A DNA stretch of 64,000 nt from Paracidobacterium acidisoli (lineage in GTDB: Bacteria > Acidobacteriota > Terriglobia > Terriglobales > Acidobacteriaceae), in assembly GCF_003428625.2 (NCBI RefSeq), contig NZ_QVQT02000004.1:496001-560000 (forward strand), given 5' to 3'. The notes beneath the pieces were generated by a model, which was not told the DNA's origin, made no database searches, and saw only the letters and a program-made list of their open reading frames with translations. Shown here one piece after another: positions 1-64,000 of the stretch (position 1 is its first letter; every line of letters begins with the position of its first letter). The position numbers and the translations under genes were made by a program.

Positions 1-2
1 TC

Positions 3-698
3 GCCGCCTCTACCAGCGGCGACAGGTATTTCAACGTCAGCAAGAGACTGAATGACTGCTCCTCGCCTGCAAAGGATGTTCAGGCGATTACGGATGCCTA
101 TCTGTGGTCAGTGCTGTTTCAGCCTAGTCCCAAGAACGCTGACGGCGAGAACCGCGTTGCCATCCGCAACATGAAGAATGCTGACTGGCGAAACAATCAC
201 GCCATCGCAGTTACGCCCGATGGCGTCTTCCATCCTGTTTGGATCGACGCTGGAGATGGCAGGGGAGAGATTCGCACCGCCGCAGTCACAGTAACGAGCG
301 TGCAACAGCTTGCCGCAACGCAGATCTCGGGGCTAACGCCAGTCAGCAACAAGGTTGCCGTCCTCTATGGTGGTACGCAGCATTACGACGACAAGAGCGG
401 AACTCTGACGCTTGCGGTCACCTTCCGTAATAACAGCGGGTCTGCAGTCAAAGCCCCTTTCAAGCTGGAAGCGATGAGCGTGGATTCCGATTATCTCAAC
501 GTCGAGGTTGCCAACGCCGCAAATCACGCGATTGGTGGAGGTGCCGTGTGGGACGTGACGAGTTCAGTCCCCGGCGGCGTGCTTGCGCCCGGTGCGACCA
601 GCCAGCCCTACACGCTGACGTTTCACACGACGCCGAAGGATCACTTCACTCTTGGAGATGTCCTCTCGCTCAACACGAAGCTCTACGCCAGGCCATGA
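3..698 (+). CDS. C-terminal part of a sialidase/BNR-repeat-like exported protein (5' end outside window)
   Basis: The frame is open from the first bases of the window, so the gene starts upstream; an in-frame GTG at 111 is probably internal. The readable part has an Asp-box-like stretch (TPDGVFHPVWIDAGDGRGEI) typical of the end of a six-bladed sialidase/BNR propeller, where each blade ends in a short turn before the next strand. After it comes a beta-rich, Thr/Ser/Gly-rich domain of about 120 residues, probably an immunoglobulin-like or carbohydrate-binding module. The enzyme is probably secreted and acts on glycans, but the catalytic part is not visible and the substrate cannot be given. Its stop codon overlaps the next small gene by 4 bases (ATGA). 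Confidence 0.6.
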   Translation, partial: AASTSGDRYFNVSKRLNDCSSPAKDVQAITDAYLWSVLFQPSPKNADGENRVAIRNMKNADWRNNHAIAVTPDGVFHPVWIDAGDGRGEIRTAAVTVTSVQQLAATQISGLTPVSNKVAVLYGGTQHYDDKSGTLTLAVTFRNNSGSAVKAPFKLEAMSVDSDYLNVEVANAANHAIGGGAVWDVTSSVPGGVLAPGATSQPYTLTFHTTPKDHFTLGDVLSLNTKLYARP

Positions 699-826
699 GA
701 GCGAGGCCCATGCGCCGCAGCTTCAATTTCATCGTGCGTTATGCAGGGGCAATCAATCTTCTGCTGGTGCTCTTGGCAGCATTCATTGTCTGGATGGCCG
801 TTCAACTTACGCGATTAAGGCGCTAA
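695..826 (+). CDS. Small single-pass membrane protein (43 aa)
   Basis: The ATG at 695 overlaps the TGA of the upstream gene, an arrangement that suggests translational coupling. The product is a basic N-terminus (MRARPMRRSF) followed by one clear hydrophobic helix of about 22 residues (roughly 15-36) and a basic tail (TRLRR). I do not recognise a family. It may be a membrane peptide cotranslated with the upstream sialidase-like protein. A second in-frame ATG at 710 could also be the start. Confidence is moderate because the gene is short. Confidence 0.45.
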   Translation: MRARPMRRSFNFIVRYAGAINLLLVLLAAFIVWMAVQLTRLRR

Positions 827-847
827 GAAGCTAAAACGGAGAAATAT

Positions 848-1387
848 TTGCGAAGAGGGAATATGGCGGGAATCATTCTGGCGTGTGTAGTGGCAGTCAC
901 TACGCACGCACAGTCTCATGCGTCTGAGAAACCGCAGACTGACACCAGCGCCGATCTGCTTGGCAAGCCTGCACCATCGTTCGTTGTTCTAACCCTCGAT
1001 GGCCGACAAGTCTCTCTTGCCGACTACAAAGGCAAAGCTCTCATCGTGAACTTCTGGGCGACGTGGTGTGGCAACTGCAAACTCGAAATGCCCTGGCTGG
1101 CTCAGTTGCGCGAGCAGTATGTGAGTCAGGGATTCGAGGTCGTTGGCATAGTGACGGACGGCGCGACAGAACAAAAGGTGCGGCAGATCGCCGACAAGTA
1201 TGGCGTCAAGTATCCAGTCCTTCGCTGCAATCACAAGACTGCCCAGGCATACGGTGGACTGCCGTATCTACCGGAGTCTTTCTACATCGACAAGACGGGG
1301 AAGGTGGTGCTGGAGGCCGCTGACGCCAGCTCGAAGGAAGAGGTCGAGGCAAACATCCGCAAGCTGCTAGGGCTCGGAGCAAAGTAG
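848..1387 (+). CDS. TlpA/ResA-like thiol:disulfide oxidoreductase
   Basis: Thioredoxin-fold protein of 179 residues with an N-terminal signal peptide (about residues 1-22, ending near THAQS). The redox motif WCGNC lies at residues 73-77, with reactive cysteines 74 and 77. Before it is the AhpC/TSA-type segment (GKPAPSFVVLTLDGRQVSL), and the cis-proline loop is near LPYLPESF. Such proteins reduce disulfides outside the cytoplasm, for instance in cytochrome c maturation. The CGNC dipeptide differs from the common CxPC form. The TTG at 848 is preferred because GGAG stands 6 bases before it; the ATG at 863 has its purine-rich stretch too close. Confidence 0.85.
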   Translation: MRRGNMAGIILACVVAVTTHAQSHASEKPQTDTSADLLGKPAPSFVVLTLDGRQVSLADYKGKALIVNFWATWCGNCKLEMPWLAQLREQYVSQGFEVVGIVTDGATEQKVRQIADKYGVKYPVLRCNHKTAQAYGGLPYLPESFYIDKTGKVVLEAADASSKEEVEANIRKLLGLGAK

Positions 1388-1595
1388 ATGTCGGCTACCA
1401 ACCGCCAGCCCACCGACAGCCGCAAACCCCGCAGAACGAGAACCGCTATGCACTTGAAATCGCTTACCAAACTACTCCATATCCGGCGAAACTCATCGCG
1501 CCGACCACCGGCGAAATCCGTCGCTTGCTGGCGGCGAAACTCGTCGCCTGGAATGGCGACGCGGCAAAAACTATCGCCATAGGGGGAGCAATCGT

Positions 1596-2621
1596 ATGGA
1601 GACCTACATCCTCAGTCGTCGCCGCTTTCTCCGACAGAGTTTTGCGTTCAGTGCGCTGGCCACGCTTGGATCGCTGCCCGGTACTGCTGCTCCTCTGCTC
1701 TCCGATCCCACGGCAGCGGAGTCGCTGATGGTTGGAGATTGGGGATATGAGGACGACCACACCGCTCAATCAGGCGTAGCCGTCGGGATGCAGAAGTATA
1801 CGAAACAGCGTGGACTCAAGCCCCAGGCGTTACTCATGCTTGGCGATAACTGGTACGGAGAACTTGCTGGAGGCGTTCATTCTTCCCGCTGGCAAACACA
1901 GTTCGAGGAGATGTATCCGGCTGATGTGTTTCCGTGTGCCGCCTATGCGATCCCTGGGAACCATGACTATCAGCGATGGCCTGAAAGCAAGGTAGCTGCC
2001 GAGCTGGAGTATACCCGCGTCGGCAAGACCACCGCTGGCCCGACCCGCTGGACGATGCCCTCGCTTTGGTATCGGTTCGAGTTTCCAGCAACGAAGCCGC
2101 TCATCACCTTCATTGCTCTCGATAGCAATATGCCATTTAGTGACGGTAAAGAGTCTCATGGCGTGAACTTCACTCTGACGCCGCAGCAGCAGGCGGAACA
2201 ACTTGCATGGCTCGAAACCGAACTCAAGCGCCCGCGAACCACACCGTTCCTTGTGGTGATGGGACACCATCCGGTCTACTCAAACGGTATGCACGGCGAT
2301 CATCCGGTATTGGTCCGCGATTGGGACCCATTGTTCTGCAAGCACAAAGTGGACCTGTATCTGGCAGGACACGACCACGACCTGCAACATCTGGAGTTTG
2401 AGGGACACCCGACCAGCTTCTTCCTTTCAGGGGGCGGTGGTGCTGATCTCTACAACCTGAAAGTCGATCTCTCGCTACGTGGACCTTACGCGCAGAAAGT
2501 TTACGGGTTCAGCCATCTCTCTGTGACGGAAAAGCAGATGACACTTCGCCATTTGGACAGCGATGGTCGCATCCTCCACAGCTTCACGAAGACACAAGAT
2601 CGCAAAGTGGTGATCCTTTGA
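1596..2621 (+). CDS. Tat-exported calcineurin-like metallophosphoesterase (purple acid phosphatase type)
   Basis: 341 residues with a twin-arginine signal (SRRRFLRQ, residues 7-14) followed by a hydrophobic segment. Metal-binding motifs appear in the expected order: GDWG (47-50), GDNWY (83-87), GNHDY (121-125), GHHPVYS (223-229) and GHDHD (258-262). This pattern fits the tartrate-resistant acid phosphatase subgroup, a periplasmic phosphomonoesterase with a binuclear metal centre. A GGGGGAG ribosome-binding site lies 9 bases before the ATG. A close paralogue is encoded on the minus strand at 26727-27779; almost every motif and much of the intervening sequence are the same, so the two arose by duplication. 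The physiological substrate is unknown. Confidence 0.88.
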   Translation: METYILSRRRFLRQSFAFSALATLGSLPGTAAPLLSDPTAAESLMVGDWGYEDDHTAQSGVAVGMQKYTKQRGLKPQALLMLGDNWYGELAGGVHSSRWQTQFEEMYPADVFPCAAYAIPGNHDYQRWPESKVAAELEYTRVGKTTAGPTRWTMPSLWYRFEFPATKPLITFIALDSNMPFSDGKESHGVNFTLTPQQQAEQLAWLETELKRPRTTPFLVVMGHHPVYSNGMHGDHPVLVRDWDPLFCKHKVDLYLAGHDHDLQHLEFEGHPTSFFLSGGGGADLYNLKVDLSLRGPYAQKVYGFSHLSVTEKQMTLRHLDSDGRILHSFTKTQDRKVVIL

Positions 2622-2633
2622 CCGTACTCAACT

Positions 2634-2882
2634 ATGACAGAAATTCAGCGCCAGAAAGAACTCCAGCGGATTGACCAAGCCATCGAGGAGTACAGCACTG
2701 CCATTGCGCGGCTCTTGCAAGCCTGTGGTTCAAACAGGAACTTCGGGGAAGATCAGATGAGGGAATTCCAGAGATTGTTTCGGAGCCGTCGCAGACTGAT
2801 TATCCGCTTAGAGCGGTTACAACGGGCTCAGATCGCGTGCGCTCCATTGACCAACTCCGTCTGCCGCGAGGCGGCGAACTGA
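2634..2882 (+). CDS. Small charged helical protein (82 aa)
   Basis: It begins 12 bases after the phosphoesterase stop, with no strong ribosome-binding site, and may be cotranslated. The protein is mostly predicted helix, rich in Arg, Glu and Gln (for example RLFRSRRRLIIRLERLQR), with no export signal and no metal motif. I do not recognise a family. It could be a coiled-coil accessory protein; its position between a phosphoesterase and an ACT-domain ORF gives no firm hint. Confidence 0.45.
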   Translation: MTEIQRQKELQRIDQAIEEYSTAIARLLQACGSNRNFGEDQMREFQRLFRSRRRLIIRLERLQRAQIACAPLTNSVCREAAN

Positions 2883-2885
2883 ATC

Positions 2886-3191
2886 ATGGCTCTGACATGG
2901 GAGCATTTCATCTGGCGACGGCGCAGTCGCCTTCAGATCGGCTTGCCCCTCCACGGCCCATCCCTCGCAACCCTCGTTAAGTTGATTGCCAAGAACCACA
3001 CCTTTATCGCCGACATAGATATGGAGAGACTGGCCGCGACGGTCACGCTCAAACCTGGCGTGACGACCCATGAACCCGCCGTTGTCATCATCGTCATTAG
3101 GACCAGAGGAAAACGACATGAAAAGCAACTTTTACAAACGCTTTCGAGTTTTGGCTATGTCTGCAAGCCTATTCATCCTGCTCGCTTGTAA
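2886..3191 (+). CDS. Orphan ACT-like domain resembling the C-terminus of threonine ammonia-lyase
   Basis: 101 residues. The stretch from RSRLQIGLPLHGPSLATLVK to the end follows the pattern of the regulatory ACT domain of TdcB/IlvA-type threonine dehydratases: a first strand, a G-x-L-x-x-L helix, an FIADIDMERLA-like second strand, a strand before TRG, a helix containing HEKQLLQTL and a terminal SFGYV strand. The catalytic PLP domain is absent, so this is either a stand-alone ACT regulator or the remnant of a truncated dehydratase. It overlaps the next gene by 74 bases in another frame, which lowers confidence that the whole ORF is translated. Family assignment is by eye. Confidence 0.5.
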   Translation: MALTWEHFIWRRRSRLQIGLPLHGPSLATLVKLIAKNHTFIADIDMERLAATVTLKPGVTTHEPAVVIIVIRTRGKRHEKQLLQTLSSFGYVCKPIHPARL

Positions 3192-3768
3192 CAACGCGAA
3201 GAAGCCAAGCGACGAGAACTTCACAAAGGCGATTAACGAATATCTTGCGAACCACGGCCAGGTCTGCACTTCGATAGGCCGTCAGTTTCCAATTGATATT
3301 CCCGCGTCGGCGCAACAGTCTCAATACGGATTCGGTGCACAGTTGGCAGCTTTACAGCACGCCGGGCTGGTATCAGAAACGGATACAACGGCGGTCGTAC
3401 ACGGAATGCTGGATGCCCTGCGTGGCTCTACGCCACCCCAACCAGTGAGGCGCTATCAGCTTACGATGGAAGGGGCGAAATACTTCCAGCAAGTTCCCGG
3501 CACATTCGGGCAGACCGGCGGTTTGTGTTATGGACAGAAGGCCGTCGATTCGGTTCTCAAGTGGAGCAATCCGGTAGCGATGGATGGGCGCTCACAGACC
3601 GACGTTACCTATACCTATAAGATCGTGAACCTCGCTCCCTGGGCCGAGCGGCCAGAGATTCAGCAGGCGTTTCCCGACATCGGCGCGACAATAACCGGGG
3701 TATCGAAGGCCAATCAGATAGCAGGACTCCAGTTAACGAGTAACGGCTGGGACGTTTCTGGACAATAA
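3118..3768 (+). CDS. Conserved lipoprotein, copy 1
   Basis: 216 residues with a lipoprotein signal: basic start, hydrophobic core, and lipobox ILLAC with the modified cysteine at residue 24. The ATG at 3118 is chosen because AGAGG stands before it and the signal peptide begins there. The mature protein has two internal cysteines and ends in a repeated pattern (APWAERPEIQQAFPDI). It is a clear paralogue of the protein at 37721-38365; the central GSTPPQPV and the GGLCYGQK/TGLCYGHK motifs are shared. I do not recognise a named domain. It is presumably anchored to the outer or inner membrane. Confidence 0.75.
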   Translation: MKSNFYKRFRVLAMSASLFILLACNNAKKPSDENFTKAINEYLANHGQVCTSIGRQFPIDIPASAQQSQYGFGAQLAALQHAGLVSETDTTAVVHGMLDALRGSTPPQPVRRYQLTMEGAKYFQQVPGTFGQTGGLCYGQKAVDSVLKWSNPVAMDGRSQTDVTYTYKIVNLAPWAERPEIQQAFPDIGATITGVSKANQIAGLQLTSNGWDVSGQ

Positions 3769-3824
3769 GTTCGCCATTTTGCGAATGATCGAATATTTGC
3801 CCAAGTTTCAATGAGCTGGAACAG

Positions 3825-4652
3825 CTATCCTCCGGCTGGAATCGGAAGGTCTGTCGTTCGGGGGAAAATGCCAAAGTACGGCTTCTGGTTGGAGTTACCA
3901 CGTAATATAACCGGCACAGTATTGGGCGCATTCCGATACAACACAACCATCGTGGCTAGGTCGTTATACCCGAGACCAAATTTGTTTATGCCTTTGCAGA
4001 TAGCCGTGACACGCTGCCGTTGTGTTTCATCGAATACGGCGGATTCAGCGTGCAACGGCCTCTCGGACTTTACATGCTTGTGCCCCGCAAATGCCTGGAT
4101 GCCCCGCTCATCCATTTTCTCGAACGCCTCTTCGCAAATGCTGGGGGCGATGATAAATTCCGAAAAAGTCCCAACGAAATTCTGGGCGATGAAGTCGCGC
4201 TCAGTACAGAATTGAGTGCCACTTCCCACAAAGTCATCCACATAGATGAGCGCCCCTTCGCCGACCGCATTCATTGCTTTAACGAGACCAAGCGTGTCAC
4301 GCCCATCAATGATTTTGCATCCTCTTTTTTCAAGATTGGCGCTATCCCGTAGCATATTGAGCATCACCGCGCTGCTGCTGGCAGCATCATGAACCGAAAC
4401 GTAGATGAGTTTTTTGGCTGGTAGGCCCGCGTCCTTTAGGCGGCTCATCAGATCTGCGTTTTGCTTCACCAGCATGTCACGGGTTTGTGTTTCAGATATG
4501 TAGATCACGTTATCAAGAAGCTTCTCGGCGAGCGCACGATCCTTCTTCTCAAATTGATTCCCCCATCGCCTAGCTGAGAGAAGGGAAAGGGGTTGAGGCT
4601 TATACCCACGAAAGCGCAGCGCGGCCCGGATGCTATATAGAGTTCGGGTCAT
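3825..4652 (-). CDS. Phosphoribosyltransferase-like protein (PRTase-CE type) of a Dam/ParB operon
   Basis: 275 residues. The PRPP-loop-like motif VDDFVGSGTQF (residues 138-148) has two acidic residues after a hydrophobic strand and then a Gly-Ser-Gly turn, as in type I phosphoribosyltransferases. A C-terminal motif (RNAPNTVPVI, then FGIFPRT) also occurs in the larger phosphoribosyltransferase-like protein at 58359-59483 (HNTPNNSLGLL, then RSLFPRV). This shared tail suggests the group described in bacterial conflict systems as PRTase-CE. A usual salvage enzyme would not have this tail. The gene starts 2 bases after the ParB-like gene ends and is the last in the operon. Substrate unknown. Confidence 0.65.
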   Translation of the reverse strand: MTRTLYSIRAALRFRGYKPQPLSLLSARRWGNQFEKKDRALAEKLLDNVIYISETQTRDMLVKQNADLMSRLKDAGLPAKKLIYVSVHDAASSSAVMLNMLRDSANLEKRGCKIIDGRDTLGLVKAMNAVGEGALIYVDDFVGSGTQFCTERDFIAQNFVGTFSEFIIAPSICEEAFEKMDERGIQAFAGHKHVKSERPLHAESAVFDETQRQRVTAICKGINKFGLGYNDLATMVVLYRNAPNTVPVILRGNSNQKPYFGIFPRTTDLPIPAGG

Positions 4653-4654
4653 GG

Positions 4655-5698
4655 TCAGTTCTGCTCTGCCTCGGGGTCGTCGCTTCCTTCGAGCGCCTGT
4701 TCAAGACTGTTGCAGTATGCACTCACTTCCTTGAGTGCTTTACGCAAGTTCTTCCGTTCCTCGTCATTTGAGGTGTAGGTAAGCCGGAATTTTTGCAATT
4801 GAGATAGAAAGCCTTCGCAGGCAGAGAGAGCAGTTTGCACACGCTTTTTCTCGACTACGAACTCATCAAAAGCATCCCGAGTTTCCAGCTTAGGATTGAG
4901 AAAAAACTCCTCAATGCGTCGTAGTACTTTTGCCCGAGTTGGCGGATCATCTTCCGATATTTCGTAGCTTTCCATGATGCGACGAAAGTGGATGACACTC
5001 TTAATCTTCTTGTCGCGGTACTTTTCAACCAATTTCTCAGTCGAGCGATCGCGGCCAAGTTTTTTTAATGGTTCGCTAGTATCTAGCGCGAGGTCCAGCA
5101 CTGGAAGCGCCTCTATCCAGAAGTTTGACGGAATCCGCGTCTGTGGATTCGGATCGAGGGACATCTCCTGAAATTTTTCAGGAAACTTCAGCAGCTTCTT
5201 ACAACGTTCAATCTGCGCGTCGCTGAGACCCGTCAGCTTACCCAAAGCCTTGTTATCGGTGGTCTCCAGGTCCTCCATCACAATTTTCAGGCTCAGCGCC
5301 GTGGGCATAAGTTCCCAGGCTTCGCGATAGTTGTGTATGGAAAACATGTAGAGCAATCCGGCTATCTTTGTCGGAGGCTCAACAATGTTCGCTGGAAGCT
5401 TGAAAGGCGCGCCGTCTTTGCCGACGCGACCTTCCTTTACAAGCTCGACGACGCAGCGATAACGGCGCTCGCCATCGAGTATTGAATACTTGGCCTGACC
5501 TTTTGCCTGATACACCGTGATCGGGACGAGAACCCCGTGCTCTCCGATGTTTTTCTTTAGCTCAAAGAGCTGGTCGGGATCGAACAAATGGCGAGGATTA
5601 TTGCTGCTTGGTTTGACTTCATCAATTGTGAGATGGCGCAACTGTCCTGCAGGGACAACCTGTGGCACTGCGGGCTGCGACGGCTTTAGGGTCGGCAT
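4655..5698 (-). CDS. ParB/RepB-like nuclease-domain protein
   Basis: 347 residues. The N-terminal 120 residues carry a ParB-like core: a polar N-terminal strand (LTIDEVKPSSNNPR), LKKNIGEHGVLVPITVY, and YSILDGERRYRCVVEL, which correspond to the GxxQPI and GERR boxes of ParB/Spo0J CTPase-nuclease domains. A helix-turn-helix-like region follows around 150-180 (KLTGLSDAQIERCKKLL), and the C-terminal third is helical and charged. The ATG at 5698 is preferred over an upstream TTG at 5710 because AAGGA lies 5 bases before it. It sits between a Dam-like methylase and a phosphoribosyltransferase-like gene with no ParA nearby, so a role in partition is unlikely. Confidence 0.75.
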   Translation of the reverse strand: MPTLKPSQPAVPQVVPAGQLRHLTIDEVKPSSNNPRHLFDPDQLFELKKNIGEHGVLVPITVYQAKGQAKYSILDGERRYRCVVELVKEGRVGKDGAPFKLPANIVEPPTKIAGLLYMFSIHNYREAWELMPTALSLKIVMEDLETTDNKALGKLTGLSDAQIERCKKLLKFPEKFQEMSLDPNPQTRIPSNFWIEALPVLDLALDTSEPLKKLGRDRSTEKLVEKYRDKKIKSVIHFRRIMESYEISEDDPPTRAKVLRRIEEFFLNPKLETRDAFDEFVVEKKRVQTALSACEGFLSQLQKFRLTYTSNDEERKNLRKALKEVSAYCNSLEQALEGSDDPEAEQN

Positions 5699-5706
5699 TC
5701 GATCCT

Positions 5707-6537
5707 TCAAATGTTCGAAATTAGCAATTCGTTCGTCATGGCGCGGTGAGCTGCGAATCCTGCTATGTTGCGCCGAACAGCAATCGTTTCATAAGAGAAG
5801 TTTTTCTTGAGTACGTCTGCTTCATCGGACTCTGCGTAGCTCACCACAAAGTTTATGCCAGCAGCGTTCAGACGTTCCATCCAAGAACGCAACCGCGCAA
5901 TGTCCTCATGCGTGAAGGTGCTCGGATCATATTCTCTGAATACCCTGCGTGCCCGAACAGCATAGGGAGGGTCCATGTAAACGAGATCGCCCTTCTCTGC
6001 TCGCTCCAGTACGGCTTCAAAATCTCCGTTAACAAACCGTGCGCTACGCAGACGACGCGAACACTGCTGAAAAACCTTATCATCCGGCATCGCACCGCAT
6101 CGGTCCCCGCTGTATGGCACGTTGAACTGCCCCTTAAGATTGGTGCGATAAATTCCGTTGAAACAAAACCTGTTGAGATAGATGAAACGTGCCGCTCTCA
6201 CATGCGGTTCCAACGTTGACGTGTCTAGCGATCTCAGTCGTGCGTACTCTTCCTTGTTCCAGGGTGGGAGCTTGCTCAATTCCTTTAGAACCGCATCGAT
6301 TCGGTACTTCACCTCGATATAGGTTGAGATCAGTTCTGGATTCAGATCGCCCAGGATGGCCTTTGGCGGCTTCAGGGCAAAAAACAGGCACGCAGATCCT
6401 GCGAAGGGTTCAACATAACGCTTATGATTCTTCGTCCAGAAGCTCTTCAGAACTGGCAGGAGTCGGCGTTTACTTCCGGCCCATCGCAGGAAGGGCGGAC
6501 AATCCTGAGTCGGAGATTTGGCAGCAGCAACAGGCAT
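5707..6537 (-). CDS. Dam-type (D12 class) DNA adenine N6-methyltransferase
   Basis: 276 residues with the hallmarks of the D12/Dam family: the N-terminal FLRWAGSKR motif (residues 16-24), the AdoMet-binding FAGSAC segment (45-50) and the catalytic DPPY (189-192). Dam enzymes methylate adenine in short palindromes such as GATC; the target of this one cannot be read from sequence. It is the first gene of a three-gene minus-strand operon with the ParB-like and phosphoribosyltransferase-like genes; the ParB start lies 8 bases after this stop. No restriction endonuclease is visible beside it. Confidence 0.85.
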   Translation of the reverse strand: MPVAAAKSPTQDCPPFLRWAGSKRRLLPVLKSFWTKNHKRYVEPFAGSACLFFALKPPKAILGDLNPELISTYIEVKYRIDAVLKELSKLPPWNKEEYARLRSLDTSTLEPHVRAARFIYLNRFCFNGIYRTNLKGQFNVPYSGDRCGAMPDDKVFQQCSRRLRSARFVNGDFEAVLERAEKGDLVYMDPPYAVRARRVFREYDPSTFTHEDIARLRSWMERLNAAGINFVVSYAESDEADVLKKNFSYETIAVRRNIAGFAAHRAMTNELLISNI

Positions 6538-6624
6538 TAAACTCTTTCAAGGTCTCTTCATAATACCGTAAGCCACCCCAAGCCGGGCCAAAATGATAGC
6601 AGACAAGAGGGTTACGAGCCCAAG

Positions 6625-8397
6625 TCAGCAAACGGGAAATGTCCCATTCAGGCCGCAGGGTTGAGAATTAAGCCATCCAGACGGATATACAGTGGTGTGT
6701 AATGCTGAACAAAACCGTCTCTGGCCACCATTACTGATACGCACACCCTCCCCATCCTCGCTGCCGTTGAAAATTTCAACGTTCCCGGCCACTTCGAGGA
6801 TCGGGCCTTCGGGTGTGCTCCTAGGCGTAAGTACAAGACGTTCCACATGTTTGCTGAGTGCCTGCCTCGCACCCTCTACATCGTCATGCAGGAGCTCACT
6901 GATCTCCGCAGCGCGACCGTACAGGAATTGCCGGAGATCTTCGATGGACAGCGCGAAGTCGCGAGGCTGATTCATCTCTGCCAGACGGTCATCCAGTTTG
7001 GCGATTTCCGCCTCAAGAGCCGCCAACTGGCTGAGCAGGCTCGGCGAATGGCCGAAGGCCGCGATCGCCTCCGTCACGTTGGAAACCTTCGTCTTCAGCT
7101 CCTGCCGCTTGGCTTGGAGGGCAACAACACCATCGGCGGCGCTCTCGGCCTGTTCTCGGAGTTGACGCAGCCGCTCCTGTAGCTGCTCCTGAAACCTCTC
7201 CAGAGCGTAATCGACCATTGCCGGCTGGAGGATTCTCCCGGTCAAGCCTTTCACAAGCTGGTCTTCGAGCCGGTCTTTCCGAATCAGCACGCCGTTCGTA
7301 CATACGCCACGGCCCTTGTGGGTCGGGCAGCCATATTTGACATAGCTCCTACGGCCATCGCCGGAGACGATGGTCATGCGCGAACCGCACTCGCCACAAA
7401 TCAGAAACCCGCTGAAGAGGTGCCGCGGCCCCCGTCCCCGCCTGGCTTGGCCTCCGAGACTGGTTGCGGTCCACCTCTCGCTCATCCGTTTGATCTGCGC
7501 TTCGACCCGCTCCCAAAGTTCGTCGGAGACAATCCGCCATTCGGGGACGTTCACCCGCCTCCAATCCGACTCAGGACGCGGTCTGCTGGTCTTCCGGCCC
7601 GTCTCAGGGTTCCGCTCCTTCTTCGTGCGATTCCATACGAAGACCCCCCGATACCGCTCATTGCGCAGCATCTCCCGGATGGACGACGGACACCACGCCC
7701 GAATCTGTCGGTTGCGAGGCGGCTGCGGCGCCTTCACGCCTTCTGCATTCAAAACCTTCGAAATGGTCGCGAGGCTGTTACCGTCCGCATACATGGTGAA
7801 AATTCGAATGACAATTGGAGCCTCCAGTTCGTCCGGCTCCAGCTTCACGCCACTAATTGCAGCCCGCCCGTATTTGCCAGTGCGCGTAGGATCTTCGACC
7901 GGCGTGTTCCGGTAGCCGAATATTTTTCCCCCTGGGTTCATGCCGTTCAGTGCGCGGCCTTCCTGACCGCGGTGAACCTTCTCGGCAACACTAACGAGGA
8001 ACTGCTCGTCCATCATGCCGTGAAGCGTCAAAAGAGGACGGGATGCCTTTTCCCTACAGTCCAGACGCTGGGCCACTGCATAGACGAACACGCCATGATA
8101 GAGCAGGACATCGTTCATGCTCAGAACATCAGGCAGGTAACGGGCAAGGCGCGAAGTGTCGTCCACGAGCAAACAGTCGAATGGTTTGGGTTTGGTTTTC
8201 GCCGCCACCATCAATCCGTTCAAAGCATCTCGCCCGGCCACCGTAGCAGCAGAACGGGCTTCATCGCCGCGAATAAAGTCCTCGACCACCGTCCAGCCCT
8301 GCTTCGTCGCAAAATCTTTGCAACGTCGAACCTGGTCATCGATTGAAGTAGGCCGCTGCAAATCCGAAGAAAATCTGGCGTAGATTGCGCAACGCAT
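6625..8397 (-). CDS. Large serine recombinase (site-specific integrase)
   Basis: 590 residues from the ATG at 8397, which has GAGG 8 bases upstream; an in-frame ATG at 8466 would add 23 residues but lacks a good ribosome-binding site. Domains in order: catalytic resolvase domain (YARFSSD, catalytic serine at residue 10, with conserved Arg in LVDDTSRLAR), recombinase domain (GKIFGYR region) with DNA-binding segments, zinc ribbon (CGECG then a second Cys pair near YGCPTHKGRGVC), a long coiled coil (LREQAESAADGVV onward) and a C-terminal tail. Large serine recombinases integrate phages and integrative elements at att sites. It is probably the integrase of the adjoining mobile region. A truncated copy of its 3' end is found at 61.6-61.9 kb. 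Confidence 0.9.
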   Translation of the reverse strand: MRCAIYARFSSDLQRPTSIDDQVRRCKDFATKQGWTVVEDFIRGDEARSAATVAGRDALNGLMVAAKTKPKPFDCLLVDDTSRLARYLPDVLSMNDVLLYHGVFVYAVAQRLDCREKASRPLLTLHGMMDEQFLVSVAEKVHRGQEGRALNGMNPGGKIFGYRNTPVEDPTRTGKYGRAAISGVKLEPDELEAPIVIRIFTMYADGNSLATISKVLNAEGVKAPQPPRNRQIRAWCPSSIREMLRNERYRGVFVWNRTKKERNPETGRKTSRPRPESDWRRVNVPEWRIVSDELWERVEAQIKRMSERWTATSLGGQARRGRGPRHLFSGFLICGECGSRMTIVSGDGRRSYVKYGCPTHKGRGVCTNGVLIRKDRLEDQLVKGLTGRILQPAMVDYALERFQEQLQERLRQLREQAESAADGVVALQAKRQELKTKVSNVTEAIAAFGHSPSLLSQLAALEAEIAKLDDRLAEMNQPRDFALSIEDLRQFLYGRAAEISELLHDDVEGARQALSKHVERLVLTPRSTPEGPILEVAGNVEIFNGSEDGEGVRISNGGQRRFCSALHTTVYPSGWLNSQPCGLNGTFPVC

Positions 8398-8498
8398 AGC
8401 TGGTTCCTCGGTGTCTAGCTTAGCTCTTAAGGAATCTCCCTGCGTAGTTTGGTTGCTGACCGCCATATCCCACAGTTCTCGCTCAATTCGGCATTTTC

Positions 8499-8747
8499 CT
8501 ATCTCGGCTTAGATTGCTCCTGGCGCTCACGAATGTACGCTTCGACCAATGTCGGGACGAACCAATCGTCAATGAATCCCTTGATGGCAGCATCTCCATC
8601 GCCGACCCCTTTTCCGCAAATCGCAATCTCCGGATCGATTGTTTTCGGGCCATGTCTACGACCCTTTTGCAGAGCAAATGAAGCTGCGTCGGCTACAGCG
8701 CGAGACCGGCCATCTGCATAGTTTTGTTCTGTCGCACGTTGCACCAT
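8499..8747 (-). CDS. Small hypothetical protein upstream of the recombinase
   Basis: 82 residues from the ATG at 8747; the open frame extends to another ATG at 8909, but that start has its purine stretch too close and a conserved 36-base element lies inside the extension, so the shorter form is preferred. The sequence (SFALQKGRRHGPKTIDPEIA, then IKGFIDDWFVPTLVEAYI) looks coding and ends in an amphipathic helix. I do not recognise a family. It lies about 100 bases upstream of the recombinase on the same strand and may be cotranscribed with it, as small excision or regulatory proteins often are, but that role is only a guess. Confidence 0.5.
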   Translation of the reverse strand: MVQRATEQNYADGRSRAVADAASFALQKGRRHGPKTIDPEIAICGKGVGDGDAAIKGFIDDWFVPTLVEAYIRERQEQSKPR

Positions 8748-8820
8748 AGCAAACCGAACCTGTGACGCGACGGAAATACACGTCCACGTTTTGAAGGTAG
8801 AGGTAGGCTCGCCTTTCGCG

Positions 8821-8856
8821 CATTGCAGAATTCGCAAGGGGTGTGCAGATTCTGCA
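8821..8856 (-). promoter_or_regulatory. 36-base TGCAG-rich element, copy 1 (reads leftward)
   Basis: Read on the minus strand this element matches the plus-strand element at 10041-10076 at 29 of 36 positions. It contains the near-palindrome TGCAGAATCTGCA followed about 13 bases later by a third TCTGCA half-site. On this strand it lies just upstream of the 8499-8747 gene. It is probably a protein-binding operator or promoter region. Confidence 0.5.
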
Positions 8857-9011
8857 TATCTCCCTTCGTTGGTGAATTTTGCTCCCAGCTTGGGTGCGAT
8901 CTCGTTCATTCCTCTTCACATGTGGTCTTCGCTGACTCGGGCACGCGCTCGGGGTTTTACCGGCGTCCTGCAGCCTGCGGGCCTCTGCTTCGCTACGCGC
9001 CCTCCGGGTTT

Positions 9012-9115
9012 CGGCTTTCAGAAAATCTCCTGCAACGAACGCAAGACATTTTCCGAACCTTCCGAAAAAGCGCCCCTTGACCTTGGAAGCCTGACCCCTC
9101 GCGTCGCTTCGCGCA
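9012..9115 (+). promoter_or_regulatory. Hairpin-bearing leader A upstream of the DNA methyltransferase
   Basis: Shares three ordered blocks with the leader upstream of ssb (18613-18732): CGGCTTTCAGAAA (9012-9024), GAACCTTCCGAAAAAGCGCC (9055-9074) and CCTCGCGTCGCTTCGCGCA (9097-9115). The first and second blocks form the arms of a hairpin: 9017-9026 pairs with 9048-9057 except at one position. The last block ends 44 bases before the start codon, compared with 48 before ssb. Reading frames through the two copies differ relative to the downstream genes, so the conservation is probably at the nucleic-acid level. Confidence 0.6.
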
Positions 9116-9159
9116 GTGTGCCCCGACTCATCGGGAGACCACACAAACGGAGTGACGTC

Positions 9160-9867
9160 ATGAACACGAACACCATCCAACAGCAGCTTCCACTCAATAC
9201 CATCCTCAAAGGCAATTGCATCGAGAAGATGCACGAGATGCCCGCGAACAGCGTGGACTTCATCCTCACCGACCCGCCGTACCTGGTGAATTACCGCGAC
9301 CGCGATGGCCGCTCGATTCAGAACGACACCAGCAGTGAGTGGCTCAAGCCCGCTATGGCAGAGGCACATCACACACTCAAGCAGAACCGCTTGATGCTCT
9401 GCTTCTATGGCTGGACGAAAGTCGATGAGTTCTTTGCCGCATGGAAAGCTGCCGGTCTCCAGCCCGTTGGACATATTGTCTTTCGCAAGCAATACAGCTC
9501 GAAGAGCCGCTTTCTAAGCTATCGCCACGAGCAAGCCTATCTGCTGGCCAAAGGCCATCCGGCACTGCCGAAGCAGCCCATCGCAGATGTGATCGATATG
9601 CCATACAGCGGCAACAAGCTCCATCCGACACAGAAGCCCGTAGCAGCTCTCTCGCAACTGATCCGCTGCTTCACACTCCCAGGTGAGTTAGTCCTCGATC
9701 CGTTCGCAGGCAGCGGCAGCACATGCGCGGCTGCAATGCTGACTGGACGCAAGTACATCGGCATTGAGATGGACAACGCTTATCACGCGAATGCGAACGC
9801 TCGCATGGAGAGGATCAGAGAGAGGATCGCAACTCGCGGTCCTCTCCTTCATTCCCACGCGCGCTAG
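9160..9867 (+). CDS. DNA N6-adenine/N4-cytosine methyltransferase, beta-class
   Basis: 235 residues. The catalytic motif DPPYLVNY (38-45) comes before the AdoMet motif FAGSGST (182-188), the beta-class order seen in CcrM-, HinfI- and phage-type enzymes. HPTQKP (155-160) precedes motif I as usual. The ATG at 9160 has GGAG 7 bases upstream; the much longer open frame upstream runs through the conserved leader and is not used. There is no cognate nuclease nearby. In conjugative elements such solitary methyltransferases often act in anti-restriction at establishment, which fits the leader shared with ssb; this is inference. Confidence 0.88.
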   Translation: MNTNTIQQQLPLNTILKGNCIEKMHEMPANSVDFILTDPPYLVNYRDRDGRSIQNDTSSEWLKPAMAEAHHTLKQNRLMLCFYGWTKVDEFFAAWKAAGLQPVGHIVFRKQYSSKSRFLSYRHEQAYLLAKGHPALPKQPIADVIDMPYSGNKLHPTQKPVAALSQLIRCFTLPGELVLDPFAGSGSTCAAAMLTGRKYIGIEMDNAYHANANARMERIRERIATRGPLLHSHAR

Positions 9868-9980
9868 ATGATACGTGCGCGCTGGCCTGCGTCAAGGCGA
9901 GCTATCGGGCTGCGCTGTGATGATACGGCCTTGACTCCGGCCATCTCGCACGCTGTTTGCTGTTCATCGTGGGAATGAAG
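9847..9980. repeat. Nested inverted and direct repeats between methyltransferase and trb operon
   Basis: A 13-base perfect inverted repeat pairs CTTCATTCCCACG (9847-9859) with CGTGGGAATGAAG (9968-9980). Inside it lie an 8-base inverted pair, GTCAAGGC (9891-9898) and GCCTTGAC (9928-9935), and a direct repeat GATGATACG (9867-9875 and 9919-9927). The outer left arm overlaps the end of the methyltransferase gene. The structure may act as a terminator, attenuator or transfer-related site; no function can be assigned. Confidence 0.45.
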
Positions 9981-10040
9981 GGGTGTGTGCCTCCCTGCAC
10001 CGGACATTTGTCATGGCTTCAACGGGCATTTCGGAGGGTG

Positions 10041-10076
10041 TGCAGAACCTGCATACCCCCGACGAAATCTGCAATT
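10041..10076 (+). promoter_or_regulatory. 36-base TGCAG-rich element, copy 2 (reads rightward)
   Basis: Begins TGCAGAACCTGCATACCCCC and ends with an AATCTGCAATT half-site. It is the counterpart, in opposite orientation, of the element at 8821-8856. It lies about 90 bases before trbC. A wider palindrome with GGGT and ACCC arms surrounds the first two half-sites (10036-10058). It is a candidate operator for the transfer operon. Confidence 0.5.
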
Positions 10077-10163
10077 CCCAAGCCCCGCTTCCTCGCCTAC
10101 CTTCACCACAGCACGAACACCGAGAGTGGCCACTCGACGGTACATCACCCAAGGAGAACTCCT

Positions 10164-10487
10164 ATGGAGAGCACCCGTCCGTCGAAGCGCAGCCGTGTCC
10201 TTAAATGGGCGCGCATCCGTTACCTCACCCCGCTCCTCCTGCTGTCCGCCCTCCAGGTCTACGCCCAATCGACGGGCAGCGATCCGTGGGACAACGCAGT
10301 CAACGTCCTGAAAACCGCGTTCACCGGCACGATTGCCACGGGCCTAAGCCTGGTCGCCATCGTGGTCGGCGGCCTGATGTTCGCCTACGGCGAAGGCCAA
10401 TCCAAGAAGATGCTCGCCGGCATCGTCTTCGGCGTCGGCATGGCTATTGGCGCGGTCAATTTCATGAGCTGGCTCTTTCCGAGCTAA
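10164..10487 (+). CDS. trbC: TrbC/VirB2-like conjugative pilin
   Basis: 107 residues with a long signal peptide ending near VYAQ (residue 35) and two hydrophobic helices separated by a short polar loop (YGEGQSKKM), the standard architecture of VirB2/TrbC prepilins. It would be processed and assembled into the conjugative pilus. The ATG at 10164 has AAGGAG 7 bases upstream. It opens the trb-type operon, followed 16 bases later by trbD. Confidence 0.82.
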   Translation: MESTRPSKRSRVLKWARIRYLTPLLLLSALQVYAQSTGSDPWDNAVNVLKTAFTGTIATGLSLVAIVVGGLMFAYGEGQSKKMLAGIVFGVGMAIGAVNFMSWLFPS

Positions 10488-10490
10488 GAG

Positions 10491-10500
10491 AGGAGGTGAT
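10491..10500 (+). promoter_or_regulatory. Full-length Shine-Dalgarno sequence deciding a TTG start
   Basis: AGGAGGTGAT matches the anti-Shine-Dalgarno end of 16S rRNA over its whole length and lies 3 bases before the TTG at 10504. It supports that rare start codon for trbD. Confidence 0.6.
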
Positions 10501-10503
10501 CCA

Positions 10504-10818
10504 TTGTCTCAGCCAGCGGAACGTCGTGTGAACCCTGTCTTCAAGGCCATGAACCGGCCGCTGACTGTCCTGGGAGCAGAGCGGCGATTGTTCTTCGTCG
10601 CTCTGATCTCGGGAGGCTCCATCTTCTCCCTTTTGCACTCATTGGTCGGTGGACTCGCCCTGTTCATCGTGGGCGTCATCATCGCCCGCATTGCCACCAG
10701 GCATGACGTGGAGATCCTGCGCGTGCTGTTCAACAGCGGCAAATTCCGCAGACGCTACGACCCCATGAAGGCGGACGAGATGCAACTCCGCATAGCGAGG
10801 CGCGATGTACAAGGTTGA
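10504..10818 (+). CDS. trbD: TrbD/VirB3-like type IV secretion protein
   Basis: 104 residues, starting at TTG behind a near-perfect ribosome-binding site. The N-terminal PVFKAMNRPLTVLGAERRLF is typical of VirB3/TrbD, then come two membrane helices (about 28-65), and the tail (RYDPMKADEM) is like that of TrbD. The protein is an inner-membrane partner of the VirB4/TrbE ATPase. The trbE start lies within its last codons, a 14-base overlap that suggests coupling. Confidence 0.82.
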   Translation: MSQPAERRVNPVFKAMNRPLTVLGAERRLFFVALISGGSIFSLLHSLVGGLALFIVGVIIARIATRHDVEILRVLFNSGKFRRRYDPMKADEMQLRIARRDVQG

Positions 10819-13267
10819 GAACATCACGAAGGACTGGAAGGAAGCGGGACCGTTTGCCGCCCAGGTAAATCTCTACGGCTTCTGGGATGACCATAGCTTC
10901 CTGACCAAGAGCGGCGACCTCGGCACGGTCCTACGCATCGGCGGCATCGATTACGAGAGTCTCGACCACTCCGGCCTCGACTACGCGGTGAAGCGGCTGG
11001 AGGCTGCGGCCCGCTCCCTCGACGACAAGTGCCGTCTCTATCAGATTCTGTTCAAGCGCAACCGTCCGCAGATACCCCATGCGAAGTATGAGAATCCTCT
11101 CGTGCGCGCGGCTGTCGAGCAGCACAGCGCGTTCCTGGCATCCAAGGCCGACCGGCTTTATTCCATCGAAATCTTCTGGATCGTCATGGTGGACGGCAGC
11201 TACCAGAAGACCGGCCTGCTGCACGCGCTCGCCGGACTTCCAAAGCAGCCACGCGCCTCGCTCCGCGAGCTACGCGCTCTTTTTTCGGGCAACAAGGAGC
11301 GCTCTTTGCTCTATGAGCAGATCGAGCGCGACCGGATGCGGTTGCAGCAGAAAGTGAACAGTTTGAGTGGACAGCTAAACGACCTGATGACGGTCGAGCT
11401 GCCAGGGGCGGAGGAGACGTTTCGCATACTGCGCCGTCTCGTGAACCTCCGCCCCACCAAGATCGATGATGCTCCGCTCTCGGATGCTCGCCATCTTGAC
11501 TGGCAGGTCTGCGATTCCGAGCTGGAAGCCCATCGCGGCTATCTGCGTCTTGATGACGATTATGTCCGGGTCCTCACGCTTAAGGAGCTTCCCAGCGAAA
11601 CGCGCCCTCTGCTGCTGCATGGCCTGTTCGATGTGCCTGCCAACTTCCATGTCGTTACCGAATGGCATCCCGTCACCAACGAAAAGGCTCGCAAAGAGAT
11701 CGCGTCGCGCCGCCGGCACTATCACAACTCGAAAACCAGCTTTGTCTCGAATCTTCAGGACCGCCAAAACACCGGCAACCAGGACAACCTCGTAGATGAT
11801 TCCAAAGCCGCTGCCGTCGCAGAGCTTGGCAGTGCGCTTACGGCGTTGGGCATGGAAGGCAAGAACTTCGGCGAGTTCACTCTCTCGGTCGTCATCTACG
11901 ACGGTGATGCTGTGAAGGTCGAGCACACGGTCGCCGAGTTTCAGAAGCTGTTCACGCAGCATGACGGCCTGCTCTATGAAGAACGGTACAACCTGCTCAA
12001 CGCGTTCTTTGCCACCGTTCCCGGCAATAAACAGTTCAACCTGCGCAAGCAGTGGGCCCTCAATAGCAATTACGCCGACCTGTCGTTTCTGTTCACGGTC
12101 GATAGCGGCGGTCAGTGGAACCCTCATCTCGAACGCGAGTACCTCGCCGTCCTTGAATCGACGCACGGCACGCCGTACTACCTCAATCTCCACTCAGGCG
12201 ACGTGGCGCACACGCTGCTGCTCGGCGCTACGGGATCAGGCAAGAGTTTTACGCTGTCGAGCCTCCTGCAATCTGCGCAGAAGTATGACCCACTGACGTT
12301 CATCTTCGACCTCGGCGGCAGCTATGAATCACTGACGCGCGTGTTTAGCGGCACCTATCTCAACGTCGGCCTGAAGAGCCCCGGCTTCACCATCAACCCG
12401 TTTTCACTGGCGCCGACGCACGAGAACCAGAACTTCCTGTTTCTCTTCCTGCGCGTGCTCATCGAGGCTGGAGGCCGCTACGAGCTGACCACCGAGGACG
12501 AGAAGGCGCTTTTCTCCGCTATCGAGCGCGTGTATAAGCTGCCCGCCGAGATACGCACGCTCACGAACTTCGTATCGATCTTAGGTCCGCTCGGCGAGCG
12601 CCTCCATCGCTGGACCCAGGCTGGACAGTTCGGCTATCTCTTCGACAACGTCGAAGACACTCTTACCTTCTCGCGCTTCCAGACCTTCAACTTCGACGGT
12701 TGGGACAAGTACCCCGATGTGCTGGAGCCGGTGCTGTTCTACGTGCTGCAGCGCGCATCGACCGAGATCGAGAAACCCGCGAACACCGCCACCTTCAAAA
12801 TCTTCGTGATCGACGAGGGCTGGATCTTCCTCAAGAACCAGACCATTCGGGACTGGACCACCCGCGCCGAAAAGACTTGGCGCAAGAAAAACGCCGCCAT
12901 GATCCTGGCGACTCAGTCGGTGGTGGAACTGGCGTCGTCGGACATGCTGCACATCGTCAACGAGTCCTGCCCGACCAAGATATTCCTGTCGAACCCTAAC
13001 ATCGACCGCAAGCTCTATGCCGAAATCTTCCAGTTGAACGACACCCAGCTTGAGCTGCTGGAGTCGCTCGTGCCCAAGCGCGAGCTGTTGGTGATCCAGC
13101 CCCGCGGGACAAAGAAGCTGGTTCTCGAAGTCGACGCGCTGACCTACTGGATCGCCACCAACAACGCCCGCGACAACATCCGCAAACAGGATTACTTCGC
13201 CCGCTTCGGCCCGGAGCAGGGACTACTGCGTCTGGCCGAGGACTACCCCAACCCACTCAACCGCTGA
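10805..13267 (+). CDS. trbE: TrbE/VirB4 type IV secretion ATPase
   Basis: 820 residues, the usual length. The N-terminal half is the CagE/TrbE/VirB family domain (FWDDHSFLTKSGDLGTVLRI at the start). The C-terminal ATPase carries Walker A GATGSGKS near residue 474 and Walker B FVIDEGWIF near 669, followed by the TWRKKNAAMILATQS sensor segment. It is the conserved motor of conjugative type IV secretion and powers pilus assembly and substrate transfer at the inner membrane. All key motifs are intact. Confidence 0.93.
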   Translation: MYKVENITKDWKEAGPFAAQVNLYGFWDDHSFLTKSGDLGTVLRIGGIDYESLDHSGLDYAVKRLEAAARSLDDKCRLYQILFKRNRPQIPHAKYENPLVRAAVEQHSAFLASKADRLYSIEIFWIVMVDGSYQKTGLLHALAGLPKQPRASLRELRALFSGNKERSLLYEQIERDRMRLQQKVNSLSGQLNDLMTVELPGAEETFRILRRLVNLRPTKIDDAPLSDARHLDWQVCDSELEAHRGYLRLDDDYVRVLTLKELPSETRPLLLHGLFDVPANFHVVTEWHPVTNEKARKEIASRRRHYHNSKTSFVSNLQDRQNTGNQDNLVDDSKAAAVAELGSALTALGMEGKNFGEFTLSVVIYDGDAVKVEHTVAEFQKLFTQHDGLLYEERYNLLNAFFATVPGNKQFNLRKQWALNSNYADLSFLFTVDSGGQWNPHLEREYLAVLESTHGTPYYLNLHSGDVAHTLLLGATGSGKSFTLSSLLQSAQKYDPLTFIFDLGGSYESLTRVFSGTYLNVGLKSPGFTINPFSLAPTHENQNFLFLFLRVLIEAGGRYELTTEDEKALFSAIERVYKLPAEIRTLTNFVSILGPLGERLHRWTQAGQFGYLFDNVEDTLTFSRFQTFNFDGWDKYPDVLEPVLFYVLQRASTEIEKPANTATFKIFVIDEGWIFLKNQTIRDWTTRAEKTWRKKNAAMILATQSVVELASSDMLHIVNESCPTKIFLSNPNIDRKLYAEIFQLNDTQLELLESLVPKRELLVIQPRGTKKLVLEVDALTYWIATNNARDNIRKQDYFARFGPEQGLLRLAEDYPNPLNR

Positions 13268-13276
13268 AGGAGAACC

Positions 13277-14029
13277 ATGCGCTCATCACCCATCGTCCCC
13301 ATCCTGCTCGGCCTTGCCGCGACCGTCGCGCACGGCCAGCAGACTGCCCGCATCGTCAAGTACCACACCAACGACATCGTCAACATCCGCGCGAAGATGC
13401 GCTACACCACGCTTATCCAGTTGCCGCCCACCGAGAAGATCCTGGACGCTGCTACCGGCGATAAGGACTTCTGGATCATCGACAAGGTCGGCAACTACTG
13501 CTTCGTGCATCCGGCGAAGGAGGGCATTCACTCCAGCCTCGACCTCATCACCGACAGGGGCACGGTGTACTCGTTCACGCTCGACGATGTCGAGTCCGGC
13601 GATCCCGACCTGAAGGTCGTTATCGAGCCATCCGACTCATCCTCGCTGACTGCCTCCGCCAGCGCCAGCAAACTGGTTTCGGCCAGCGAAGTCGAGTCCG
13701 CCCAGGCGCAGGCGAAGCTGGCGGAGACCCGCGCAGCAGCAGCCGTCGATCAGTTCCGCTCGCGGTATCCGACCCAGGCACTGAAGTTCGACTATGCGTA
13801 TAAGAACGCAAAGCCGTTCGATGTCTCCGCTATCTACCACGACGACAAGTTCACCTACATCCGGTCCTCGGCCTCGGAGAAGTTCTCGGTTTATGAGCTG
13901 AAAGATAAGAAGCCCGACCTTATCACCTTCCAGCTTCAGGACGGCACCTACGTTCTGCCCACTGTCGTCGATAAGGGCTATCTGCAGATCGGCAAGCACA
14001 AGCTCACCTTCGAGCGGAAGGGTGAGTGA
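13277..14029 (+). CDS. trbG: TrbG/VirB9-like outer-membrane core component
   Basis: 250 residues with a signal peptide ending near AHGQ (residue 20). The region after it follows VirB9/TrbG: strand-rich N-domain (DIVNIRAKMRYTTLIQLP, then FWIIDKVGNYCFVHPAK), a linker rich in Ser, Ala and Gln, and the C-terminal domain (FDVSAIYHDDKFTYIRSSA, then YVLPTVVDKGYLQIGKHKL). VirB9 and VirB10 form the periplasmic/outer-membrane core. It begins 9 bases after trbE behind GGAG. Confidence 0.85.
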   Translation: MRSSPIVPILLGLAATVAHGQQTARIVKYHTNDIVNIRAKMRYTTLIQLPPTEKILDAATGDKDFWIIDKVGNYCFVHPAKEGIHSSLDLITDRGTVYSFTLDDVESGDPDLKVVIEPSDSSSLTASASASKLVSASEVESAQAQAKLAETRAAAAVDQFRSRYPTQALKFDYAYKNAKPFDVSAIYHDDKFTYIRSSASEKFSVYELKDKKPDLITFQLQDGTYVLPTVVDKGYLQIGKHKLTFERKGE

Positions 14030-14034
14030 TACCG

Positions 14035-15288
14035 ATGGCGGACGAAAAACAGACACCCGCTCCGGAGTCGCAGGTTGCGGCTCCCTCCACCGGCAACACC
14101 ACTGGCGTGAAAGATAAACGCATCAGGCCGGAAGGTGTTGTGCCGAAGCAGGCGCAAGGCTATGTGATGGCTGGCCTCGCCGTGCTCATTCTCATGGCGG
14201 TCATGTTCTCGAAGAACCATGCCAAGCCTGCGTCGAAAGAGGCCCCGGCCTCTCCGCTGTCCGCCTCCACGGACATGAACCAGCGGAAGATTCAGGAGCT
14301 GGAGCAGGATCTCAGCGCCGATCAGCGGCAGAGCCAGCTTCAGGCGCAGAAGCCCGGCGTCGATGGCGTTCCGGCCCCCGGCACCCCACCTATGAGCATG
14401 AGTACCGCGCAGCAGCCCGGCATGGCTCCTGCTACGCAGTTGCCGCCGCCCCCGGAGCCGCCCCGCGATCCTGTTGCGGACGCGGAGAAGGCGATGGCGT
14501 TCAAGGCCCGGTTTGCTTCCAATCTGGTCACTACGGAAGATGCTCTCGCACATCCGTCGCTCGACACGCTTGGCGTCAACGGCGACGCCACCGCGCACGC
14601 TTCGACGCTTCCGCCGACCGCGTCGGCGCAGCCGGCTCCCGCTGCTGCCACCGATGGTAAGAAGCGCGCACCCGAGGTGAATATCAACTCCGCCCACGGT
14701 CAGCCGTTTGTGGTTTTCGAGGGCACGAGCATCGACACCGTACTGGTCAACCGGCTGGATGGCGAGTTTGCCGGGCCGATCAAAGTCATGGTCACCGACC
14801 CCGTCTACAGCCAGGACAGGCAACATCTTCTGGTTCCCGAAGGGACGTTCATCCTTGGCGATGTCCAGAAGGTGGGGGGCCTCGGCCAGAAGCGCCTCGC
14901 CGTGACGTTCCACCGGATGCTTATGCCTGACGGCTATTCCGTCGATCTCGACCAGTTTCACGGTCTCGATCAGGCTGGAGCCACCGGCCTGAAGGACAAG
15001 GTCAACAACCACTACATGGAAATATTCGGGGCGTCGATTGCGCTCGGTGTGATCTCCGGCGCTGCCGAAGCTACCAGCTTCAACGAAGGCTACAACGAGA
15101 GCGGCAGCGAGGCATACAGGCAAGGCATCGCCTCCAGCCTCGCGCAGTCCGGCGCGACCGTGCTCGACCGCTTCATCAACATACCGCCCACCATCACCAT
15201 CCGCGAAGGTCACCGGATCAAGGTGTACATCACGCAGGACATGCTGCTGCCTGCGTATGAGAACCACACCATGCCCAGCAGCTATTGA
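14035..15288 (+). CDS. trbI: TrbI/VirB10-like core component
   Basis: 417 residues. The short cytoplasmic N-terminus is followed by one membrane helix (about 43-60, GLAVLILMAVMF), a Pro- and Gln-rich periplasmic linker, and a conserved C-terminal beta-barrel domain with VFEGTSIDTVLVNRLDGEF, LVPEGTFILGDVQKVGGLGQ and RIKVYITQDMLLP. This is the VirB10/TrbI layout that spans both membranes. A GTG at 14026 overlapping the trbG stop is an alternative start; it is closer to the AAGGG. Confidence 0.9.
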   Translation: MADEKQTPAPESQVAAPSTGNTTGVKDKRIRPEGVVPKQAQGYVMAGLAVLILMAVMFSKNHAKPASKEAPASPLSASTDMNQRKIQELEQDLSADQRQSQLQAQKPGVDGVPAPGTPPMSMSTAQQPGMAPATQLPPPPEPPRDPVADAEKAMAFKARFASNLVTTEDALAHPSLDTLGVNGDATAHASTLPPTASAQPAPAAATDGKKRAPEVNINSAHGQPFVVFEGTSIDTVLVNRLDGEFAGPIKVMVTDPVYSQDRQHLLVPEGTFILGDVQKVGGLGQKRLAVTFHRMLMPDGYSVDLDQFHGLDQAGATGLKDKVNNHYMEIFGASIALGVISGAAEATSFNEGYNESGSEAYRQGIASSLAQSGATVLDRFINIPPTITIREGHRIKVYITQDMLLPAYENHTMPSSY

Positions 15289-15348
15289 CCTCTGCTTGTT
15301 CTTACTTCGCGCCGCGCTTGCGTCGGCGCTCACCGAAAGGAACCCGCC

Positions 15349-16185
15349 ATGAAACTGCATCTTCCCGTCACCGCTCTCGTCCTCACGCTCGCGCCGCTGG
15401 CTCACGCGCAGTTCGGCTCCGGCATCGTCTACGACCCCACGCAGTCCGCCCATGCTCTTCAGCAGATCGAGCAGGGGTCCGAGCTCTATACGACAGCCGT
15501 CGATACCCGCAACCAGATCGTCACCATGTACAACCTCGCCTACCAGATGTCGCAGCTGCCGCAGAATCTGGAAGCACGCTACAAGGCCGACTGGTCGCAG
15601 TGGACCAGCCTCCAGGCCCCAGCCAACACCTATGGCAACACAGCGGCATTGGTGAATGCGCTGAACTACGGCGCCCTCACCAATGCTCAGCAGGGCTACA
15701 ACAGCGCCTACATTCAGGCACAGAGCTATCCCTCGGGCAATTACTCCTCGCTAGACGGCCGTACACAAGCAACGGTCGCCAATCAATATGCGACGTCCGA
15801 GCTGGCGCAGACGACCACGACCAACACGCTGGCCACTCTCGGCACGATCCGCACGAATGAACGGCAGTTCGCCACCAAATTGAGCAATCTCGATTCCGAT
15901 ACCTTCTCGACGGATTCCAGCCAGCAGACCGAGGCGGCGCTGCTCGGCAAGATCAACTCCGCAACTCTTCTCCAGATCCACTCGCAGCAGGACACCAATC
16001 AACTCCTTGCGGCCTCGATTCAGACGCAGCTCGTCGCGCAGAAACAGCAGATCGATGCGCAGAACCGGGCAATCAACAACGCCATTTACTTCCAGCAGAA
16101 CTTCGCTAACTCCATCCAGGGCGTAAACAACGGCGTCAGCGATTCGATGCACTCCATCTCGCTCAGCATCAACGGGAGCTACTGA
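15349..16185 (+). CDS. trbJ: TrbJ/VirB5-like protein
   Basis: 278 residues with a signal peptide ending AHAQ (residue 21). The rest is almost entirely helical and rich in Gln, Asn and Ala, including SAHALQQIEQGSELY and NQIVTMYNLAYQM, typical of TrbJ/VirB5 minor pilins that sit at the pilus tip. AAAGGAACCCGCC precedes the ATG. The next gene, trbL, shares one base with this stop. Confidence 0.78.
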   Translation: MKLHLPVTALVLTLAPLAHAQFGSGIVYDPTQSAHALQQIEQGSELYTTAVDTRNQIVTMYNLAYQMSQLPQNLEARYKADWSQWTSLQAPANTYGNTAALVNALNYGALTNAQQGYNSAYIQAQSYPSGNYSSLDGRTQATVANQYATSELAQTTTTNTLATLGTIRTNERQFATKLSNLDSDTFSTDSSQQTEAALLGKINSATLLQIHSQQDTNQLLAASIQTQLVAQKQQIDAQNRAINNAIYFQQNFANSIQGVNNGVSDSMHSISLSINGSY

Positions 16186-17006
16186 TGGGACAGAACATCA
16201 TCGCGCAGCTCGGCCAGGCCATCACGCAGTTGCTCTCCTCGCAGGGCAACATGCTCCAGTCCACGGGTCTCGATATCTTCCGCGGACTGGCTACCATCCT
16301 CATCGTCTGGTTCGGCGTGAAGGCCGCCCTGTCCTCTGTCCAGGGACATGGCGGCTTCCACTTTGCCAAGTTTGCCGACCTGCTGCTCATGATTTCGCTC
16401 GGCCTCGGCATGCTGACGTATTACTCGACACCGATCCCCGGGACCAGCTACAGCTTCTCCGACCTCGTTACGAAAGAGGGTTTGAGCATCTCCAATCAGA
16501 TTGAGTCCGATCAGACGCAGCAGATCGCGACGACCATCACCACAGCGGAAAATCAGCTAGGCGCTCCCCCAGGCAGCTTCAACATCCTCGAAGACCTCAC
16601 CTACTTATTGATCGTCGTCATCCTCGCGACGATGGAGGCTGCTGCCTTCTCCGTCATCGCATATGGGTATGTGGCCTCCGCTGTATGCGTGCTTATCGGT
16701 CCTGTGTTTATCCCCTGGTTCATTGTTCCCAAGATGGACTGGCTCTTCTGGGGATGGCTTAAGGCATTCATCGGTTTCACCTTCTATCAGGTGGTCGCCT
16801 CAGCCTTCGTGTATGTCTTTGCCCATGTCCTCTCCGGCATGTTTCAGACCATCGGCAGCATCACCATCGACAACGCGCTCACCATCCTACCGGCTCTGCT
16901 GATCACGCTGTCTGTCTGCATCTATGGCGTCTTCAAGATTCCTGACCTGACTTCATCCATCCTGGGCGGACGCACCGGCACCTGGGTCAACGTGTGGGGA
17001 GATTAG
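16185..17006 (+). CDS. trbL: TrbL/VirB6-like polytopic membrane protein
   Basis: 273 residues with five or six hydrophobic segments, among them FRGLATILIVWFGVKAAL, LLIVVILATMEAAAFSVI, VASAVCVLIGPVFIPWFIV and ALLITLSVCIYGVFKIP. TrbL/VirB6 proteins form part of the inner-membrane channel. The ATG overlaps the trbJ stop by one base. Confidence 0.82.
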   Translation: MGQNIIAQLGQAITQLLSSQGNMLQSTGLDIFRGLATILIVWFGVKAALSSVQGHGGFHFAKFADLLLMISLGLGMLTYYSTPIPGTSYSFSDLVTKEGLSISNQIESDQTQQIATTITTAENQLGAPPGSFNILEDLTYLLIVVILATMEAAAFSVIAYGYVASAVCVLIGPVFIPWFIVPKMDWLFWGWLKAFIGFTFYQVVASAFVYVFAHVLSGMFQTIGSITIDNALTILPALLITLSVCIYGVFKIPDLTSSILGGRTGTWVNVWGD

Positions 17007-17008
17007 TC

Positions 17009-17686
17009 ATGCCGACGATACAGAAGCCTGTCACCACGGGTGCGGGCCATAAGTTTCTGGAGCTCTACGCCGAGCCGGTCGTCACTAACAGCTACCTCAA
17101 AGTTGCGCTCCTCATCCTCTCCATCGTCGCGTTTGCGCTGCTTGCGCTCCTGTATCGCGCACAGACCGCTGCACTCCGGCTCAAGCCGGTCGTCATCGCA
17201 GTCTCCGATATCGGACGCGGCCAGATTCTCAACTACGACTCGACCGCCATCCCGGTCGAGCGTGTCAGCAAGTATTACCTCGCGCGTTGGGCCGAGCTTT
17301 ACTACGGTCGCAACCATGCAACTCTGCGTAAAGACTTCGGCGATTCGTTGAACTTCTTCTCTGATGAGAAACAGAACGCCACGCTCAACCAGGTCAAGAA
17401 AGACAAAACTCTCGACAACTTCCTTCTTGATCCCAGCGCACCCAACGTGGACGTCGTGATCAAAGCTGTGGTGCTGGAAGATACCCGGCAAGCACCCTAC
17501 CGTGCGCATATCGAGTTTGAGAAGGTCTTTTATTCGCCCGGTGACCAGCAGGAGCAGAGCCGCGAGCGGTGGACAGCAAACGTCATTTATGGCTTCCGTG
17601 ATTCCGTTCCGAACGTCATGCTCCTCACCAATCCACTCGGCCTCGTCATCAGCTACGTCCACGAAGACCAGGCATTCGGGAGCTGA
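17009..17686 (+). CDS. trbF: TrbF/VirB8-like inner-membrane protein
   Basis: 225 residues: short cytoplasmic N-terminus, one membrane helix (about 28-48), then a VirB8-type NTF2-like periplasmic domain with RVSKYYLARWAELYYGRNHA and, near the end, ERWTANVIYGFRDSVPN. The ATG at 17009 has GGGGAG 6 bases upstream. VirB8/TrbF is an assembly factor of the inner-membrane complex. It is unusual that trbF follows trbL; in IncP plasmids trbF precedes trbG. Confidence 0.85.
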   Translation: MPTIQKPVTTGAGHKFLELYAEPVVTNSYLKVALLILSIVAFALLALLYRAQTAALRLKPVVIAVSDIGRGQILNYDSTAIPVERVSKYYLARWAELYYGRNHATLRKDFGDSLNFFSDEKQNATLNQVKKDKTLDNFLLDPSAPNVDVVIKAVVLEDTRQAPYRAHIEFEKVFYSPGDQQEQSRERWTANVIYGFRDSVPNVMLLTNPLGLVISYVHEDQAFGS

Positions 17687-17689
17687 CTC

Positions 17690-18070
17690 ATGAGACCGAA
17701 GATCCCCGTCCTGCTTTACTGCGCCGACCGTGAGCTGCTCTCGGCTACTGCATTCGCGCTCCGTTTGCAGCCCTATGCTGTGACTGCTGTCGATGACAGC
17801 CGCAGCGCCACAGCCGTGATGATGTCAGACGATCTCGTTTGCGGCATCCTCATCCACGCGAGACAAGGCGACCTCGCAGGCAGATTGATTCACCGCCTGC
17901 TCGAAGCAGATTTGCACGTACCTGTGTTGCTGGTAGACCGTGCCGGCGACCTCGCACCGGTTCGCTACGCGGACATGGTGCTCTATGGCCGCAACACTTC
18001 GATGGCGCACATTCTAGGCGCGCTTTCCGTCCTGTGCGCGCGCAAGCGCGGGCCACGGAGCGCCGCGTGA
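17690..18070 (+). CDS. Receiver-like (CheY-fold) protein without a clear phosphorylation site
   Basis: 126 residues with an alternating strand/helix pattern resembling a response-regulator receiver: VLLYCADRELLSATAFAL, AVTAVDDSRSATAVM, GILIHARQGDLAGRLIHRLL, VPVLLVDRAGD and ADMVLYGRN. The usual strand-3 aspartate is replaced (GILIHAR), so phosphorylation is unlikely. It starts 3 bases after trbF and is part of the transfer operon. It may bind a partner or nucleic acid; the role is not known. Confidence 0.6.
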   Translation: MRPKIPVLLYCADRELLSATAFALRLQPYAVTAVDDSRSATAVMMSDDLVCGILIHARQGDLAGRLIHRLLEADLHVPVLLVDRAGDLAPVRYADMVLYGRNTSMAHILGALSVLCARKRGPRSAA

Positions 18071-18219
18071 GGTACCGTGGCAAGCTCGCATCCGATGGCC
18101 CCCACTACGAGGCGCTCGGTAAGTCGATGGTTGTTTCCGTCATGCGCTGGGTCGGGGAGCGCATCGCAGCCGTCGATGCCATTCTCCGTGACAGCCACGG
18201 CAGTGGGAGGTTCGGGTGA
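18067..18219 (+). CDS. Possible 50-residue protein coupled to the receiver-like gene
   Basis: A GTG at 18067 overlaps the preceding TGA by 4 bases. The peptide has one possible helix (GKSMVVSVMRWVGERIAAVD) and no recognised domain. The overlap and codon use are the only support. Confidence 0.35.
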   Translation: MRYRGKLASDGPHYEALGKSMVVSVMRWVGERIAAVDAILRDSHGSGRFG

Positions 18220-18827
18220 AGACAAGCGCGCAGATTCTCACGACATTGGCGCATACCTTCTTGTCGCGGAGACAGGCGGGATTTCTTCTTACCGTCACCA
18301 TTCCTGCATCGATGGGCTTCGTCTCGCCTACACCTCTATCGTCCGAAAGCAGGTTCTTCGCGTGGCTGAATGCCAGTAAGGATGCGGAGAAAGCGGTACA
18401 GTTCAGCCACTCTCAGCGCTTGCGACCGGACTTGGTGGCCGGCACAGACCGTTGGGCAGGCTTCTGGTTGCATCGGCATCCTGAACGTCAGCGAATCCTT
18501 CAGTCAGGTGTTTTCGTAGAGCCCCATTTTTCCCGCATTTTCCCTGCTCACCCTCGGTCACTCGCTTCTGTGCTTATCCCGCGCCCTGCGACACGGCGCG
18601 GCTCTGCTTTTACGGCTTTCAGAAATCTTTTCGGCAAACCTCCGCACAGAACACGGACAAAAAGATTTCTGAACCTTCCGCAAAAGCGCCGCTTGGCACT
18701 TGGGAGCGGGGCACCTCGCGTCGCTTCGCGCAAGAGTGTCCCGAGGGCAATCCGGGCAAATACAAACAAGGAGAAACACCATGGAACTCTATGTAAACGA
18801 GCAGAAACTGAAGGGCTTCGTCGGTAA
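18216..18827 (+). CDS. Doubtful ORF running through the ssb leader
   Basis: A GTG at 18216 overlaps the previous stop by 4 bases and has GGGAGG upstream, so translation may start here. The first third contains a hydrophobic stretch (AGFLLTVTIPASMGFV). The last third passes through the conserved hairpin leader of ssb and overlaps the ssb start by 47 bases, which is hard to reconcile with a conserved protein. It may be a real small gene with a drifting 3' end. If it is not translated, 18220-18612 holds no other feature I can support. Confidence 0.2.
   Translation: MKTSAQILTTLAHTFLSRRQAGFLLTVTIPASMGFVSPTPLSSESRFFAWLNASKDAEKAVQFSHSQRLRPDLVAGTDRWAGFWLHRHPERQRILQSGVFVEPHFSRIFPAHPRSLASVLIPRPATRRGSAFTAFRNLFGKPPHRTRTKRFLNLPQKRRLALGSGAPRVASRKSVPRAIRANTNKEKHHGTLCKRAETEGLRR
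18613..18732 (+). promoter_or_regulatory. Hairpin-bearing leader B upstream of ssb
   Basis: Carries the three blocks described for the methyltransferase leader: CGGCTTTCAGAAA (18613-18625), GAACCTTCCGCAAAAGCGCC (18671-18690) and CCTCGCGTCGCTTCGCGCA (18714-18732, identical in both). Here the first two blocks form a perfect 14-bp stem, TTCAGAAATCTTTT (18618-18631) with AAAAGATTTCTGAA (18660-18673), around a 28-base loop. The stem exists in both copies although the arm sequences differ. Confidence 0.65.
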
Positions 18828-19194
18828 GGATGCCGAGGTCTTTGCAACCAAGAACCAGTCGATCCTCGTGGTCTTTTCGCTGGCCACCAAGTCCGGCTAC
18901 AAGGACCGGAAGACCAACCAGTGGGTGAACAGGACCGAGTGGCACCGCATCGTTGCAGTCGGCGAACCCGCCAATCACGCGAAGGACATGAAGAAGGGTG
19001 ATTACGCCGAAGTCGTAGGCGAGACGCAGACCAATCCGCACGACAGAGAGATCGGGGACGGCAAGAAGAAGATCAAAGTCACCTTTCGCGACAAAGAGGT
19101 ACGCGCTAGCCTCGTCAAGAAGCTGGCAAAGCCCGAGAGCTCACACGCCGAGAACCTCGACGCCGAGCCGATTACGGAGGACGACGCGGCTTAG
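18781..19194 (+). CDS. ssb: Single-stranded DNA-binding protein
   Basis: 137 residues. OB-fold SSB with the expected order: LKGFVGKDAEVF, SILVVFSLATKSGYKDRK, WVNRTEWHRIVAVGEPA, MKKGDYAEVVGETQTNP, and an acidic tail (PITEDDAA). The tail lacks the full DDDIPF motif of chromosomal SSB, as often in mobile-element SSBs. AAGGAG precedes the ATG. SSB genes of conjugative elements are commonly expressed early in the recipient; the hairpin leader fits that. Confidence 0.9.
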   Translation: MELYVNEQKLKGFVGKDAEVFATKNQSILVVFSLATKSGYKDRKTNQWVNRTEWHRIVAVGEPANHAKDMKKGDYAEVVGETQTNPHDREIGDGKKKIKVTFRDKEVRASLVKKLAKPESSHAENLDAEPITEDDAA

Positions 19195-19225
19195 GCCGCG
19201 TTGTCCTCCCTCGGGAGGTGCAGCC

Positions 19226-19624
19226 ATGACTACACTCTTTGCCAATACAGTCACTCTGCGCGGGTTCCTCGGGAAAGATGCTGAGGCTCCCCCATCAGGT
19301 AACATCCGGAACGATTCATTCGCTGTTCTACTGCTGGCAACGGTCTCGGGCATTTGGGATCTCGGAGCCAATGAGTGGCATCCCCGCACCGACTGGCATC
19401 GCATCATCTGCCCCGGTCCGTTCTTTTGCGGTCTCGTGCGTGGGATGCGCCGCGGCGAATACCTCGAAATCGAAGGCGAGCTGCGCAATCAGAGCGATCC
19501 CCGGACGGTGGTCGTGGCTGGCGAGTTCCATTCTGTCAGCAAAAACACCGATACCGTCCATGCGGTCCGCATCCAGCGGCTTGATCGTCCCGATGCCCTG
19601 GTTGATTTCGGCGAGGACGGCTAA
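19226..19624 (+). CDS. Second, divergent SSB-like OB-fold protein
   Basis: 132 residues with the same framework as the preceding SSB: VTLRGFLGKDAEAPP, SFAVLLLATVSG, HPRTDWHRIICPGPF and MRRGEYLEIEGELRNQ. It lacks the acidic C-terminal tail and diverges strongly elsewhere, so it may bind ssDNA with other partners or regulate the first SSB. It is preceded by GGGAGGTG and lies 31 bases after ssb. A strong terminator follows. Confidence 0.78.
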   Translation: MTTLFANTVTLRGFLGKDAEAPPSGNIRNDSFAVLLLATVSGIWDLGANEWHPRTDWHRIICPGPFFCGLVRGMRRGEYLEIEGELRNQSDPRTVVVAGEFHSVSKNTDTVHAVRIQRLDRPDALVDFGEDG

Positions 19625-19644
19625 GGCCGTTCCTCGCCTCTCTT

Positions 19645-19676
19645 GCGGAGAGGCTAAAGCCTCTCCGCTTTTCTTC
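19645..19676 (+). terminator. Rho-independent terminator after the SSB pair
   Basis: GCGGAGAGGCT (19645-19655) pairs perfectly with AGCCTCTCCGC (19658-19668), followed by TTTTCTTC. The tail and stem are typical of an intrinsic terminator. Confidence 0.8.
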
Positions 19677-19706
19677 TGTTGGTGCCGAACCTCAGAAAGG
19701 AACCCG

Positions 19707-20003
19707 ATGTTTGCCAATGCTGTCTTCGTCGCCACGTTGATCTTTCTTGCGCTCGGCTTCTGGCTGATGCACGAGCTGCACTTCCTCGTACCGTGGCGGA
19801 GCCTCATCCTGCACCACTACTTCCAGAGCATCGCGCTTTACTGCGCTCTGCTCTTTGCCAACATCCTCGGCCTCACCATCTGGATTGAGCGTAAGTTCTT
19901 CCTCCGCGACACAGGCCGGAAACTCAAGCACCTCGACCAGGAGATACACAGTGGCCACTCAGAACTCTCAGAGGAGATCACCGCGCAATTCGGCGAAGAG
20001 TGA
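19707..20003 (+). CDS. Small two-helix membrane protein of the transfer region
   Basis: 98 residues from the ATG at 19707, with AGAAAGG upstream. Two hydrophobic helices (AVFVATLIFLALGFWLMHEL and SIALYCALLFANILGLTIWI) are followed by a charged tail. I do not recognise a family. It overlaps the next gene by 53 bases. It could be an entry-exclusion or mating-pair protein, but nothing specific shows this. Confidence 0.6.
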   Translation: MFANAVFVATLIFLALGFWLMHELHFLVPWRSLILHHYFQSIALYCALLFANILGLTIWIERKFFLRDTGRKLKHLDQEIHSGHSELSEEITAQFGEE

Positions 20004-20250
20004 ACGGAGCCGTCCAGCGATGGAGCCGATGCCGGAGCCATCCCCAGACTTCGATCACGAGGAATTTATGGACCGTTCCAATGATCATGTCGCCCGTGTC
20101 CGCGCGGCGCGGGATGTGGCTCAGCGCGAAATGGAATCGTTCGGCGATGTCTCCGAATACGACATCACCATGATTCGGGGGCAGCTTCGTGAAGAACCTG
20201 CACCCGGATCGCAGCCCGCACTCGATTTCAATCCACAGGAGCATGACTGA
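19951..20250 (+). CDS. Small hydrophilic protein of the transfer region
   Basis: 99 residues starting from a GTG behind AGGAG (7 bases). It is charged, with no hydrophobic stretch; the central region (DHVARVRAARDVAQREMESF) is probably helical. It shares its last base with the start of the next gene. No family recognised. Confidence 0.55.
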   Translation: MATQNSQRRSPRNSAKSERSRPAMEPMPEPSPDFDHEEFMDRSNDHVARVRAARDVAQREMESFGDVSEYDITMIRGQLREEPAPGSQPALDFNPQEHD

Positions 20251-21260
20251 TGCGTATCGATGTCCCCCAGGAAATCCCACGGCGGCAGACGCCGGGACTG
20301 CCTTCTGCCGCCCCGCTCGAACCCTCGCCTGTAGAGCAGCGTCGGGAACATCTCGCCGACCGTGCGCGAGAGCATCGCGGGCCACAGGCAGCACCGCGCC
20401 ACCACGACCGCGATGCCTCCAATCGACAGCCGCGCGAACGGAGACCACGCGCGGCGGAGCGCCCCGATGACCGGCGATCCCGGCGCAACGACACTCCGAA
20501 CCAGGTAGTGGGCATGTCTCTTCGAGACGAAGAGCGCCGAGTGCTTGCGGAGGTGGGACGCTTCCGCGTTGTCACCACCAGAGACCTTGCCGAGACGATC
20601 TACGACGGCAGGCGCACACGTATGGAGCGTGACCTCGCCTTCCTCCGCGAGAAAGGACTCGTACAGATCGATTCCGTGAACGCCCGCCGCGACGGGCGCG
20701 GCGGCAGAGTCGAGCGCATTGAGGTCGCCTCCCTCACAACGGATGGCCGCAACGTTGCACGCCAGACGTCCGGGCTGCCTCAAGACCAGAAGCTATACGC
20801 AGGCATGGTCAAGCCGCGCGAGGTAGAACACGATGCTCAGATCTATCGCGCTTACCGCAAAGAGGCCGAACGGATCGAGAACAAGGGCGGCTCCAATCTC
20901 CGTGTTCGGCTCGACTACGAGCTGAAGTCCGACATCCAGAAGGCTATCCATTCTGCACGCAAGGCTGAGCCGGAACGCGACATGCACGACATCAAGCGTG
21001 AGGTCGCCGAGCAGTTCGATCTGCCCTACGTGAACGACGGCATCCAGATTCCTGATGCGCGTATCCAGTACGACCTCGATCAGGGCTCGCGCGCCGGACA
21101 CGAGGATATCGAAGTCCTCACCGCCGCGTATCGACCCGGCCACCTCCGCAACAAAGCCCAGGCGGGCTTTCACGTCTATGCTTCGGCCTCCGACCGTGCC
21201 TCGCTCGCCGCAAAGATTGAGGACGACAGCCACCTCATGGAAAACATTCTGGAGCTTTGA
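20250..21260 (+). CDS. Winged-helix DNA-binding protein, Replication-relaxation-like
   Basis: 336 residues. A long Arg- and Pro-rich N-terminus (about 1-85) precedes a winged-helix domain (RRVLAEVGRFRVVTTRDLAE, then RTRMERDLAFLREKGLVQI). A C-terminal alpha/beta region follows, with EVEHDAQIYRAYRKEAERI and LRVRLDYELKSDI, which has the H-D...Y-E...K spacing seen in Replication-relaxation family proteins and some nucleases. Such proteins occur in plasmids and integrative elements. It is a candidate for DNA processing at the transfer origin, since no classical relaxase is seen. Family assignment is by eye and moderate. Confidence 0.5.
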   Translation: MRIDVPQEIPRRQTPGLPSAAPLEPSPVEQRREHLADRAREHRGPQAAPRHHDRDASNRQPRERRPRAAERPDDRRSRRNDTPNQVVGMSLRDEERRVLAEVGRFRVVTTRDLAETIYDGRRTRMERDLAFLREKGLVQIDSVNARRDGRGGRVERIEVASLTTDGRNVARQTSGLPQDQKLYAGMVKPREVEHDAQIYRAYRKEAERIENKGGSNLRVRLDYELKSDIQKAIHSARKAEPERDMHDIKREVAEQFDLPYVNDGIQIPDARIQYDLDQGSRAGHEDIEVLTAAYRPGHLRNKAQAGFHVYASASDRASLAAKIEDDSHLMENILEL

Positions 21261-21262
21261 CC

Positions 21263-22132
21263 ATGACGATAGACTTCATCGCTGCGCTCGAATCCCTCGG
21301 TTATACGGAACGCGAAGCCGCGTTTCTGTACCTCGTGGCCGCGCACTCAGGCTACTTCCTGCGCCGCCAGTTCAACTATTTCATCGACCGGCACAAGGGC
21401 TTTCTGGCCCAACGCTTCCTTGAAAAAGCACAGGACGCCGGCCATGTCGAAGTTATTGACTACGGCCAAGGCTTCTACATCTATCACCTATATGCGAAGG
21501 CGGTCTACAGGCTCCTCGGCAACGCCGAGTCGCAACACCGCCGCCGCAAGGCTGACGCATCCATCCGCTCGCGCCTGATGACGCTCGACTACGTCCTTGA
21601 GAACGACGGCGAACATTACCTTGTTTCCCATGAGGAGCGTCGGCAATTCTTTACTGAAGTCCATCGCGTCCGGCCAGAGTCGCTCTCCGATGACTCACAG
21701 TTCGCCGGTGTATTCCCGGTCTCTATCGCGGACCGCACCCAACCCTCAACATCGCTGGTCCGCTTCGTCTTCGTCGATGAGGGTCTTCTGACAACTCGAA
21801 AGTTCAATCGCTTTCTGACGGAGATGGCGCCGCTCTTTCATGAGCTGCGGACCTTCGAGCTGGTCTACGTCGCCGGCTCGGATTACAACTTCTCCGCTGC
21901 CACTCATGTGTTCCGGCATCATTGCCAGCCGCTCGTCCCGACGCAACAGAGAACTTTGCTGCCGGATTTCGAGCGTTCTTCGTCGCCCAATCGCTCGGCG
22001 CTTGACGCGCAGTTCACCACGCTGCTCTTTCACTACAGCTATCCACCCATTCAGCGTAGTGAGTCTCGGGGGTCTGTACGTGGGTCTGACAGCGGGTCTG
22101 CTCCATCGCAGCTAACTAATGGAGCGGCATAG
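21263..22132 (+). CDS. Hypothetical protein of the transfer region with N-terminal HTH-like segment
   Basis: 289 residues; the ATG at 21263 has GGAG 8 bases upstream. The N-terminal half (ALESLGYTEREAAFLYLVAA, GHVEVIDYGQGFYIYHLY) resembles a winged-helix module reading an open-frame signal, followed by an alpha/beta region (LVRFVFVDEGLLTTRKFNRF) and a disordered Ser-rich tail. The pairing with the preceding winged-helix gene (2-base gap) suggests a joint role. No named family recognised. Confidence 0.55.
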   Translation: MTIDFIAALESLGYTEREAAFLYLVAAHSGYFLRRQFNYFIDRHKGFLAQRFLEKAQDAGHVEVIDYGQGFYIYHLYAKAVYRLLGNAESQHRRRKADASIRSRLMTLDYVLENDGEHYLVSHEERRQFFTEVHRVRPESLSDDSQFAGVFPVSIADRTQPSTSLVRFVFVDEGLLTTRKFNRFLTEMAPLFHELRTFELVYVAGSDYNFSAATHVFRHHCQPLVPTQQRTLLPDFERSSSPNRSALDAQFTTLLFHYSYPPIQRSESRGSVRGSDSGSAPSQLTNGAA

Positions 22133-22161
22133 CGATGCAAGAGATACAGGGTCAATACCGG

Positions 22162-22247
22162 GGTAGTACGGGGGCGGGAGCGACCCGCCCTACCGGGCTG
22201 CCGCTGACGGCTGACGCCGCGCTTGTCGCTCCCGCCCCCGTACTACC
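22162..22247. repeat. 23-bp perfect inverted repeat, candidate oriT or regulatory cruciform
   Basis: The arms are 22162-22184 (beginning GGTAGTACGGGGGCGGGAGC) and 22225-22247 (beginning GTCGCTCCCGCCCCCGTACT), each 23 bases, fully complementary, with a 40-base loop containing a small GCCC/GGGC hairpin. It lies in the 193-base gap between 21263-22132 and the ribbon-helix-helix-like gene upstream of the coupling protein. That is a usual place for an origin of transfer or for a transfer-operon regulatory site. Confidence 0.55.
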
Positions 22248-22259
22248 AGAGACCAACGC

Positions 22260-22278
22260 CAGTACCTGGACGGTACTG
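22260..22278. repeat. Small inverted repeat beside the 23-bp inverted repeat
   Basis: CAGTACC (22260-22266) pairs with GGTACTG (22272-22278) around 5 bases; a further GTAC follows at 22285-22288. It is a possible binding site for the adjacent ribbon-helix-helix-like protein. Confidence 0.4.
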
Positions 22279-22325
22279 ACGAAGTACCAGACCGGGCCTC
22301 GTTTGCGGCCCACAGGAGAACAAGC

Positions 22326-22640
22326 ATGAGCAAACTGAAGATCGAAATGGGAGCAAGCAAGGTAAAGCGCGCGCCATTGAAAACGACCATCGACGGCGAC
22401 GTTTCGGACGACCTCGGCCTGATGTGTGAGTGGTCGGATAACGACTTGAGTTACATCGTCAATCGTCTGCTTCGTCACTCCATTGCGGAGATTGAGGACT
22501 TCCAGAAGTACAAGGCGGACCGTCTCGCATCTTCGCGGCCTGATAACAACGGGGTGAAACATGCCTCCGAATCGGCACGCAAAGTTCTGCCGTCTGCCGG
22601 TGCTATGTCGCCGCAACCGGAGAAGGGAGTCATCGCATGA
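22326..22640 (+). CDS. Ribbon-helix-helix-like accessory protein
   Basis: 104 residues. LKTTIDGDVSDDLGLMCEWS, followed by NDLSYIVNRLLRHSI, fits a short strand and two helices of the CopG/MetJ type; the C-terminal half is charged and probably flexible. Such proteins often bind oriT or regulate transfer genes. GGAGAACAAGC precedes the ATG, and the stop overlaps the TraG start by 4 bases. The inverted repeats just upstream are plausible targets. Confidence 0.5.
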   Translation: MSKLKIEMGASKVKRAPLKTTIDGDVSDDLGLMCEWSDNDLSYIVNRLLRHSIAEIEDFQKYKADRLASSRPDNNGVKHASESARKVLPSAGAMSPQPEKGVIA

Positions 22641-24673
22641 GCCTTGCCGTTTCTCTTCGTAACCTTTCGCGTCCATTGGTGGAGTACCGCGTCATCTTGT
22701 CTATCGGCCTGAGCGCGGCCTGCGGCATCGTCCTTCAGAGTTTGTATCCGGTCCACGACAACGACCCATTGCTGCGCTTGCTGGCGTTCGAGCGGCCCGC
22801 AATCTTTCATGGATTGGTATGGAGCTACAACCTATTTCTATACAGCACGCCGTTCCTGGTCTCTTCTGTCCTGTGCTCCCTGGCGTACATCCATTTCTAT
22901 GAGCCAAAGCCGGAAGAGGTTGCCGGACAGTTGCCTCCATATCCCGATCCGTTGCGACGCGAAGACCTTTTTCTGGTCGCCGGTGAGGTGCATCGGCAAC
23001 TAAAGCCGCTGCCGTCTCCGAATCCGAACTGGCTCTGCATTTCGGAGCGCGGACTATACACCGGCATCTGCGTGGTCGGGGCAATCGGCAGCGGAAAGAC
23101 CCAAGCGGTTATCCTGCCGGCCATGCGGCAACTCTTCGCGTACCGTGCTCAGGACCCCGAGCAGAGGCTATCCGGGGTGGTGTTGGAGGTCAAAGGCGAT
23201 CTCTGCCGCCAAGTGAGAAAGATACTGACGGCCTGCAGTCGGCCCGACGATTACGTTGAAGTCTCGCTCACCGGGAACATTCGTTACAACCCGCTCAACA
23301 ACGATATGGATGCCTACGCGCAGGCATTCAACATCGCTTCGGTCATCACGGCTATTTGGGGGAAGGGCAAGGAACCGTTCTGGCAGCAGTCCTACACCGA
23401 CCTCGTTCGGTACGTCATCATGCTTTACCGGGTCCGTGACGGATACGTGACCATGCTCGACATCTTCCGCACCGTCATCAGCTCCGGGACGTTAGAAGCC
23501 ATGCTGACACAGGCCGGACGCCGCTTCACCGCGGCATCGTTCGTTGGAGTAGGCAAAGCAGACTATCTGAGGTACGAATCAGTCCTGACTCCGTTTGGGT
23601 TTGTATGGAACGACACACTCAGCCAATACGTCGCTCGCAGGGGTGACGGGTTGGAGTCTTTACTCGTCAGGGAGACCAACATCACCGCATCCTTATATAC
23701 ACGCAGGCAGGGCGACCCCGATGCCCGCGATGCTTGGCAGAGTATTCATTATTGGTACTGGGAACATTGGAAATTTTTCCGTACCGAGGTCAAGACTTCG
23801 ATCATTCAAGGTATCGCAGTCTTCCTCTCGTTGTTTGAAACAAATGCCCAGGTACGCCGTATCTTCTGCCCGCCGAAAGAACTGTACGAGGGCAAGCCTT
23901 GCCCATCCGATCCTACCGGCGTAGTCCTGCCGCCGTTCGATGAACTCATCGAAGATGGGCACGTTGTCGGCCTGAACTTTCCGACCGCTCTCAACCCCGC
24001 TCTCTCGAAGATCATCGGCACCATGATGAAGGTGGACTATCAGCGGGCCGTCCTGCTTCGCATTCCGATCATGGAAGATGAACCAGAGCGGCATTTTCGT
24101 CCCACTGTCTTCATCTGCGACGAGTACCAGAATTTTGCCACGGTCGGCGGCGACAACCCGAATGGCGACGAACGTTTTCTCAGCTTGTCCCGGCAGCCGA
24201 AATGCATCCCTATCGTCGCCACCCAGAGCATTTCGAGCCTGAAAGAAGCGTTGCCAAATGAAGGCGTGAAAACTCTGCTGCAAGCTTTCCGCACCAAGAT
24301 CTTTCTTTCCACCTCGGACCCCGATACAGCCCGGTATGCGTCGGAGCTGTGCGGCAAGGCCGATAAGACACGCATCAGCTACACCGTCTCCGAGTCCAGT
24401 AATAATGCCAACGTCGGCTGGCTGAGTGGCCGCACCTCATCCAACAAAGGCTCCGTCTCGGCCTCCAAGCAGTACCAGAAGCATAAGGAACCGCTGTTTG
24501 AGGAGAACGTGTTCTTCGATCTTAAAAACACACAATCTGTTGTCGTTGCCTTCGACGGCATCAGTCCGTTGCCACCGACCTACTGCTATCTGAAGCCTGA
24601 CTTTCTGCCCGTTAACATGACCTGGTTTGAGCAGGAGCGGATCGCATTCAATCCTCGGAGGATCAGCCGGTGA
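22637..24673 (+). CDS. traG: TraG/VirD4-like type IV coupling protein
   Basis: 678 residues. Two membrane helices in the first 90 residues are followed by the ATPase domain with Walker A GAIGSGKTQ (near residue 150) and Walker B FICDEYQNF (near 492), then a LSRQPKCIPIVATQS segment typical of TraG/VirD4. It delivers the relaxosome to the secretion channel. Tight coupling to the previous and next genes (4-base overlaps) marks an operon. Confidence 0.88.
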   Translation: MSLAVSLRNLSRPLVEYRVILSIGLSAACGIVLQSLYPVHDNDPLLRLLAFERPAIFHGLVWSYNLFLYSTPFLVSSVLCSLAYIHFYEPKPEEVAGQLPPYPDPLRREDLFLVAGEVHRQLKPLPSPNPNWLCISERGLYTGICVVGAIGSGKTQAVILPAMRQLFAYRAQDPEQRLSGVVLEVKGDLCRQVRKILTACSRPDDYVEVSLTGNIRYNPLNNDMDAYAQAFNIASVITAIWGKGKEPFWQQSYTDLVRYVIMLYRVRDGYVTMLDIFRTVISSGTLEAMLTQAGRRFTAASFVGVGKADYLRYESVLTPFGFVWNDTLSQYVARRGDGLESLLVRETNITASLYTRRQGDPDARDAWQSIHYWYWEHWKFFRTEVKTSIIQGIAVFLSLFETNAQVRRIFCPPKELYEGKPCPSDPTGVVLPPFDELIEDGHVVGLNFPTALNPALSKIIGTMMKVDYQRAVLLRIPIMEDEPERHFRPTVFICDEYQNFATVGGDNPNGDERFLSLSRQPKCIPIVATQSISSLKEALPNEGVKTLLQAFRTKIFLSTSDPDTARYASELCGKADKTRISYTVSESSNNANVGWLSGRTSSNKGSVSASKQYQKHKEPLFEENVFFDLKNTQSVVVAFDGISPLPPTYCYLKPDFLPVNMTWFEQERIAFNPRRISR

Positions 24674-25572
24674 GCTTCGAGATTATTATCCCGTTTCTGA
24701 AGCCCATCGAGCATCTGCTCGAATCGCAGACCATCTCCGAGATCATGGTGAACCCGGATAACTCGGTCTGGATCGAAGAGCATGGGCAGATTCAACGGCT
24801 CTCCGATGTTCAATTCGACGATGGTGCACTGCAAACCGGCCTGGAGGTGATCGCCAATCGTTTCGGCAAAAAGCTGGATGCAGACTCGCCTATCCTCAAC
24901 ATGCGCCTGCCTGATGGCAGCCGCATGGCGGCAATGATTCCGCCTGTGGTCAATCCCCGGCCTCTTCTGACGATACGTCGGTTCACGACCCGAGGATTCA
25001 AGCTAGACGATCTGATACGGGTAGAGATGCTGACCCAGGATCAGGCTGCGACACTGACGGATGCAGTGCGGGAAGGGCAGAACATCCTCATTGCAGGCGG
25101 AACGGCTAGTGGCAAATCGACGCTCCTGGGTACACTAGCCGACGCAATCCCCGATCACGAGCGCATCCTGCTCATCGAGGACACCGCTGAGCTGCACATC
25201 CGCAAGCCCCACATCGTCTCGACCGAATCGCAGACCGATACACACCGAAGCCAAATCACGTTCGACGATCTGCTCAAGGCGGTCCTCCGGCATCGTCCCG
25301 ACCGCATTATTGTCGGCGAAGTGCGCGGGCCGGAAGCACGTACACTGCTCGACGCGATGAACACCGGACATCGCGGTACGCTCGCCACCATCCATGCCAG
25401 CAGCGCAGAGGAAGCTGTGCGCCGGCTCGCTAGCCTTGCAACCCGCAGTGTGGCTAACCTACAACTGCATGTCGCAGAAGAGGACGTTCGGCGAGGTATG
25501 GACCTGATTGTGTACATCAATAGATATCAAGGCAGGCGATACGTAGAGCAGGTATTGACCATCAGCAGTTAG
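24670..25572 (+). CDS. trbB: TrbB/VirB11 secretion ATPase
   Basis: 300 residues starting at a GTG that overlaps the coupling-protein stop. PulE-superfamily ATPase with Walker A GGTASGKST (near residue 140), the Asp box LLIEDTAELHI, and the C-terminal GEVRGPEARTLLDAMNTGH and GTLATIHASSAEEA motifs. VirB11/TrbB forms a hexamer that works with TraG and VirB4. In IncP plasmids trbB comes first in the operon; here it is last and next to the coupling protein. Confidence 0.9.
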   Translation: MSFEIIIPFLKPIEHLLESQTISEIMVNPDNSVWIEEHGQIQRLSDVQFDDGALQTGLEVIANRFGKKLDADSPILNMRLPDGSRMAAMIPPVVNPRPLLTIRRFTTRGFKLDDLIRVEMLTQDQAATLTDAVREGQNILIAGGTASGKSTLLGTLADAIPDHERILLIEDTAELHIRKPHIVSTESQTDTHRSQITFDDLLKAVLRHRPDRIIVGEVRGPEARTLLDAMNTGHRGTLATIHASSAEEAVRRLASLATRSVANLQLHVAEEDVRRGMDLIVYINRYQGRRYVEQVLTISS

Positions 25573-25627
25573 GTCCTCATACGATCTCACATTCAACTCT
25601 TTTAGAACTCCGCAGCTCCCCATGAAT

Positions 25628-26674
25628 TCACAGAGAGCAAGTTTCCATGACACAACTGCGTAGATCGCGGCACAGCTCATCAATACGTTCACGCTTGGAG
25701 TCCCAGGAAAACATGAAGCGCGCCGCTCCACCAATGAAGGTGTAGAACTTCCAGCCATGCTGGCGAAGCAAATCCAGACTTCGATCAGAGGCCGTGACAA
25801 ATACAGCGTTGGACTCGACTGCAGAAGCGATCTGAATACCCGGAATCGTCGTGATCTGGTCAGCAAAGTAGCGCGCGCAAGCATTGCCGTGAACGGCGTT
25901 CCGAAGCCAGGTGCCGCTTTCGATCAGACCGATCCAAGGAGCCGCCAGGAATCTCATCTTGGAGGCGAGTTGTCCTGCCTGTTTGCAGCGGTAGTCGAAG
26001 TCCTCCGCAAGCTTCCGATCGAAGAATAGGATGGCCTCACCCACGGCCATGCCGTTCTTCGTTCCCCCAAAGCACAACACATCGATGCCGCTCTTCCACG
26101 AGATCTCGGCTGGTGAACACCCAAGCCTCACACAGGCATTTGCGAAACGTGCTCCGTCCATATGAAGACGCAGGTTGTGAGCCTCGCACTTCTCCGCGAC
26201 GGCACTGAGTTCCTCTGGCGTATAGACAAGCCCGGTCTCAGTCGCTTGCGTGATGGTAGCTACCAGAGGTTTTGGGTAATGAATGTCTTGTCGCTTTGTC
26301 GCGATCTCTTGAATCGCTGCAGGGGACAGCTTACCATCTTGGCTTTCCGCGACGAAAAGCTTAGATCCGTTTGAGAAAAATTCGGGAGCGCCGCACTCAT
26401 CAGTTTCTACGTGAGCCCCTGACGAGCAGATCACACCGTGATAGGACTGGCAAAGCGACGCTAGAGCCAGGGAATTCGCTGCGGTTCCGTTGAAGACAAA
26501 GAACACTTCGCAATCTGTTTCGAATAAATTGCGAAAGGCATCAGCTGCACGCTTAGTCCATGGGTCGTCTCCATACGAAGAAGCACTGCCGTTGTTCGCG
26601 GCTTCCATCGCGGACCACGCTTCCGGACAGATGCCGGAGTAATTGTCGCTTGCGAATTGTTGCAGGAGATCCAT
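25628..26674 (-). CDS. ltaE: Low-specificity L-threonine aldolase-like PLP enzyme
   Basis: 348 residues, the family's normal length. The PLP lysine is in the CFGGTKNG motif (Lys 206), with stacking His 89 (SGAHVETDE) and Asp 173 (HMDGAR), the usual fold-type I aldolase pattern. The enzyme splits L-threonine/allo-threonine into glycine and acetaldehyde. It is the last gene of the minus-strand operon after the second metallophosphoesterase. The family also includes other beta-hydroxy amino acid aldolases. Confidence 0.85.
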   Translation of the reverse strand: MDLLQQFASDNYSGICPEAWSAMEAANNGSASSYGDDPWTKRAADAFRNLFETDCEVFFVFNGTAANSLALASLCQSYHGVICSSGAHVETDECGAPEFFSNGSKLFVAESQDGKLSPAAIQEIATKRQDIHYPKPLVATITQATETGLVYTPEELSAVAEKCEAHNLRLHMDGARFANACVRLGCSPAEISWKSGIDVLCFGGTKNGMAVGEAILFFDRKLAEDFDYRCKQAGQLASKMRFLAAPWIGLIESGTWLRNAVHGNACARYFADQITTIPGIQIASAVESNAVFVTASDRSLDLLRQHGWKFYTFIGGAARFMFSWDSKRERIDELCRDLRSCVMETCSL

Positions 26675-26726
26675 GGAGTGGTATCGACTCTAAGATTCTC
26701 TTAGAGTTCGCAGCAGCACTGGCTGC

Positions 26727-27779
26727 CTACAGGATTGAGACTTTGCCATCAACGGACTTCGTGAATGCGTGAAGAACACTTCCGTTGCTATCCAGATGGC
26801 GCAGGGTCATTCGGTCCTCTGTTGCGGAGAGATGGCTGAAACCGTACACTTTCTGTCCATATGGCCCGCGCTGCGCGGGATCAATCGTCGGATTTGTGAG
26901 TTCCGCACCGCCGCCACCAGAAATTACGAAACTGGTCGGATGTCCCTCAAACTCCAAGTGCTGCATGTCATGGTCGTGGCCCGCCAGATAAAGGTGAACG
27001 CCTTCCTTGCGAAAGAGCGGGTCCCAATCGCGGATTAGAATAGGATGATCGCCATGTATGCCGTTGGAGTACACCGGATGATGTCCGATGACTATGAGAA
27101 ATGGCGTCGTACGTGGACGTTTGAGTTCTGCTTCTAGCCACGCAAGTTCTTCCACCTGCTGCTGTGGTGTCAAGGTAAAGTTGACTCCATGAGTTTCTAT
27201 GCCGTCGCTGAACGGCATATTACTATCAAGCGCGATGAAGGTGATGAGCGGTTTCGTTGGTGGAAAGTCAAACCGATACCACAGCGATGGCATCGTCCAG
27301 CGAGTCGGAAGAGCAGTGTTTCTTCCGACTTGGGCGTACTCCAATTCTGCGGCGACCTTACTTTCAGGCCAACGTTGGTAGTCGTGATTGCCGGGAATGG
27401 CATAGGCCGGGCAGGAGAAGACATCGGCTGGATACATCTCTTCAAACTGTTTCTGCCATCTGGGCGAGAGCGCACCTCCGGCAAGTTCGCCATACCAGTT
27501 GTCACCTAGCATAAGCAGTGCCTGCGTGCGGAGTCTGTACTGCTGTGCATATCGATTCATTGCCGACGCCACGGCTGTTTGCGCAACGTGATCTTCGTCG
27601 TATCCCCAATCCCCAACAACTAGTAAATTGGCCAAAGACGCATCAACAACAGGTGATGCGTGCATGAATCGCGCTGAGGTAAGCGAAGCAAAAGCGCTAA
27701 AAGCAAATGTCTGTTGCAGAAAGCGACGGCGGCTAGTATGCAAAAGGTGATCTCCAACGGTGAACTTGATCTCTGTCAT
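26727..27779 (-). CDS. Tat-exported metallophosphoesterase, copy 2
   Basis: 350 residues from the ATG at 27779, with the same twin-arginine signal (SRRRFLQQ) and metal-binding motifs as the protein at 1596-2621 (GDWGY, GDNWY, GNHDY, GHHPVYS, GHDHD). It is very similar across the whole length, so the two are paralogues. An upstream in-frame GTG at 27830 would overlap the preceding gene by 26 bases; neither start has a strong ribosome-binding site. It lies between an S9 peptidase and an L-threonine-aldolase-like gene, unlike copy 1. Confidence 0.85.
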   Translation of the reverse strand: MTEIKFTVGDHLLHTSRRRFLQQTFAFSAFASLTSARFMHASPVVDASLANLLVVGDWGYDEDHVAQTAVASAMNRYAQQYRLRTQALLMLGDNWYGELAGGALSPRWQKQFEEMYPADVFSCPAYAIPGNHDYQRWPESKVAAELEYAQVGRNTALPTRWTMPSLWYRFDFPPTKPLITFIALDSNMPFSDGIETHGVNFTLTPQQQVEELAWLEAELKRPRTTPFLIVIGHHPVYSNGIHGDHPILIRDWDPLFRKEGVHLYLAGHDHDMQHLEFEGHPTSFVISGGGGAELTNPTIDPAQRGPYGQKVYGFSHLSATEDRMTLRHLDSNGSVLHAFTKSVDGKVSIL

Positions 27780-27804
27780 CACATTTTTGTGATCGCAGTA
27801 CAGG

Positions 27805-30051
27805 TCAATGCGAAACTCTATCTGGCTCACCGTGCTTTACATATCGGTCAAACCATGCCAGGGTACGGCTCATCGAATCCACTTGCTGATCTAGACTTCT
27901 CAGAGCCGACAAATGCCCGGCATCCTTATACTCAACGAGTTGGGCGGTCTTGCCTGCAGCTCGCAGGTCGCTGAATATCTCTTCTCCTAAATAGAGCGGA
28001 ACAGCCGTATCCTTCGTTCCGTGAAATAGAAGAATGGGGGCCTGTATGCGGTCAAGCCGAAACACCGGAGACTCGTCGATATACCGCAGTGAATCGAGCC
28101 AGGGAGCACCGAGAAAATGGGGCGGCCCTTTCATGGTTTGAATTCCATAGCCCGTGATGTCGCCGTAGTCAGCAACAGGATCTATTGTGCCGTCCATCAA
28201 TGCGGCAGCGCGAAATTGCCTACTCGAAACAAGAAGAGTTAGCGCGGCTTCTACTCCAGCACTTTCCCCGATGAGCCCAATCCTATTTGGATCGGCGATG
28301 CCCATATCGATCACCTTCTGAATACCGGAAAGAATGTTGTTCGATAGATCGGATACATACGATCCCGGCTGCGTTGGGCAATTCGGGAAAAATATTGCAT
28401 ATCCAGCCGCTACGAGGGTCAAGTCTTCGCTATGTCCGTCCATCCCTCCACTCAGCCCGAAGCTTTGCCCGCTTATTGGATTCCATTCACTTGGGTAAAT
28501 CCGCACAATCATTGGAAGTCGTAGCGTCGTGCTGGATACTTTCGTTCCGATAGGAGTCAGAAGAGCGCCATCGATCTCAGTGCCATTCCCGCTGCGCCAA
28601 CTCACCTTTGTATACTGCGCCTGCATGGAATCCGGTCGATTGTCCCCGTCCGTTATCCGTTGCTCATGGCCCGACCAATCTACTGAGACGACCTCAGCAG
28701 AACGATTCAATGACTCTACCGCCAGTAGAAGGCTCTTTCCGCCCTGTGCTAAGAGGGCCGACCCCCATTGATACACGGGCTGCTCATCAAGGACAACTTT
28801 CGTTGTGATCTCTCCCGAGAGTGAATTGTATCCAAGCACAACTGCAGCGCTATCTGAATCCCTTTTGGCTACCATAATTACATCGCCGTTAGGCGCGACA
28901 GTTGGAACTGCCTCATATCGGTACAGTCCAGCCGGAATTGCTGCCACCTGCTGAATTCTTCCTGTAGACACATCCCAAGTGATCAGTTCATTTCCGATAT
29001 CTGCGGTCAACTTGTCGTTCCCTAGACTCCAAGTCGCCGGAAGAAATTTGACAGACCTATCGGTCTGTTTAGCTTCAAATTCCGTCTCCGTTCCCCATGA
29101 GCCAGTACGAACCAATCGATAGGTGGCGCTCGGGGTCTTTGACAACACTTCTTTCAAGGTTGGGAACGCCACCCCGGAAGAATCCGGCAACCAGTTGAAT
29201 ACTCTCTGAGTCGATGTGAATAGGAACACACTATTCTGCATTCTGACATCTGCCCCGGTACGGAGGTCTATAAAGTGGATTTGATATCGGGATGTCAGCT
29301 CAGTTTGCAACGTCCCTTCGTACTCCGCGACAGCAAGATATTTGCCATCAGGAGACACTTCCGGCCACGTAATGCGTCTCCCCTCGATTAGCGTCTTCTT
29401 CGTGCCCGACTTAAGATCGACTCGATCTAAACACACTCTCGGGACACGTCCGTGATCATCTCGGAGACTATCTTTACCGGGTACCGATGAGGAGTCTCGT
29501 TTTGCCGGAAGCGAGTCATAAACTGTAACGCCCTGGCCCGAAGTCGATGTATCCTCGTTCTCGCACCGCCTTGTAATAAGCACTGCTCCATCACCGATCC
29601 ACCTTGGGTACTGATAAATTCCTGTCGAAGACGGTCGGGCATTCTCCACTACCGAAAGTTTCCTTTCGACGGTGTCGTAAATCATGAGCTTGCTATCCTT
29701 CTCTTCGCCACCTAATTCTTCCGGTTTGTTGCCCCTTACGAATGCAAGAAATCGACCACTTGGGGACCATGATTCTTGTGTCGCGTCATCAACTTCACAG
29801 CATATCGTCACTCTCCTCTTTGTATTGAGATCGACAATTCTTAAATCGATCTGACTACGTTGACCCGTTCGAGCTGGGCGGGCGACTTCATACGCGAGGG
29901 CATTCCCGTCAGGCGATAAAGCAATACGAAATGTAAATTGCAACGACGTTTGATTGGCGAATTGTTTCAGCACCGTGGGCTGGTCTACGCTAGCCCACGC
30001 GGCCAAGGAACTCATCATGACACAAAGTACGACAAGCCTTGCTCTCGGCAT
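27805..30051 (-). CDS. Secreted S9-family serine peptidase (prolyl oligopeptidase/acyl-peptide hydrolase type)
   Basis: 748 residues from the ATG at 30051, which follows GGAGGTGG; a signal peptide ends near AAWAS. The N-terminal two thirds form a beta-propeller-like region with TolB-like repeats (SPDGNALAYEVARPA, SPSGRFLAFVRG, SPDGKYLAVAEYE). The C-terminal alpha/beta hydrolase domain has nucleophile motif GESAG (Ser near 597), Asp in GTKDTAVPLY (near 681) and His in DAGHLSAL (near 713). It cleaves peptides or peptide-like substrates. Its place next to a TonB receptor resembles lasso-peptide isopeptidase loci, but no precursor or maturation genes are present, so a general peptidase is more likely. 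Confidence 0.8.
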   Translation of the reverse strand: MPRARLVVLCVMMSSLAAWASVDQPTVLKQFANQTSLQFTFRIALSPDGNALAYEVARPARTGQRSQIDLRIVDLNTKRRVTICCEVDDATQESWSPSGRFLAFVRGNKPEELGGEEKDSKLMIYDTVERKLSVVENARPSSTGIYQYPRWIGDGAVLITRRCENEDTSTSGQGVTVYDSLPAKRDSSSVPGKDSLRDDHGRVPRVCLDRVDLKSGTKKTLIEGRRITWPEVSPDGKYLAVAEYEGTLQTELTSRYQIHFIDLRTGADVRMQNSVFLFTSTQRVFNWLPDSSGVAFPTLKEVLSKTPSATYRLVRTGSWGTETEFEAKQTDRSVKFLPATWSLGNDKLTADIGNELITWDVSTGRIQQVAAIPAGLYRYEAVPTVAPNGDVIMVAKRDSDSAAVVLGYNSLSGEITTKVVLDEQPVYQWGSALLAQGGKSLLLAVESLNRSAEVVSVDWSGHEQRITDGDNRPDSMQAQYTKVSWRSGNGTEIDGALLTPIGTKVSSTTLRLPMIVRIYPSEWNPISGQSFGLSGGMDGHSEDLTLVAAGYAIFFPNCPTQPGSYVSDLSNNILSGIQKVIDMGIADPNRIGLIGESAGVEAALTLLVSSRQFRAAALMDGTIDPVADYGDITGYGIQTMKGPPHFLGAPWLDSLRYIDESPVFRLDRIQAPILLFHGTKDTAVPLYLGEEIFSDLRAAGKTAQLVEYKDAGHLSALRSLDQQVDSMSRTLAWFDRYVKHGEPDRVSH

Positions 30052-30096
30052 TACCACCTCCATCTCCGGGACACTACGATAAGCATCTGGTCGTCG

Positions 30097-33000
30097 TTAA
30101 AACTGCAGTTTCAACGCAAATTGCATAGACCTTGCGCCCCCCTGTTGATAGAGAGAACTCAACGTAGTGAGACTTGAACTGAGCGAGCTTGTGGCTTGAC
30201 CAAATGTAGCGTTGCCCAGAGTTGGATTTATGTAGCCGAAGTTAGGGTGATTGAATACATTGAACGCTTCCGCCCGAAATTGGAGCGTGGCAGTATCCCA
30301 AAGGGGAAAGGACCTCCGAACGGCCAGATTTACCTGCTTCTCGCCAAAACCACGAACAAAATTTCTCGGAGCATTCCCGCTAGTTCCGGTGGTCGGCTGA
30401 GCAAACGCAGCACTATTAACTGCACGGCCCCCAGGGTATGAATCTGAGTAAAGATATATTGGGACGTTCGGAACGAGATTTAGCTGAGGGGCGACGATCT
30501 GTAGATTCACTGGGTTGAGGTATGAACTACCTGTTAGTGAAACGGGAAAGCCGGTTCTTGTCATAACCCGGCCATCAACGGCCCAATCACTGAGAATGGC
30601 TCTTTCAAATTCTGATTTGCCATGATTTGGGAGTTCCCAAGACAATCCGCCTTGTAGATTGTGCCGCACATCGAAATCCGAGTTGCCTCTTTGATATGCC
30701 AGCCCGCCGTCGGTCGAACCGAAGTCTAAAGAATGCGACCATGTATAAGACGCTAAAGCCTGGAGCCCTTTACTTACTTGTCTCTGGAATTGGAGCTGCA
30801 ATGCGTTATAGCTAGACGTGAGGCCATTAGTTATAAAGTAATTAGTTCCGAACAGTTTATTGACCGTGGCGGCATTAAGTTGGGCATACTTTACCAGTTG
30901 TCTCCCATTTGATGCCACATAGCTTATTGTCACAGACTGCCTTGAGCCAAGAGCCTGTTGCAATGCAGCATTCCATTCAATCGAGAACGGCTGGGAAAAG
31001 CCAGGGACCACAAAGTAATTGTTTGAATAAGGGGGAGCGAGAGAAGGTTGACATGTCTGGGCTGCTGACGCAGGGATGGGAAGTCCTCCGCTAACAGAGC
31101 ACAGTGCACTTGTTCCAGGACCTGTCGCAAACACGTTCCCCAACGTGCTGGCGGCGGCGTCATAGAAAAGTCCAATGCCCGCTCGCACCACGGTTTCATT
31201 GTTTTCGGCAGCTCTGGCCGTCCACGCGCCTCCAAGGCGAGGCGCAAAATTGCCCCAAGTTGTGTTGTACAGCGATCCTCCCGCCTTTCCCAACGTCAGT
31301 GCACTTGGATTATCCAGAGTTCCAACGAGTGGATAGACAGGATTTTGAGTGCTGGAATGTGGAGCAGGATTGACCTCCCATCTCAATCCTACTGAAAGCG
31401 ATAGGCGGGGTACGACTCTCCACTCGTCTTGAGCAAATAATGCAAACTGGTTTGACACCGGAGTAGCGGGGAATAGTCTGTAGATGCTTGCCGGACCACT
31501 GTTAGCTAGGACTGGGGCCACACCAAAATAATTTGCAGCTACAGACGGGTTGGCGTATTGGAAGTTTGATTGGTTTCTGCGGTAGTCGAACCCGAACTTA
31601 AATAGGTGCCTTGCAATGGAAAGCGCAGTCATGTCAGTAACGTTGTACTGGTTAGCATAGTTGGCTGTTTCGCTGGCACTAACGGAAGTAAATGCGACCG
31701 GGAATATCAGAGCCATGCCCGCGCTCGGATTAGGGCCGATAGCACCGAATGCCTGACGCAAATCAATGGGTTGAGCACCGCCAAAATCGTCCAAACTTTT
31801 GGCAATTTTTGCGCCGGACCGTCCATATCCAAACCGTATCTGGCTGTTCAGATTTGAACGGGGTTGAACATCTGCGCCTAAAGCATAGGTTTGCTGGTCT
31901 GCGCTGGAATTGTTGACTACTGAGAGTGCTCGAGATCTCGTTGAACTTGGTGTATACGCGGCTCGCCCGAACAGCCGAAATGACGGTGATATTTGATGGT
32001 CAAGACGAAGAGTAGTCGAGTTAATTGAACTAGGCGCGGAGTAGGACTGAAAGAATTGGGCTAGATTTGGGCTCGCTGCGCTTCCGTAATCGATTCCGCC
32101 GGTACTTTGTACTGGAAACGCGTTCAAAATAGGCTGGAGGGCTGGTGCGGCTTCTTGCCGCATGAAGGTATCAGGCACGTACTGCAAACTCGATGGGATG
32201 GACTGAGTCAGGCGGAGCCCTTCGTAGCTCAGGAAAAAAAAAGTTCTGTCTCGGCCTAAGTAGACGTGAGGGATGCTCAGTGGACCACCGAACGTCCCAC
32301 CAAACGCGTTTTGTCGCAATGGAGTCTGTGGCTGCCCGTAATGATCCGTGAACCAATCTCTTGCGTCGAAAAAGTTGTTTCTCAAGTAGTCGAAGAGCGA
32401 TCCGTGCATTTTATTTGTTCCAGACCGTGAAACAAATGCGAATTGCCCTCCCGGAGTGTGGCCGTATTCGGCCGAGTAAGTTGAACTCTCAACTCTAAAC
32501 TCCTGAAGTGAATCGATTGAGAGAATGCTTTGAGTCGTGCCTAACGCTGTAGCAGAAGGTAACGTGCCTCCTTGGCCGAGAGCTGGGCCGCCTGCGCCGG
32601 TACCGGGGCTTGTATTTTGCGATAAGCCGTCCACCGAATAGAAGTTTGACTCGGTTCTCTGCCCATTGACACTGAACTCACCACTTTGTCCTAAAGAAGG
32701 GCTCGACTGCGGAGATCCCGTTACGACTCCCGGAGTAAGCGATATCAAATCTTGGAAGCTACGCCCATTCAACGGCATATTCCTTACAAATTCCGGGCGG
32801 ATGACGGTGCTCACGGAGCCATCAGTTGTATTGATCTGGAGACCGCTTCCATCAACGCTCACGGTTTGCTCGCTTGATCCGATCTGCAACTTGAAATCGA
32901 GAACCGCGTTCTGTGCCACGTTTAACGTAAAAGGAGTGCTTACCGCAGTGCTGAATCCCGGAACCTGCACAGCGACTTCGTAAACACTCGGGTCGAGTCC

Positions 33001-33213
33001 CGGAACTGTATATTGGCCGCTTCCATTCGTGGTGACTTTGCGTTCTGCTCCCGTGCGTTGATCAACCACGCGTACAGCTGCTTTTGGAATTACTGCACCA
33101 GAGCTGTCAGACACCTGTCCGCGGATTTGCGCGCTTTGCGCGAATCCCATAGAACACAGACTGAGGGCAAAAAGAGAGACAAGTAGGGCGCGAAGCTGGC
33201 GAATCATCGTCAT
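30097..33213 (-). CDS. Oar-like TonB-dependent outer-membrane receptor
   Basis: 1038 residues. The signal peptide (ending GFAQS) is followed by a carboxypeptidase-regulatory-like beta-sandwich (QIRGQVSDSSGAVIPKAAVR, then YTVPGLDPSVYEV), then a plug domain (MPLNGRSFQDLISLTPGV) and a long beta-barrel ending in FALKLQF with the terminal aromatic residue. The ATG at 33213 has AGGAG 3 bases upstream; an ATG at 33207 has better spacing. It lies between the ECF fusion and the S9 peptidase, so the likely cargo is a peptide or protein-derived molecule. Base composition of this gene is visibly more AT-rich than the trb region. Confidence 0.85.
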   Translation of the reverse strand: MTMIRQLRALLVSLFALSLCSMGFAQSAQIRGQVSDSSGAVIPKAAVRVVDQRTGAERKVTTNGSGQYTVPGLDPSVYEVAVQVPGFSTAVSTPFTLNVAQNAVLDFKLQIGSSEQTVSVDGSGLQINTTDGSVSTVIRPEFVRNMPLNGRSFQDLISLTPGVVTGSPQSSPSLGQSGEFSVNGQRTESNFYSVDGLSQNTSPGTGAGGPALGQGGTLPSATALGTTQSILSIDSLQEFRVESSTYSAEYGHTPGGQFAFVSRSGTNKMHGSLFDYLRNNFFDARDWFTDHYGQPQTPLRQNAFGGTFGGPLSIPHVYLGRDRTFFFLSYEGLRLTQSIPSSLQYVPDTFMRQEAAPALQPILNAFPVQSTGGIDYGSAASPNLAQFFQSYSAPSSINSTTLRLDHQISPSFRLFGRAAYTPSSTRSRALSVVNNSSADQQTYALGADVQPRSNLNSQIRFGYGRSGAKIAKSLDDFGGAQPIDLRQAFGAIGPNPSAGMALIFPVAFTSVSASETANYANQYNVTDMTALSIARHLFKFGFDYRRNQSNFQYANPSVAANYFGVAPVLANSGPASIYRLFPATPVSNQFALFAQDEWRVVPRLSLSVGLRWEVNPAPHSSTQNPVYPLVGTLDNPSALTLGKAGGSLYNTTWGNFAPRLGGAWTARAAENNETVVRAGIGLFYDAAASTLGNVFATGPGTSALCSVSGGLPIPASAAQTCQPSLAPPYSNNYFVVPGFSQPFSIEWNAALQQALGSRQSVTISYVASNGRQLVKYAQLNAATVNKLFGTNYFITNGLTSSYNALQLQFQRQVSKGLQALASYTWSHSLDFGSTDGGLAYQRGNSDFDVRHNLQGGLSWELPNHGKSEFERAILSDWAVDGRVMTRTGFPVSLTGSSYLNPVNLQIVAPQLNLVPNVPIYLYSDSYPGGRAVNSAAFAQPTTGTSGNAPRNFVRGFGEKQVNLAVRRSFPLWDTATLQFRAEAFNVFNHPNFGYINPTLGNATFGQATSSLSSSLTTLSSLYQQGGARSMQFALKLQF

Positions 33214-33239
33214 GGGCTCCTGAATCGTAAGAGTTCTGC

Positions 33240-36083
33240 TTAGTTGTGTGCGGTTGAGACAGATGCGTAAATCTGGGCTGTACCTGAGCGTATGAGAGAG
33301 CCCGAAGTTCTGAGTTGAGTGGCAATCGTCGGAGCGGATTGTGGTTCTCCAGTTCCACTGCTGATGAGTTGCCGGCAAAGTTCCTGGTAACGGTGAATCT
33401 GACGATCGATATCTTCACCGGAAGAGACGGATGGAGCGGGCGAGGCCACTTGTTCACCGTTATCCAGTCCGATAGATCGAAGCGTGCGCTGATTCTCCTC
33501 AAGCCCGCTATGGATTGTGTTGATGTAATCCCGAGCCAATTCCGTCAGTTGTTGCTGCTGGTCAACCGAGAGTTGCTTGCCTCCCGCGAAGCGTTGTTGC
33601 AGTTCGGCAAGATGGACCTCAGCTTGTTGAATCCTGAGAGATTGGTCGAAGAGATTCTGCGAGATAGTTCCCAACTGATCGAGCGGCAACTTGTTTTCGC
33701 GCAAATATTGCTCAAGGGGGGAGGGCTGCGCTTCGACAGACTGCACCTGAACGGGCTGGTCATTTCCGAAGGTCGGGTGCTGTGGACGACTTCCGATCTC
33801 TTCCACGCTCAGAATCGAAGGATGTACGTTCGGGAGCGAGGCAAGATGTGAGACGAGTTCGCGTTTGCGAACATCGGTATCGACAACGCCTTTGATGTCG
33901 ATACCGGAGCTGCTGCGGGTAAGGTGAATCTGCTCTCCGGTATCAGCATGAAGCTGGTTCAAAACGACCCGAGCCGATAGCTCCGCTTCATCAAGCTCAA
34001 GGTCGGAGAGCACATGGGGAATGTGTATGGCCGCGTGCATAGCCGGAACATCTGTCACTGCATTACCGGCTAGAGGCTCAAACCAATCCTGGTTAACTGC
34101 GCCCCAGGGCATCACATCGTAGTTCAACTCTGCAATCTCGACGGTTCCCGTGTCCCGCAGCTCAATCGTGCGATCAACGGGATGGAAGTCGCTTTCGCGT
34201 ACCGTGATCGATTCTTTGAGCACAGGGCCACCCTCGGTTGCCGAGGTGGTGAGTGTGAGAAGGTTGCTGCCGCTTTGGGTTACAACATCCTGTTTCATTC
34301 GCTGACGGTCATGCCATTCGCTGTAATTGGCCGCCGAAAGAGGCTCATCCCAGTTGACCCCGGCCAGATTCAGCTTGTCCTTCAACCATTGGTCATCCGG
34401 GCTTAGGTGTTGCTGCTTGGGCCGACGTTTCTTCTGAGGATCGCGATAGATAGCGCGCTCTGTCGTGTGCCTTGAGGTGGTGATCCGAACTTTCTGGTAA
34501 ATCACCTCGGAGTGCGCAGACTGAAGCACTGCCGCATCCGACTGCTCCGCACGAGCGAGCAGTGTTGTGGCTGAGATCCGGGGACCGCTCTTCGTCCAAA
34601 GGATGAAGCAGACGACAGAGCAGAGTGCAAAGAGCATTGCGCCCGCAAGCAAAGGATTCATTCTGGGGTGAGGTAGGTGTGTGAGCCAGCGGCGGAGTCG
34701 CGCAGGCAAAAAGCGGAAGATGATCTCCCAACGGTTGTCGGAAGCAGGAATCCCCTCAAACTTTGGAGCAGGCACGGAAACAGCTTTGAGAGACTCTTCC
34801 TCCACATCGACTTCTGGTGCAATCAAGGGGTCGTTGTAGACAACCTGGATAGTGGGAGATTCGGCGGTGAAGGAGACCGCGACCTTCATCGTCCGGTCGT
34901 CACTCAACCTGACTTCTTTCGTCTGCTGCAGCCCACCTTCGGGGACCGGCGCTTGAACCAGAACAAAAGCCAGGCAGACGCCCTGCTCGCTCAGGACCTC
35001 AATGAAGGTTGGCTTCTCCATCGGGCGAAGCTCGGCACGCAGCTCACTGAACTGGGCCGTCACTCTCTGGGACGCCCGGATATCACCGTCAACCGCAATC
35101 AAGAGATGTTGCGGACGATGTTGGTTCACCTCTTCCAGGCAACGCTGCATCCGCTTACGGAACCGCTGAGGGTCTTCAGCCTTCCTTTTTGCGCGGCTCG
35201 AAACCAGCGTGGGAGTGGCGCCTGCCGATCCGTCCGGACCTTGCGGCGTGTCGCGTCCTATCGTCTCATCGGGAGAACGCTCCTCAAGGAGTGGAAGCCC
35301 GAGCAGCCTGTTTGCGCGGTCGAGGCATCCGGCGCAGCTCACGAGATGAGCCAACTCTGCAGTAGTAAAGCTCTGATCGTTGTCTTTGTACTTTGCTTCA
35401 AGGAGAGAACGACTGAAACACTCTCCCGTACACGATCTGAATATTTTTGTACGCAGAGCCAGAAACAATCCCTGCGAGTCGGTGGGTGCTTTTGACGTTC
35501 TGGATTTCGATTCTCGGGCACCTGCCATTTGCTGAAGAACACCGGGACGGTCCAGGTCCAGACGGGCTTCATTCCTTGCGGCGCGGATCGCTTTGTCCAC
35601 CGCACTTCTCGTCGTGCGGGCGACCTGCACCACTTCATTTGGGAAATACCCCAGGAAATAGCGCAGGATGAAGATGCTCGCTGCGCGGGACGACTCCTTG
35701 CGCTCGCAGAGATAATCGCAAACCCTGTGCAAGTCTTCACGTATAAACAGGACGCCATTCCGATCGACAGCTCTGAGACCGCGCTCTGCAGAGTCATAGT
35801 CCACTACGGAAAGATCGTCGATGGCGCTCGTCCGCGCTCTCCGCAAGCGTGCGTAGTGCAGGTTGCGTAAGGTCGAGAACAGATAATCTTCAGGATTCTC
35901 AATGTGCTCGCCCACGGGACCGGCCCCCGCAAAGCGGACAAACAGCTCCTGAACGAGGTCTTCCGCATCGGAATGGTCTCTGCCCGTTAGTTGCAAGGCC
36001 CATTCGTACAACCGGGTACGGTGCTCGAAAAAGACGTCTTCGAACGTGGGACGAGACCCCGGCTTGGATGGGAATGGGAACAT
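33240..36083 (-). CDS. ECF sigma factor fused to an anti-sigma-like, membrane-spanning protein
   Basis: 947 residues from the ATG at 36083 (an upstream TTG at 36131 is possible). Sigma region 2 is near residues 15-60 (HRTRLYEWALQLTGRDHSDA, then EDLVQELFVRF), region 4 follows near 140-190 (ILRYFLGYFPNEVVQVARTT), then a zinc anti-sigma-like segment (ELAHLVSCAGCLDRANRLLG). One membrane helix (LLAGAMLFALCSVVCFILWT) separates this from a large extracytoplasmic part of about 450 residues with helical and coiled-coil segments. The layout would put the sigma domain, its inhibitor and the sensor in one chain, probably released by proteolysis. It is the first gene of the TonB/S9 operon. Confidence 0.8.
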   Translation of the reverse strand: MFPFPSKPGSRPTFEDVFFEHRTRLYEWALQLTGRDHSDAEDLVQELFVRFAGAGPVGEHIENPEDYLFSTLRNLHYARLRRARTSAIDDLSVVDYDSAERGLRAVDRNGVLFIREDLHRVCDYLCERKESSRAASIFILRYFLGYFPNEVVQVARTTRSAVDKAIRAARNEARLDLDRPGVLQQMAGARESKSRTSKAPTDSQGLFLALRTKIFRSCTGECFSRSLLEAKYKDNDQSFTTAELAHLVSCAGCLDRANRLLGLPLLEERSPDETIGRDTPQGPDGSAGATPTLVSSRAKRKAEDPQRFRKRMQRCLEEVNQHRPQHLLIAVDGDIRASQRVTAQFSELRAELRPMEKPTFIEVLSEQGVCLAFVLVQAPVPEGGLQQTKEVRLSDDRTMKVAVSFTAESPTIQVVYNDPLIAPEVDVEEESLKAVSVPAPKFEGIPASDNRWEIIFRFLPARLRRWLTHLPHPRMNPLLAGAMLFALCSVVCFILWTKSGPRISATTLLARAEQSDAAVLQSAHSEVIYQKVRITTSRHTTERAIYRDPQKKRRPKQQHLSPDDQWLKDKLNLAGVNWDEPLSAANYSEWHDRQRMKQDVVTQSGSNLLTLTTSATEGGPVLKESITVRESDFHPVDRTIELRDTGTVEIAELNYDVMPWGAVNQDWFEPLAGNAVTDVPAMHAAIHIPHVLSDLELDEAELSARVVLNQLHADTGEQIHLTRSSSGIDIKGVVDTDVRKRELVSHLASLPNVHPSILSVEEIGSRPQHPTFGNDQPVQVQSVEAQPSPLEQYLRENKLPLDQLGTISQNLFDQSLRIQQAEVHLAELQQRFAGGKQLSVDQQQQLTELARDYINTIHSGLEENQRTLRSIGLDNGEQVASPAPSVSSGEDIDRQIHRYQELCRQLISSGTGEPQSAPTIATQLRTSGSLIRSGTAQIYASVSTAHN

Positions 36084-36089
36084 GTTTTG

Positions 36090-36129
36090 CCTATACCTAC
36101 AACGAGTAGCCGAACCGGAGAAATCTCCC
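36090..36129 (-). promoter_or_regulatory. Bipartite element upstream of the ECF fusion
   Basis: On the minus strand: GGGAGATTTCTCC, 9 bases, ACTCGTT, 3 bases, GGTAT. The same parts with the same spacings occur at 36667-36703 before the LysR gene. The first part is a palindrome. It is a candidate promoter/operator shared by both genes. Confidence 0.6.
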
Positions 36130-36333
36130 AAAGAAATCTTCCAGTTTGCTGATTCTTAACATTTGGCCTCTTCGGGTACTTCGAGGGTAGCGCGGGCTCC
36201 CAGGCACGGTTCGACGGGGAGGGCTAGGCTGGCCAGCCCTTCAGCAAACATGCCGGAAGCCTTCGACGCGCGTGTTCCCCCACGAGCGCTTCAGGCCCCC
36301 AGCATGGCACGCCGGCTGCTTCTCTCTGTTACC

Positions 36334-36382
36334 ACACACTCAGAGTATGTGTAAACGGGATACACACACTCTGAGTTGGTGT
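36334..36382 (+). promoter_or_regulatory. Tandem palindromic operators before the XRE gene
   Basis: ACACACTCAGAGTATGTGT (36334-36352) and ACACACTCTGAGTTGGTGT (36364-36382), 30 bases apart start to start, each with an ACTC-W-GAGT core flanked by ACAC and GTGT-like arms. They are likely binding sites for the XRE regulator just downstream. The rest of 36130-36333 shows nothing I can support. Confidence 0.55.
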
Positions 36383-36415
36383 TCATAAGCAGGTGGATTG
36401 CGAAGACTCACTTAA

Positions 36416-36649
36416 GTGAGCACTCTTCGTAAACACTTTGGCGCCAGGCTGCGGGAGATCCGGCAGGCGCAAGGTTTGACCCAGGAACAACTTGCGGAAA
36501 AGGCTTCGATCTCGCTCAACTTCCTCAATCTGATCGAGAGAGGCGAGCGCGGCCCATCCTTCGACAGCTTGGAGCGGCTCGCCCGTGCCCTTAAACAGTC
36601 TGTCGCCGAGCTGTTTGTCCTGCCCCAAAAGAAAACGCGGAAACGATAA
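36416..36649 (+). CDS. XRE-family helix-turn-helix regulator
   Basis: 77 residues, starting at GTG. HTH_3 domain: FGARLREIRQAQGLTQEQLA, then SISLNFLNLIERGERGPSFD, then LERLARALKQSVAELF. No other domain. Small solitary XRE proteins usually repress nearby promoters; two palindromic sites directly upstream suggest autoregulation. Confidence 0.85.
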   Translation: MSTLRKHFGARLREIRQAQGLTQEQLAEKASISLNFLNLIERGERGPSFDSLERLARALKQSVAELFVLPQKKTRKR

Positions 36650-36666
36650 AAAATCGCTTTTCCAAT

Positions 36667-36703
36667 GGGAGATTTCTCCCGTTTTCATACTCGTTATTGG
36701 TAT
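36667..36703 (+). promoter_or_regulatory. Bipartite element upstream of the LysR gene
   Basis: GGGAGATTTCTCCC palindrome (36667-36680), then ACTCGTT (36689-36695) and GGTAT (36699-36703), matching the minus-strand element at 36090-36129 in sequence and spacing. The LysR start is 65 bases further on. Confidence 0.6.
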
Positions 36704-36768
36704 GCACTGTCAGTGCTGACGGGTCTCATGAGGGGATTCGCCTATATCCGAGTCCCTTCAGGTGAAAC

Positions 36769-37683
36769 ATGTTCCCCCATGTCTCCACTGAGGCTCTTAT
36801 GTGCGCTCTTGTGCTGTCGGAAGAAGGAAATCTGGTACGAACCGCCGAGCGTCTGCATACCAGCCATTCCAATGTCGGCAGGAAGGTGAAATCCCTCCAG
36901 AAGGACTGGGGCGTCGAATTGTTCCGACGTAGCCTCAGCGGCTTCGAACTCACCGACGAAGGGCGAGCGGCCCTGCGTGAGGTTCGAAAATCTTTAGAAC
37001 ATGTCCAGCGCGCTTTCGACCGTGCTCTCTACTCGGCGATCAAGAACCAGCGGCCATTCCGGGTCGGATACTCCCTCTATGTCCACGGAAAGATTCTCCC
37101 TTTTCTCCAGCGTCTGGGTGCGCCCGGAACCGGCTTCTCCAATCTGAAACTCCGGGCTGACACGACCATGCAGCTCGTACCGCGCGTTCTCCACGGGGAG
37201 TTGCATATCGGATTCGGCGTTATGCCGATTCTTGACCGCGACCTTTGGGTGGCTCCGGTAGCTCAGGAGCACTTCAGCGCGTGCATTGCGGAAACTCACC
37301 CGCTCAGAACCAGGTCCCGGTTGTCCCTTCGAGATCTGGCGAACGAAACACTCTACTGGATGCCACGTTCCGTCCATCCCGCGTTTTACGACCAGGTCTC
37401 GGACTACCTGCATGGCGTCGGCCACAATATCGACAATCTGCAGGAAGCAAGAGCCATCATTCAGGGTATCGATCTGGCAGCCCACAACCTGGGCGTCGCG
37501 CTCGTACCGCAATCTGCCTCCCGTTTCCAACGTCCCGGTGTCCTTTTCAAGCCTCTCACCGACAAGCTGATTCAGATAGAGACAGCCCTTTTCGTACGCC
37601 GCGACAAGATGCACGGCGATGTGTTGGAGTTCGTCAACTCCGCTTTGGCGGAGCTTCAGTCAGCCAAAACCGATCTGCATTAG
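36769..37683 (+). CDS. LysR-family transcriptional regulator
   Basis: 304 residues. N-terminal winged HTH: LVLSEEGNLVRTAERLHTSH, then SNVGRKVKSLQKDWGVELF; effector-binding domain from about residue 90. The GGTGAAAC before the ATG is a weak ribosome-binding site. The target is unknown; the gene directly downstream encodes the conserved lipoprotein copy 2. Confidence 0.85.
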   Translation: MFPHVSTEALMCALVLSEEGNLVRTAERLHTSHSNVGRKVKSLQKDWGVELFRRSLSGFELTDEGRAALREVRKSLEHVQRAFDRALYSAIKNQRPFRVGYSLYVHGKILPFLQRLGAPGTGFSNLKLRADTTMQLVPRVLHGELHIGFGVMPILDRDLWVAPVAQEHFSACIAETHPLRTRSRLSLRDLANETLYWMPRSVHPAFYDQVSDYLHGVGHNIDNLQEARAIIQGIDLAAHNLGVALVPQSASRFQRPGVLFKPLTDKLIQIETALFVRRDKMHGDVLEFVNSALAELQSAKTDLH

Positions 37684-37720
37684 AGGTGGACCGCTGGCTC
37701 AAATCAAAGGAGCCTAAGAT

Positions 37721-38365
37721 ATGCGTCATTTCGCTTTTATTGCAATTGCAAGCATGTTCCTGCTCGCAGCGTGCAACGATGTCAAGAAGCCGAGCGCCGC
37801 AAACTTTACTACTGCAATCGATCAATACCTGACCAAACATGGCGAGGCTTGCACGCCTATCGGCCAACCATTTCCCATCAACATTCCAAAGTCCGAGCCC
37901 GTTGGCTCATCCGGAATCGGAACGAAAATGGCCGCGTTGCAGGAGGCCGGTCTGGTCCACGCAACAGAAACGACGGCGGCGGTTCACACCATGCTCGATC
38001 CGCTACGCGGCTCAACCCCGCCACAGCCCGTGAAACAGTACGACCTCTCCAACGAAGGAAGGAAGTACGTGCAGCAGGTCCCCGCTATCTTCGGGCATAC
38101 CACCGGCCTCTGCTACGGACACAAGAGCATCGCCTCTATTGTCAAGTGGACCGAACCGACAGCCGTTGGAGCTGATACTCAGGCCGAAGTGAGCTATACC
38201 TACAAAATCTCTGACCTCGCTCCTTGGGCAGAACGCCCGGACGTTCAACAGGCGTTTCCCGATGTCCGGGCTGTGGTCAGCGGCATTTCGAGTACAAACC
38301 AGACGATCGGGTTGCATTTGACTAATCACGGTTGGGAGCCGCTCGATTCTTCACTCCGGAATTGA
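37721..38365 (+). CDS. Conserved lipoprotein, copy 2
   Basis: 214 residues with lipobox LLAAC (modified Cys 18). Closely related to the lipoprotein at 3118-3768 over its whole length, including GSTPPQPV, TGLCYGHK and LAPWAERPDVQQAFPDV. AAAGGAGCC precedes the ATG by about 10 bases. Function unknown. Having one copy near each metallophosphoesterase suggests a functional or historical link between the two families. Confidence 0.78.
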   Translation: MRHFAFIAIASMFLLAACNDVKKPSAANFTTAIDQYLTKHGEACTPIGQPFPINIPKSEPVGSSGIGTKMAALQEAGLVHATETTAAVHTMLDPLRGSTPPQPVKQYDLSNEGRKYVQQVPAIFGHTTGLCYGHKSIASIVKWTEPTAVGADTQAEVSYTYKISDLAPWAERPDVQQAFPDVRAVVSGISSTNQTIGLHLTNHGWEPLDSSLRN

Positions 38366-38558
38366 AACGCCGTTATCTTAGCCCATCAGGTAGGCCCGCG
38401 GGTATGAGGCTTTACCAAAAGCGGGCGACGTTCAACGAGGGCTAAGACTGGACCCGCGGCCAAACCCACAGGCGGGCATCGCGTCCCGCCAAGCAACAAC
38501 GCGAAGGGTTTTCCCCGAAACGAAAGATGCGTTCCCCGCCTAAATGGGGTCCTTCCTT

Positions 38559-38602
38559 GCAAAGCAATGGATGGCCTCTATCCCATATGGGATTTTCAGA
38601 CC
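38559..38602 (+). promoter_or_regulatory. Conserved 44-base leader before TonB receptor 1
   Basis: Starts GCAAAGCAATGGAT and ends GGGATTTTCAGACC, 16 bases before the ATG. The same length and end sequences occur before the second receptor (43467-43510) and the decayed third (53671-53714). The rest of 38366-38618 contains an imperfect inverted repeat but no gene I can support. Confidence 0.5.
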
Positions 38603-38618
38603 AGAGGGCAAACCGCTC

Positions 38619-41375
38619 ATGGTCACGCGAGGAACAACCATACTGACATGCCTTGGGCTGGTGCTGCCGCTTGCAGGACTAGCGCAACAGTCCTGCAAGA
38701 CCGGGATTCGCATCGACGGTTCGATTACGGACCCCACCGGCGCAGTCATTCCGGGTGCGAAGGTCCAGGCCAGCAACGGCATATCCACTCTAACGGACGC
38801 GATGGGGCATTACATGTTGCCGTGCGTCCCGGCAACCTCAACCACCCTTACGGTACAGGCTGACGGCTTTTCAAATGCCACAGTCTCGGCGCATGCTCGC
38901 CAGGGCGAGACCGCTCATGTGAATCTGCAATTGGCGGTTGCGTCGGTACAAGCGGATGTTCAGGTAAGCGCAGACTCGGGCATCGACAGCGGCGGTGACA
39001 CAGTGACCCTGAACACAAAAGCTTTGCAGGGGCTTGCCGACGACCCCGATGATTTTCTGCGCGAGCTTCAAGTGCTGGCTGCAGCGGGCGGCGGCGATCC
39101 GACTCAGGCCATTATTATGGTGGACGGCTTCCAGAACCCCAGCGCCCTCCCGCCAAAGAGTTCCATAGCATCGATTCGCATCAACCCCGATCTCTTCTCG
39201 GCCAGATATCTGGGGCCTCCTTGGTCCGGTGGGGTCATCGAAATCACAACGAAGCCGGGGGCCGACGCTTTCCACGGTGCGGCCTTCTTCACGGACAGCG
39301 ATGGCGTCTTCAATGCCACCGACCCATTTTCCGTTACCGCCACACCTGCGGGCAGGCGGCGATACGGCTTTGAATTGAGTGGCCCAATTCTCTCGAAGAA
39401 GAGTGGCTTTGCACTGGCACTCGAAAAGCGAGACATCGACGAATTCAATGTGGTGAATGCGGTGACTCTCGACACAGATGGCGGCCTGGGGCCGAATGGA
39501 AATGGTGTTCCATCCCGGCAGACAGTTTCGGCTCCCCAGCGGCTTTGGATTGCGTCGGTTCGCGGAGACTGGCAGTTGACCCCGAGCAACGTAACCGGTC
39601 TTTCGTTCTCTGCAAATGTGAACAATGAAGGCAATCAAGGCGTCGGCGGCCTCACCCTGGCCGATGCCGGGTATTCGAGCCTGGTCAGCGAGTACGACCT
39701 GCGGTTTCACAACACACAGACGATCAACCCGAATATCCTGCACGAAACGCACATCGGGTATAGCTGGAAACGAACAGAGCAAACGCCACTGTCGAATACT
39801 CCTTCTGTGCAGGTTGCCGGATACTTCCTGGGCGGAGGTGCGACCAGCCAGAACCTGAATGACCGGGAACGCGATCTTGAAATGGACGACGATATGACCG
39901 TGGCGCATGGGAGGCACACGGTCGCATTCGGCGTACAGTCACTCGGCCTCTTCGTGCATGACTACGACCCCAACACATTCAACGGCGAATACGTCTTCGG
40001 CGGCGGGAGCGCACCTCAACTCGATGCGAACAATAATCCGACCGGCCAGACAACGACTATCAGCGCTCTCGAACAATATCGGCGCGCCCTGCTCAATCTC
40101 CCAGGAGGGTCGCCGACGACCTATCAAGTGACCACGGGAACCCCGCTCGTTCCGCTAACGCAATGGCAAGTTGGCGTCTGGGTAGACGACTCCTTTAAGC
40201 TAACGTCGCACTTGTCCCTGACAAGTGGATTTCGCTACCAGTTTCAAACCAATCCAAACATCTTTGGCAGCAATAATCCCAGGATCGGTCTCGCATGGTC
40301 GCCAGACAAGAAGCAAACCTGGGTGTTTCACACCCGCGCCGGTTTCTTCAATAGTCCTACGGGGACAAGCGCAGCAACTGAGGTACATCGGCTAAACGGA
40401 ATCTTGCAGCGGCAGGCAACTGTCTATTCACCAAGCTATAGCGATCCACTTACTCCGGTTCCGGGGTCCGTTCAGATCTCCACGACGAATCTCTTTCCTC
40501 CAAGGCCCCTTCAAGGCATGACATTCCGGGTGTTTGTTAACGCTGAGCATGACCTCGCCCATCATTGGCATGCCAGAGGAGACTTTTACTGGGCTTCGTA
40601 CTGGAGCAGCGGGCGCACGGTGAACATCAATGCTCCAATGGTGCAAAACGAAGTCGGCACAGCCCCCGATCCGACCGCTGCGCTACTTGCGCCGCGTCCG
40701 ATCGCGCCGAACGAGAACATGATTGAGTATCAAAATTCCGGTCATGGGGCAGGCAGTGTGGTTGCCTTCAGCCTCGATCAGCACAGTTACAAGCGGTTTG
40801 GCCTATCGGCGAAATATATGCACTTTAACCTCAAATCCAACTTCCTCAGTCCACAGTCGAGCTACTCCAACCAAGGAGAGTCCTCGCGAATTAGTTGGGA
40901 CAGCAAGAACGGCATCACGCTTGCCGCCAACCTCAACCTCCCCTACAAAATCGAAGCGGCGACACAATTTGATGCCTGGGGCGGGGTTCCCTATAACGTC
41001 ACAACGGGAACGGATAATAACGGTGACGGAAACTTCATGGATCGCCCTTCGTATGCGTCTGCTCCCGGACCCGGCGTCTACAGCACGCGGTTCGGTTTGC
41101 TGACAACGAACACCGTCAACGGGAACGTTCCCGCCAATCTTGGAACCAGGCCGGGCTTGGTCCACTTCGACATGAATGTGAGCCGGGTGTTCGCGCTGAA
41201 TCCGAAAGACAGGGACCATCCTCGAACGCTAACGTTCAATGCACGCAGCGCCAACCTGCTAAACCATACCAACGTGACTGCGGTGAATACCATTCTGTCT
41301 TCCGGAGCGCTTGGACAGCCTATTGCTGCGGAGACGGCGCGACGTATCGAGCTGGGATTGCGGTTTGCCTTCTGA
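38619..41375 (+). CDS. TonB-dependent receptor with carboxypeptidase-regulatory domain, module 1
   Basis: 918 residues from ATG 38619 (signal peptide ending LAQQ). The N-terminal beta-sandwich (GSITDPTGAVIPGAKVQAS, then HYMLPCVPATSTTLTVQADG) is followed by plug-like and barrel regions with ITTKPGADAFHGAAFF and a C-terminal FAF. There is no typical SusD or FecR partner. It is highly similar to the receptor at 43528-46293; long stretches of protein and DNA are the same. It is followed 54 bases later by a histidine kinase and a LytTR regulator, which probably control it. Ligand unknown. Confidence 0.82.
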   Translation: MVTRGTTILTCLGLVLPLAGLAQQSCKTGIRIDGSITDPTGAVIPGAKVQASNGISTLTDAMGHYMLPCVPATSTTLTVQADGFSNATVSAHARQGETAHVNLQLAVASVQADVQVSADSGIDSGGDTVTLNTKALQGLADDPDDFLRELQVLAAAGGGDPTQAIIMVDGFQNPSALPPKSSIASIRINPDLFSARYLGPPWSGGVIEITTKPGADAFHGAAFFTDSDGVFNATDPFSVTATPAGRRRYGFELSGPILSKKSGFALALEKRDIDEFNVVNAVTLDTDGGLGPNGNGVPSRQTVSAPQRLWIASVRGDWQLTPSNVTGLSFSANVNNEGNQGVGGLTLADAGYSSLVSEYDLRFHNTQTINPNILHETHIGYSWKRTEQTPLSNTPSVQVAGYFLGGGATSQNLNDRERDLEMDDDMTVAHGRHTVAFGVQSLGLFVHDYDPNTFNGEYVFGGGSAPQLDANNNPTGQTTTISALEQYRRALLNLPGGSPTTYQVTTGTPLVPLTQWQVGVWVDDSFKLTSHLSLTSGFRYQFQTNPNIFGSNNPRIGLAWSPDKKQTWVFHTRAGFFNSPTGTSAATEVHRLNGILQRQATVYSPSYSDPLTPVPGSVQISTTNLFPPRPLQGMTFRVFVNAEHDLAHHWHARGDFYWASYWSSGRTVNINAPMVQNEVGTAPDPTAALLAPRPIAPNENMIEYQNSGHGAGSVVAFSLDQHSYKRFGLSAKYMHFNLKSNFLSPQSSYSNQGESSRISWDSKNGITLAANLNLPYKIEAATQFDAWGGVPYNVTTGTDNNGDGNFMDRPSYASAPGPGVYSTRFGLLTTNTVNGNVPANLGTRPGLVHFDMNVSRVFALNPKDRDHPRTLTFNARSANLLNHTNVTAVNTILSSGALGQPIAAETARRIELGLRFAF

Positions 41376-41429
41376 ACCGACCGCGCGCAAAGCGGAACTA
41401 GAATTTACCGTAGTCAGAGAGGACATGCT

Positions 41430-42545
41430 ATGAGCGAGGGAATGGCCGGCGCGAGAATCCTTCCCATACGACCAAGTGTTGGATTTGCCGCAGCCTTACT
41501 GATTGGCGGAATTCTGACGGCTTGGTGTGCAAGAGAGTGCGAGGGCAATCTAGCGGTTCACCATATGCAAGCCCCCTTCGCTCCCTCTCTCCTCTACGGG
41601 TGTGTGTATTGGGTATGGTGGGTTGTCGTGACGTTGGTCCTGTGGACACTCGCGGATCGATGGTCTGCCGCGTTCAAGCCTTCAGCAATGACAGTCGTGG
41701 CGCATTTTGGAGCTTCGTGCATCCTTGCCACGGCGCATTTGGCTCTGCTTCAGCACACCATCTGGTTTGCCTCGTGGTATTGGCTTCCGTGGGGTCGTCG
41801 ATTTGGCACGCTCACGGTGGAGAACTGGGAACGCTTCGGCGTAGAGCTTGTCATTTACGGATTTATTGCCGGTATATGTGCATTCCTCCACTCTCGCATG
41901 CAGACACAACAAGCCTTGGTCCAAAAGCTGGAAGTGGAGCGCCAACTCACTCAGGCGCACCTCAAGGCTCTCCAAATCCAAATGGAGCCTCATTTTCTCT
42001 TCAATACATTGAATGCCCTTTCGAGTCTGGTCGCCCAAGGCCGAAACCGGGAAGCATCGAAGACACTTGAACACCTCGACACGATCCTGCGCACCACGCT
42101 CCAACGCAGAGCGCCTGAAAAGGTACCATTCGCCGAAGAGCTGCAGGTTATCGAGAGCTATCTCGCCATCCAACAGGTGCGATTCGCCCACCGTCTTCAG
42201 GTGAAGATCGACGTGTCCCCGGAAGCATTGGAGGGGCTCGTCCCGTGCTTTCTCCTCCAACCCATCGTCGAGAATGCAATTCAACATGGAATCGCACCGC
42301 TGGAGGCGGGAGGTTTGATCGAAACCTCCGTCAAACGAATTGGGAACATGCTCTGGATGCAGGTACGGGACAATGGATGCGGCATTGGAAGTTCGCTCAA
42401 TAAGGGACACGGCATCGGAATGCAGAATACGAAAGAACGGCTCGCGTACTTTTATCCGAATGCACATGAGTTTCAAGCGATCTCTCCTCTTGGCGGAGGT
42501 TATGAGGTAACGATTCAAATTCCATATGAACGGACGATGGCATGA
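41430..42545 (+). CDS. LytS/YehU-type sensor histidine kinase, module 1
   Basis: 371 residues. Four or five hydrophobic helices in the first 150 residues are followed by a linker and a His_kinase domain with the phosphorylation site PHFLFNTLNALSS (His 188), an N box (CFLLQPIVENAIQHGI) and a GxGxG-like segment (GCGIGSS, GHGIGMQNT). GAGG stands 8 bases before the ATG. The stop overlaps the LytTR regulator start by 4 bases. Confidence 0.88.
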   Translation: MSEGMAGARILPIRPSVGFAAALLIGGILTAWCARECEGNLAVHHMQAPFAPSLLYGCVYWVWWVVVTLVLWTLADRWSAAFKPSAMTVVAHFGASCILATAHLALLQHTIWFASWYWLPWGRRFGTLTVENWERFGVELVIYGFIAGICAFLHSRMQTQQALVQKLEVERQLTQAHLKALQIQMEPHFLFNTLNALSSLVAQGRNREASKTLEHLDTILRTTLQRRAPEKVPFAEELQVIESYLAIQQVRFAHRLQVKIDVSPEALEGLVPCFLLQPIVENAIQHGIAPLEAGGLIETSVKRIGNMLWMQVRDNGCGIGSSLNKGHGIGMQNTKERLAYFYPNAHEFQAISPLGGGYEVTIQIPYERTMA

Positions 42546-43321
42546 GTCTTCGCACTCTCACTGTGGACGATGAACCGCTGGCGAGGCAGTTGTTGGGATT
42601 GCTCCTCGCCGAACACAAGGACATCCAGGTCGTTGCGGAATGTGAGAACGGGCGCGAAGCGGTTTCCTATTTGCAGTCGAAGCCAGTAGATCTTCTATTC
42701 CTTGATGTGCAGATGCCACAGGTGGGAGGCTTCGATGTGGTCGAGCAGGTGGGGCTGCAGCATCTCCCGCCGACCATCTTTGTGACCGCCTATCAGGAGC
42801 ACGCAGTTCGAGCCTTCGATGTTCATGCCGTGGACTACCTGACGAAGCCGGTGAAACCTGAGCGCCTGACCATCGCGCTGGAGCGCGTCCGGGAAAAGAT
42901 CGCAGCCAGGACCGCTCTCTTGACGCAGGAACAGTTCAGCGCCGTACTGAATGGATTGCGGAGTCCGGCTGAACAATCGTCTCCTTATCTCTCGCGTTTT
43001 CTGGTCAAGGATGGAGAAAAGGACATCCTTCTGTCCGTCGAGAAGATCGAGTGGATCGAGGCTGCGGAGTATTACTGCTGCCTGCATACGAACGGACATC
43101 GCTACATGGTGCGCGAAACTATCACCGACCTCAGCAACAAACTTGATCCCAAACTGTTTGTGCGAATTCATCGGTCGTCGATCGTGAACCTGAACCAGAT
43201 TCGTGAGATTTACCGCGAGGGACCTCTTGACGGTTCTATTGTCCTGATGAACGGGAAAACTCTTCGGATGAGTAAGGCTGGTCGCCAGAAGCTATACGAA
43301 ATTGGGAGAGTATCGAGCTGA
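42542..43321 (+). CDS. LytTR-family response regulator, module 1
   Basis: 259 residues. Receiver domain with acidic residues 9-11 and phospho-acceptor Asp 55 (LLFLDVQMPQ), Thr and Lys of the switch in FVTAYQ and YLTKPVKP. The C-terminal LytTR DNA-binding domain includes IEWIEAAEYYCCLHTN and FVRIHRSSIVNLNQI. It is cotranslated with the kinase. LytTR proteins bind direct repeats in promoters; the conserved 44-base leaders before the receptors are candidate targets. Confidence 0.9.
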   Translation: MSLRTLTVDDEPLARQLLGLLLAEHKDIQVVAECENGREAVSYLQSKPVDLLFLDVQMPQVGGFDVVEQVGLQHLPPTIFVTAYQEHAVRAFDVHAVDYLTKPVKPERLTIALERVREKIAARTALLTQEQFSAVLNGLRSPAEQSSPYLSRFLVKDGEKDILLSVEKIEWIEAAEYYCCLHTNGHRYMVRETITDLSNKLDPKLFVRIHRSSIVNLNQIREIYREGPLDGSIVLMNGKTLRMSKAGRQKLYEIGRVSS

Positions 43322-43466
43322 TTGGCCATCACCTCTCGACAGCCCACAGGACTGCCACCCTCACCAGGTAGGTTTGGCACTCCAAATACCCCAAGGCGTC
43401 ACGAGAATTGTCTCCGCCGTCCGACCGAATAATTTGGCGTTTCTCGGAACGAAACGACCCTTTCCT

Positions 43467-43510
43467 GCAAATCATTGGATCGTCACCGCTTTCTCTGGGA
43501 TTTTCGGATC
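43467..43510 (+). promoter_or_regulatory. Conserved 44-base leader before TonB receptor 2
   Basis: Same layout as 38559-38602: begins GCAAATCATTGGAT and ends GGGATTTTCGGATC, 17 bases before the ATG. Confidence 0.5.
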
Positions 43511-43527
43511 GTGGAGCGTGAGCGGTC

Positions 43528-46293
43528 ATGTGTTGGAACTGGATGAAATGGCTAGTATTGGCAGGCGCAGCGATTCCGGGTCCGGTCTCTGCTCAGCAAG
43601 CGTGTCCAAATGGGATGCCCATCGAAGGAACCGTCTCCGATCCAACTGGGGCCGTGATTCCACAAGCGCGGGTGCAAGCCTCTGGTGGAGAGACGACCAA
43701 GAGCGATGCGATTGGACACTATAGACTGCCTTGCATACCGATCGGCACGGTAATTGTCACTATACAGGCGGAAGGTTTTCAAACAAGAAGCTTGAGCATG
43801 AAAGTGCGACCCGGAGCGATAACCCACGCAGATCTGCAACTGATGGTCGCAGCGGTTCAGGAGGATGTGCAGGTGAACGGAGATTCAGACATCGACAGCG
43901 GCGCTGCGACAACTACCCTGAACACAAAGGCCGTACAGGGCCTTGCCGACGACCCGGATGATTTTCTGCGCCAGCTTCAGGTGCTGGCTTCCGACGCCAG
44001 CGGCGATCCCACTCAGACGATGATTATGGTGGATGGTTTCCAGAACTCGAGCGCCCTCCCGCCAAAGAATTCAATCGCATCTATTCGCATCAATTCCGAC
44101 CTCTTTTCGGCCAAGAATAAGTGGCCTCCCTTTTCGGGAGGACTCATCGAAATTACAACCAAGCCCGGGGCCGACGCATTCCACGGTGCGGCCTTCTTCA
44201 CGGATAGTGACGGCATCTTCAATGCTACTGACCCATTTTCCGTTACCGCTACACCTGCCGGGAGGCGACGATATGGCTTTGAATTGAGCGGACCGATCCT
44301 TTCGAAGAAGAGCGGCTTTGCCCTGGCGCTCGAAAAACGTGACATCGACGAATTCAACGTGGTGAATGCAGTCACGCTCGATGCAAATAACGGATTAGGG
44401 CCAAATGGGAACGGCGTTCCGTCTCAGCAGACGGTTTCGGCTCCACAACGGCTTTGGATTGCGTCGGCGCGAGGGGACTGGCAGGTAACTCCAGGTGACA
44501 TAGCCAATCTCTCGTTCTCCGCGAATGTGAACAATGAAGGCAATCAAGGCGTCGGCGGCCAGACACTCGCCGATGCCGGGTATTCGAGCCTGGTCAGCGA
44601 ATATGACCTCCGATTCCACAATGGGCAGACGATCAGCCCGAATATCCTGCACGAAACCCACATCGGATATAGCTGGAAACGAACAGAACAAACACCGCTA
44701 TCAAGTACTCCTTCCGTGCAGGTTGCCGGATACTTCCTGGGCGGAGGTGCAACCAGTCAAAACCTGAACAACCGGGAACGCGATCTCGAAATTGACGACG
44801 ATGTGACCGCGGTGCATGGAAAGCACACGTTCGCGTTCGGCGTACAGTCACTCGGCATCTTTGTACATGACTACGATCCAAACACATTCAACGGCGCATA
44901 CGTCTTTGGCGGCGGAAGCGCTCCTGTGCTCGATTCGAACAATGACCCGACCAGCCAGACAACGACCATCAGTGCCCTCGAACAATACCGTCGAGCCTTG
45001 CACAATCTCGCGGGAGGGTCACCGACAACCTATCAGGTGACCACAGGAACACCGCTGGTTCCGCTGACGCAATGGCAAGTTAATCTGTGGGCACAGGACA
45101 CCTTTAAACCTACAAAGAAGTTGACCGTCGATACCGGCTTTCGCTATCAACTTCAGACCTCGCCGGGCACCTTCGCCAACTTTGGCCCAAGAGTTGCCTT
45201 TGCGTGGTCACCGGACAAAAAACAAACATGGGTGCTTCACGCTCGCACAGGACTCTTCGCGGTCGCTACTGACACGAGTGATACAACCAATGTTTATCGG
45301 CTCAATGGAACCCTGCAGCGACAGACCACCGTGTATTCGCCAAGTTATAGCACCCCCCTTGCTCCGATTCCGGGATCTATTCAGGTCGCCACGACAAATC
45401 TGTTTTCGCCGAAACCATTTCAATCCAGGTCATTCATGAGCTATGTCGACGTTGAGCATGACTTCGCTCGTGGCTGGCACGCCAGCGGCAGCTTACTCTA
45501 TGGGGAGGGCTATGGACTCATCCGCGCCGTAAACATCAACGCCCCGCTAGTTGCCAGCAGTATCGGAGTGCCTCCAGATCCCACGGCAGCGCTTGAGGCG
45601 ACACGCCCAATCGCCCTGGGCGAAAACATAGTCGAGTATCAGAACTCCGCGCGTGCTGCCGGCCCCGCACTTACCCTTTCCCTCGAACAACACCACTACA
45701 AGCGGTTCGGCCTATTGGCTAGATATGGGTATGTGAACTTCAAAGCCGACAGTCCGGGCAATCGTACCCCGCAGTCCAGCTATTCCGACAAAGGGGAATG
45801 GGGGCGTCTCAATTATGAAAGAAAAAACAGTTTCACTCTCTTCGGAACCCTTAACCTTCCGTCCAAGGTTCTAGCGGCAATTCAATTTGACGTCGGTAAC
45901 GGCCGCGCTTATGACATCACTACGGGGACGGATAACAACGGCGACGGAAACTTCACAGATCGGCCATCGTATGCATCTGCTCCGGGCGCAGGTGTCTACA
46001 GCACCCGATTTGGCCTGCTGACCACGAATACGGTCAACGGAAATGTGCCCGCCAATCTTGGCACCATGCCAGGGGTGATTCATGTGGACATGAATCTGAG
46101 CCGTAGATTTACTCTCAACCCGATGGATAAGGATCATCCCCGCACGCTAACCTTCAATGCTCGCAGCGCCAACCTGCTGAACCACACGAACGTGACGGCT
46201 GTGAACACGGTTGTCTCATCGTCGGCTCTTGGTCAACCTGTGGCGGCTGAGACCGCGCGGCGAATTGAATTGGGGGTGCGATTTGAATTCTGA
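43528..46293 (+). CDS. TonB-dependent receptor with carboxypeptidase-regulatory domain, module 2
   Basis: 921 residues; signal peptide ends near VSAQQ. Domain order as in module 1 (GTVSDPTGAVIPQARVQAS, then ITTKPGADAFHGAAFF and a barrel ending FEF). Large parts are nearly identical to module 1, for example FELSGPILSKKSGFALALEK, while the surface-exposed and central barrel parts differ more. That is what duplication followed by ligand divergence would give. It is followed by its own kinase and regulator genes. Confidence 0.82.
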   Translation: MCWNWMKWLVLAGAAIPGPVSAQQACPNGMPIEGTVSDPTGAVIPQARVQASGGETTKSDAIGHYRLPCIPIGTVIVTIQAEGFQTRSLSMKVRPGAITHADLQLMVAAVQEDVQVNGDSDIDSGAATTTLNTKAVQGLADDPDDFLRQLQVLASDASGDPTQTMIMVDGFQNSSALPPKNSIASIRINSDLFSAKNKWPPFSGGLIEITTKPGADAFHGAAFFTDSDGIFNATDPFSVTATPAGRRRYGFELSGPILSKKSGFALALEKRDIDEFNVVNAVTLDANNGLGPNGNGVPSQQTVSAPQRLWIASARGDWQVTPGDIANLSFSANVNNEGNQGVGGQTLADAGYSSLVSEYDLRFHNGQTISPNILHETHIGYSWKRTEQTPLSSTPSVQVAGYFLGGGATSQNLNNRERDLEIDDDVTAVHGKHTFAFGVQSLGIFVHDYDPNTFNGAYVFGGGSAPVLDSNNDPTSQTTTISALEQYRRALHNLAGGSPTTYQVTTGTPLVPLTQWQVNLWAQDTFKPTKKLTVDTGFRYQLQTSPGTFANFGPRVAFAWSPDKKQTWVLHARTGLFAVATDTSDTTNVYRLNGTLQRQTTVYSPSYSTPLAPIPGSIQVATTNLFSPKPFQSRSFMSYVDVEHDFARGWHASGSLLYGEGYGLIRAVNINAPLVASSIGVPPDPTAALEATRPIALGENIVEYQNSARAAGPALTLSLEQHHYKRFGLLARYGYVNFKADSPGNRTPQSSYSDKGEWGRLNYERKNSFTLFGTLNLPSKVLAAIQFDVGNGRAYDITTGTDNNGDGNFTDRPSYASAPGAGVYSTRFGLLTTNTVNGNVPANLGTMPGVIHVDMNLSRRFTLNPMDKDHPRTLTFNARSANLLNHTNVTAVNTVVSSSALGQPVAAETARRIELGVRFEF

Positions 46294-46360
46294 ATCCACT
46301 GGGCGCAAAGCAGGCCTAAAATCTCGCCGTGGCCAGAAAGGAGATGCGAGGAGCGAAGAG

Positions 46361-47467
46361 ATGGCTAACGCAAAAATCCTTCCCATACGACCGGAGGTCG
46401 GATTTGCCGTAGTCTTACTCATTGGTGGAGTTTTGGCGGGTTTGACCGCAAGAGATGCCAATCTCAATCTTGTGTATCACTATCGCTATCTGCACCCCTC
46501 CTTCGCACCCTCTCTTCTTTATGGCTGCTCGTACTGGATTTGGTGGGTTGTCGTGACACTGGTTCTGTGGAGACTCGTGGACCGATGGCCTGCCGCGTTC
46601 AAACCTTCACGACTGACAGTGATGGCACATCTTGGAGGCGCGTGTGTGCTTGCAACCGCGCATATCGCTCTGCTTCAGTACACCCTCCGGTTCGCTTCGT
46701 GGTATTGGCCTGCATGGAGTCCAAATGGCACGCTATACCTAAAGAGTCTTGAACGCTTCGGGGTGGAACTTGTTATCTACGGCTTTATTAGTGGCGTTTG
46801 CGCGATCCTCCATTTCCGGATGCAGACACAGCAGGCCCTCGTTCAAAAGCTGGAGGTAGAGCGCCAACTCACCCAGGCTCAACTCAAGGCACTGCAAATG
46901 CAGATGGACCCACATTTCCTCTTTAATACATTGAACGCGATCACGAGCCTAGTAGCGCAGAAGAGAAATGACGAAGCGATGAAGACGCTAGGCCACCTCA
47001 ACAAGATCCTGCGCACGACCCTCCAGCGTAAGGCTCCGGAGAAAGTGCCGTTCGCTGAAGAATTGAAGGTCATTGAAAGCTATCTGGCGATCCAGAAGGT
47101 TCGGTTCGCTGGTCGTCTGGAAGTGAAGATCGATGCAACGGCAGAAGCGTTGGACGGCCTGGTTCCTTGTTTTCTGTTGCAGCCGATCGTTGAGAATGCG
47201 ATTCAACACGGCATAGCGCCCAAGGCGGCAGGCGGCTCGATAGAGACCTATGTCAAACGGCTCGGGGATAGGCTCTGGATGCAGGTACGGGACAATGGCT
47301 GTGGCCCCAATGGCTCCGCCACAAAAGGACACGGTATTGGTATACAGAACGTAAGAGAGCGTCTCGCATATTTCTATCCCGGCAGCTATGAATTCGATGC
47401 TGTAGCCCCGATAGACGGCGGATATCAGGTCACCATTCAAATTCCTTACGAGCGTACGATAGCATGA
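46361..47467 (+). CDS. LytS/YehU-type sensor histidine kinase, module 2
   Basis: 368 residues from the ATG at 46361, which has GAGGAG upstream and corresponds to the start of module 1. Membrane-spanning N-terminus and kinase domain match the module 1 protein closely (DPHFLFNTLNAITSLVAQKR, His near 184; CFLLQPIVENAIQHGI). The open frame extends upstream into the receptor gene, but that part is not used. The stop overlaps the regulator start by 4 bases. Confidence 0.88.
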   Translation: MANAKILPIRPEVGFAVVLLIGGVLAGLTARDANLNLVYHYRYLHPSFAPSLLYGCSYWIWWVVVTLVLWRLVDRWPAAFKPSRLTVMAHLGGACVLATAHIALLQYTLRFASWYWPAWSPNGTLYLKSLERFGVELVIYGFISGVCAILHFRMQTQQALVQKLEVERQLTQAQLKALQMQMDPHFLFNTLNAITSLVAQKRNDEAMKTLGHLNKILRTTLQRKAPEKVPFAEELKVIESYLAIQKVRFAGRLEVKIDATAEALDGLVPCFLLQPIVENAIQHGIAPKAAGGSIETYVKRLGDRLWMQVRDNGCGPNGSATKGHGIGIQNVRERLAYFYPGSYEFDAVAPIDGGYQVTIQIPYERTIA

Positions 47468-48234
47468 CCCTCCAAACAGTCATTGTCGATGACGAACCGC
47501 TGGCGCGCGACTTCCTCCGCATGCTATTGGCCGAGCATAAGGACATTCAATTGGTCGCACAATGTCAAAACGGTCAAGAAGCATTAGCGTATTTGCAATC
47601 GAAGCCGGTAGACCTTCTATTCCTTGATGTACAGATGCCGGAGATGGGTGGATTCGAAGTTATCGAGCGGATCGGCCTGCGCAGTCTGCCTCCTACCATC
47701 TTCGTGACCGCTTATCACGAGCACGCGGTCCATGCATTCGATGTTCACGCCATAGACTATTTGACCAAGCCGGTGGAGTCCGAAAGGCTCGCAACCGCAC
47801 TTGAACGTCTTCGTCGGAAGATTGCTGCCGAGACCGCTCTCCTGACTCAGGAGCAACTCACGGCTGTCCTGAACGGTTTACGGGCAGGTCAGGAGTCGAA
47901 GTCCTACGCGTCGCGCTTCTTTGTCAAGGATGGCGAGAAGGAGATTTTGATTGCATCAGAGAAAGTCGACTGGATCGAAGCGGCAGATTATTACTGCTGC
48001 CTGCATGTGGGTGCTCGTGGCTACCTGCTGCGCGAGTCTATCGCTGATCTGAGCGATAGACTTGATCCTCGGCGGTTTGTTCGTATCCACCGATCTTCCA
48101 TCGTCAACCTTGATCGCATCCGGGAAATCTACCGCGACGGGCAGAGCGAGGGTTCGGTCGTCCTCACGACTGGAGCAACGCTCAGGATGAGTAGAAGCGG
48201 GCGTCAAAAGCTCATGGAATCAGGAAGACAATAA
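47464..48234 (+). CDS. LytTR-family response regulator, module 2
   Basis: 256 residues. Receiver with Asp 55 (LLFLDVQMPE) and C-terminal LytTR domain (VDWIEAADYYCCLHVG, FVRIHRSSIVNLDRI). Paralogue of 42542-43321. The recognition segments are conserved, so both regulators may bind the same sites and cross-regulate both receptors. The 157 bases after it show no gene. Confidence 0.9.
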   Translation: MTLQTVIVDDEPLARDFLRMLLAEHKDIQLVAQCQNGQEALAYLQSKPVDLLFLDVQMPEMGGFEVIERIGLRSLPPTIFVTAYHEHAVHAFDVHAIDYLTKPVESERLATALERLRRKIAAETALLTQEQLTAVLNGLRAGQESKSYASRFFVKDGEKEILIASEKVDWIEAADYYCCLHVGARGYLLRESIADLSDRLDPRRFVRIHRSSIVNLDRIREIYRDGQSEGSVVLTTGATLRMSRSGRQKLMESGRQ

Positions 48235-48391
48235 AGCTAATCATCGGCTAAATCCGACTGCCGCTAAATATACACTGCTCCTATCAGAGTGGAGTTTTGA
48301 ACGGGCCGTTGTCTGCCGCTTATTCAGTTGCATGAAGCACGCCCAAACCATCAATGCCCTCTTTGCTGTTGATCGAGCTGTCTAACACCAT

Positions 48392-49228
48392 TTAAGGGTG
48401 CTGCGCTCGTTCCGGCACCCACCAACTCGGCACAATCTTCGGAATGCCTAGCTTCCGCACAACCGGAGCCCATTGAGGGGCAAACTCTTTCGAGATATTG
48501 GCTATGACGATCCCCAGGAACTCCGTTCCTACACGCTGCCCTGCGTGATGTGCGTCATTAAAGCCGTCGGGAAGATACGTCATGCCAACGAATCCTCCAG
48601 CAGTTGCGCTTGCGAAGTTGGAAAACGCGAGCGTGTGTCCACCGGAATCGGTCCTGTCCACGAACGAATAACCGACCGCGTGAAGAATTCTCTCGATGCC
48701 ATTCGAACCTTCGGCAGCGGGCAGGTATCGTGGGTCTTCGTGGAGAAGCGATTCCGCAAGAAATCCAGCGGTACGCTTCGAGGTCTGTGTTGCCAAAGCG
48801 CTCCCGTAGAGCCGCCCGAATGCTCCTCCGCCGTCAACCCAATCGCGGGGATAATCCTTAGGAGGGTCGGCCATACGCAGCCCTGCTCCAAGCGCCGGGA
48901 AAACTAACGCAGGCGGTCCGAATGCCTGATGCGTATAGATTCTGAACTTATCGTGGAAGGTCAAAGGGGTTTTTGTCATGATGGGCGGCATCGGACCGAT
49001 AGGAGCTTGAACGATAGCCGCATCCGCCTGTGATCTTTCACTCTGACGAGTGGCATCTCCCTGAGCGTCCTGCAATGAAGGCGCGTCGGGTAGCAACATA
49101 GCCTGAGTATTCCCCTGGGAGGACTGCGTTTCTGCGGTCTGCTGCGCGTATGACGGTAATCCCAGGGAAACAATGAAAACTATCTTGAAAACGGAGGAAG
49201 CGAACTTCAAAACGAAATCGTCAGACAT
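48392..49228 (-). CDS. Exported hypothetical protein (acidobacterial type)
   Basis: 278 residues from the ATG at 49228, preceded by GGAG; the signal peptide ends near SYAQQ. The mature part begins with a Gln- and Ser-rich region, then a conserved-looking body with ALGAGLRMADPPKDYPRDWV, TAGFLAESLLHEDPRY, and SFVDRTDSGGHTLAF, which resembles a family of about 250-300 residues seen in Acidobacteriota and predicted to lie in the outer membrane. No enzyme motif is visible and no function can be assigned. Confidence 0.65.
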   Translation of the reverse strand: MSDDFVLKFASSVFKIVFIVSLGLPSYAQQTAETQSSQGNTQAMLLPDAPSLQDAQGDATRQSERSQADAAIVQAPIGPMPPIMTKTPLTFHDKFRIYTHQAFGPPALVFPALGAGLRMADPPKDYPRDWVDGGGAFGRLYGSALATQTSKRTAGFLAESLLHEDPRYLPAAEGSNGIERILHAVGYSFVDRTDSGGHTLAFSNFASATAGGFVGMTYLPDGFNDAHHAGQRVGTEFLGIVIANISKEFAPQWAPVVRKLGIPKIVPSWWVPERAQHP

Positions 49229-49354
49229 TGATCTCCAAACACCCATCCATACACTCGGCGCAATTTGAGCCATCGTCGTGCCCACTCTGCCGCCTGAGAT
49301 CAAGCCTCTCCCGAGTTGGACAGGTCGAATGACGAGAAGTGTCTAGTTGTGAGA

Positions 49355-50449
49355 TTAAGGGTTAGGTTGTGTAGTCGAAGTGTCCCTGACCCAATACGTA
49401 CTTCTCGATGAAACCTGTAGCTCGGGATGACCCTGCACCGAAACCTGAAGGTTATGCAGTCCGGGCGTCGGAGACATAGGGCGGAAGCTCAGGATGTAGC
49501 GATTGGGAAGATCATTGGCGATGCTGTAGAGCTTCTTTTCGAGGTCTTTTCTTCCTCCCCGCGCATCGAACGGGAGATATTTGCCTCCAGTAGCCGCGGC
49601 TGCGGTCTGCGCGACATTCGATTCGGAACCGTCGTCATCTTGTCCGGCGCGACTGGCGAGTACGAGCAAGCGACCAAGTGCCCCATATCCTCTGCATGTT
49701 CCCGGAGGAGCACCGGGATTCTCTTGCAGGCACCTCATCTTCTTTGCCCTCCCCGGCGATGGTGTTGTCAAAGTCTCGTGGACTTCCGCCTGAGTGGTCG
49801 AGAAAGCAACGCTATAAATAGGTGTGTTGCTCGAACGGAGCGTTTGAAACACTTCATCTGCCTTTGCCTGACTGCCATGATCGAAGGTCTCGCTGATCAA
49901 TAAGACGATTCGACGGTTGGATGCGGATCGGCTCTGGAGCATCTTTACGGCATACTGAAGGCCGTCCAGAATGGCGGCATCGTGGTCGCCGGGTTGAATC
50001 CCCTGAATTGCGGCACCAATATCTTCCGTGACCGGGGTGAAATCCTGAATCAGATGAGGCTGGCTGTCGAAGGTGACCAACGCAATTTCATGCGGTCGTT
50101 CCCCGACAATAGCTTCGACCATCGTCTCCACTCCACCGAGAGAAGCGATCTCTTGCCTGCCGTAACCGCCCGTCTCGATTGCCACAACGATCGAAAGTGG
50201 TGAGGGATTGATGTCATCATCTATCGTTACCTTCTGAGGCACTCCATTGTCGAGGAGACTGAAGTTTTGCGACGTCAGAGAAAAGACTGTCTCTCCGGTC
50301 TGAGTCGTCACCCAGGTTGGAACCAAAACAAGGTTCGCTTCCGACTTCAGGGTTATGGTTGGCTCGGTAGTGACAGGAGCAATCTGGTTTTGTGCGGCCA
50401 TGCCTACAGAGGCGAAAGCAAGGACCAGCACCGTCGCGGGTAGCTTCAT
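49355..50449 (-). CDS. VWFA-related protein (Acidobacterial domain)
   Basis: 364 residues with a signal peptide ending GMAAQ. The von Willebrand A-type domain has the features of the Acidobacterial VWFA-related family: SEANLVLVPTWVTTQTGETV, then FSLLDNGVPQKVTIDDD, then a metal-site-like strand (PLSIVVAIETGG, where the usual DxSxS is replaced by ETGGYG) and IVLLISETFDHGSQAK. The weak metal site suggests a structural or adhesive role. These proteins are common in this phylum and support the taxonomic guess. Confidence 0.82.
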   Translation of the reverse strand: MKLPATVLVLAFASVGMAAQNQIAPVTTEPTITLKSEANLVLVPTWVTTQTGETVFSLTSQNFSLLDNGVPQKVTIDDDINPSPLSIVVAIETGGYGRQEIASLGGVETMVEAIVGERPHEIALVTFDSQPHLIQDFTPVTEDIGAAIQGIQPGDHDAAILDGLQYAVKMLQSRSASNRRIVLLISETFDHGSQAKADEVFQTLRSSNTPIYSVAFSTTQAEVHETLTTPSPGRAKKMRCLQENPGAPPGTCRGYGALGRLLVLASRAGQDDDGSESNVAQTAAAATGGKYLPFDARGGRKDLEKKLYSIANDLPNRYILSFRPMSPTPGLHNLQVSVQGHPELQVSSRSTYWVRDTSTTQPNP

Positions 50450-50597
50450 AGATCACCACAGACAGGTATTCGAGCGCATAGTTTTTGAGTGCTCGCTAAA
50501 AGACACTCCGGCCTTCTAATCCTTGCGTGCACCAGTTCAGTCGAATGTCGAGAAGTGTCGAGCGACAGCAGAATTTGGTAGTGCCCTAATTTGAAAA

Positions 50598-51206
50598 TCA
50601 GGCCCCGGCCAATATAAGGGCTACCATCATTAGCCATAATGAGTAGGCGAGGACCAAGAGGCGCTCAAAATAGCCCAATGGCGTTCGCGGTCGCCGGCCA
50701 GAAATCAGAGCTGCACCCATGAAGATGAGGAATCCGCTCCACGGTAAAGCTGAGAGGGCAGGCAGCCAATGACGAGCTCGGATCGACGCGACGCTACCGG
50801 CTTTACCGCTATCGACGACTGTGGCCATGATCGGAAAGATTACGATCACGGCGAAGGAGAACAGGACATGCAGCATACCACTTCGGGTTTGGGCCTTTTG
50901 AGCCAACGATACGGGGTCGGTAACGAAGATTCCCGCACCGGCAAACCCGACGCCACAGATGACGAGCAATGCCGGACTAAGCGACAGCGGAGGCTTCCAT
51001 ATGGCTGCCCCCAACGCGCCGCAGCTTAGGGCCATACAAAAAAAGGCGAATCGCATAATCCAACCGCGAGGTCCACGTGCATACTCGCTAATCATGCGAG
51101 TACGGGGATCAAACTCAGGTTCAATAAAATGCAGAAGCAGTATGAGGATGAGCCACAGGACGGCGGCAGCAGCCGAGGTCAATTCGAGCGAGTACGAGCT
51201 TGTCAT
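50598..51206 (-). CDS. DUF998-like polytopic membrane protein
   Basis: 202 residues with six hydrophobic helices. The pattern FDPRTRMISEYARGPRGW between the first and second helices is typical of DUF998. Function unknown. It is divergent from the OmpR-type regulator, with a 118-base gap. Confidence 0.72.
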   Translation of the reverse strand: MTSSYSLELTSAAAAVLWLILILLLHFIEPEFDPRTRMISEYARGPRGWIMRFAFFCMALSCGALGAAIWKPPLSLSPALLVICGVGFAGAGIFVTDPVSLAQKAQTRSGMLHVLFSFAVIVIFPIMATVVDSGKAGSVASIRARHWLPALSALPWSGFLIFMGAALISGRRPRTPLGYFERLLVLAYSLWLMMVALILAGA

Positions 51207-51324
51207 TGCGGCCTCACATGACTGAGCAAATTAGGACATTATCCAGAATTTTGGCTTGGGCTCATCCCAGGCGGCGACATTTCTCGACACAAATACCAGG
51301 GCCAGAGCGGAAAATGAAGAGAGA

Positions 51325-52047
51325 ATGAGCGTTTCGACACAAATAGTTCAGGCGACCGCGCCGCACCTATTGCTAGTGGACGACGACGTGTCGCTTAGTC
51401 GGTTAATACGCGAATATTGTGAGACAGACGGACTGGACGTAACGTTAGCGGCCACAGGTGAAGAAGGTATCTATCTATCGCAGCAAAAGCATTTTCAGCT
51501 CGTTGTTCTCGACGTGATGCTGCCCGGAATCAACGGCTTCGATGTGCTGAAACGTATTCGCCAGCGTTCCAACATGCCGGTGCTCATGCTGACGACACGC
51601 GGCGCAACGCAGGACCGCATTCAGGGTCTGCAAGGTGGAGCGGATGACTATCTGCCAAAACCTTTCGAGCCTGAAGAACTGGTTGCCAGGATACACGCCA
51701 TTTTGCGGAGAGCATACCCGACACCAACGACAGCTCATTTCGTGGTTGGCGATGTGACACTCGATGAAAAGGAGCGGTCTGTACAAGTAGGCTCTGCTTT
51801 TCCAGAGCTTACCGGAGCCGAGTTTCATCTATTGCGTTTGCTCCTGGAGAATCAGGGTAAGCCGCTTACTCGGGAAGAGCTGGTGCCGCAGGTCTTTGGC
51901 AGGGACATGGGAATCTTCGACCGCAGCATCGACAACCTGGTCGGCAATCTTCGGAAGAAGTTAGGCGCATATCCCAGTGGTTCCGAGCGCATCAAAGGGA
52001 TTCGCAACGTGGGCTACGTTTATGTCACCGAGAAGGCCGGAACATGA
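51325..52047 (+). CDS. OmpR/PhoB-type response regulator
   Basis: 240 residues from the ATG at 51325. Receiver with acidic cluster VDDD (18-21), phospho-acceptor Asp 63 (VVLDVMLPG) and Lys in YLPKPFEP; C-terminal winged helix with EFHLLRLLLENQGKPLTREE and NLRKKLGAYPSG. The GAAGAGAGA before the ATG is a fair ribosome-binding site. It overlaps the kinase gene by 4 bases. Confidence 0.92.
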   Translation: MSVSTQIVQATAPHLLLVDDDVSLSRLIREYCETDGLDVTLAATGEEGIYLSQQKHFQLVVLDVMLPGINGFDVLKRIRQRSNMPVLMLTTRGATQDRIQGLQGGADDYLPKPFEPEELVARIHAILRRAYPTPTTAHFVVGDVTLDEKERSVQVGSAFPELTGAEFHLLRLLLENQGKPLTREELVPQVFGRDMGIFDRSIDNLVGNLRKKLGAYPSGSERIKGIRNVGYVYVTEKAGT

Positions 52048-53459
52048 GAATCTTCGCACGTATCTTTCTTACCTTCTGGTGCATGATCGTTGTGTCGATC
52101 GGCATGACGGTTGTATTCGCGCTGAGCACCATCTCTCTGCTGCAACCATTACACCCTCGTTCACTGCCCATCTATCCGATCCATACCTGCGCCCTCGCCG
52201 CTCAGGATGAATATGAGAGAGCGGGACTCGACGGACTCGCTCATTTCCTGGGAACCTCGCGGACCAACTGTTCCGGTGGAATCGTGGTGAATCTCAAGCG
52301 CGATCATCTGTTCGGAGACATTGGCCCCAAACTGGCGACTGTTGAGAGCACATCAGGACAACCAAGCCCTGAGATGGCAAGCGTCACGGTAATAGAGCTT
52401 CCGTTCCAAACGATCTTTGCGCGGCCCGGACCATTAGGAAAGAGCGCACCGGGATTCATTCTGTTGATGCGGTCTCCATACGCATTCTTCTTGAACAGCC
52501 CACGCTCATTGCGGACTTCGCTCCTCTTCCTGCTGTCGAGGATTGCGCTTTTGATCGCTGTCTCCGGGTTCTGCTGCTATCTGCTGACCCTGTATCTGGT
52601 CAAGCCTGTCCTCCGCCTCGGACGCATGGCAGAGCAACTGGGAGGCGGGGATCTAGGCACACGGATCGAAGGGCCGCTTATCGCCCGGAGGGATGAGTTA
52701 GGGGAGCTAGGCCGGAAGTTCAATCAGATGGCCGGCGAAATTGATTCTTTGGTTACGCGGTACAAGCACTTTCTTGCACATGCTTCGCACGAGCTAGGCT
52801 CCCCGCTGACCCGCGTCAATATTGCTCTCGGCCTGGCACGAAAGAAGGCAAACCAGGCGCTGCAACCAGAGTTGAACCGCATCGGCCACGAAACCAAACG
52901 ATTGAATACTCTTGTTCAGGAACTGCTCCTTCTTGCCCGCCTCGAAAGCGGCAACGAACTGACCCGACAGACTACCTCTTTCAACATCGCTTCCGTGGTC
53001 GATGAGGCGTGTGCCGATGCGAGCTTTGAGGCAGCCGAAATCGGTAAATCCATTCAGATTCAGAGGCGCGAAGACTTTAAGGTTAAAGGCCATCCCGAGC
53101 TTCTGCGGAGAGCCCTCGACAATGTTCTTCGTAACAGTCTCCGCTTCGCTCGGGAAAGAGGTGTCATCAAAGTCGATCTGACCCGTAAGCCAGGGGACTC
53201 AATCGGAGTCATATCGATAGAAGACGACGGCCCCGGAATTGAGGCAGCTCAGCAAGAGATCATTTTTGATCCATTCATAACTCTGCCGAATCATGTCATC
53301 GGCGAATCGGAAGGTTCGGGACTGGGTCTGGCCATCGCCCGCCAGGCTGTTCTCGCAAATCGGGGAAAAATCTCCGCCCGGAATGGAGTGACAGGAGGCT
53401 TGGCAGTGTTCATTGAGCTTCCGATTGTTGAGAGCGGCAACTCAACAAACTCAATCTGA
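52044..53459 (+). CDS. HAMP-containing sensor histidine kinase (CpxA-like)
   Basis: 471 residues. Two membrane helices (about 5-35 and 155-185) flank a periplasmic domain; HAMP follows, then HisKA with AHASHELGSPLTRVNIAL (His 249) and HATPase with NVLRNSLRFA, EDDGPGIEAA and SEGSGLGLAIARQAV. An intact cognate kinase of the OmpR-type regulator. The decayed TonB receptor gene lies downstream. Confidence 0.9.
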   Translation: MRIFARIFLTFWCMIVVSIGMTVVFALSTISLLQPLHPRSLPIYPIHTCALAAQDEYERAGLDGLAHFLGTSRTNCSGGIVVNLKRDHLFGDIGPKLATVESTSGQPSPEMASVTVIELPFQTIFARPGPLGKSAPGFILLMRSPYAFFLNSPRSLRTSLLFLLSRIALLIAVSGFCCYLLTLYLVKPVLRLGRMAEQLGGGDLGTRIEGPLIARRDELGELGRKFNQMAGEIDSLVTRYKHFLAHASHELGSPLTRVNIALGLARKKANQALQPELNRIGHETKRLNTLVQELLLLARLESGNELTRQTTSFNIASVVDEACADASFEAAEIGKSIQIQRREDFKVKGHPELLRRALDNVLRNSLRFARERGVIKVDLTRKPGDSIGVISIEDDGPGIEAAQQEIIFDPFITLPNHVIGESEGSGLGLAIARQAVLANRGKISARNGVTGGLAVFIELPIVESGNSTNSI

Positions 53460-53670
53460 GCCTACTGCTTGCTCTTCTTGCAGCCACAGCCACGGACGCG
53501 GCTGGTTGCAGGGTCGAACCCGCGATGAGATGTATAGAACTATGCAGCAGTGACGGTTGCCGGAGACACGGAAAGGTTCTCCTTCCCTTTAGCGGGCATC
53601 CTGTTTTTCTGCTGCCCCCATCTTTCGACCGAAAGATATGTCGGTTCTCGGACGGAAGCCGAGCTTGGAT

Positions 53671-53714
53671 GCAAAATCGTGGATTACAGTCGCCGTCTCT
53701 AGGATTTTGAGACC
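53671..53714 (+). promoter_or_regulatory. Conserved 44-base leader before the decayed TonB receptor
   Basis: Begins GCAAAATCGTGGAT and ends AGGATTTTGAGACC, 17 bases before the ATG of the broken receptor; same length and layout as the leaders at 38559 and 43467. The remaining 53460-53670 shows no gene. Confidence 0.5.
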
Positions 53715-53731
53715 AGGAGGCAGAGCGATCC

Positions 53732-54227
53732 ATGTATCGGAGCTGTCCGAAGTGGCTGATTTTGGCCGCAGTATCGATGGAGTTGCGAGCCTCAGCGCAA
53801 CGAACCTGCGCTACCGGAATTCGCATCGAGGGCAGGATCACTGATCCCACGGGCGCCATGATACCCGGAGCACAAATATAGAGTGCGAATGGAGACAAGA
53901 CAACAGCGGACGCGACAGGCAGCTATGCACTGCCGTGCATTGTGGGGACTTCAGCCGTCATAACCGCATGACGGCTTTGCAAAAGGAATGGGACGGGCTC
54001 GCGGCCATATTGGAAGTACCGTCCATGTCGACGTTCAATTGGCGGTCGCATCCGTACAGCAAGATGTACAGGTAAATGGGGATGCAGGAGACAAGGACGA
54101 AAGCGGAGCAGGCACCGCAGTCCTGAACACGCAGCAGGTTCAGCAGCTTCCTGACGACCCTGATGATTTGTTGAGACAACTGCAGATCGACCATCTTTTA
54201 CAGGACGCTCTACCGCGAAGAGACTAG
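53732..54227 (+). pseudogene. Truncated, decayed TonB receptor (module 3)
   Basis: The ATG at 53732 opens a signal peptide and carboxypeptidase-regulatory domain like those of modules 1 and 2 (IRIEGRITDPTGAMIPGAQI), but a TAG at 53879 stops it. Further on, YALPC and VDVQLAVASVQQDVQVNGD continue the similarity after at least one frame change. Similarity to the receptors ends abruptly after PDDPDDLLRQLQ (near 54186), where the full-length paralogues go on for about 750 residues. The five-gene cassette begins right there. Only the first fifth of the receptor remains. Confidence 0.8.
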
Positions 54228-55319
54228 CTTATTAATAGACTCTTCGCGTGACTCGACTGACCAGTCCGCTCTGCTTTCGGTACAGCTCGGGCACACCTTT
54301 GTCGGAATGAGACGGCCAACTCTGACTTCCTCAGACTTGTCCGAAAGATAACTCGCGGACTTCTTCAGCATGAGGCCCTTGAGCTTCTCAAAAAAAAGCG
54401 ACTGTGGAAGCTGATACATCGCCCCTCGGGCGCCTTCGAATTGGCAATTGAGAGCTGCCAATGCCTGACCGTATTGCAGTGCCTCCGCAACTTGTGCCCT
54501 GGTCAAACTCTTCAGCGATTGCCTTCCCTCGCTGAATAAACGGTGAATAAGGCCAACGGTCGTCCAGTCTCCTGCACCTGCAGTATCTTTCACGTCCACA
54601 TCGTAAGAGGACAATGCCGCCCAGGACTTCATTCTTCGCTGCCCGCGTAGCTGAAAGCGCAGACCTTCGGCGCCGAGTGTTTGGATCTCAAGAAAAGCCT
54701 TATTGTCGCTAAGAAGATCGCTAAAACCCTTCGCTCGTTGGTCCGAGTATTTGAGCACATCACATAGCTGGAGCATCTCAACGAATTGAGCCGGATCACC
54801 GACCCCTGAGGGCTCAAAAACAACAACGGCGTCATTCTTCTTGAAGTGCTCCGCCAGCACGAGCGTTGAGCGCGACACGCGGTCGGTGAAAAATACACAC
54901 GCCTTCTCCATGCTCGCCCGAAGGCTTTCGACCGTCTCAGTCAATACAGGCCGATAGCTAGGAAGGTAGGCTCCACAATCAGGACACGTCCAGAGAAAGC
55001 GATGCTTCGGAGCACCATCCTTGCCGAGAAAAATCTTCTCGACAACGATCGGTGTTGGGCAGGGAGAATTGCCCGTCAGATACTTGGTGTCGCTTCCCCA
55101 TCGCTTTAGATCTGCTTTGACAAACTCACCGGCCTCATCTTCGGCCAGCCTGCTGATTGGAGTTGTCGTCCAGCCCAGGTAGGAGAGGGCGGCGGTCACA
55201 TTTCCCGTCGTCCCGCCAGTGTAGAAACGCGGCGTTTGCGGGTCTTCGAGACCGAGAACGATATCCAGCGCAATGAATCCCGAACTGACGAGACGACGAG
55301 CCTGTTTCTTAGTCTTCAT
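54210..55319 (-). CDS. PfkB-family sugar/nucleoside kinase with zinc-ribbon-like insert
   Basis: 369 residues from the ATG at 55319, which overlaps the upstream gene by 11 bases. Ribokinase-fold motifs: TGGTTGNVTAALSYLGW (34-50) and the catalytic DTAGAGDW (245-252, base Asp 251). Unusual additions are a CPDC pair (112-115) in the lid region and a CPSC pair (343-346) near the C-terminus, which may bind zinc. PfkB kinases phosphorylate ribose, nucleosides, fructose and related compounds. Here the substrate may be a sugar or nucleoside made by the other cassette enzymes. Last gene of the cassette. Confidence 0.82.
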   Translation of the reverse strand: MKTKKQARRLVSSGFIALDIVLGLEDPQTPRFYTGGTTGNVTAALSYLGWTTTPISRLAEDEAGEFVKADLKRWGSDTKYLTGNSPCPTPIVVEKIFLGKDGAPKHRFLWTCPDCGAYLPSYRPVLTETVESLRASMEKACVFFTDRVSRSTLVLAEHFKKNDAVVVFEPSGVGDPAQFVEMLQLCDVLKYSDQRAKGFSDLLSDNKAFLEIQTLGAEGLRFQLRGQRRMKSWAALSSYDVDVKDTAGAGDWTTVGLIHRLFSEGRQSLKSLTRAQVAEALQYGQALAALNCQFEGARGAMYQLPQSLFFEKLKGLMLKKSASYLSDKSEEVRVGRLIPTKVCPSCTESRADWSVESREESINKLVSSR

Positions 55320-56442
55320 AACACTCTCCGGCGAGCCATAGCCCGTGGATGACTCCGTCTTTCGCAAGCCGAGTCAGTTCCTCCATCTCAACAGCGACTC
55401 GGTGTCCGTGCGCTTCGATGTGAGCGATCGCCACTCTGGAGCCGGCTCGCTTCAATTCATAAGCTGCGAGCAGTGCCCCAATAGATAACAGTTTACTAGA
55501 CAGAGCCGAAACGATGGCGTTCGATCCGCCGAGCGGAGCCAAGGATTTTGCGTAATGCTCAATAGCATGGACCAACTGGCGGTAAACCTCGAAAGGATTG
55601 GTCTCTGATGCATACAGAAAGTTACGGGGATCGATCCGCAAGCTGTCGAAGAGCAACCCTCGATACTCGACGATCAGGTTGTCGCCCCGCCGTGGATTCT
55701 GCGATGGTGCCGGCAACAGCGGGCATACCTCCGACGGTCGCACCAGATCGTAGATTCGCTGAAGCTGAGTAGCCTGATTCTCGCCGAGAAGAGGAAACCA
55801 GACGCGAGGTTTCGCTGCCGCCGACTCGCGCTCAGCGTCGCCTCGGAATGTGTGAATGTAGTCGGCCTCTTCGTCGAGCCCTTCTTCGAGAATCAGGCTG
55901 TCTATCCTTGGATTCTCATCTGCGAGCACGAACAGATTCATCCGGGGTGAGGTCTGACCATCGATGATATGGAGCAGTTTGGCCACGATGGGCAGGAATA
56001 CGCTGCGCGGCAGGGCGCTGACGTCCACAATCACATCGGTGATGCTCGCGAACTCGCCAGCGGTCTTGAACTGTCCTTCCGCCGATCTCGATGTCATGCG
56101 CCTGCGTTCTGCGGAGAACATATTGATATTGCGGCTCGATAGCTGCGCTGCTGGAACAATCCGTCCCAGTTCTTCCAGGTTCTTCTGAACCGCTTCGTCG
56201 TAAGTGCGGGACGGAGACTGATCCCCCTCCTCATAGGTGAGGAGCACGACTTCAATAGAGAGTGATGGACAGATGCGGCGAAGTAGAGCCAGGCCCGTAA
56301 GCATCCGCGGGTCGAATCCGCGGCCGAGGATAAACCGTACCTTGCGCGGTGAGCCATTGAAGTGACTCGAAAAGAGAGCCTCAAGATCAGTTCCAGCGGC
56401 GCGCGCATATGTTGACCATCGTTCCGGCATCTTACCTGCCAT
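55309..56442 (-). CDS. Unrecognised two-part alpha/beta protein of the cassette
   Basis: 377 residues. The N-terminal half looks Rossmann-like (KVRFILGRGFDPRMLTGLAL, SIEVVLLTYEEGD, ITDVIVDVSALPRSVFLPIV). The C-terminal half has FLYASETNPFEVYRQLVHAI and the glycine-rich LGGSNAIVSALSSKLLSIGA, then a strand-helix ending (SRVAIAHIEAHGHRV). No Walker, TIR, CARF or nuclease motif is clear. It starts 6 bases after the ATPase stop and overlaps the PfkB gene, so it is a core component. It may sense or bind a nucleotide, as two consecutive alpha/beta modules would suit that, but this is a guess. Confidence 0.6.
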   Translation of the reverse strand: MAGKMPERWSTYARAAGTDLEALFSSHFNGSPRKVRFILGRGFDPRMLTGLALLRRICPSLSIEVVLLTYEEGDQSPSRTYDEAVQKNLEELGRIVPAAQLSSRNINMFSAERRRMTSRSAEGQFKTAGEFASITDVIVDVSALPRSVFLPIVAKLLHIIDGQTSPRMNLFVLADENPRIDSLILEEGLDEEADYIHTFRGDAERESAAAKPRVWFPLLGENQATQLQRIYDLVRPSEVCPLLPAPSQNPRRGDNLIVEYRGLLFDSLRIDPRNFLYASETNPFEVYRQLVHAIEHYAKSLAPLGGSNAIVSALSSKLLSIGALLAAYELKRAGSRVAIAHIEAHGHRVAVEMEELTRLAKDGVIHGLWLAGECYED

Positions 56443-56448
56443 AAAATA

Positions 56449-58362
56449 TCAAAGAAGTGATTTCTTCGGCTCGTATCCTGCTGTCATCCACACATAAAGA
56501 TCGCGCAAAGGGCGCTCCTTGAATCCCCCATATTGCAGCGGTAAATCGTATGACACACAGAGTAACCGATTGAGGTTCAGCACCATCCACGTATTTCCTT
56601 TGACCCTTCGGTCCAGCTGAGCTTCCAGCAGGTTGTTGGCGATCGCTGCCGCCAAAACATCCGCCAGAAGGCCATACTCCGGGTTCTTCTTGAGGAATTC
56701 CTTACTCTGGAGCTGCTCTCTCTCTTTCATGGAGATCGCGATTCCCGTTACTCCGGGGTCATAAGGGGCATTCTCCTCGTAGGTCCTCTGTCGGCAGAAC
56801 CTGCCAATCGATGAGAGCAATTGATGAACCCTCTCGCCGTAGCGAGCCCGGCGCGGGATTTCCGTCCAGAATGACTCCGAGGCTTCCCGCAACAGTGCAT
56901 CCTGTCGGCCAGCATTAAGGGTTGGCGTCTTCGAGATCAGGCTGGATGCTACGACCTCCTCGAACTCATCTCCGGCCAGGCGCATGAATTGTTCGATATT
57001 CCATGAAGCCAAGTTGGCCAGCTTCTTGGGCCCAAAGTAGTAGGGCAGACGGAATTCCTGGGCGAGAAACAACTCGGCTGCGGCGCGAATACTCGAATCG
57101 GTCTTTTCCTTGAGATCCGCAGGGCTGAGAGGAAAGTCAAACGAGGCTTGCTGGCTTCGCATTTCGCGGTATATCAGAATCTCGAGTACGCGCCATCCGA
57201 TTGCACGATCTCTTGTGCCGCCCGGCTGCCTCTCCTGTGCTTCGATCCAGTCATGGAAGAGGGTGCTCTGACGCGACAACTTCGTAACCCGGTCGCGGAC
57301 GACAGGAATCGTAGCTTCGTACTTGCCTTGCCACTCCGTACCGTCGAGCGATGCCTGCAGACAGGAATCAAGAGAGGTCACTTCAACTGTCAAGGCTGCG
57401 CTGGCACGTCGGTCGGCCACGCTGTTGAGGAGGTTAATGAACTTGTTCCCACTCTCTCGCCAGAAACGCTCGATGAGTATTTCTCCGTCGTAGTCCCGCC
57501 CTTCGGTCACACCTGTTTCGAGCATCTCGTCGGTGGAAAGGGCTTCGAATCGCTCCGCTAACCAGATACCCACGCCGGTCCGCATATCCGCAACGGTCTT
57601 GAGCAGCAAACTGCGTTGCCCGTGCGTGAGATGATGCACATCATCGAGAAGTAACAATCGGTGACTTGCGACAGGCCGGCCATCGACCGTGAGCACACCC
57701 GGTCGCATCAGACCGATCGAATGGAGCGTATCGCTTCCGGGCAGAGATGCGAGGTCTCCACCATCGAAGCTGTCGATTGCGTCACAGACGTTCTCCTCGA
57801 GAGCCGTGGCCCAGTGATGGAGCTCAACGCCTGAGGTGGCCCCCGGCTCTCCGGCGCGAATCTCCGTTGGCCCATCAGCCGATACCTTGATCCGCGACAG
57901 ATCCTCGGGATAGCGAAGGCTCCTCAGCTGGAGGCTGGCTCGGAGCGTAGCCAGGACAATCCGAGCATTCAGAAGTCCGAAAAGTAGGCGCTGCTTACGG
58001 GCTGGCTCGAAGTCAAGATCATCAAGGATGCGGTAATTGCGCGCGCAGGACAAGAAGACACCAAGCAGTTGCGGTCCACTCTCATTGATGACGCCCAGAG
58101 TCGCCATTCGTTGATAGAGTTCTTTGAGATCCTCGTTGGCTTTGAAGGCATGAAGATTCACGAGCGCAGCTGGCGTGAAAAGACGGAGCAGCGTCGTCTT
58201 TCCCGCGCCCGGTGCGCTCCGAATCAGCTGGGGCTTGTCCCACAGGTGCGGATCGTCGCCGAGAAGGTCGAGCATGCCGGGGCCGAACAGCTTCAGGAAC
58301 GTGACATCGTTCTCGATAGCCTCCGCCGCACGCAGGCGAAATGGATTTCTCGGCTCTCTCAT
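56449..58362 (-). CDS. ORC/CDC6-like P-loop ATPase of the cassette
   Basis: 637 residues from the ATG at 58362, which overlaps the previous stop by 4 bases; the open frame upstream (to 58425) is not needed. The N-terminus NPFRLRAAEAIENDVTFLKL leads to Walker A SAPGAGKTTLLR (49-60). Walker B is LLLLDDVHHL (near 237-246), followed by a sensor-like GIWLAERF. This arrangement resembles the ORC-CDC6 family AAA+ ATPases of bacterial conflict loci. The C-terminal half is helical. It probably couples ATP hydrolysis to sensing or remodelling. Confidence 0.72.
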   Translation of the reverse strand: MREPRNPFRLRAAEAIENDVTFLKLFGPGMLDLLGDDPHLWDKPQLIRSAPGAGKTTLLRLFTPAALVNLHAFKANEDLKELYQRMATLGVINESGPQLLGVFLSCARNYRILDDLDFEPARKQRLLFGLLNARIVLATLRASLQLRSLRYPEDLSRIKVSADGPTEIRAGEPGATSGVELHHWATALEENVCDAIDSFDGGDLASLPGSDTLHSIGLMRPGVLTVDGRPVASHRLLLLDDVHHLTHGQRSLLLKTVADMRTGVGIWLAERFEALSTDEMLETGVTEGRDYDGEILIERFWRESGNKFINLLNSVADRRASAALTVEVTSLDSCLQASLDGTEWQGKYEATIPVVRDRVTKLSRQSTLFHDWIEAQERQPGGTRDRAIGWRVLEILIYREMRSQQASFDFPLSPADLKEKTDSSIRAAAELFLAQEFRLPYYFGPKKLANLASWNIEQFMRLAGDEFEEVVASSLISKTPTLNAGRQDALLREASESFWTEIPRRARYGERVHQLLSSIGRFCRQRTYEENAPYDPGVTGIAISMKEREQLQSKEFLKKNPEYGLLADVLAAAIANNLLEAQLDRRVKGNTWMVLNLNRLLCVSYDLPLQYGGFKERPLRDLYVWMTAGYEPKKSLL

Positions 58363-59483
58363 ATCGAATCCTTGTGGCGTGTGACGCGGGGAAATAGCGA
58401 TCGCATCTGCGGGCCATCCGCCCACAAGAGCCCAAGCGAATTATTGGGAGTATTGTGACTCAGTACCAGGGGTAACCCGCAAGCCGCGAACCCATAGCGC
58501 AGGTCAGTTCCGCCGAGGCGCGTGCTTGCTGTCTCGTTGGCGTCGTCATAATACTTCTGGATCAGAGCGTCGACCTCCGGCTTTGCCCCTACGGCCAGAG
58601 TAATCTCGGTGGGCAAGCGCTGCACGATGACGATGCTGATCTTCAGACCAAAACGCTCTTCAAGCTTCTTCTTTTCGGCATCGAGCTTCTCTTCGACCCG
58701 CGCAGTTGCCAGGTAGAGGACGACGATTATCTCCCGACCCTCCTTCACCACGAGCTTCGAGAGATGATTGTCGGGATTCGCAAGGTTGACCAGGAACTTT
58801 CCAATCTTGCCAGTGACGGCTCCATCTTCGGTCGAACGGAGATAGCTGATTCCACTGGCGGAGAAGTCGTCCATCAGGACGACCACCTCAAATGCAGGAT
58901 CGTTCTGTTCGGTGGATTCTTCGGCTGCAACTGGCCCACCCAGGTCCTTCAGTGCAGTCTTCAGATCCTTGAGGAGCCCGTCGATGCGTTCCCGGCTTGG
59001 TTCGTGGCTCGGACGCACCTGCTCATTGGTGAGCAAGGGGTTCGCGCGGCGAAAGACGTCCGTTCGCGCGCCGTCGCTCAATCCAAGGAAAAGCGTCTTC
59101 CGCTGGAGCACTCGGAAGGCATCCGATGCGGCGATTTGCCTCCTCCTCCACGAATCGATTCCAGCTTTCTTGGCGGCGAGATCCAGCAGAAGCGGGCGAA
59201 TACAGTCTGGATAGGCGATGGAGACCAAATGATTCATCTCTGCGGTAGAGATGAAAATGAGGTGTTGGCGGATATAGTCAAGCGCAGCCTTGCGCTCGTC
59301 GGGTGTGAACTGGCTGAGCCAGCGCGCCAGGCTCTCCGTGAAGCGCATTCCAGGTGAGAACTGCTGATACTCGTCGTACTTATACGAGGCCATTGCCTGG
59401 AGTTCCAGCCCGACCTGATTGAAATCCGCCGGCTGCCACCCCATAACCTTACTCAGCAGTTCCTCCGCTAGTTGGTTGTTCAT
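58359..59483 (-). CDS. Phosphoribosyltransferase-like protein (PRTase-CE type) of the cassette
   Basis: 374 residues. A helical N-terminal region (about 1-130) precedes the phosphoribosyltransferase-like core with the PRPP-loop-like motif VVVLMDDFSASGISYL (200-215) and the C-terminal NNSLGLL and RSLFPRV segments also found in the protein at 3825-4652. Overlaps the SIS-HAD gene and the ATPase gene by 4 bases each. A salvage enzyme is unlikely in this setting. It may attach or remove a phosphoribosyl group on a base or nucleotide. Confidence 0.7.
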   Translation of the reverse strand: MNNQLAEELLSKVMGWQPADFNQVGLELQAMASYKYDEYQQFSPGMRFTESLARWLSQFTPDERKAALDYIRQHLIFISTAEMNHLVSIAYPDCIRPLLLDLAAKKAGIDSWRRRQIAASDAFRVLQRKTLFLGLSDGARTDVFRRANPLLTNEQVRPSHEPSRERIDGLLKDLKTALKDLGGPVAAEESTEQNDPAFEVVVLMDDFSASGISYLRSTEDGAVTGKIGKFLVNLANPDNHLSKLVVKEGREIIVVLYLATARVEEKLDAEKKKLEERFGLKISIVIVQRLPTEITLAVGAKPEVDALIQKYYDDANETASTRLGGTDLRYGFAACGLPLVLSHNTPNNSLGLLWADGPQMRSLFPRVTRHKDSI

Positions 59484-61381
59484 GATCTCCCCAATGCTAG
59501 ACGGAAGTGCTTCGTCGATTTCTTGATCTGCCCGAAGTAATAGACCAGCGCAGCGCTACCCGAAACTCCGGCGGGAGCGAGATTCCAACCAGTCTCAAGG
59601 TCAAATCCTACTTCGTCCACGCTCAGCGACCCCGGCCCGGCGAGCAACTCAAAGTCGTTCCCAGGCCACGCAGGCCTGTCACCGATGAAGAGTGTTTCGG
59701 TGCCCGAAGACCGCGTAGCGCCCGGCATACTCTTCAGGATATTCAATTTGCTTGTCTCCGCCGTGACGATGTCAACGGACCGGGAAGAAGCGACTACACG
59801 GACATTCGTCCTGCCAGCTTTCGAGAGCAGCGCCGACGCCAGACGCCACAAGGGTTCGGCGGACGTAGCATCCTCCAACTCCAATGTGACCTGGACAGGC
59901 CGAACGGTCACTTTAATCGCAGGGAGGTTCCCTTCCTTGATGACCTGCGCCACCTCGACCAATGCGGGCGCCGACTCAGTATCGCCATTGAGGTCCTGAT
60001 TGCTACTGAGAGGGAGCACGACTGCTCCGTTGTAGAACGCGACCGTCACAAGATGCCAGAGCCGTTTGGGAAGAGCACGGCGCAGGGTCTCTCTGACCGA
60101 CTTGCCTCGTCCCGTTGCCACTCCGAGAGGGAACCCGCCATCCAGTAAGCTGATGAGGGACTTCGCGGTATTTGCTCCAATCCCCGTAAAGCGGTCACGA
60201 TGATCGCAGATGGTTCCGTCGTAATCAACGACGCACTGCGTAAACCGAAGACCGGATATGCGTTTTCTGAAATCGTCGTAGACTCCCTCCCACTGTTCCA
60301 CCGACAGTTCGGGAAGCCCGACCTTTCTCCGAGCACACTGTTTTCGCAGGACGGATGCTGAACGCACATCCTTGGCGGCTTGCGGAAATACATTCAGATG
60401 ATAGAGTTTTCGGCCAAAGGGGGGAACGGCAGGGCGACCAGGATCTCGACCGCGATCTTCGCCATAAGCCGAGACAATCTCGAACACGGCTGCCTGCATT
60501 GCGAAGGTTGCCGCGATTCCGCTAAGTGGCGTCTCAATCCTGATGTTATGAACTGATTTCGGGAGAAGCTTTAGCGTGGCATCGGCAATCGCTTTGTCGT
60601 TCGGGCAGACGAAGAGGATGACCGTAGTGTTGGGGCGTTGCGCCAGCCAAAGATGCCGCCCGTGAGCGAAGTTTCGATAATCCGCCAGTTGTACGTTGGC
60701 GAGTCCCGATTCGTGGAACTTCGATTCGAAATCAACTGCAGCGGGTCGGGTATCCGGGCCGAACAAAAGAAGAAGCTCATCGGATTGAACCAGTGGAATA
60801 TCTTGGTGGCGTTCGGCCAGTGACTGCCTGAGACCGGACGGATCGAATAACTCTCGGTACCGGGGCGGAAGATCACTGCCTCCGCCGTAGGCTCGCGCCA
60901 CTATGGTATTCATGGCGACCAATGAGTTCGTGGCCAGGTAGCCATCCTTGCCGGCGGGAGAGGCGAATTCCAGTCCCTTGCCTCTGTTGAATGAGTCCAC
61001 GACGTCCGTTAGGGGACATCCTTTCATGCAACAGAGACTGGTGACAGATGTAGGTTCGGCGGCTATTACGTTTCTGGCAAATCCGAGCACATCCGGATTG
61101 CGCCCCCGAGCGCTCACGATAAAGATGCGCGTGTCCGCCAGAACCAGCGGGTTTCCTGAGGCCAGCAAGGGCGAATCAAAAGCCGCAAAATTGCCCCTTC
61201 GTTGCTGTTCAAGGCTGGCAATGAGGCAAGCTGTGCTCAGAGATCCGCCCGAGCCGATAGCCAAGAGCGGCGATTCGCCGACACCTCTCATTTCTTTCGA
61301 GAATTCGGCAATGTCCACTTCGAGCGCCCATTTGTAAGTCGCTTCGAGTTGATTCAATTCGAGTTTGTAGGGCCTGCCCAA
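59480..61381 (-). CDS. SIS-domain / HAD-phosphatase fusion, first gene of the cassette
   Basis: 633 residues starting at a TTG, preceded by AGAGG-like sequence. The N-terminal part (about 30-330) is a SIS sugar-isomerase domain with LAIGSGGSLSTACLIASL (GSGGS 43-47), a NPLVLADTRIFIVSARGRNP strand-helix, and YGGGSDLPPRYRE. The C-terminal part (from about 380) is a HAD hydrolase: VVDYDGTICDH (nucleophile Asp near 387), GVATGRGKS and FIGDRPAWPGNDFELL, i.e. motifs I, II and IV. Motif II uses Thr before GRG. The protein could isomerise and dephosphorylate a sugar phosphate. Second motif-bearing half excludes a plain glucosamine isomerase. Confidence 0.78.
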   Translation of the reverse strand: MGRPYKLELNQLEATYKWALEVDIAEFSKEMRGVGESPLLAIGSGGSLSTACLIASLEQQRRGNFAAFDSPLLASGNPLVLADTRIFIVSARGRNPDVLGFARNVIAAEPTSVTSLCCMKGCPLTDVVDSFNRGKGLEFASPAGKDGYLATNSLVAMNTIVARAYGGGSDLPPRYRELFDPSGLRQSLAERHQDIPLVQSDELLLLFGPDTRPAAVDFESKFHESGLANVQLADYRNFAHGRHLWLAQRPNTTVILFVCPNDKAIADATLKLLPKSVHNIRIETPLSGIAATFAMQAAVFEIVSAYGEDRGRDPGRPAVPPFGRKLYHLNVFPQAAKDVRSASVLRKQCARRKVGLPELSVEQWEGVYDDFRKRISGLRFTQCVVDYDGTICDHRDRFTGIGANTAKSLISLLDGGFPLGVATGRGKSVRETLRRALPKRLWHLVTVAFYNGAVVLPLSSNQDLNGDTESAPALVEVAQVIKEGNLPAIKVTVRPVQVTLELEDATSAEPLWRLASALLSKAGRTNVRVVASSRSVDIVTAETSKLNILKSMPGATRSSGTETLFIGDRPAWPGNDFELLAGPGSLSVDEVGFDLETGWNLAPAGVSGSAALVYYFGQIKKSTKHFRLALGRS

Positions 61382-61506
61382 ATCTCTTTGTTATCCTCTT
61401 CTTTCAGGGCTAGGCTCCTTTAATCCCTTCATTGTCAGCATACAAGCCAAGCCCCTATTGGTCAGATCTTCGGTTCCCCGTGGACCCGTGAAGCACGCTC
61501 GATTAT

Positions 61507-61528
61507 AGGCGAAAATAAGGCGAAAATA
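61507..61528. repeat. Short tandem repeat beside the cassette
   Basis: AGGCGAAAATA occurs twice in a row. The surrounding 61382-61556 region, upstream of the cassette, has no gene I can support; the cassette promoter should lie here. Confidence 0.4.
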
Positions 61529-61556
61529 AAGAGGGCCTGACATCGCACGCATACAG

Positions 61557-61885
61557 CTAAGCAACGGACTGAAGACGAGGATTCACAACGAAATCAAGCA
61601 TTGGAACTTGAATCGGGATGCGGATCACTGATGAAAACCGTCCCTGGCCACCATTACTGATACACACTGGTTCCGAGAGCGATCCGATCACTGGACGTAG
61701 CCGTCTCTGGCCACCACTACTTATACACACACACTCCCCGTCCTCGCTGCCGTTAAAAATTTCGACATTTCCGGCAACTTCGAGGATCAGTCTTTCGGGT
61801 GTGCTCCTTGGCGTAAGTACAGGACATTCCACATGCTTACCGAGCGCCTGCCATGCACCCTGACATCGCCATTCAGAAGAGCGCC
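61557..61885 (-). pseudogene. Fragment of a large serine recombinase
   Basis: The sequence at about 61634-61885 corresponds to about 6712-6895 of the intact recombinase gene; on the minus strand both encode LTPRSTPE, ILEVAGNVEIFNGSEDGE and SGGQRR or SNGGQRR. Everything coding for the catalytic domain, the zinc ribbon and most of the coiled coil is gone. Near the 3' end a 66-base unit is repeated: the stretch beginning CCGTCYCTGGCCACC appears at 61638 and again at 61701. The open frame continues to a stop at 61557 with unrelated residues. A relic of a past integration or recombination event. Confidence 0.7.
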
Positions 61886-61952
61886 ACTATCGGCAGATGG
61901 AAGAAATGGCGCATCGGCATTTCTTCAAAAACCGGATGCGCCTTGTTCCGGC

Positions 61953-62843
61953 TCAGGCTTGCGTGTAGTCCATGCCGTTCAGATCGGTGATCAGGCCCGG
62001 CCCCGTTGGCTTCCAGTTCAGCTTCTGCTGCGTGATGGCGCTGGAGGACGGCATATCGTGCACGGCAAAGCGGGCAAGCCAGCCAAAGTGTGCCTCGGCC
62101 TCCTCGGGCTTGATGCTGACCACCGGCACCTTTAGCCCGTGGCCATGTGCCTCGGCGATAGCCTTCATCGTCACGCCTTCCTCGTCCACCGCGTGATAGA
62201 TCGCGCCTGGCTCACCCTTCTCAAATGCCAGTCGGTACAGCCGCGCCACGTCGGAGATATGCGCCGCCGGCCAGCGATTGGCTCCATCGCCAATGTAGGC
62301 TGACACACGCTTCTCGCGCGTTACAGCGAGAAGGTAGGGCACCAGTCCCTGCTTGCGCGTGTCGTGAATCTGCGACAGCCGCACCACGGAGGTGTTTACG
62401 CCCCGCGCCGTAAGCTCCTTCACCGACGCTTCCGAAGCTCCGCGCGGATTCCACGAAGCGGACGGGCTGTCCTCTGTCGACAGTCTGCCGTCCACATTGG
62501 CCGCGATCGCCGTACCCGAGGTGATCACGAATGGCCGGTTCGAGCCCAGCAGTACCTCGCCGATGGCTTCGATTGCCCTGCGGTCATCATCACAGTTCTT
62601 CTGGAACTGTGAGAAGTCGTGGTTGAAAGCCAGATGAATGACGCCATCCGTCCTGGCAGCTCCGTCGCGCAGGCTGTCCAGGTCCTCGATGTTGCCGTAC
62701 TTCACCTCTGCCCCGGCCGTGCGCAGAACTTCAGCGCCGGCCTCCGATCGCGTCAGCCCCAGCACTTGGTGCCCTGCCTGAATCAACTGCGGGACGAGCG
62801 CCGAGCCAATGAATCCCGGTGCCCCGGTCACAAAGATACGCAT
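61953..62843 (-). CDS. SDR-family NAD(P)-dependent epimerase/reductase-like protein
   Basis: 296 residues. Rossmann motif TGAPGFIGS (6-14), GVIHLAF strand, and substrate-loop region ITSGTAI. The catalytic YxxxK is not clear: where Tyr is expected there is ASWNPRGASEASVKEL, so activity is uncertain. The family covers NAD-dependent epimerases and NmrA-like atypical SDRs. It is divergent from the AraC gene and probably controlled by it. Confidence 0.8.
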   Translation of the reverse strand: MRIFVTGAPGFIGSALVPQLIQAGHQVLGLTRSEAGAEVLRTAGAEVKYGNIEDLDSLRDGAARTDGVIHLAFNHDFSQFQKNCDDDRRAIEAIGEVLLGSNRPFVITSGTAIAANVDGRLSTEDSPSASWNPRGASEASVKELTARGVNTSVVRLSQIHDTRKQGLVPYLLAVTREKRVSAYIGDGANRWPAAHISDVARLYRLAFEKGEPGAIYHAVDEEGVTMKAIAEAHGHGLKVPVVSIKPEEAEAHFGWLARFAVHDMPSSSAITQQKLNWKPTGPGLITDLNGMDYTQA

Positions 62844-62981
62844 GCTGATGTCTCCTTTAAGTCCGACGAATGCGGGAACCAGTCTGCACCGTCGATCAGT
62901 AGATGGGGCTCGGCCAGCGGACGATCTATACTGAAAGTCCGTATGATCGGTTCAATCGTCCTGCCGCCTCAGAGCCAGCAT

Positions 62982-63920
62982 ATGGACCCTCTCTCCGAGG
63001 TTCTTGCTCTGATGAAGCCGCAGCTTTACGTCGCCGGCGGCTTTGGAGTGCCTGGCGACATGGCCGTTCGCTTCCCGAAACATAAGGGCGTCAAGTGTTA
63101 TGCGATGCTCGCCGGAAATTGCTGGCTGGTCGTCGAAGGCGTGCCAGAGCCGGTGCTGATCCATGCCGGGGATTGCTTTCTGCTCCCGCGTGGACTTCCG
63201 TTCCATCTCGCCACCGATCTCGCGCTCAAACCGGTTCTCTACACCGACGTCTGCGTGCGGCTTGGCGTGAGGAGCGAAGCTCCGGGAGCCACTGAAGGGT
63301 CGCGCTACATCGCCGGCGGCCACTTCGCCTTGACCGGCGGCCATGCCGAGATGATCCTTCACTCGCTGCCCCCCATCGTTCACATTCGCCGCGAGTCGGA
63401 CAAGGCCGCCATGCGCTGGTCGCTTGAACGCATGCGCGAGGAGCTTCGCGACCCACAACCCGGCGGTTCGCTGATTGCGCAGCAGCTCGCCTACATGATG
63501 CTCATCCAGGCTCTCCGCCTCCACCTGGCTGACGCCGCCAGCACCGGTCCCGGCTGGCTTTCTGCACTGTCTGACAGGCACATGAGCATCGCCATCGCCA
63601 GCATGCACAACGATCCAGGATACCCCTGGACGCTGCACTCTCTGGCCGAGCGCGTCGGCATGTCGCGCTCGGTCTTCGCGCTGCGTTTCCGCAAGGTCGT
63701 CGGCGCCACGCCCATGGAGTACCTCGCCCGTTGGCGTATGCTTCTGGCTGCCGACCGTCTGAAGCACTCCTCTGACGGTCTGTCCGCTATTGCGCAGTCG
63801 CTCGGCTACCAGTCCGAGAGCGCCTTCGGTAAGGCCTTCCGCCGCGTCATGGGGTGTTCTCCAGGGCAGTACATCCGGTCTGCCACGCCATCCTGTATTT
63901 CTGCTGAATGGGGGCGCTGA
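62982..63920 (+). CDS. AraC-family regulator with cupin-type N-terminus
   Basis: 312 residues from the ATG at 62982, where AraC proteins of the Cupin_6 type usually begin (MDPLSEVLALMKPQ); an ATG at 62943 is possible. N-terminal cupin-like sensor domain (GNCWLVVEGVPEPVLIHAGD). The C-terminal double HTH has TLHSLAERVGMSRSVFALRF and AIAQSLGYQSESAFGKAFRR. Divergent from the SDR gene with a 138-base gap that should hold the control region. Confidence 0.88.
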   Translation: MDPLSEVLALMKPQLYVAGGFGVPGDMAVRFPKHKGVKCYAMLAGNCWLVVEGVPEPVLIHAGDCFLLPRGLPFHLATDLALKPVLYTDVCVRLGVRSEAPGATEGSRYIAGGHFALTGGHAEMILHSLPPIVHIRRESDKAAMRWSLERMREELRDPQPGGSLIAQQLAYMMLIQALRLHLADAASTGPGWLSALSDRHMSIAIASMHNDPGYPWTLHSLAERVGMSRSVFALRFRKVVGATPMEYLARWRMLLAADRLKHSSDGLSAIAQSLGYQSESAFGKAFRRVMGCSPGQYIRSATPSCISAEWGR

Positions 63921-64000
63921 AGCCCCTGAGCGGGAACTTGTTGCAGGTGGGTAGAATACTCCCGGACTGAGCCCGTCATCACGGCAGGTGGAAGACTAAG

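Follow-up and report, generated by a model that had tools for sequence, protein, structure and literature searches.

Are the genes for a single-stranded DNA-binding protein (SSB) and a solitary DNA methyltransferase (MTase), which stand behind similar leaders on a mobile element of Paracidobacterium acidisoli and help it to establish in a new host cell, read from DNA that is still single-stranded? The window, that is, the whole stretch of DNA analysed here, comprises 64,000 nt of assembly GCF_003428625.2 (contig NZ_QVQT02000004.1, positions 496,001–560,000, forward strand). Single-strand promoters are established on the F plasmid, as stated in the available part of PMC9849209, and are indicated for ColIb-P9 (IncI) by titles cited in PMC7736820. 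The accessible portion of the latter paper also describes a leading-region methyltransferase that acts on single strands, and presents M.EcoGIX and M.BceJIII as plasmid-borne, solitary and single-strand-specific methyltransferases, M.EcoGIX lying in the early-transferred region in a position for expression from Frpo. A 2024 survey of leading regions started, according to its available sections, from BLAST with five known Frpo/ssi sequences and from -35/-10/UP boxes in four islands (PMC11541004).

Two leaders in a candidate conjugative element

The features of the locus are, in window positions:

6625–8466, minus: large serine recombinase, probable integrase (Pfam Resolvase, Recombinase, Zn_ribbon_recom)
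9007–9069, minus (folded strand): hairpin of the MTase leader, hairpin 1 (cmsearch with model R1, 74.9 bits on minus vs 15.5 on plus)
9070–9159, plus: putative 5′ UTR of the MTase mRNA, with the 19-base block (9097–9115) and the ribosome-binding region
9160–9867, plus: solitary DNA methyltransferase (Pfam N6_N4_Mtase, 1.6e-35; NCBIfam NF010253, 300 bits, cut-off 244)
10164–25572, plus: type IV secretion genes (Pfam; order conserved in relatives)
18608–18685, minus (folded strand): hairpin of the ssb leader, hairpin 1 (84.2 bits on minus vs 23.8 on plus)
18686–18780, plus: putative 5′ UTR of the ssb mRNA, with the 19-base block (18714–18732) and AAGGAG before the ATG
18781–19194, plus: single-stranded DNA-binding protein, ssb (Pfam SSB, 2.6e-12)
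19226–19624, plus: second SSB-like protein of the ssb unit, ssb2 (Pfam SSB, 0.0039, below cut-off)
19645–19668, plus: terminator-like hairpin followed by TTTTCTTCT, at the end of the ssb-ssb2 unit (terminator scan)

The element fits an integrative and conjugative element (ICE), with a probable integrase, a VirB set and a VirD4 coupling protein, its ends being unmapped and no relaxase being recognised. The secretion genes encode VirB2, VirB3, VirB4, a CagX/VirB9-like protein, VirB10, VirB6 and VirB8, later followed by VirD4 and VirB11, and the ssb unit lies among them; VirB2–VirB8 separate the MTase and ssb copies of the leader, which are 9.6 kb apart and thus do not form one compact leading region, a point against reading them as single-strand promoters. 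An ssb2-like gene follows ssb in seven of the eight other stretches compared, the exception being G069, where it was not called. Of the 16 terminator-like sites that the region contains, compared with 12.8 in shuffles, the hairpin that closes the unit has the longest stem, and it can be aligned across eight stretches. No oriT was recognised in the element, Pfam Relaxase had no match in the whole genome of the strain (families other than this and Replic_Relax were not covered genome-wide), and Replic_Relax gave only a weak match there, below cut-off and away from the element. For a candidate relaxase of 336 aa (20250–21260) the AlphaFold model is poor (pLDDT 47), a permissive Pfam search of its family returned Replic_Relax in one of eight members at E 1.3, which is not usable, and a PDB profile search for a relaxase yielded nothing usable. 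A MOBC-like nuclease fold was considered on the basis of motifs; it is unsupported and is not claimed.

Within the window, the two leaders align over 79 bp at 84% identity (blastn, E 1e-16). The blocks named in the original prediction lie where it placed them, the 19-base identity being 44 and 48 bases upstream of the ATGs at 9160 and 18781, and GAACCTTCCGNAAAAGCGCC, with up to three mismatches allowed, occurs in the window only at the two leader sites (0.02 expected from shuffles). The ssb leader contains the 14 perfect pairs foreseen for it (18618–18631 with 18660–18673), and the arms of the MTase leader (9017–9033 and 9041–9057, 17 nt) are 82% complementary. Folded over 230 nt, the ssb leader beats shuffles on both strands (z -3.85 on plus, -4.61 on minus), and the MTase leader is not better than shuffles (z 0.38 and -0.98). 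Hairpin 1 of the MTase leader consists of an outer stem, an AAGG/AG internal loop, an AT-rich inner stem and an apical GCGTTC..TTGC, an architecture that is repeated in the ssb copy with a longer apical part. The minus strand provides the more stable fold for the MTase copy (-14.0 vs -7.6 kcal/mol) as well as for the ssb copy (-18.7 vs -15.3 kcal/mol). Both copies sit in the training set of model R1.

The 19-base block, described in the prediction as the last of three blocks, belongs to a region that is separate from hairpin 1 and is probably an mRNA 5′ UTR. Here the plus strand is the better fold in 30 of the 37 copies of the leader described below, including -32.4 on plus against -27.2 on minus for ssb (RNA parameters), unlike the MTase copy, where plus is not the better fold. 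Rfam has no match in the window at gathering score, and a permissive search to E 5 returned six matches, all below it. The best of these, mir-255 (29.3 bits against a required 50; minus strand, ssb hairpin), was taken as a generic match to an AT-rich hairpin.

Strand and structure of hairpin 1 in related elements

Distinct copies of the leader number 37, without exception acidobacterial; they remain of 47 distinct pattern matches after ten were excluded before counting (nine non-acidobacterial or viral-contig matches, none with the hairpin, and L177, which is the L142 leader in truncated form). The gene downstream is of SSB type in 24, a DNA methyltransferase in 12 and another gene in one (L144 being assigned separately), and the spacing from GAACC to the ATG is 102–113 nt in 33 of the 37. 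All eight elements compared at full length carry the leader before ssb and before the MTase gene, two copies in each, and in L182 and L200 another copy stands ahead of an SSB-like gene. The short pattern is present in 13 of 300 genomes of the family, where one match (L139, genome G035) is without the hairpin; in viral contigs it marks 111 stretches, as pattern matches only with the hairpin not assessed, and the specific gapped pattern has three matches there, none of which forms the hairpin. For Paracoccus, no such hairpin was found near the MTase homologue (L222, 0 matches) or, under strict filters, elsewhere in the 2.2 Mb record.

Hairpin 1 is more stable on the minus strand in all 37 copies, by 3.8 kcal/mol on average, compared with an advantage of only 0.47 kcal/mol (sd 1.14) in letter shuffles. 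Among 826 stem cells, 710 are Watson-Crick pairs, G.T accounts for 92 on the minus strand and two on the plus strand, and 22 are other; the minus-strand G.T are spread across 12 pair columns, and the ratio is still 58 to 2 when a near-fixed G.T column is left out. Covariation is present as well: both partners have changed in 15 cells, where shuffles give 2.9 (0 of 500 reach 15), and 97.1% of cells are paired, against 36–64% in slid registers. Hairpin 1 is hence selected on the minus strand, which is the template strand of ssb and the MTase gene, and conserved pairing on the template strand is what a single-strand promoter requires. Neither outcome that would have refuted the original prediction came about: compensatory and wobble changes in the stem do occur in related elements, and the leader is not absent from ssb homologues there. 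Its inference that the structure itself is selected stands, on the evidence of these relatives rather than of the two window copies, whose arms are largely alike and not, as had been stated, different.

The same data bear on two readings in which the hairpin needs no single-stranded DNA. If it were an ordinary mRNA leader hairpin, an attenuator or thermometer that both genes share by recent duplication, the plus-strand lean of the downstream 19-base region would fit; hairpin 1 itself is less stable on plus in every copy, which together with the G.T ratio already contradicts an mRNA hairpin at this position. The leader also stands before unrelated genes and before ssb genes (after leaders L168, L171, L180 and L191) only 31–38% identical to that of the window, and is therefore not a recent copy, so that we regard this reading as barely tenable. 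A double-stranded operator, in which the inverted repeat binds a regulator of the element, would explain why the arms and the internal-loop bases are so strongly conserved in sequence. Yet a duplex operator would be indifferent to the strand on which a G.T or A.C mismatch falls, in conflict with the ratio of 92 to 2, and two MTase leaders (L163 and L167) retain the hairpin with a largely altered stem sequence; an operator thus appears very improbable, if slightly less so than the mRNA hairpin. These two leaders were missed by the sequence pattern and recovered by a covariance model, with the strand unchanged. A sequence-only model also finds them (15.7 and 16.5 bits), which we count as a point against the reading as single-strand promoters, the diverged leaders still keeping enough sequence.

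A further reading is an antisense RNA. Were the minus strand transcribed, the hairpin could constitute a regulatory RNA, or its terminal part, directed against the ssb and MTase leaders; each minus-strand G.T would then be a G.U, and under RNA parameters, too, all 37 copies of hairpin 1 favour the minus strand. The apical stem of the MTase leader also contains a weak minus-strand terminator site (seven pairs, tail GATTTTCTGA), although such sites number 16 against 12.8 in shuffles. Among the copies listed, however, no T-run lies past the foot of the minus-strand hairpin, the downstream region, where the promoter of such an RNA would sit, leans to plus-strand folding, Rfam has no match at gathering score, and the likeness to Frpo would be left unexplained. 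We therefore consider an antisense RNA improbable.

Proposed reading of the leaders as single-strand promoters

We suggest that the leaders are probably Frpo-like ssDNA promoters or RNA-polymerase loading sites, as the original prediction had inferred. The support lies in the template-strand pairing of all 37 copies and in Frpo2 being the only match of the model on F, described below. The -35/-10 boxes that the prediction had proposed to look for in the stem are not recognisable: there are no promoter-like sites in either window leader, and a naive sigma-70 scan shows no enrichment, the best -35/-10 match scoring 6.3 of 12 on average, where shuffles reach 6.7. In the same scan Frpo2 and Frpo1 of F score just 6 and 7. 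Of the 37 copies, 28 have TTG just above their inner stem. A promoter with TTGC as -35 and CCGAAA as -10 in the 3′ arm was considered and rejected, since the spacing varies and the scan shows no enrichment.

If transfer of the element is single-stranded, a hairpin of 63–84 nt would form on the template strand of each of the two genes, ssb and that of the MTase, and would offer an internal loop and a stem of AT-rich duplex. RNA polymerase of the recipient may then bind this local duplex and proceed outward past the stem base to transcribe the gene, such that SSB and the methyltransferase would be produced ahead of the second strand; upon conversion to double-stranded DNA the hairpin would be lost and the genes switched off. 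The sequence comparisons show the hairpin, its conservation on the template strand, its constant place ahead of these genes and its likeness to Frpo; transfer of the template strand rather than its complement, recognition of the hairpin by RNA polymerase, the start of transcription there and the later off-switch are all inferences.

A single-strand origin or priming site, which would load RNA polymerase or primase mainly for second-strand synthesis with gene placement being secondary, places the identical requirement on the strand. Such an origin is known in ICEBs1, as stated in the accessible part of PMC4595007, and Frpo serves both transcription and primer synthesis according to a title cited in PMC7736820. 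A pure origin would nevertheless need neither fixed spacing nor repeated gene placement, and the leaders exhibit both, with a near-constant distance to the ATG (102–113 nt in 33 of 37), at least two copies per element in eight elements and the same two gene types. We thus view an origin as unlikely, while giving it more weight than an antisense RNA.

With the leaders read as single-strand promoters, our results suggest that soil Acidobacteria also express genes from incoming DNA that is still single-stranded, although transcription has not been shown. Chromosomal ICEs of Acidobacteria lie far beyond the enterobacteria; among the matches listed there was no literature on single-strand promoters in Acidobacteria, with most subscription journals and bioRxiv being outside the scope of that search. 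The analysis supplies a strand-specific covariation test by which, on sequence alone, single-strand DNA elements can be told apart from mRNA hairpins and operators, as well as a covariance model that finds Frpo2 although Frpo2 was not in its training set. If confirmed, the generality of single-strand transcription could be tested by search.

Comparison with Frpo hairpins and other known systems

Trained solely on acidobacterial hairpins, with Frpo2 outside the training set, the covariance model has a single match in the whole 99 kb F plasmid, which is Frpo2, upstream of ssb and on the corresponding strand (E 5e-4). Frpo1 is matched weakly, with nearly the same score on either strand (10.8 and 10.7 bits), and ranks 11 in the covariance as well as the sequence-only model. 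On each of the IncI plasmids ColIb-P9 and pC23-89, two of three matches are Frpo homologues (13.7–15.4 bits, E 0.1–0.4 per record); those on ColIb-P9 are presumably its ssi2 and ssi3. The top match in both IncI records (16.9 bits) lies in traS and was taken as chance, and a genome from another family gave 24.7 bits, above the score of Frpo2. The sequence-only model places five of six Frpo sites as the top five of 31 matches in 45.5 kb, each at E 0.04–0.3. When folded, all five enterobacterial Frpo copies, including three of IncI, are more stable on the corresponding template strand. A blastn search of both leaders against 72,556 plasmids returned no match at E 0.01. The plasmid collection searched contains thousands of Frpo. 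The lack of a blastn link, the weak Frpo1 and IncI scores and the higher-scoring matches elsewhere count against the promoter reading.

It is possible, though we hold this tentatively and at somewhat less than even weight, that Frpo is not an enterobacterial invention and represents one ancient hairpin family serving early conjugative genes in Proteobacteria and Acidobacteria, with the common core CGNAAAAT-TTTT-(loop, often GTTC)-AAAA-ATTTTNTG, which includes a wobble pair (G.T) at the stem base, and detectable by covariance where BLAST fails. Were this true, conjugation would in general involve a programme of gene expression from single-stranded DNA as it enters the cell.

The acidobacterial leaders resemble Frpo2 and Frpo1 of F in forming a hairpin on the template strand of ssb with an outer stem, an internal loop and an AT-rich inner stem (AAAAT..TTTT/AAAA..TTTT), and share with Frpo2 a G.T at the base of this inner stem. 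F likewise has two copies, which lie near ssb and the gene for a DNA methylase of its leading region; the two genes are located together on F, and over 209 aa this methylase and the MTase studied here share 54% identity, the latter being 52–58% identical to the plasmid DNA methylases listed. By contrast, the internal loop of the acidobacterial leaders is much smaller, the apical GCGTTC..TTGC is conserved, no promoter boxes are shown and the leaders reside on ICEs with VirB/VirD4 secretion. The Frpo/ssi repeats of ColIb-P9 and pC23-89 precede ssb and a second gene near ardA, with the model match on the template strand, and differ in their weak model scores. M.EcoGIX and M.BceJIII, as far as the available part of PMC7736820 describes them, are solitary methyltransferases like that of P. 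acidisoli; M.EcoGIX was not aligned, and single-strand activity of the acidobacterial enzyme has not been shown. The sso of ICEBs1, in the accessible part of PMC4595007, is also a single-strand element within an ICE, but is an origin of second-strand synthesis, for which no comparison of sequence or position was made.

The element and its two leaders

Leaders sharing a 79-bp stretch of 84% identity precede the methyltransferase gene and ssb, both on the plus strand. The 19-base identity given in the original prediction, together with its distances to the two start codons, proved correct when the coordinates were rechecked. No third copy of the leader was found in the window by pattern or model searches. 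A conjugative element surrounds both leaders, as indicated by Pfam matches to a serine recombinase and a Vir gene set; it is described here without mapped ends. The gene order is serine recombinase, methyltransferase, VirB2, B3, B4, VirB9-like and B10, then, where VirB5 would be expected, a protein that no Pfam family matches; B6, B8 and ssb come next, and after them another SSB-like gene, two unidentified proteins, VirD4 and VirB11. The window lies on contig C10 of its genome (G000; 5.0 Mb, 15 contigs), and its setting is predicted from relatives to be an acidobacterial chromosome, the named carriers of the leader being Acidobacteria.

Features of the window
3825-6537, minus strand: D12-class adenine methyltransferase, ParB_N-domain protein and PRTase-CE domain protein, adjoining the recombinase
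9007-9069: hairpin 1 of the methyltransferase leader
9160, plus strand: methyltransferase
9846-9981: long inverted repeat, CCTTCATTCCCACG / CGTGGGAATGAAGG, 108 nt apart, between the methyltransferase end and VirB2
18077-18219: probable remnant of a C5-cytosine methyltransferase (C-terminus)
18608-18685: hairpin 1 of the ssb leader
18781, plus strand: ssb
20250-22132: two conserved proteins of unknown family, between the second SSB gene and VirD4
22162-22247: perfect 23-bp inverted repeat, 40 nt between arms, in the gap before the VirD4 region

The D12 methyltransferase group is possibly cargo. The repeat at 9846-9981, which contains an inner repeat around GCCTTGAC and lies in a region alignable across the eight elements compared below, could be an oriT, another single-strand element or a 3' UTR. 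A long form of the C5 methyltransferase is present upstream of ssb in the related stretch L182, and its C-terminal part is visible in another, L004.

Copies of the leader in related elements

A second element in the same genome, on contig C13, carries the same two leaders with the same two genes downstream. The short pattern GAACCTTCCGNAAAAGC is present in 13 of 300 family genomes, one of the 13 lacking the hairpin, and a gapped pattern matched 34 stretches in the named genome collection, 28 acidobacterial (including Edaphobacter, Granulicella, Silvibacterium and Acidobacterium sp.) and six from other groups. From 47 distinct pattern matches, ten were dropped (nine chance, one cut copy), leaving 37 copies. 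The downstream gene is of the SSB family in 24 and a methyltransferase in 12, eleven assigned by downstream-gene comparison and the twelfth (L144) by its place in element G116. In the remaining copy, L148, a 355-aa gene follows a leader cut off just past hairpin 1, as also in L192 (Silvibacterium bohemicum); from its first residues, this gene is taken as an insertion-sequence transposase.

The SSB genes of L168, L171, L180 and L191 are only 31-38% identical to that of the window, and the SSB-like genes of L182 and L200 are more distant (23-25%). VirB neighbours in L168, L171, L173 and L180 are 25-66% identical to the window VirB genes, and the hairpin is therefore common to deeply diverged elements. 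A further leader copy in L182 heads a three-gene unit, in which the first gene is SSB-like (Pfam SSB 0.0028, below cut-off) and the others encode methyltransferases of the N4/N6 and C5 types. Some genomes hold more than one such element: two are present in G000, and G129 has three leader pairs. In G000, close to its second element, an open frame with repeated VSIHAPARGAT (L153:1017-1913) has the look of a translated CRISPR array.

The leader was also expected before ssb homologues in relatives, and it was found before both ssb and the methyltransferase in all eight elements compared from one gene to the other (window, C13, G116, G129a, G069, G065, G220 and G140). In G220 and G140 the leader of the methyltransferase escaped the sequence pattern but was recovered by the covariance model (38.2 and 33.9 bits); these two leaders have largely changed inner stems, though a sequence-only model still scores them at 15.7 and 16.5 bits.

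The strand that folds

When hairpin 1 is folded with DNA parameters, the minus strand, which is the template, gives the more stable structure in all 37 copies, the mean difference being 3.8 kcal/mol (minimum 0.9; letter shuffles 0.47, sd 1.14). The 826 alignment cells comprise 710 Watson-Crick pairs, 92 G.T on minus, 2 A.C on minus (G.T on plus) and 22 others; without one near-fixed G.T column, the minus:plus ratio of G.T is 58:2. As the copies are related, the cells are not independent and the column count is the safer measure: 12 of the 23 pair columns contain G.T on minus, and the asymmetry is therefore not one inherited change. When 15 sources were searched with the model, each of the 17 leader sites had a much higher score antisense to its gene than sense; 15 have their sequence in the training set, the G220 and G140 methyltransferase leaders do not.

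Selection on the structure itself had been proposed, and compensatory stem changes are indeed seen in related elements. Changes on both sides were observed in 15 cells, compared with 2.9 expected from shuffles (0 of 500), a control inflated by kinship of the copies. Columns 5/86 pair as U-A, G-U, A-U and U-G without a broken cell in 36 distinct rows, and 97.1% of cells are paired in the true register versus 36-64% in slid registers. From hairpin 1 to the gene, a region including the 19-base block, the plus strand folds better in 30 of 37 copies and the minus strand in seven, among them the window methyltransferase copy. This result is weaker, since folds vary and wobble counts are balanced; we read the region as an mRNA 5' UTR starting at the foot of hairpin 1.

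Searches of Pfam and PDB and a predicted fold did not identify a relaxase, and the transferred strand is therefore inferred from the covariation itself. One candidate is the first protein at 20250-22132, which has highly conserved EHD, PD.RI and HEDIEVLTAAY motifs; neither Pfam nor PDB nor a usable fold backs this assignment. Most likely, the minus strand would be the one transferred, entering the recipient, where the hairpin would then fold. RNA polymerase would bind the AT-rich duplex and transcribe through the stem foot into whichever gene follows, ssb or the methyltransferase; a terminator-like hairpin 3' of the second SSB gene closes the ssb unit. Duplex formation would remove the hairpin. 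The hairpin, its strand, its position and its likeness to Frpo are established; polymerase, start site and direction of transfer are not. A naive scan for -35/-10 boxes gave no enrichment (6.3 versus 6.7 of 12), and Frpo2 and Frpo1, the single-strand promoters of F plasmid, themselves score 6 and 7. The strongest rival is that the hairpin primes second-strand synthesis, which may be a joint function with transcription.

Comparison with Frpo and with plasmid methyltransferases

The proposed promoter role rests in part on likeness to Frpo. A covariance model of hairpin 1 (R1), built from no sequences other than the 37 acidobacterial hairpins, gave a single match in the whole F plasmid (99,159 bp), scoring 23.6 bits (E 5e-4). 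It covers 58412-58471 of the minus strand and lies upstream of ssb, which the F gene table puts at 58643. Couturier et al. (PMC9849209) locate Frpo2 here. The match was lost in a mixed search under stricter filters. R1 has three matches each in ColIb-P9 and pC23-89; two per plasmid, upstream of ssb and of a gene near ardA, lie on the template strand and are Frpo homologues by blastn. The third, in traS, outscores them (16.9 bits) and is taken as chance. With filters off, 45.5 kb of the three leading regions gave 24 matches, with Frpo2 at rank 1, the IncI sites at ranks 3 and 5-7, and Frpo1 at rank 11, both strands nearly equal. When that alignment was used for a sequence-only model, five of the six Frpo sites took ranks 1-5 of 31 (E 0.04 to 0.3), with Frpo1 again eleventh. 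Since ColIb-P9 is related to pC23-89, the sites amount to about three independent cases. Five of six enterobacterial copies were folded, all five being more stable on the same strand as the acidobacterial hairpins. Strong matches occur in five of 297 genomes of the phylum, all of the same family and including the present one; one weak match (24.7 bits) in another family suggests about one chance match per 300 genomes at that score under strict filters.

The methyltransferase is a member of NCBIfam NF010253 (300 bits; cut-off 244). Over 209 aa it shares 54% identity with the F DNA methylase, which lies 3.8 kb from ssb on F. Plasmid relatives show 52-58% identity (25 among the matches listed); at least 5000 plasmid records match, those listed being nearly all enterobacterial, with a conjugative typing for 3989 of the 5000. 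M.EcoGIX, an early-transferred-region methyltransferase positioned for Frpo-driven expression, modifies single strands according to Fomenkov et al. (PMC7736820). A literature search of limited coverage found no account of Frpo-type elements in Acidobacteria. BLAST gave no connection between Frpo and these leaders of acidobacterial ICEs.
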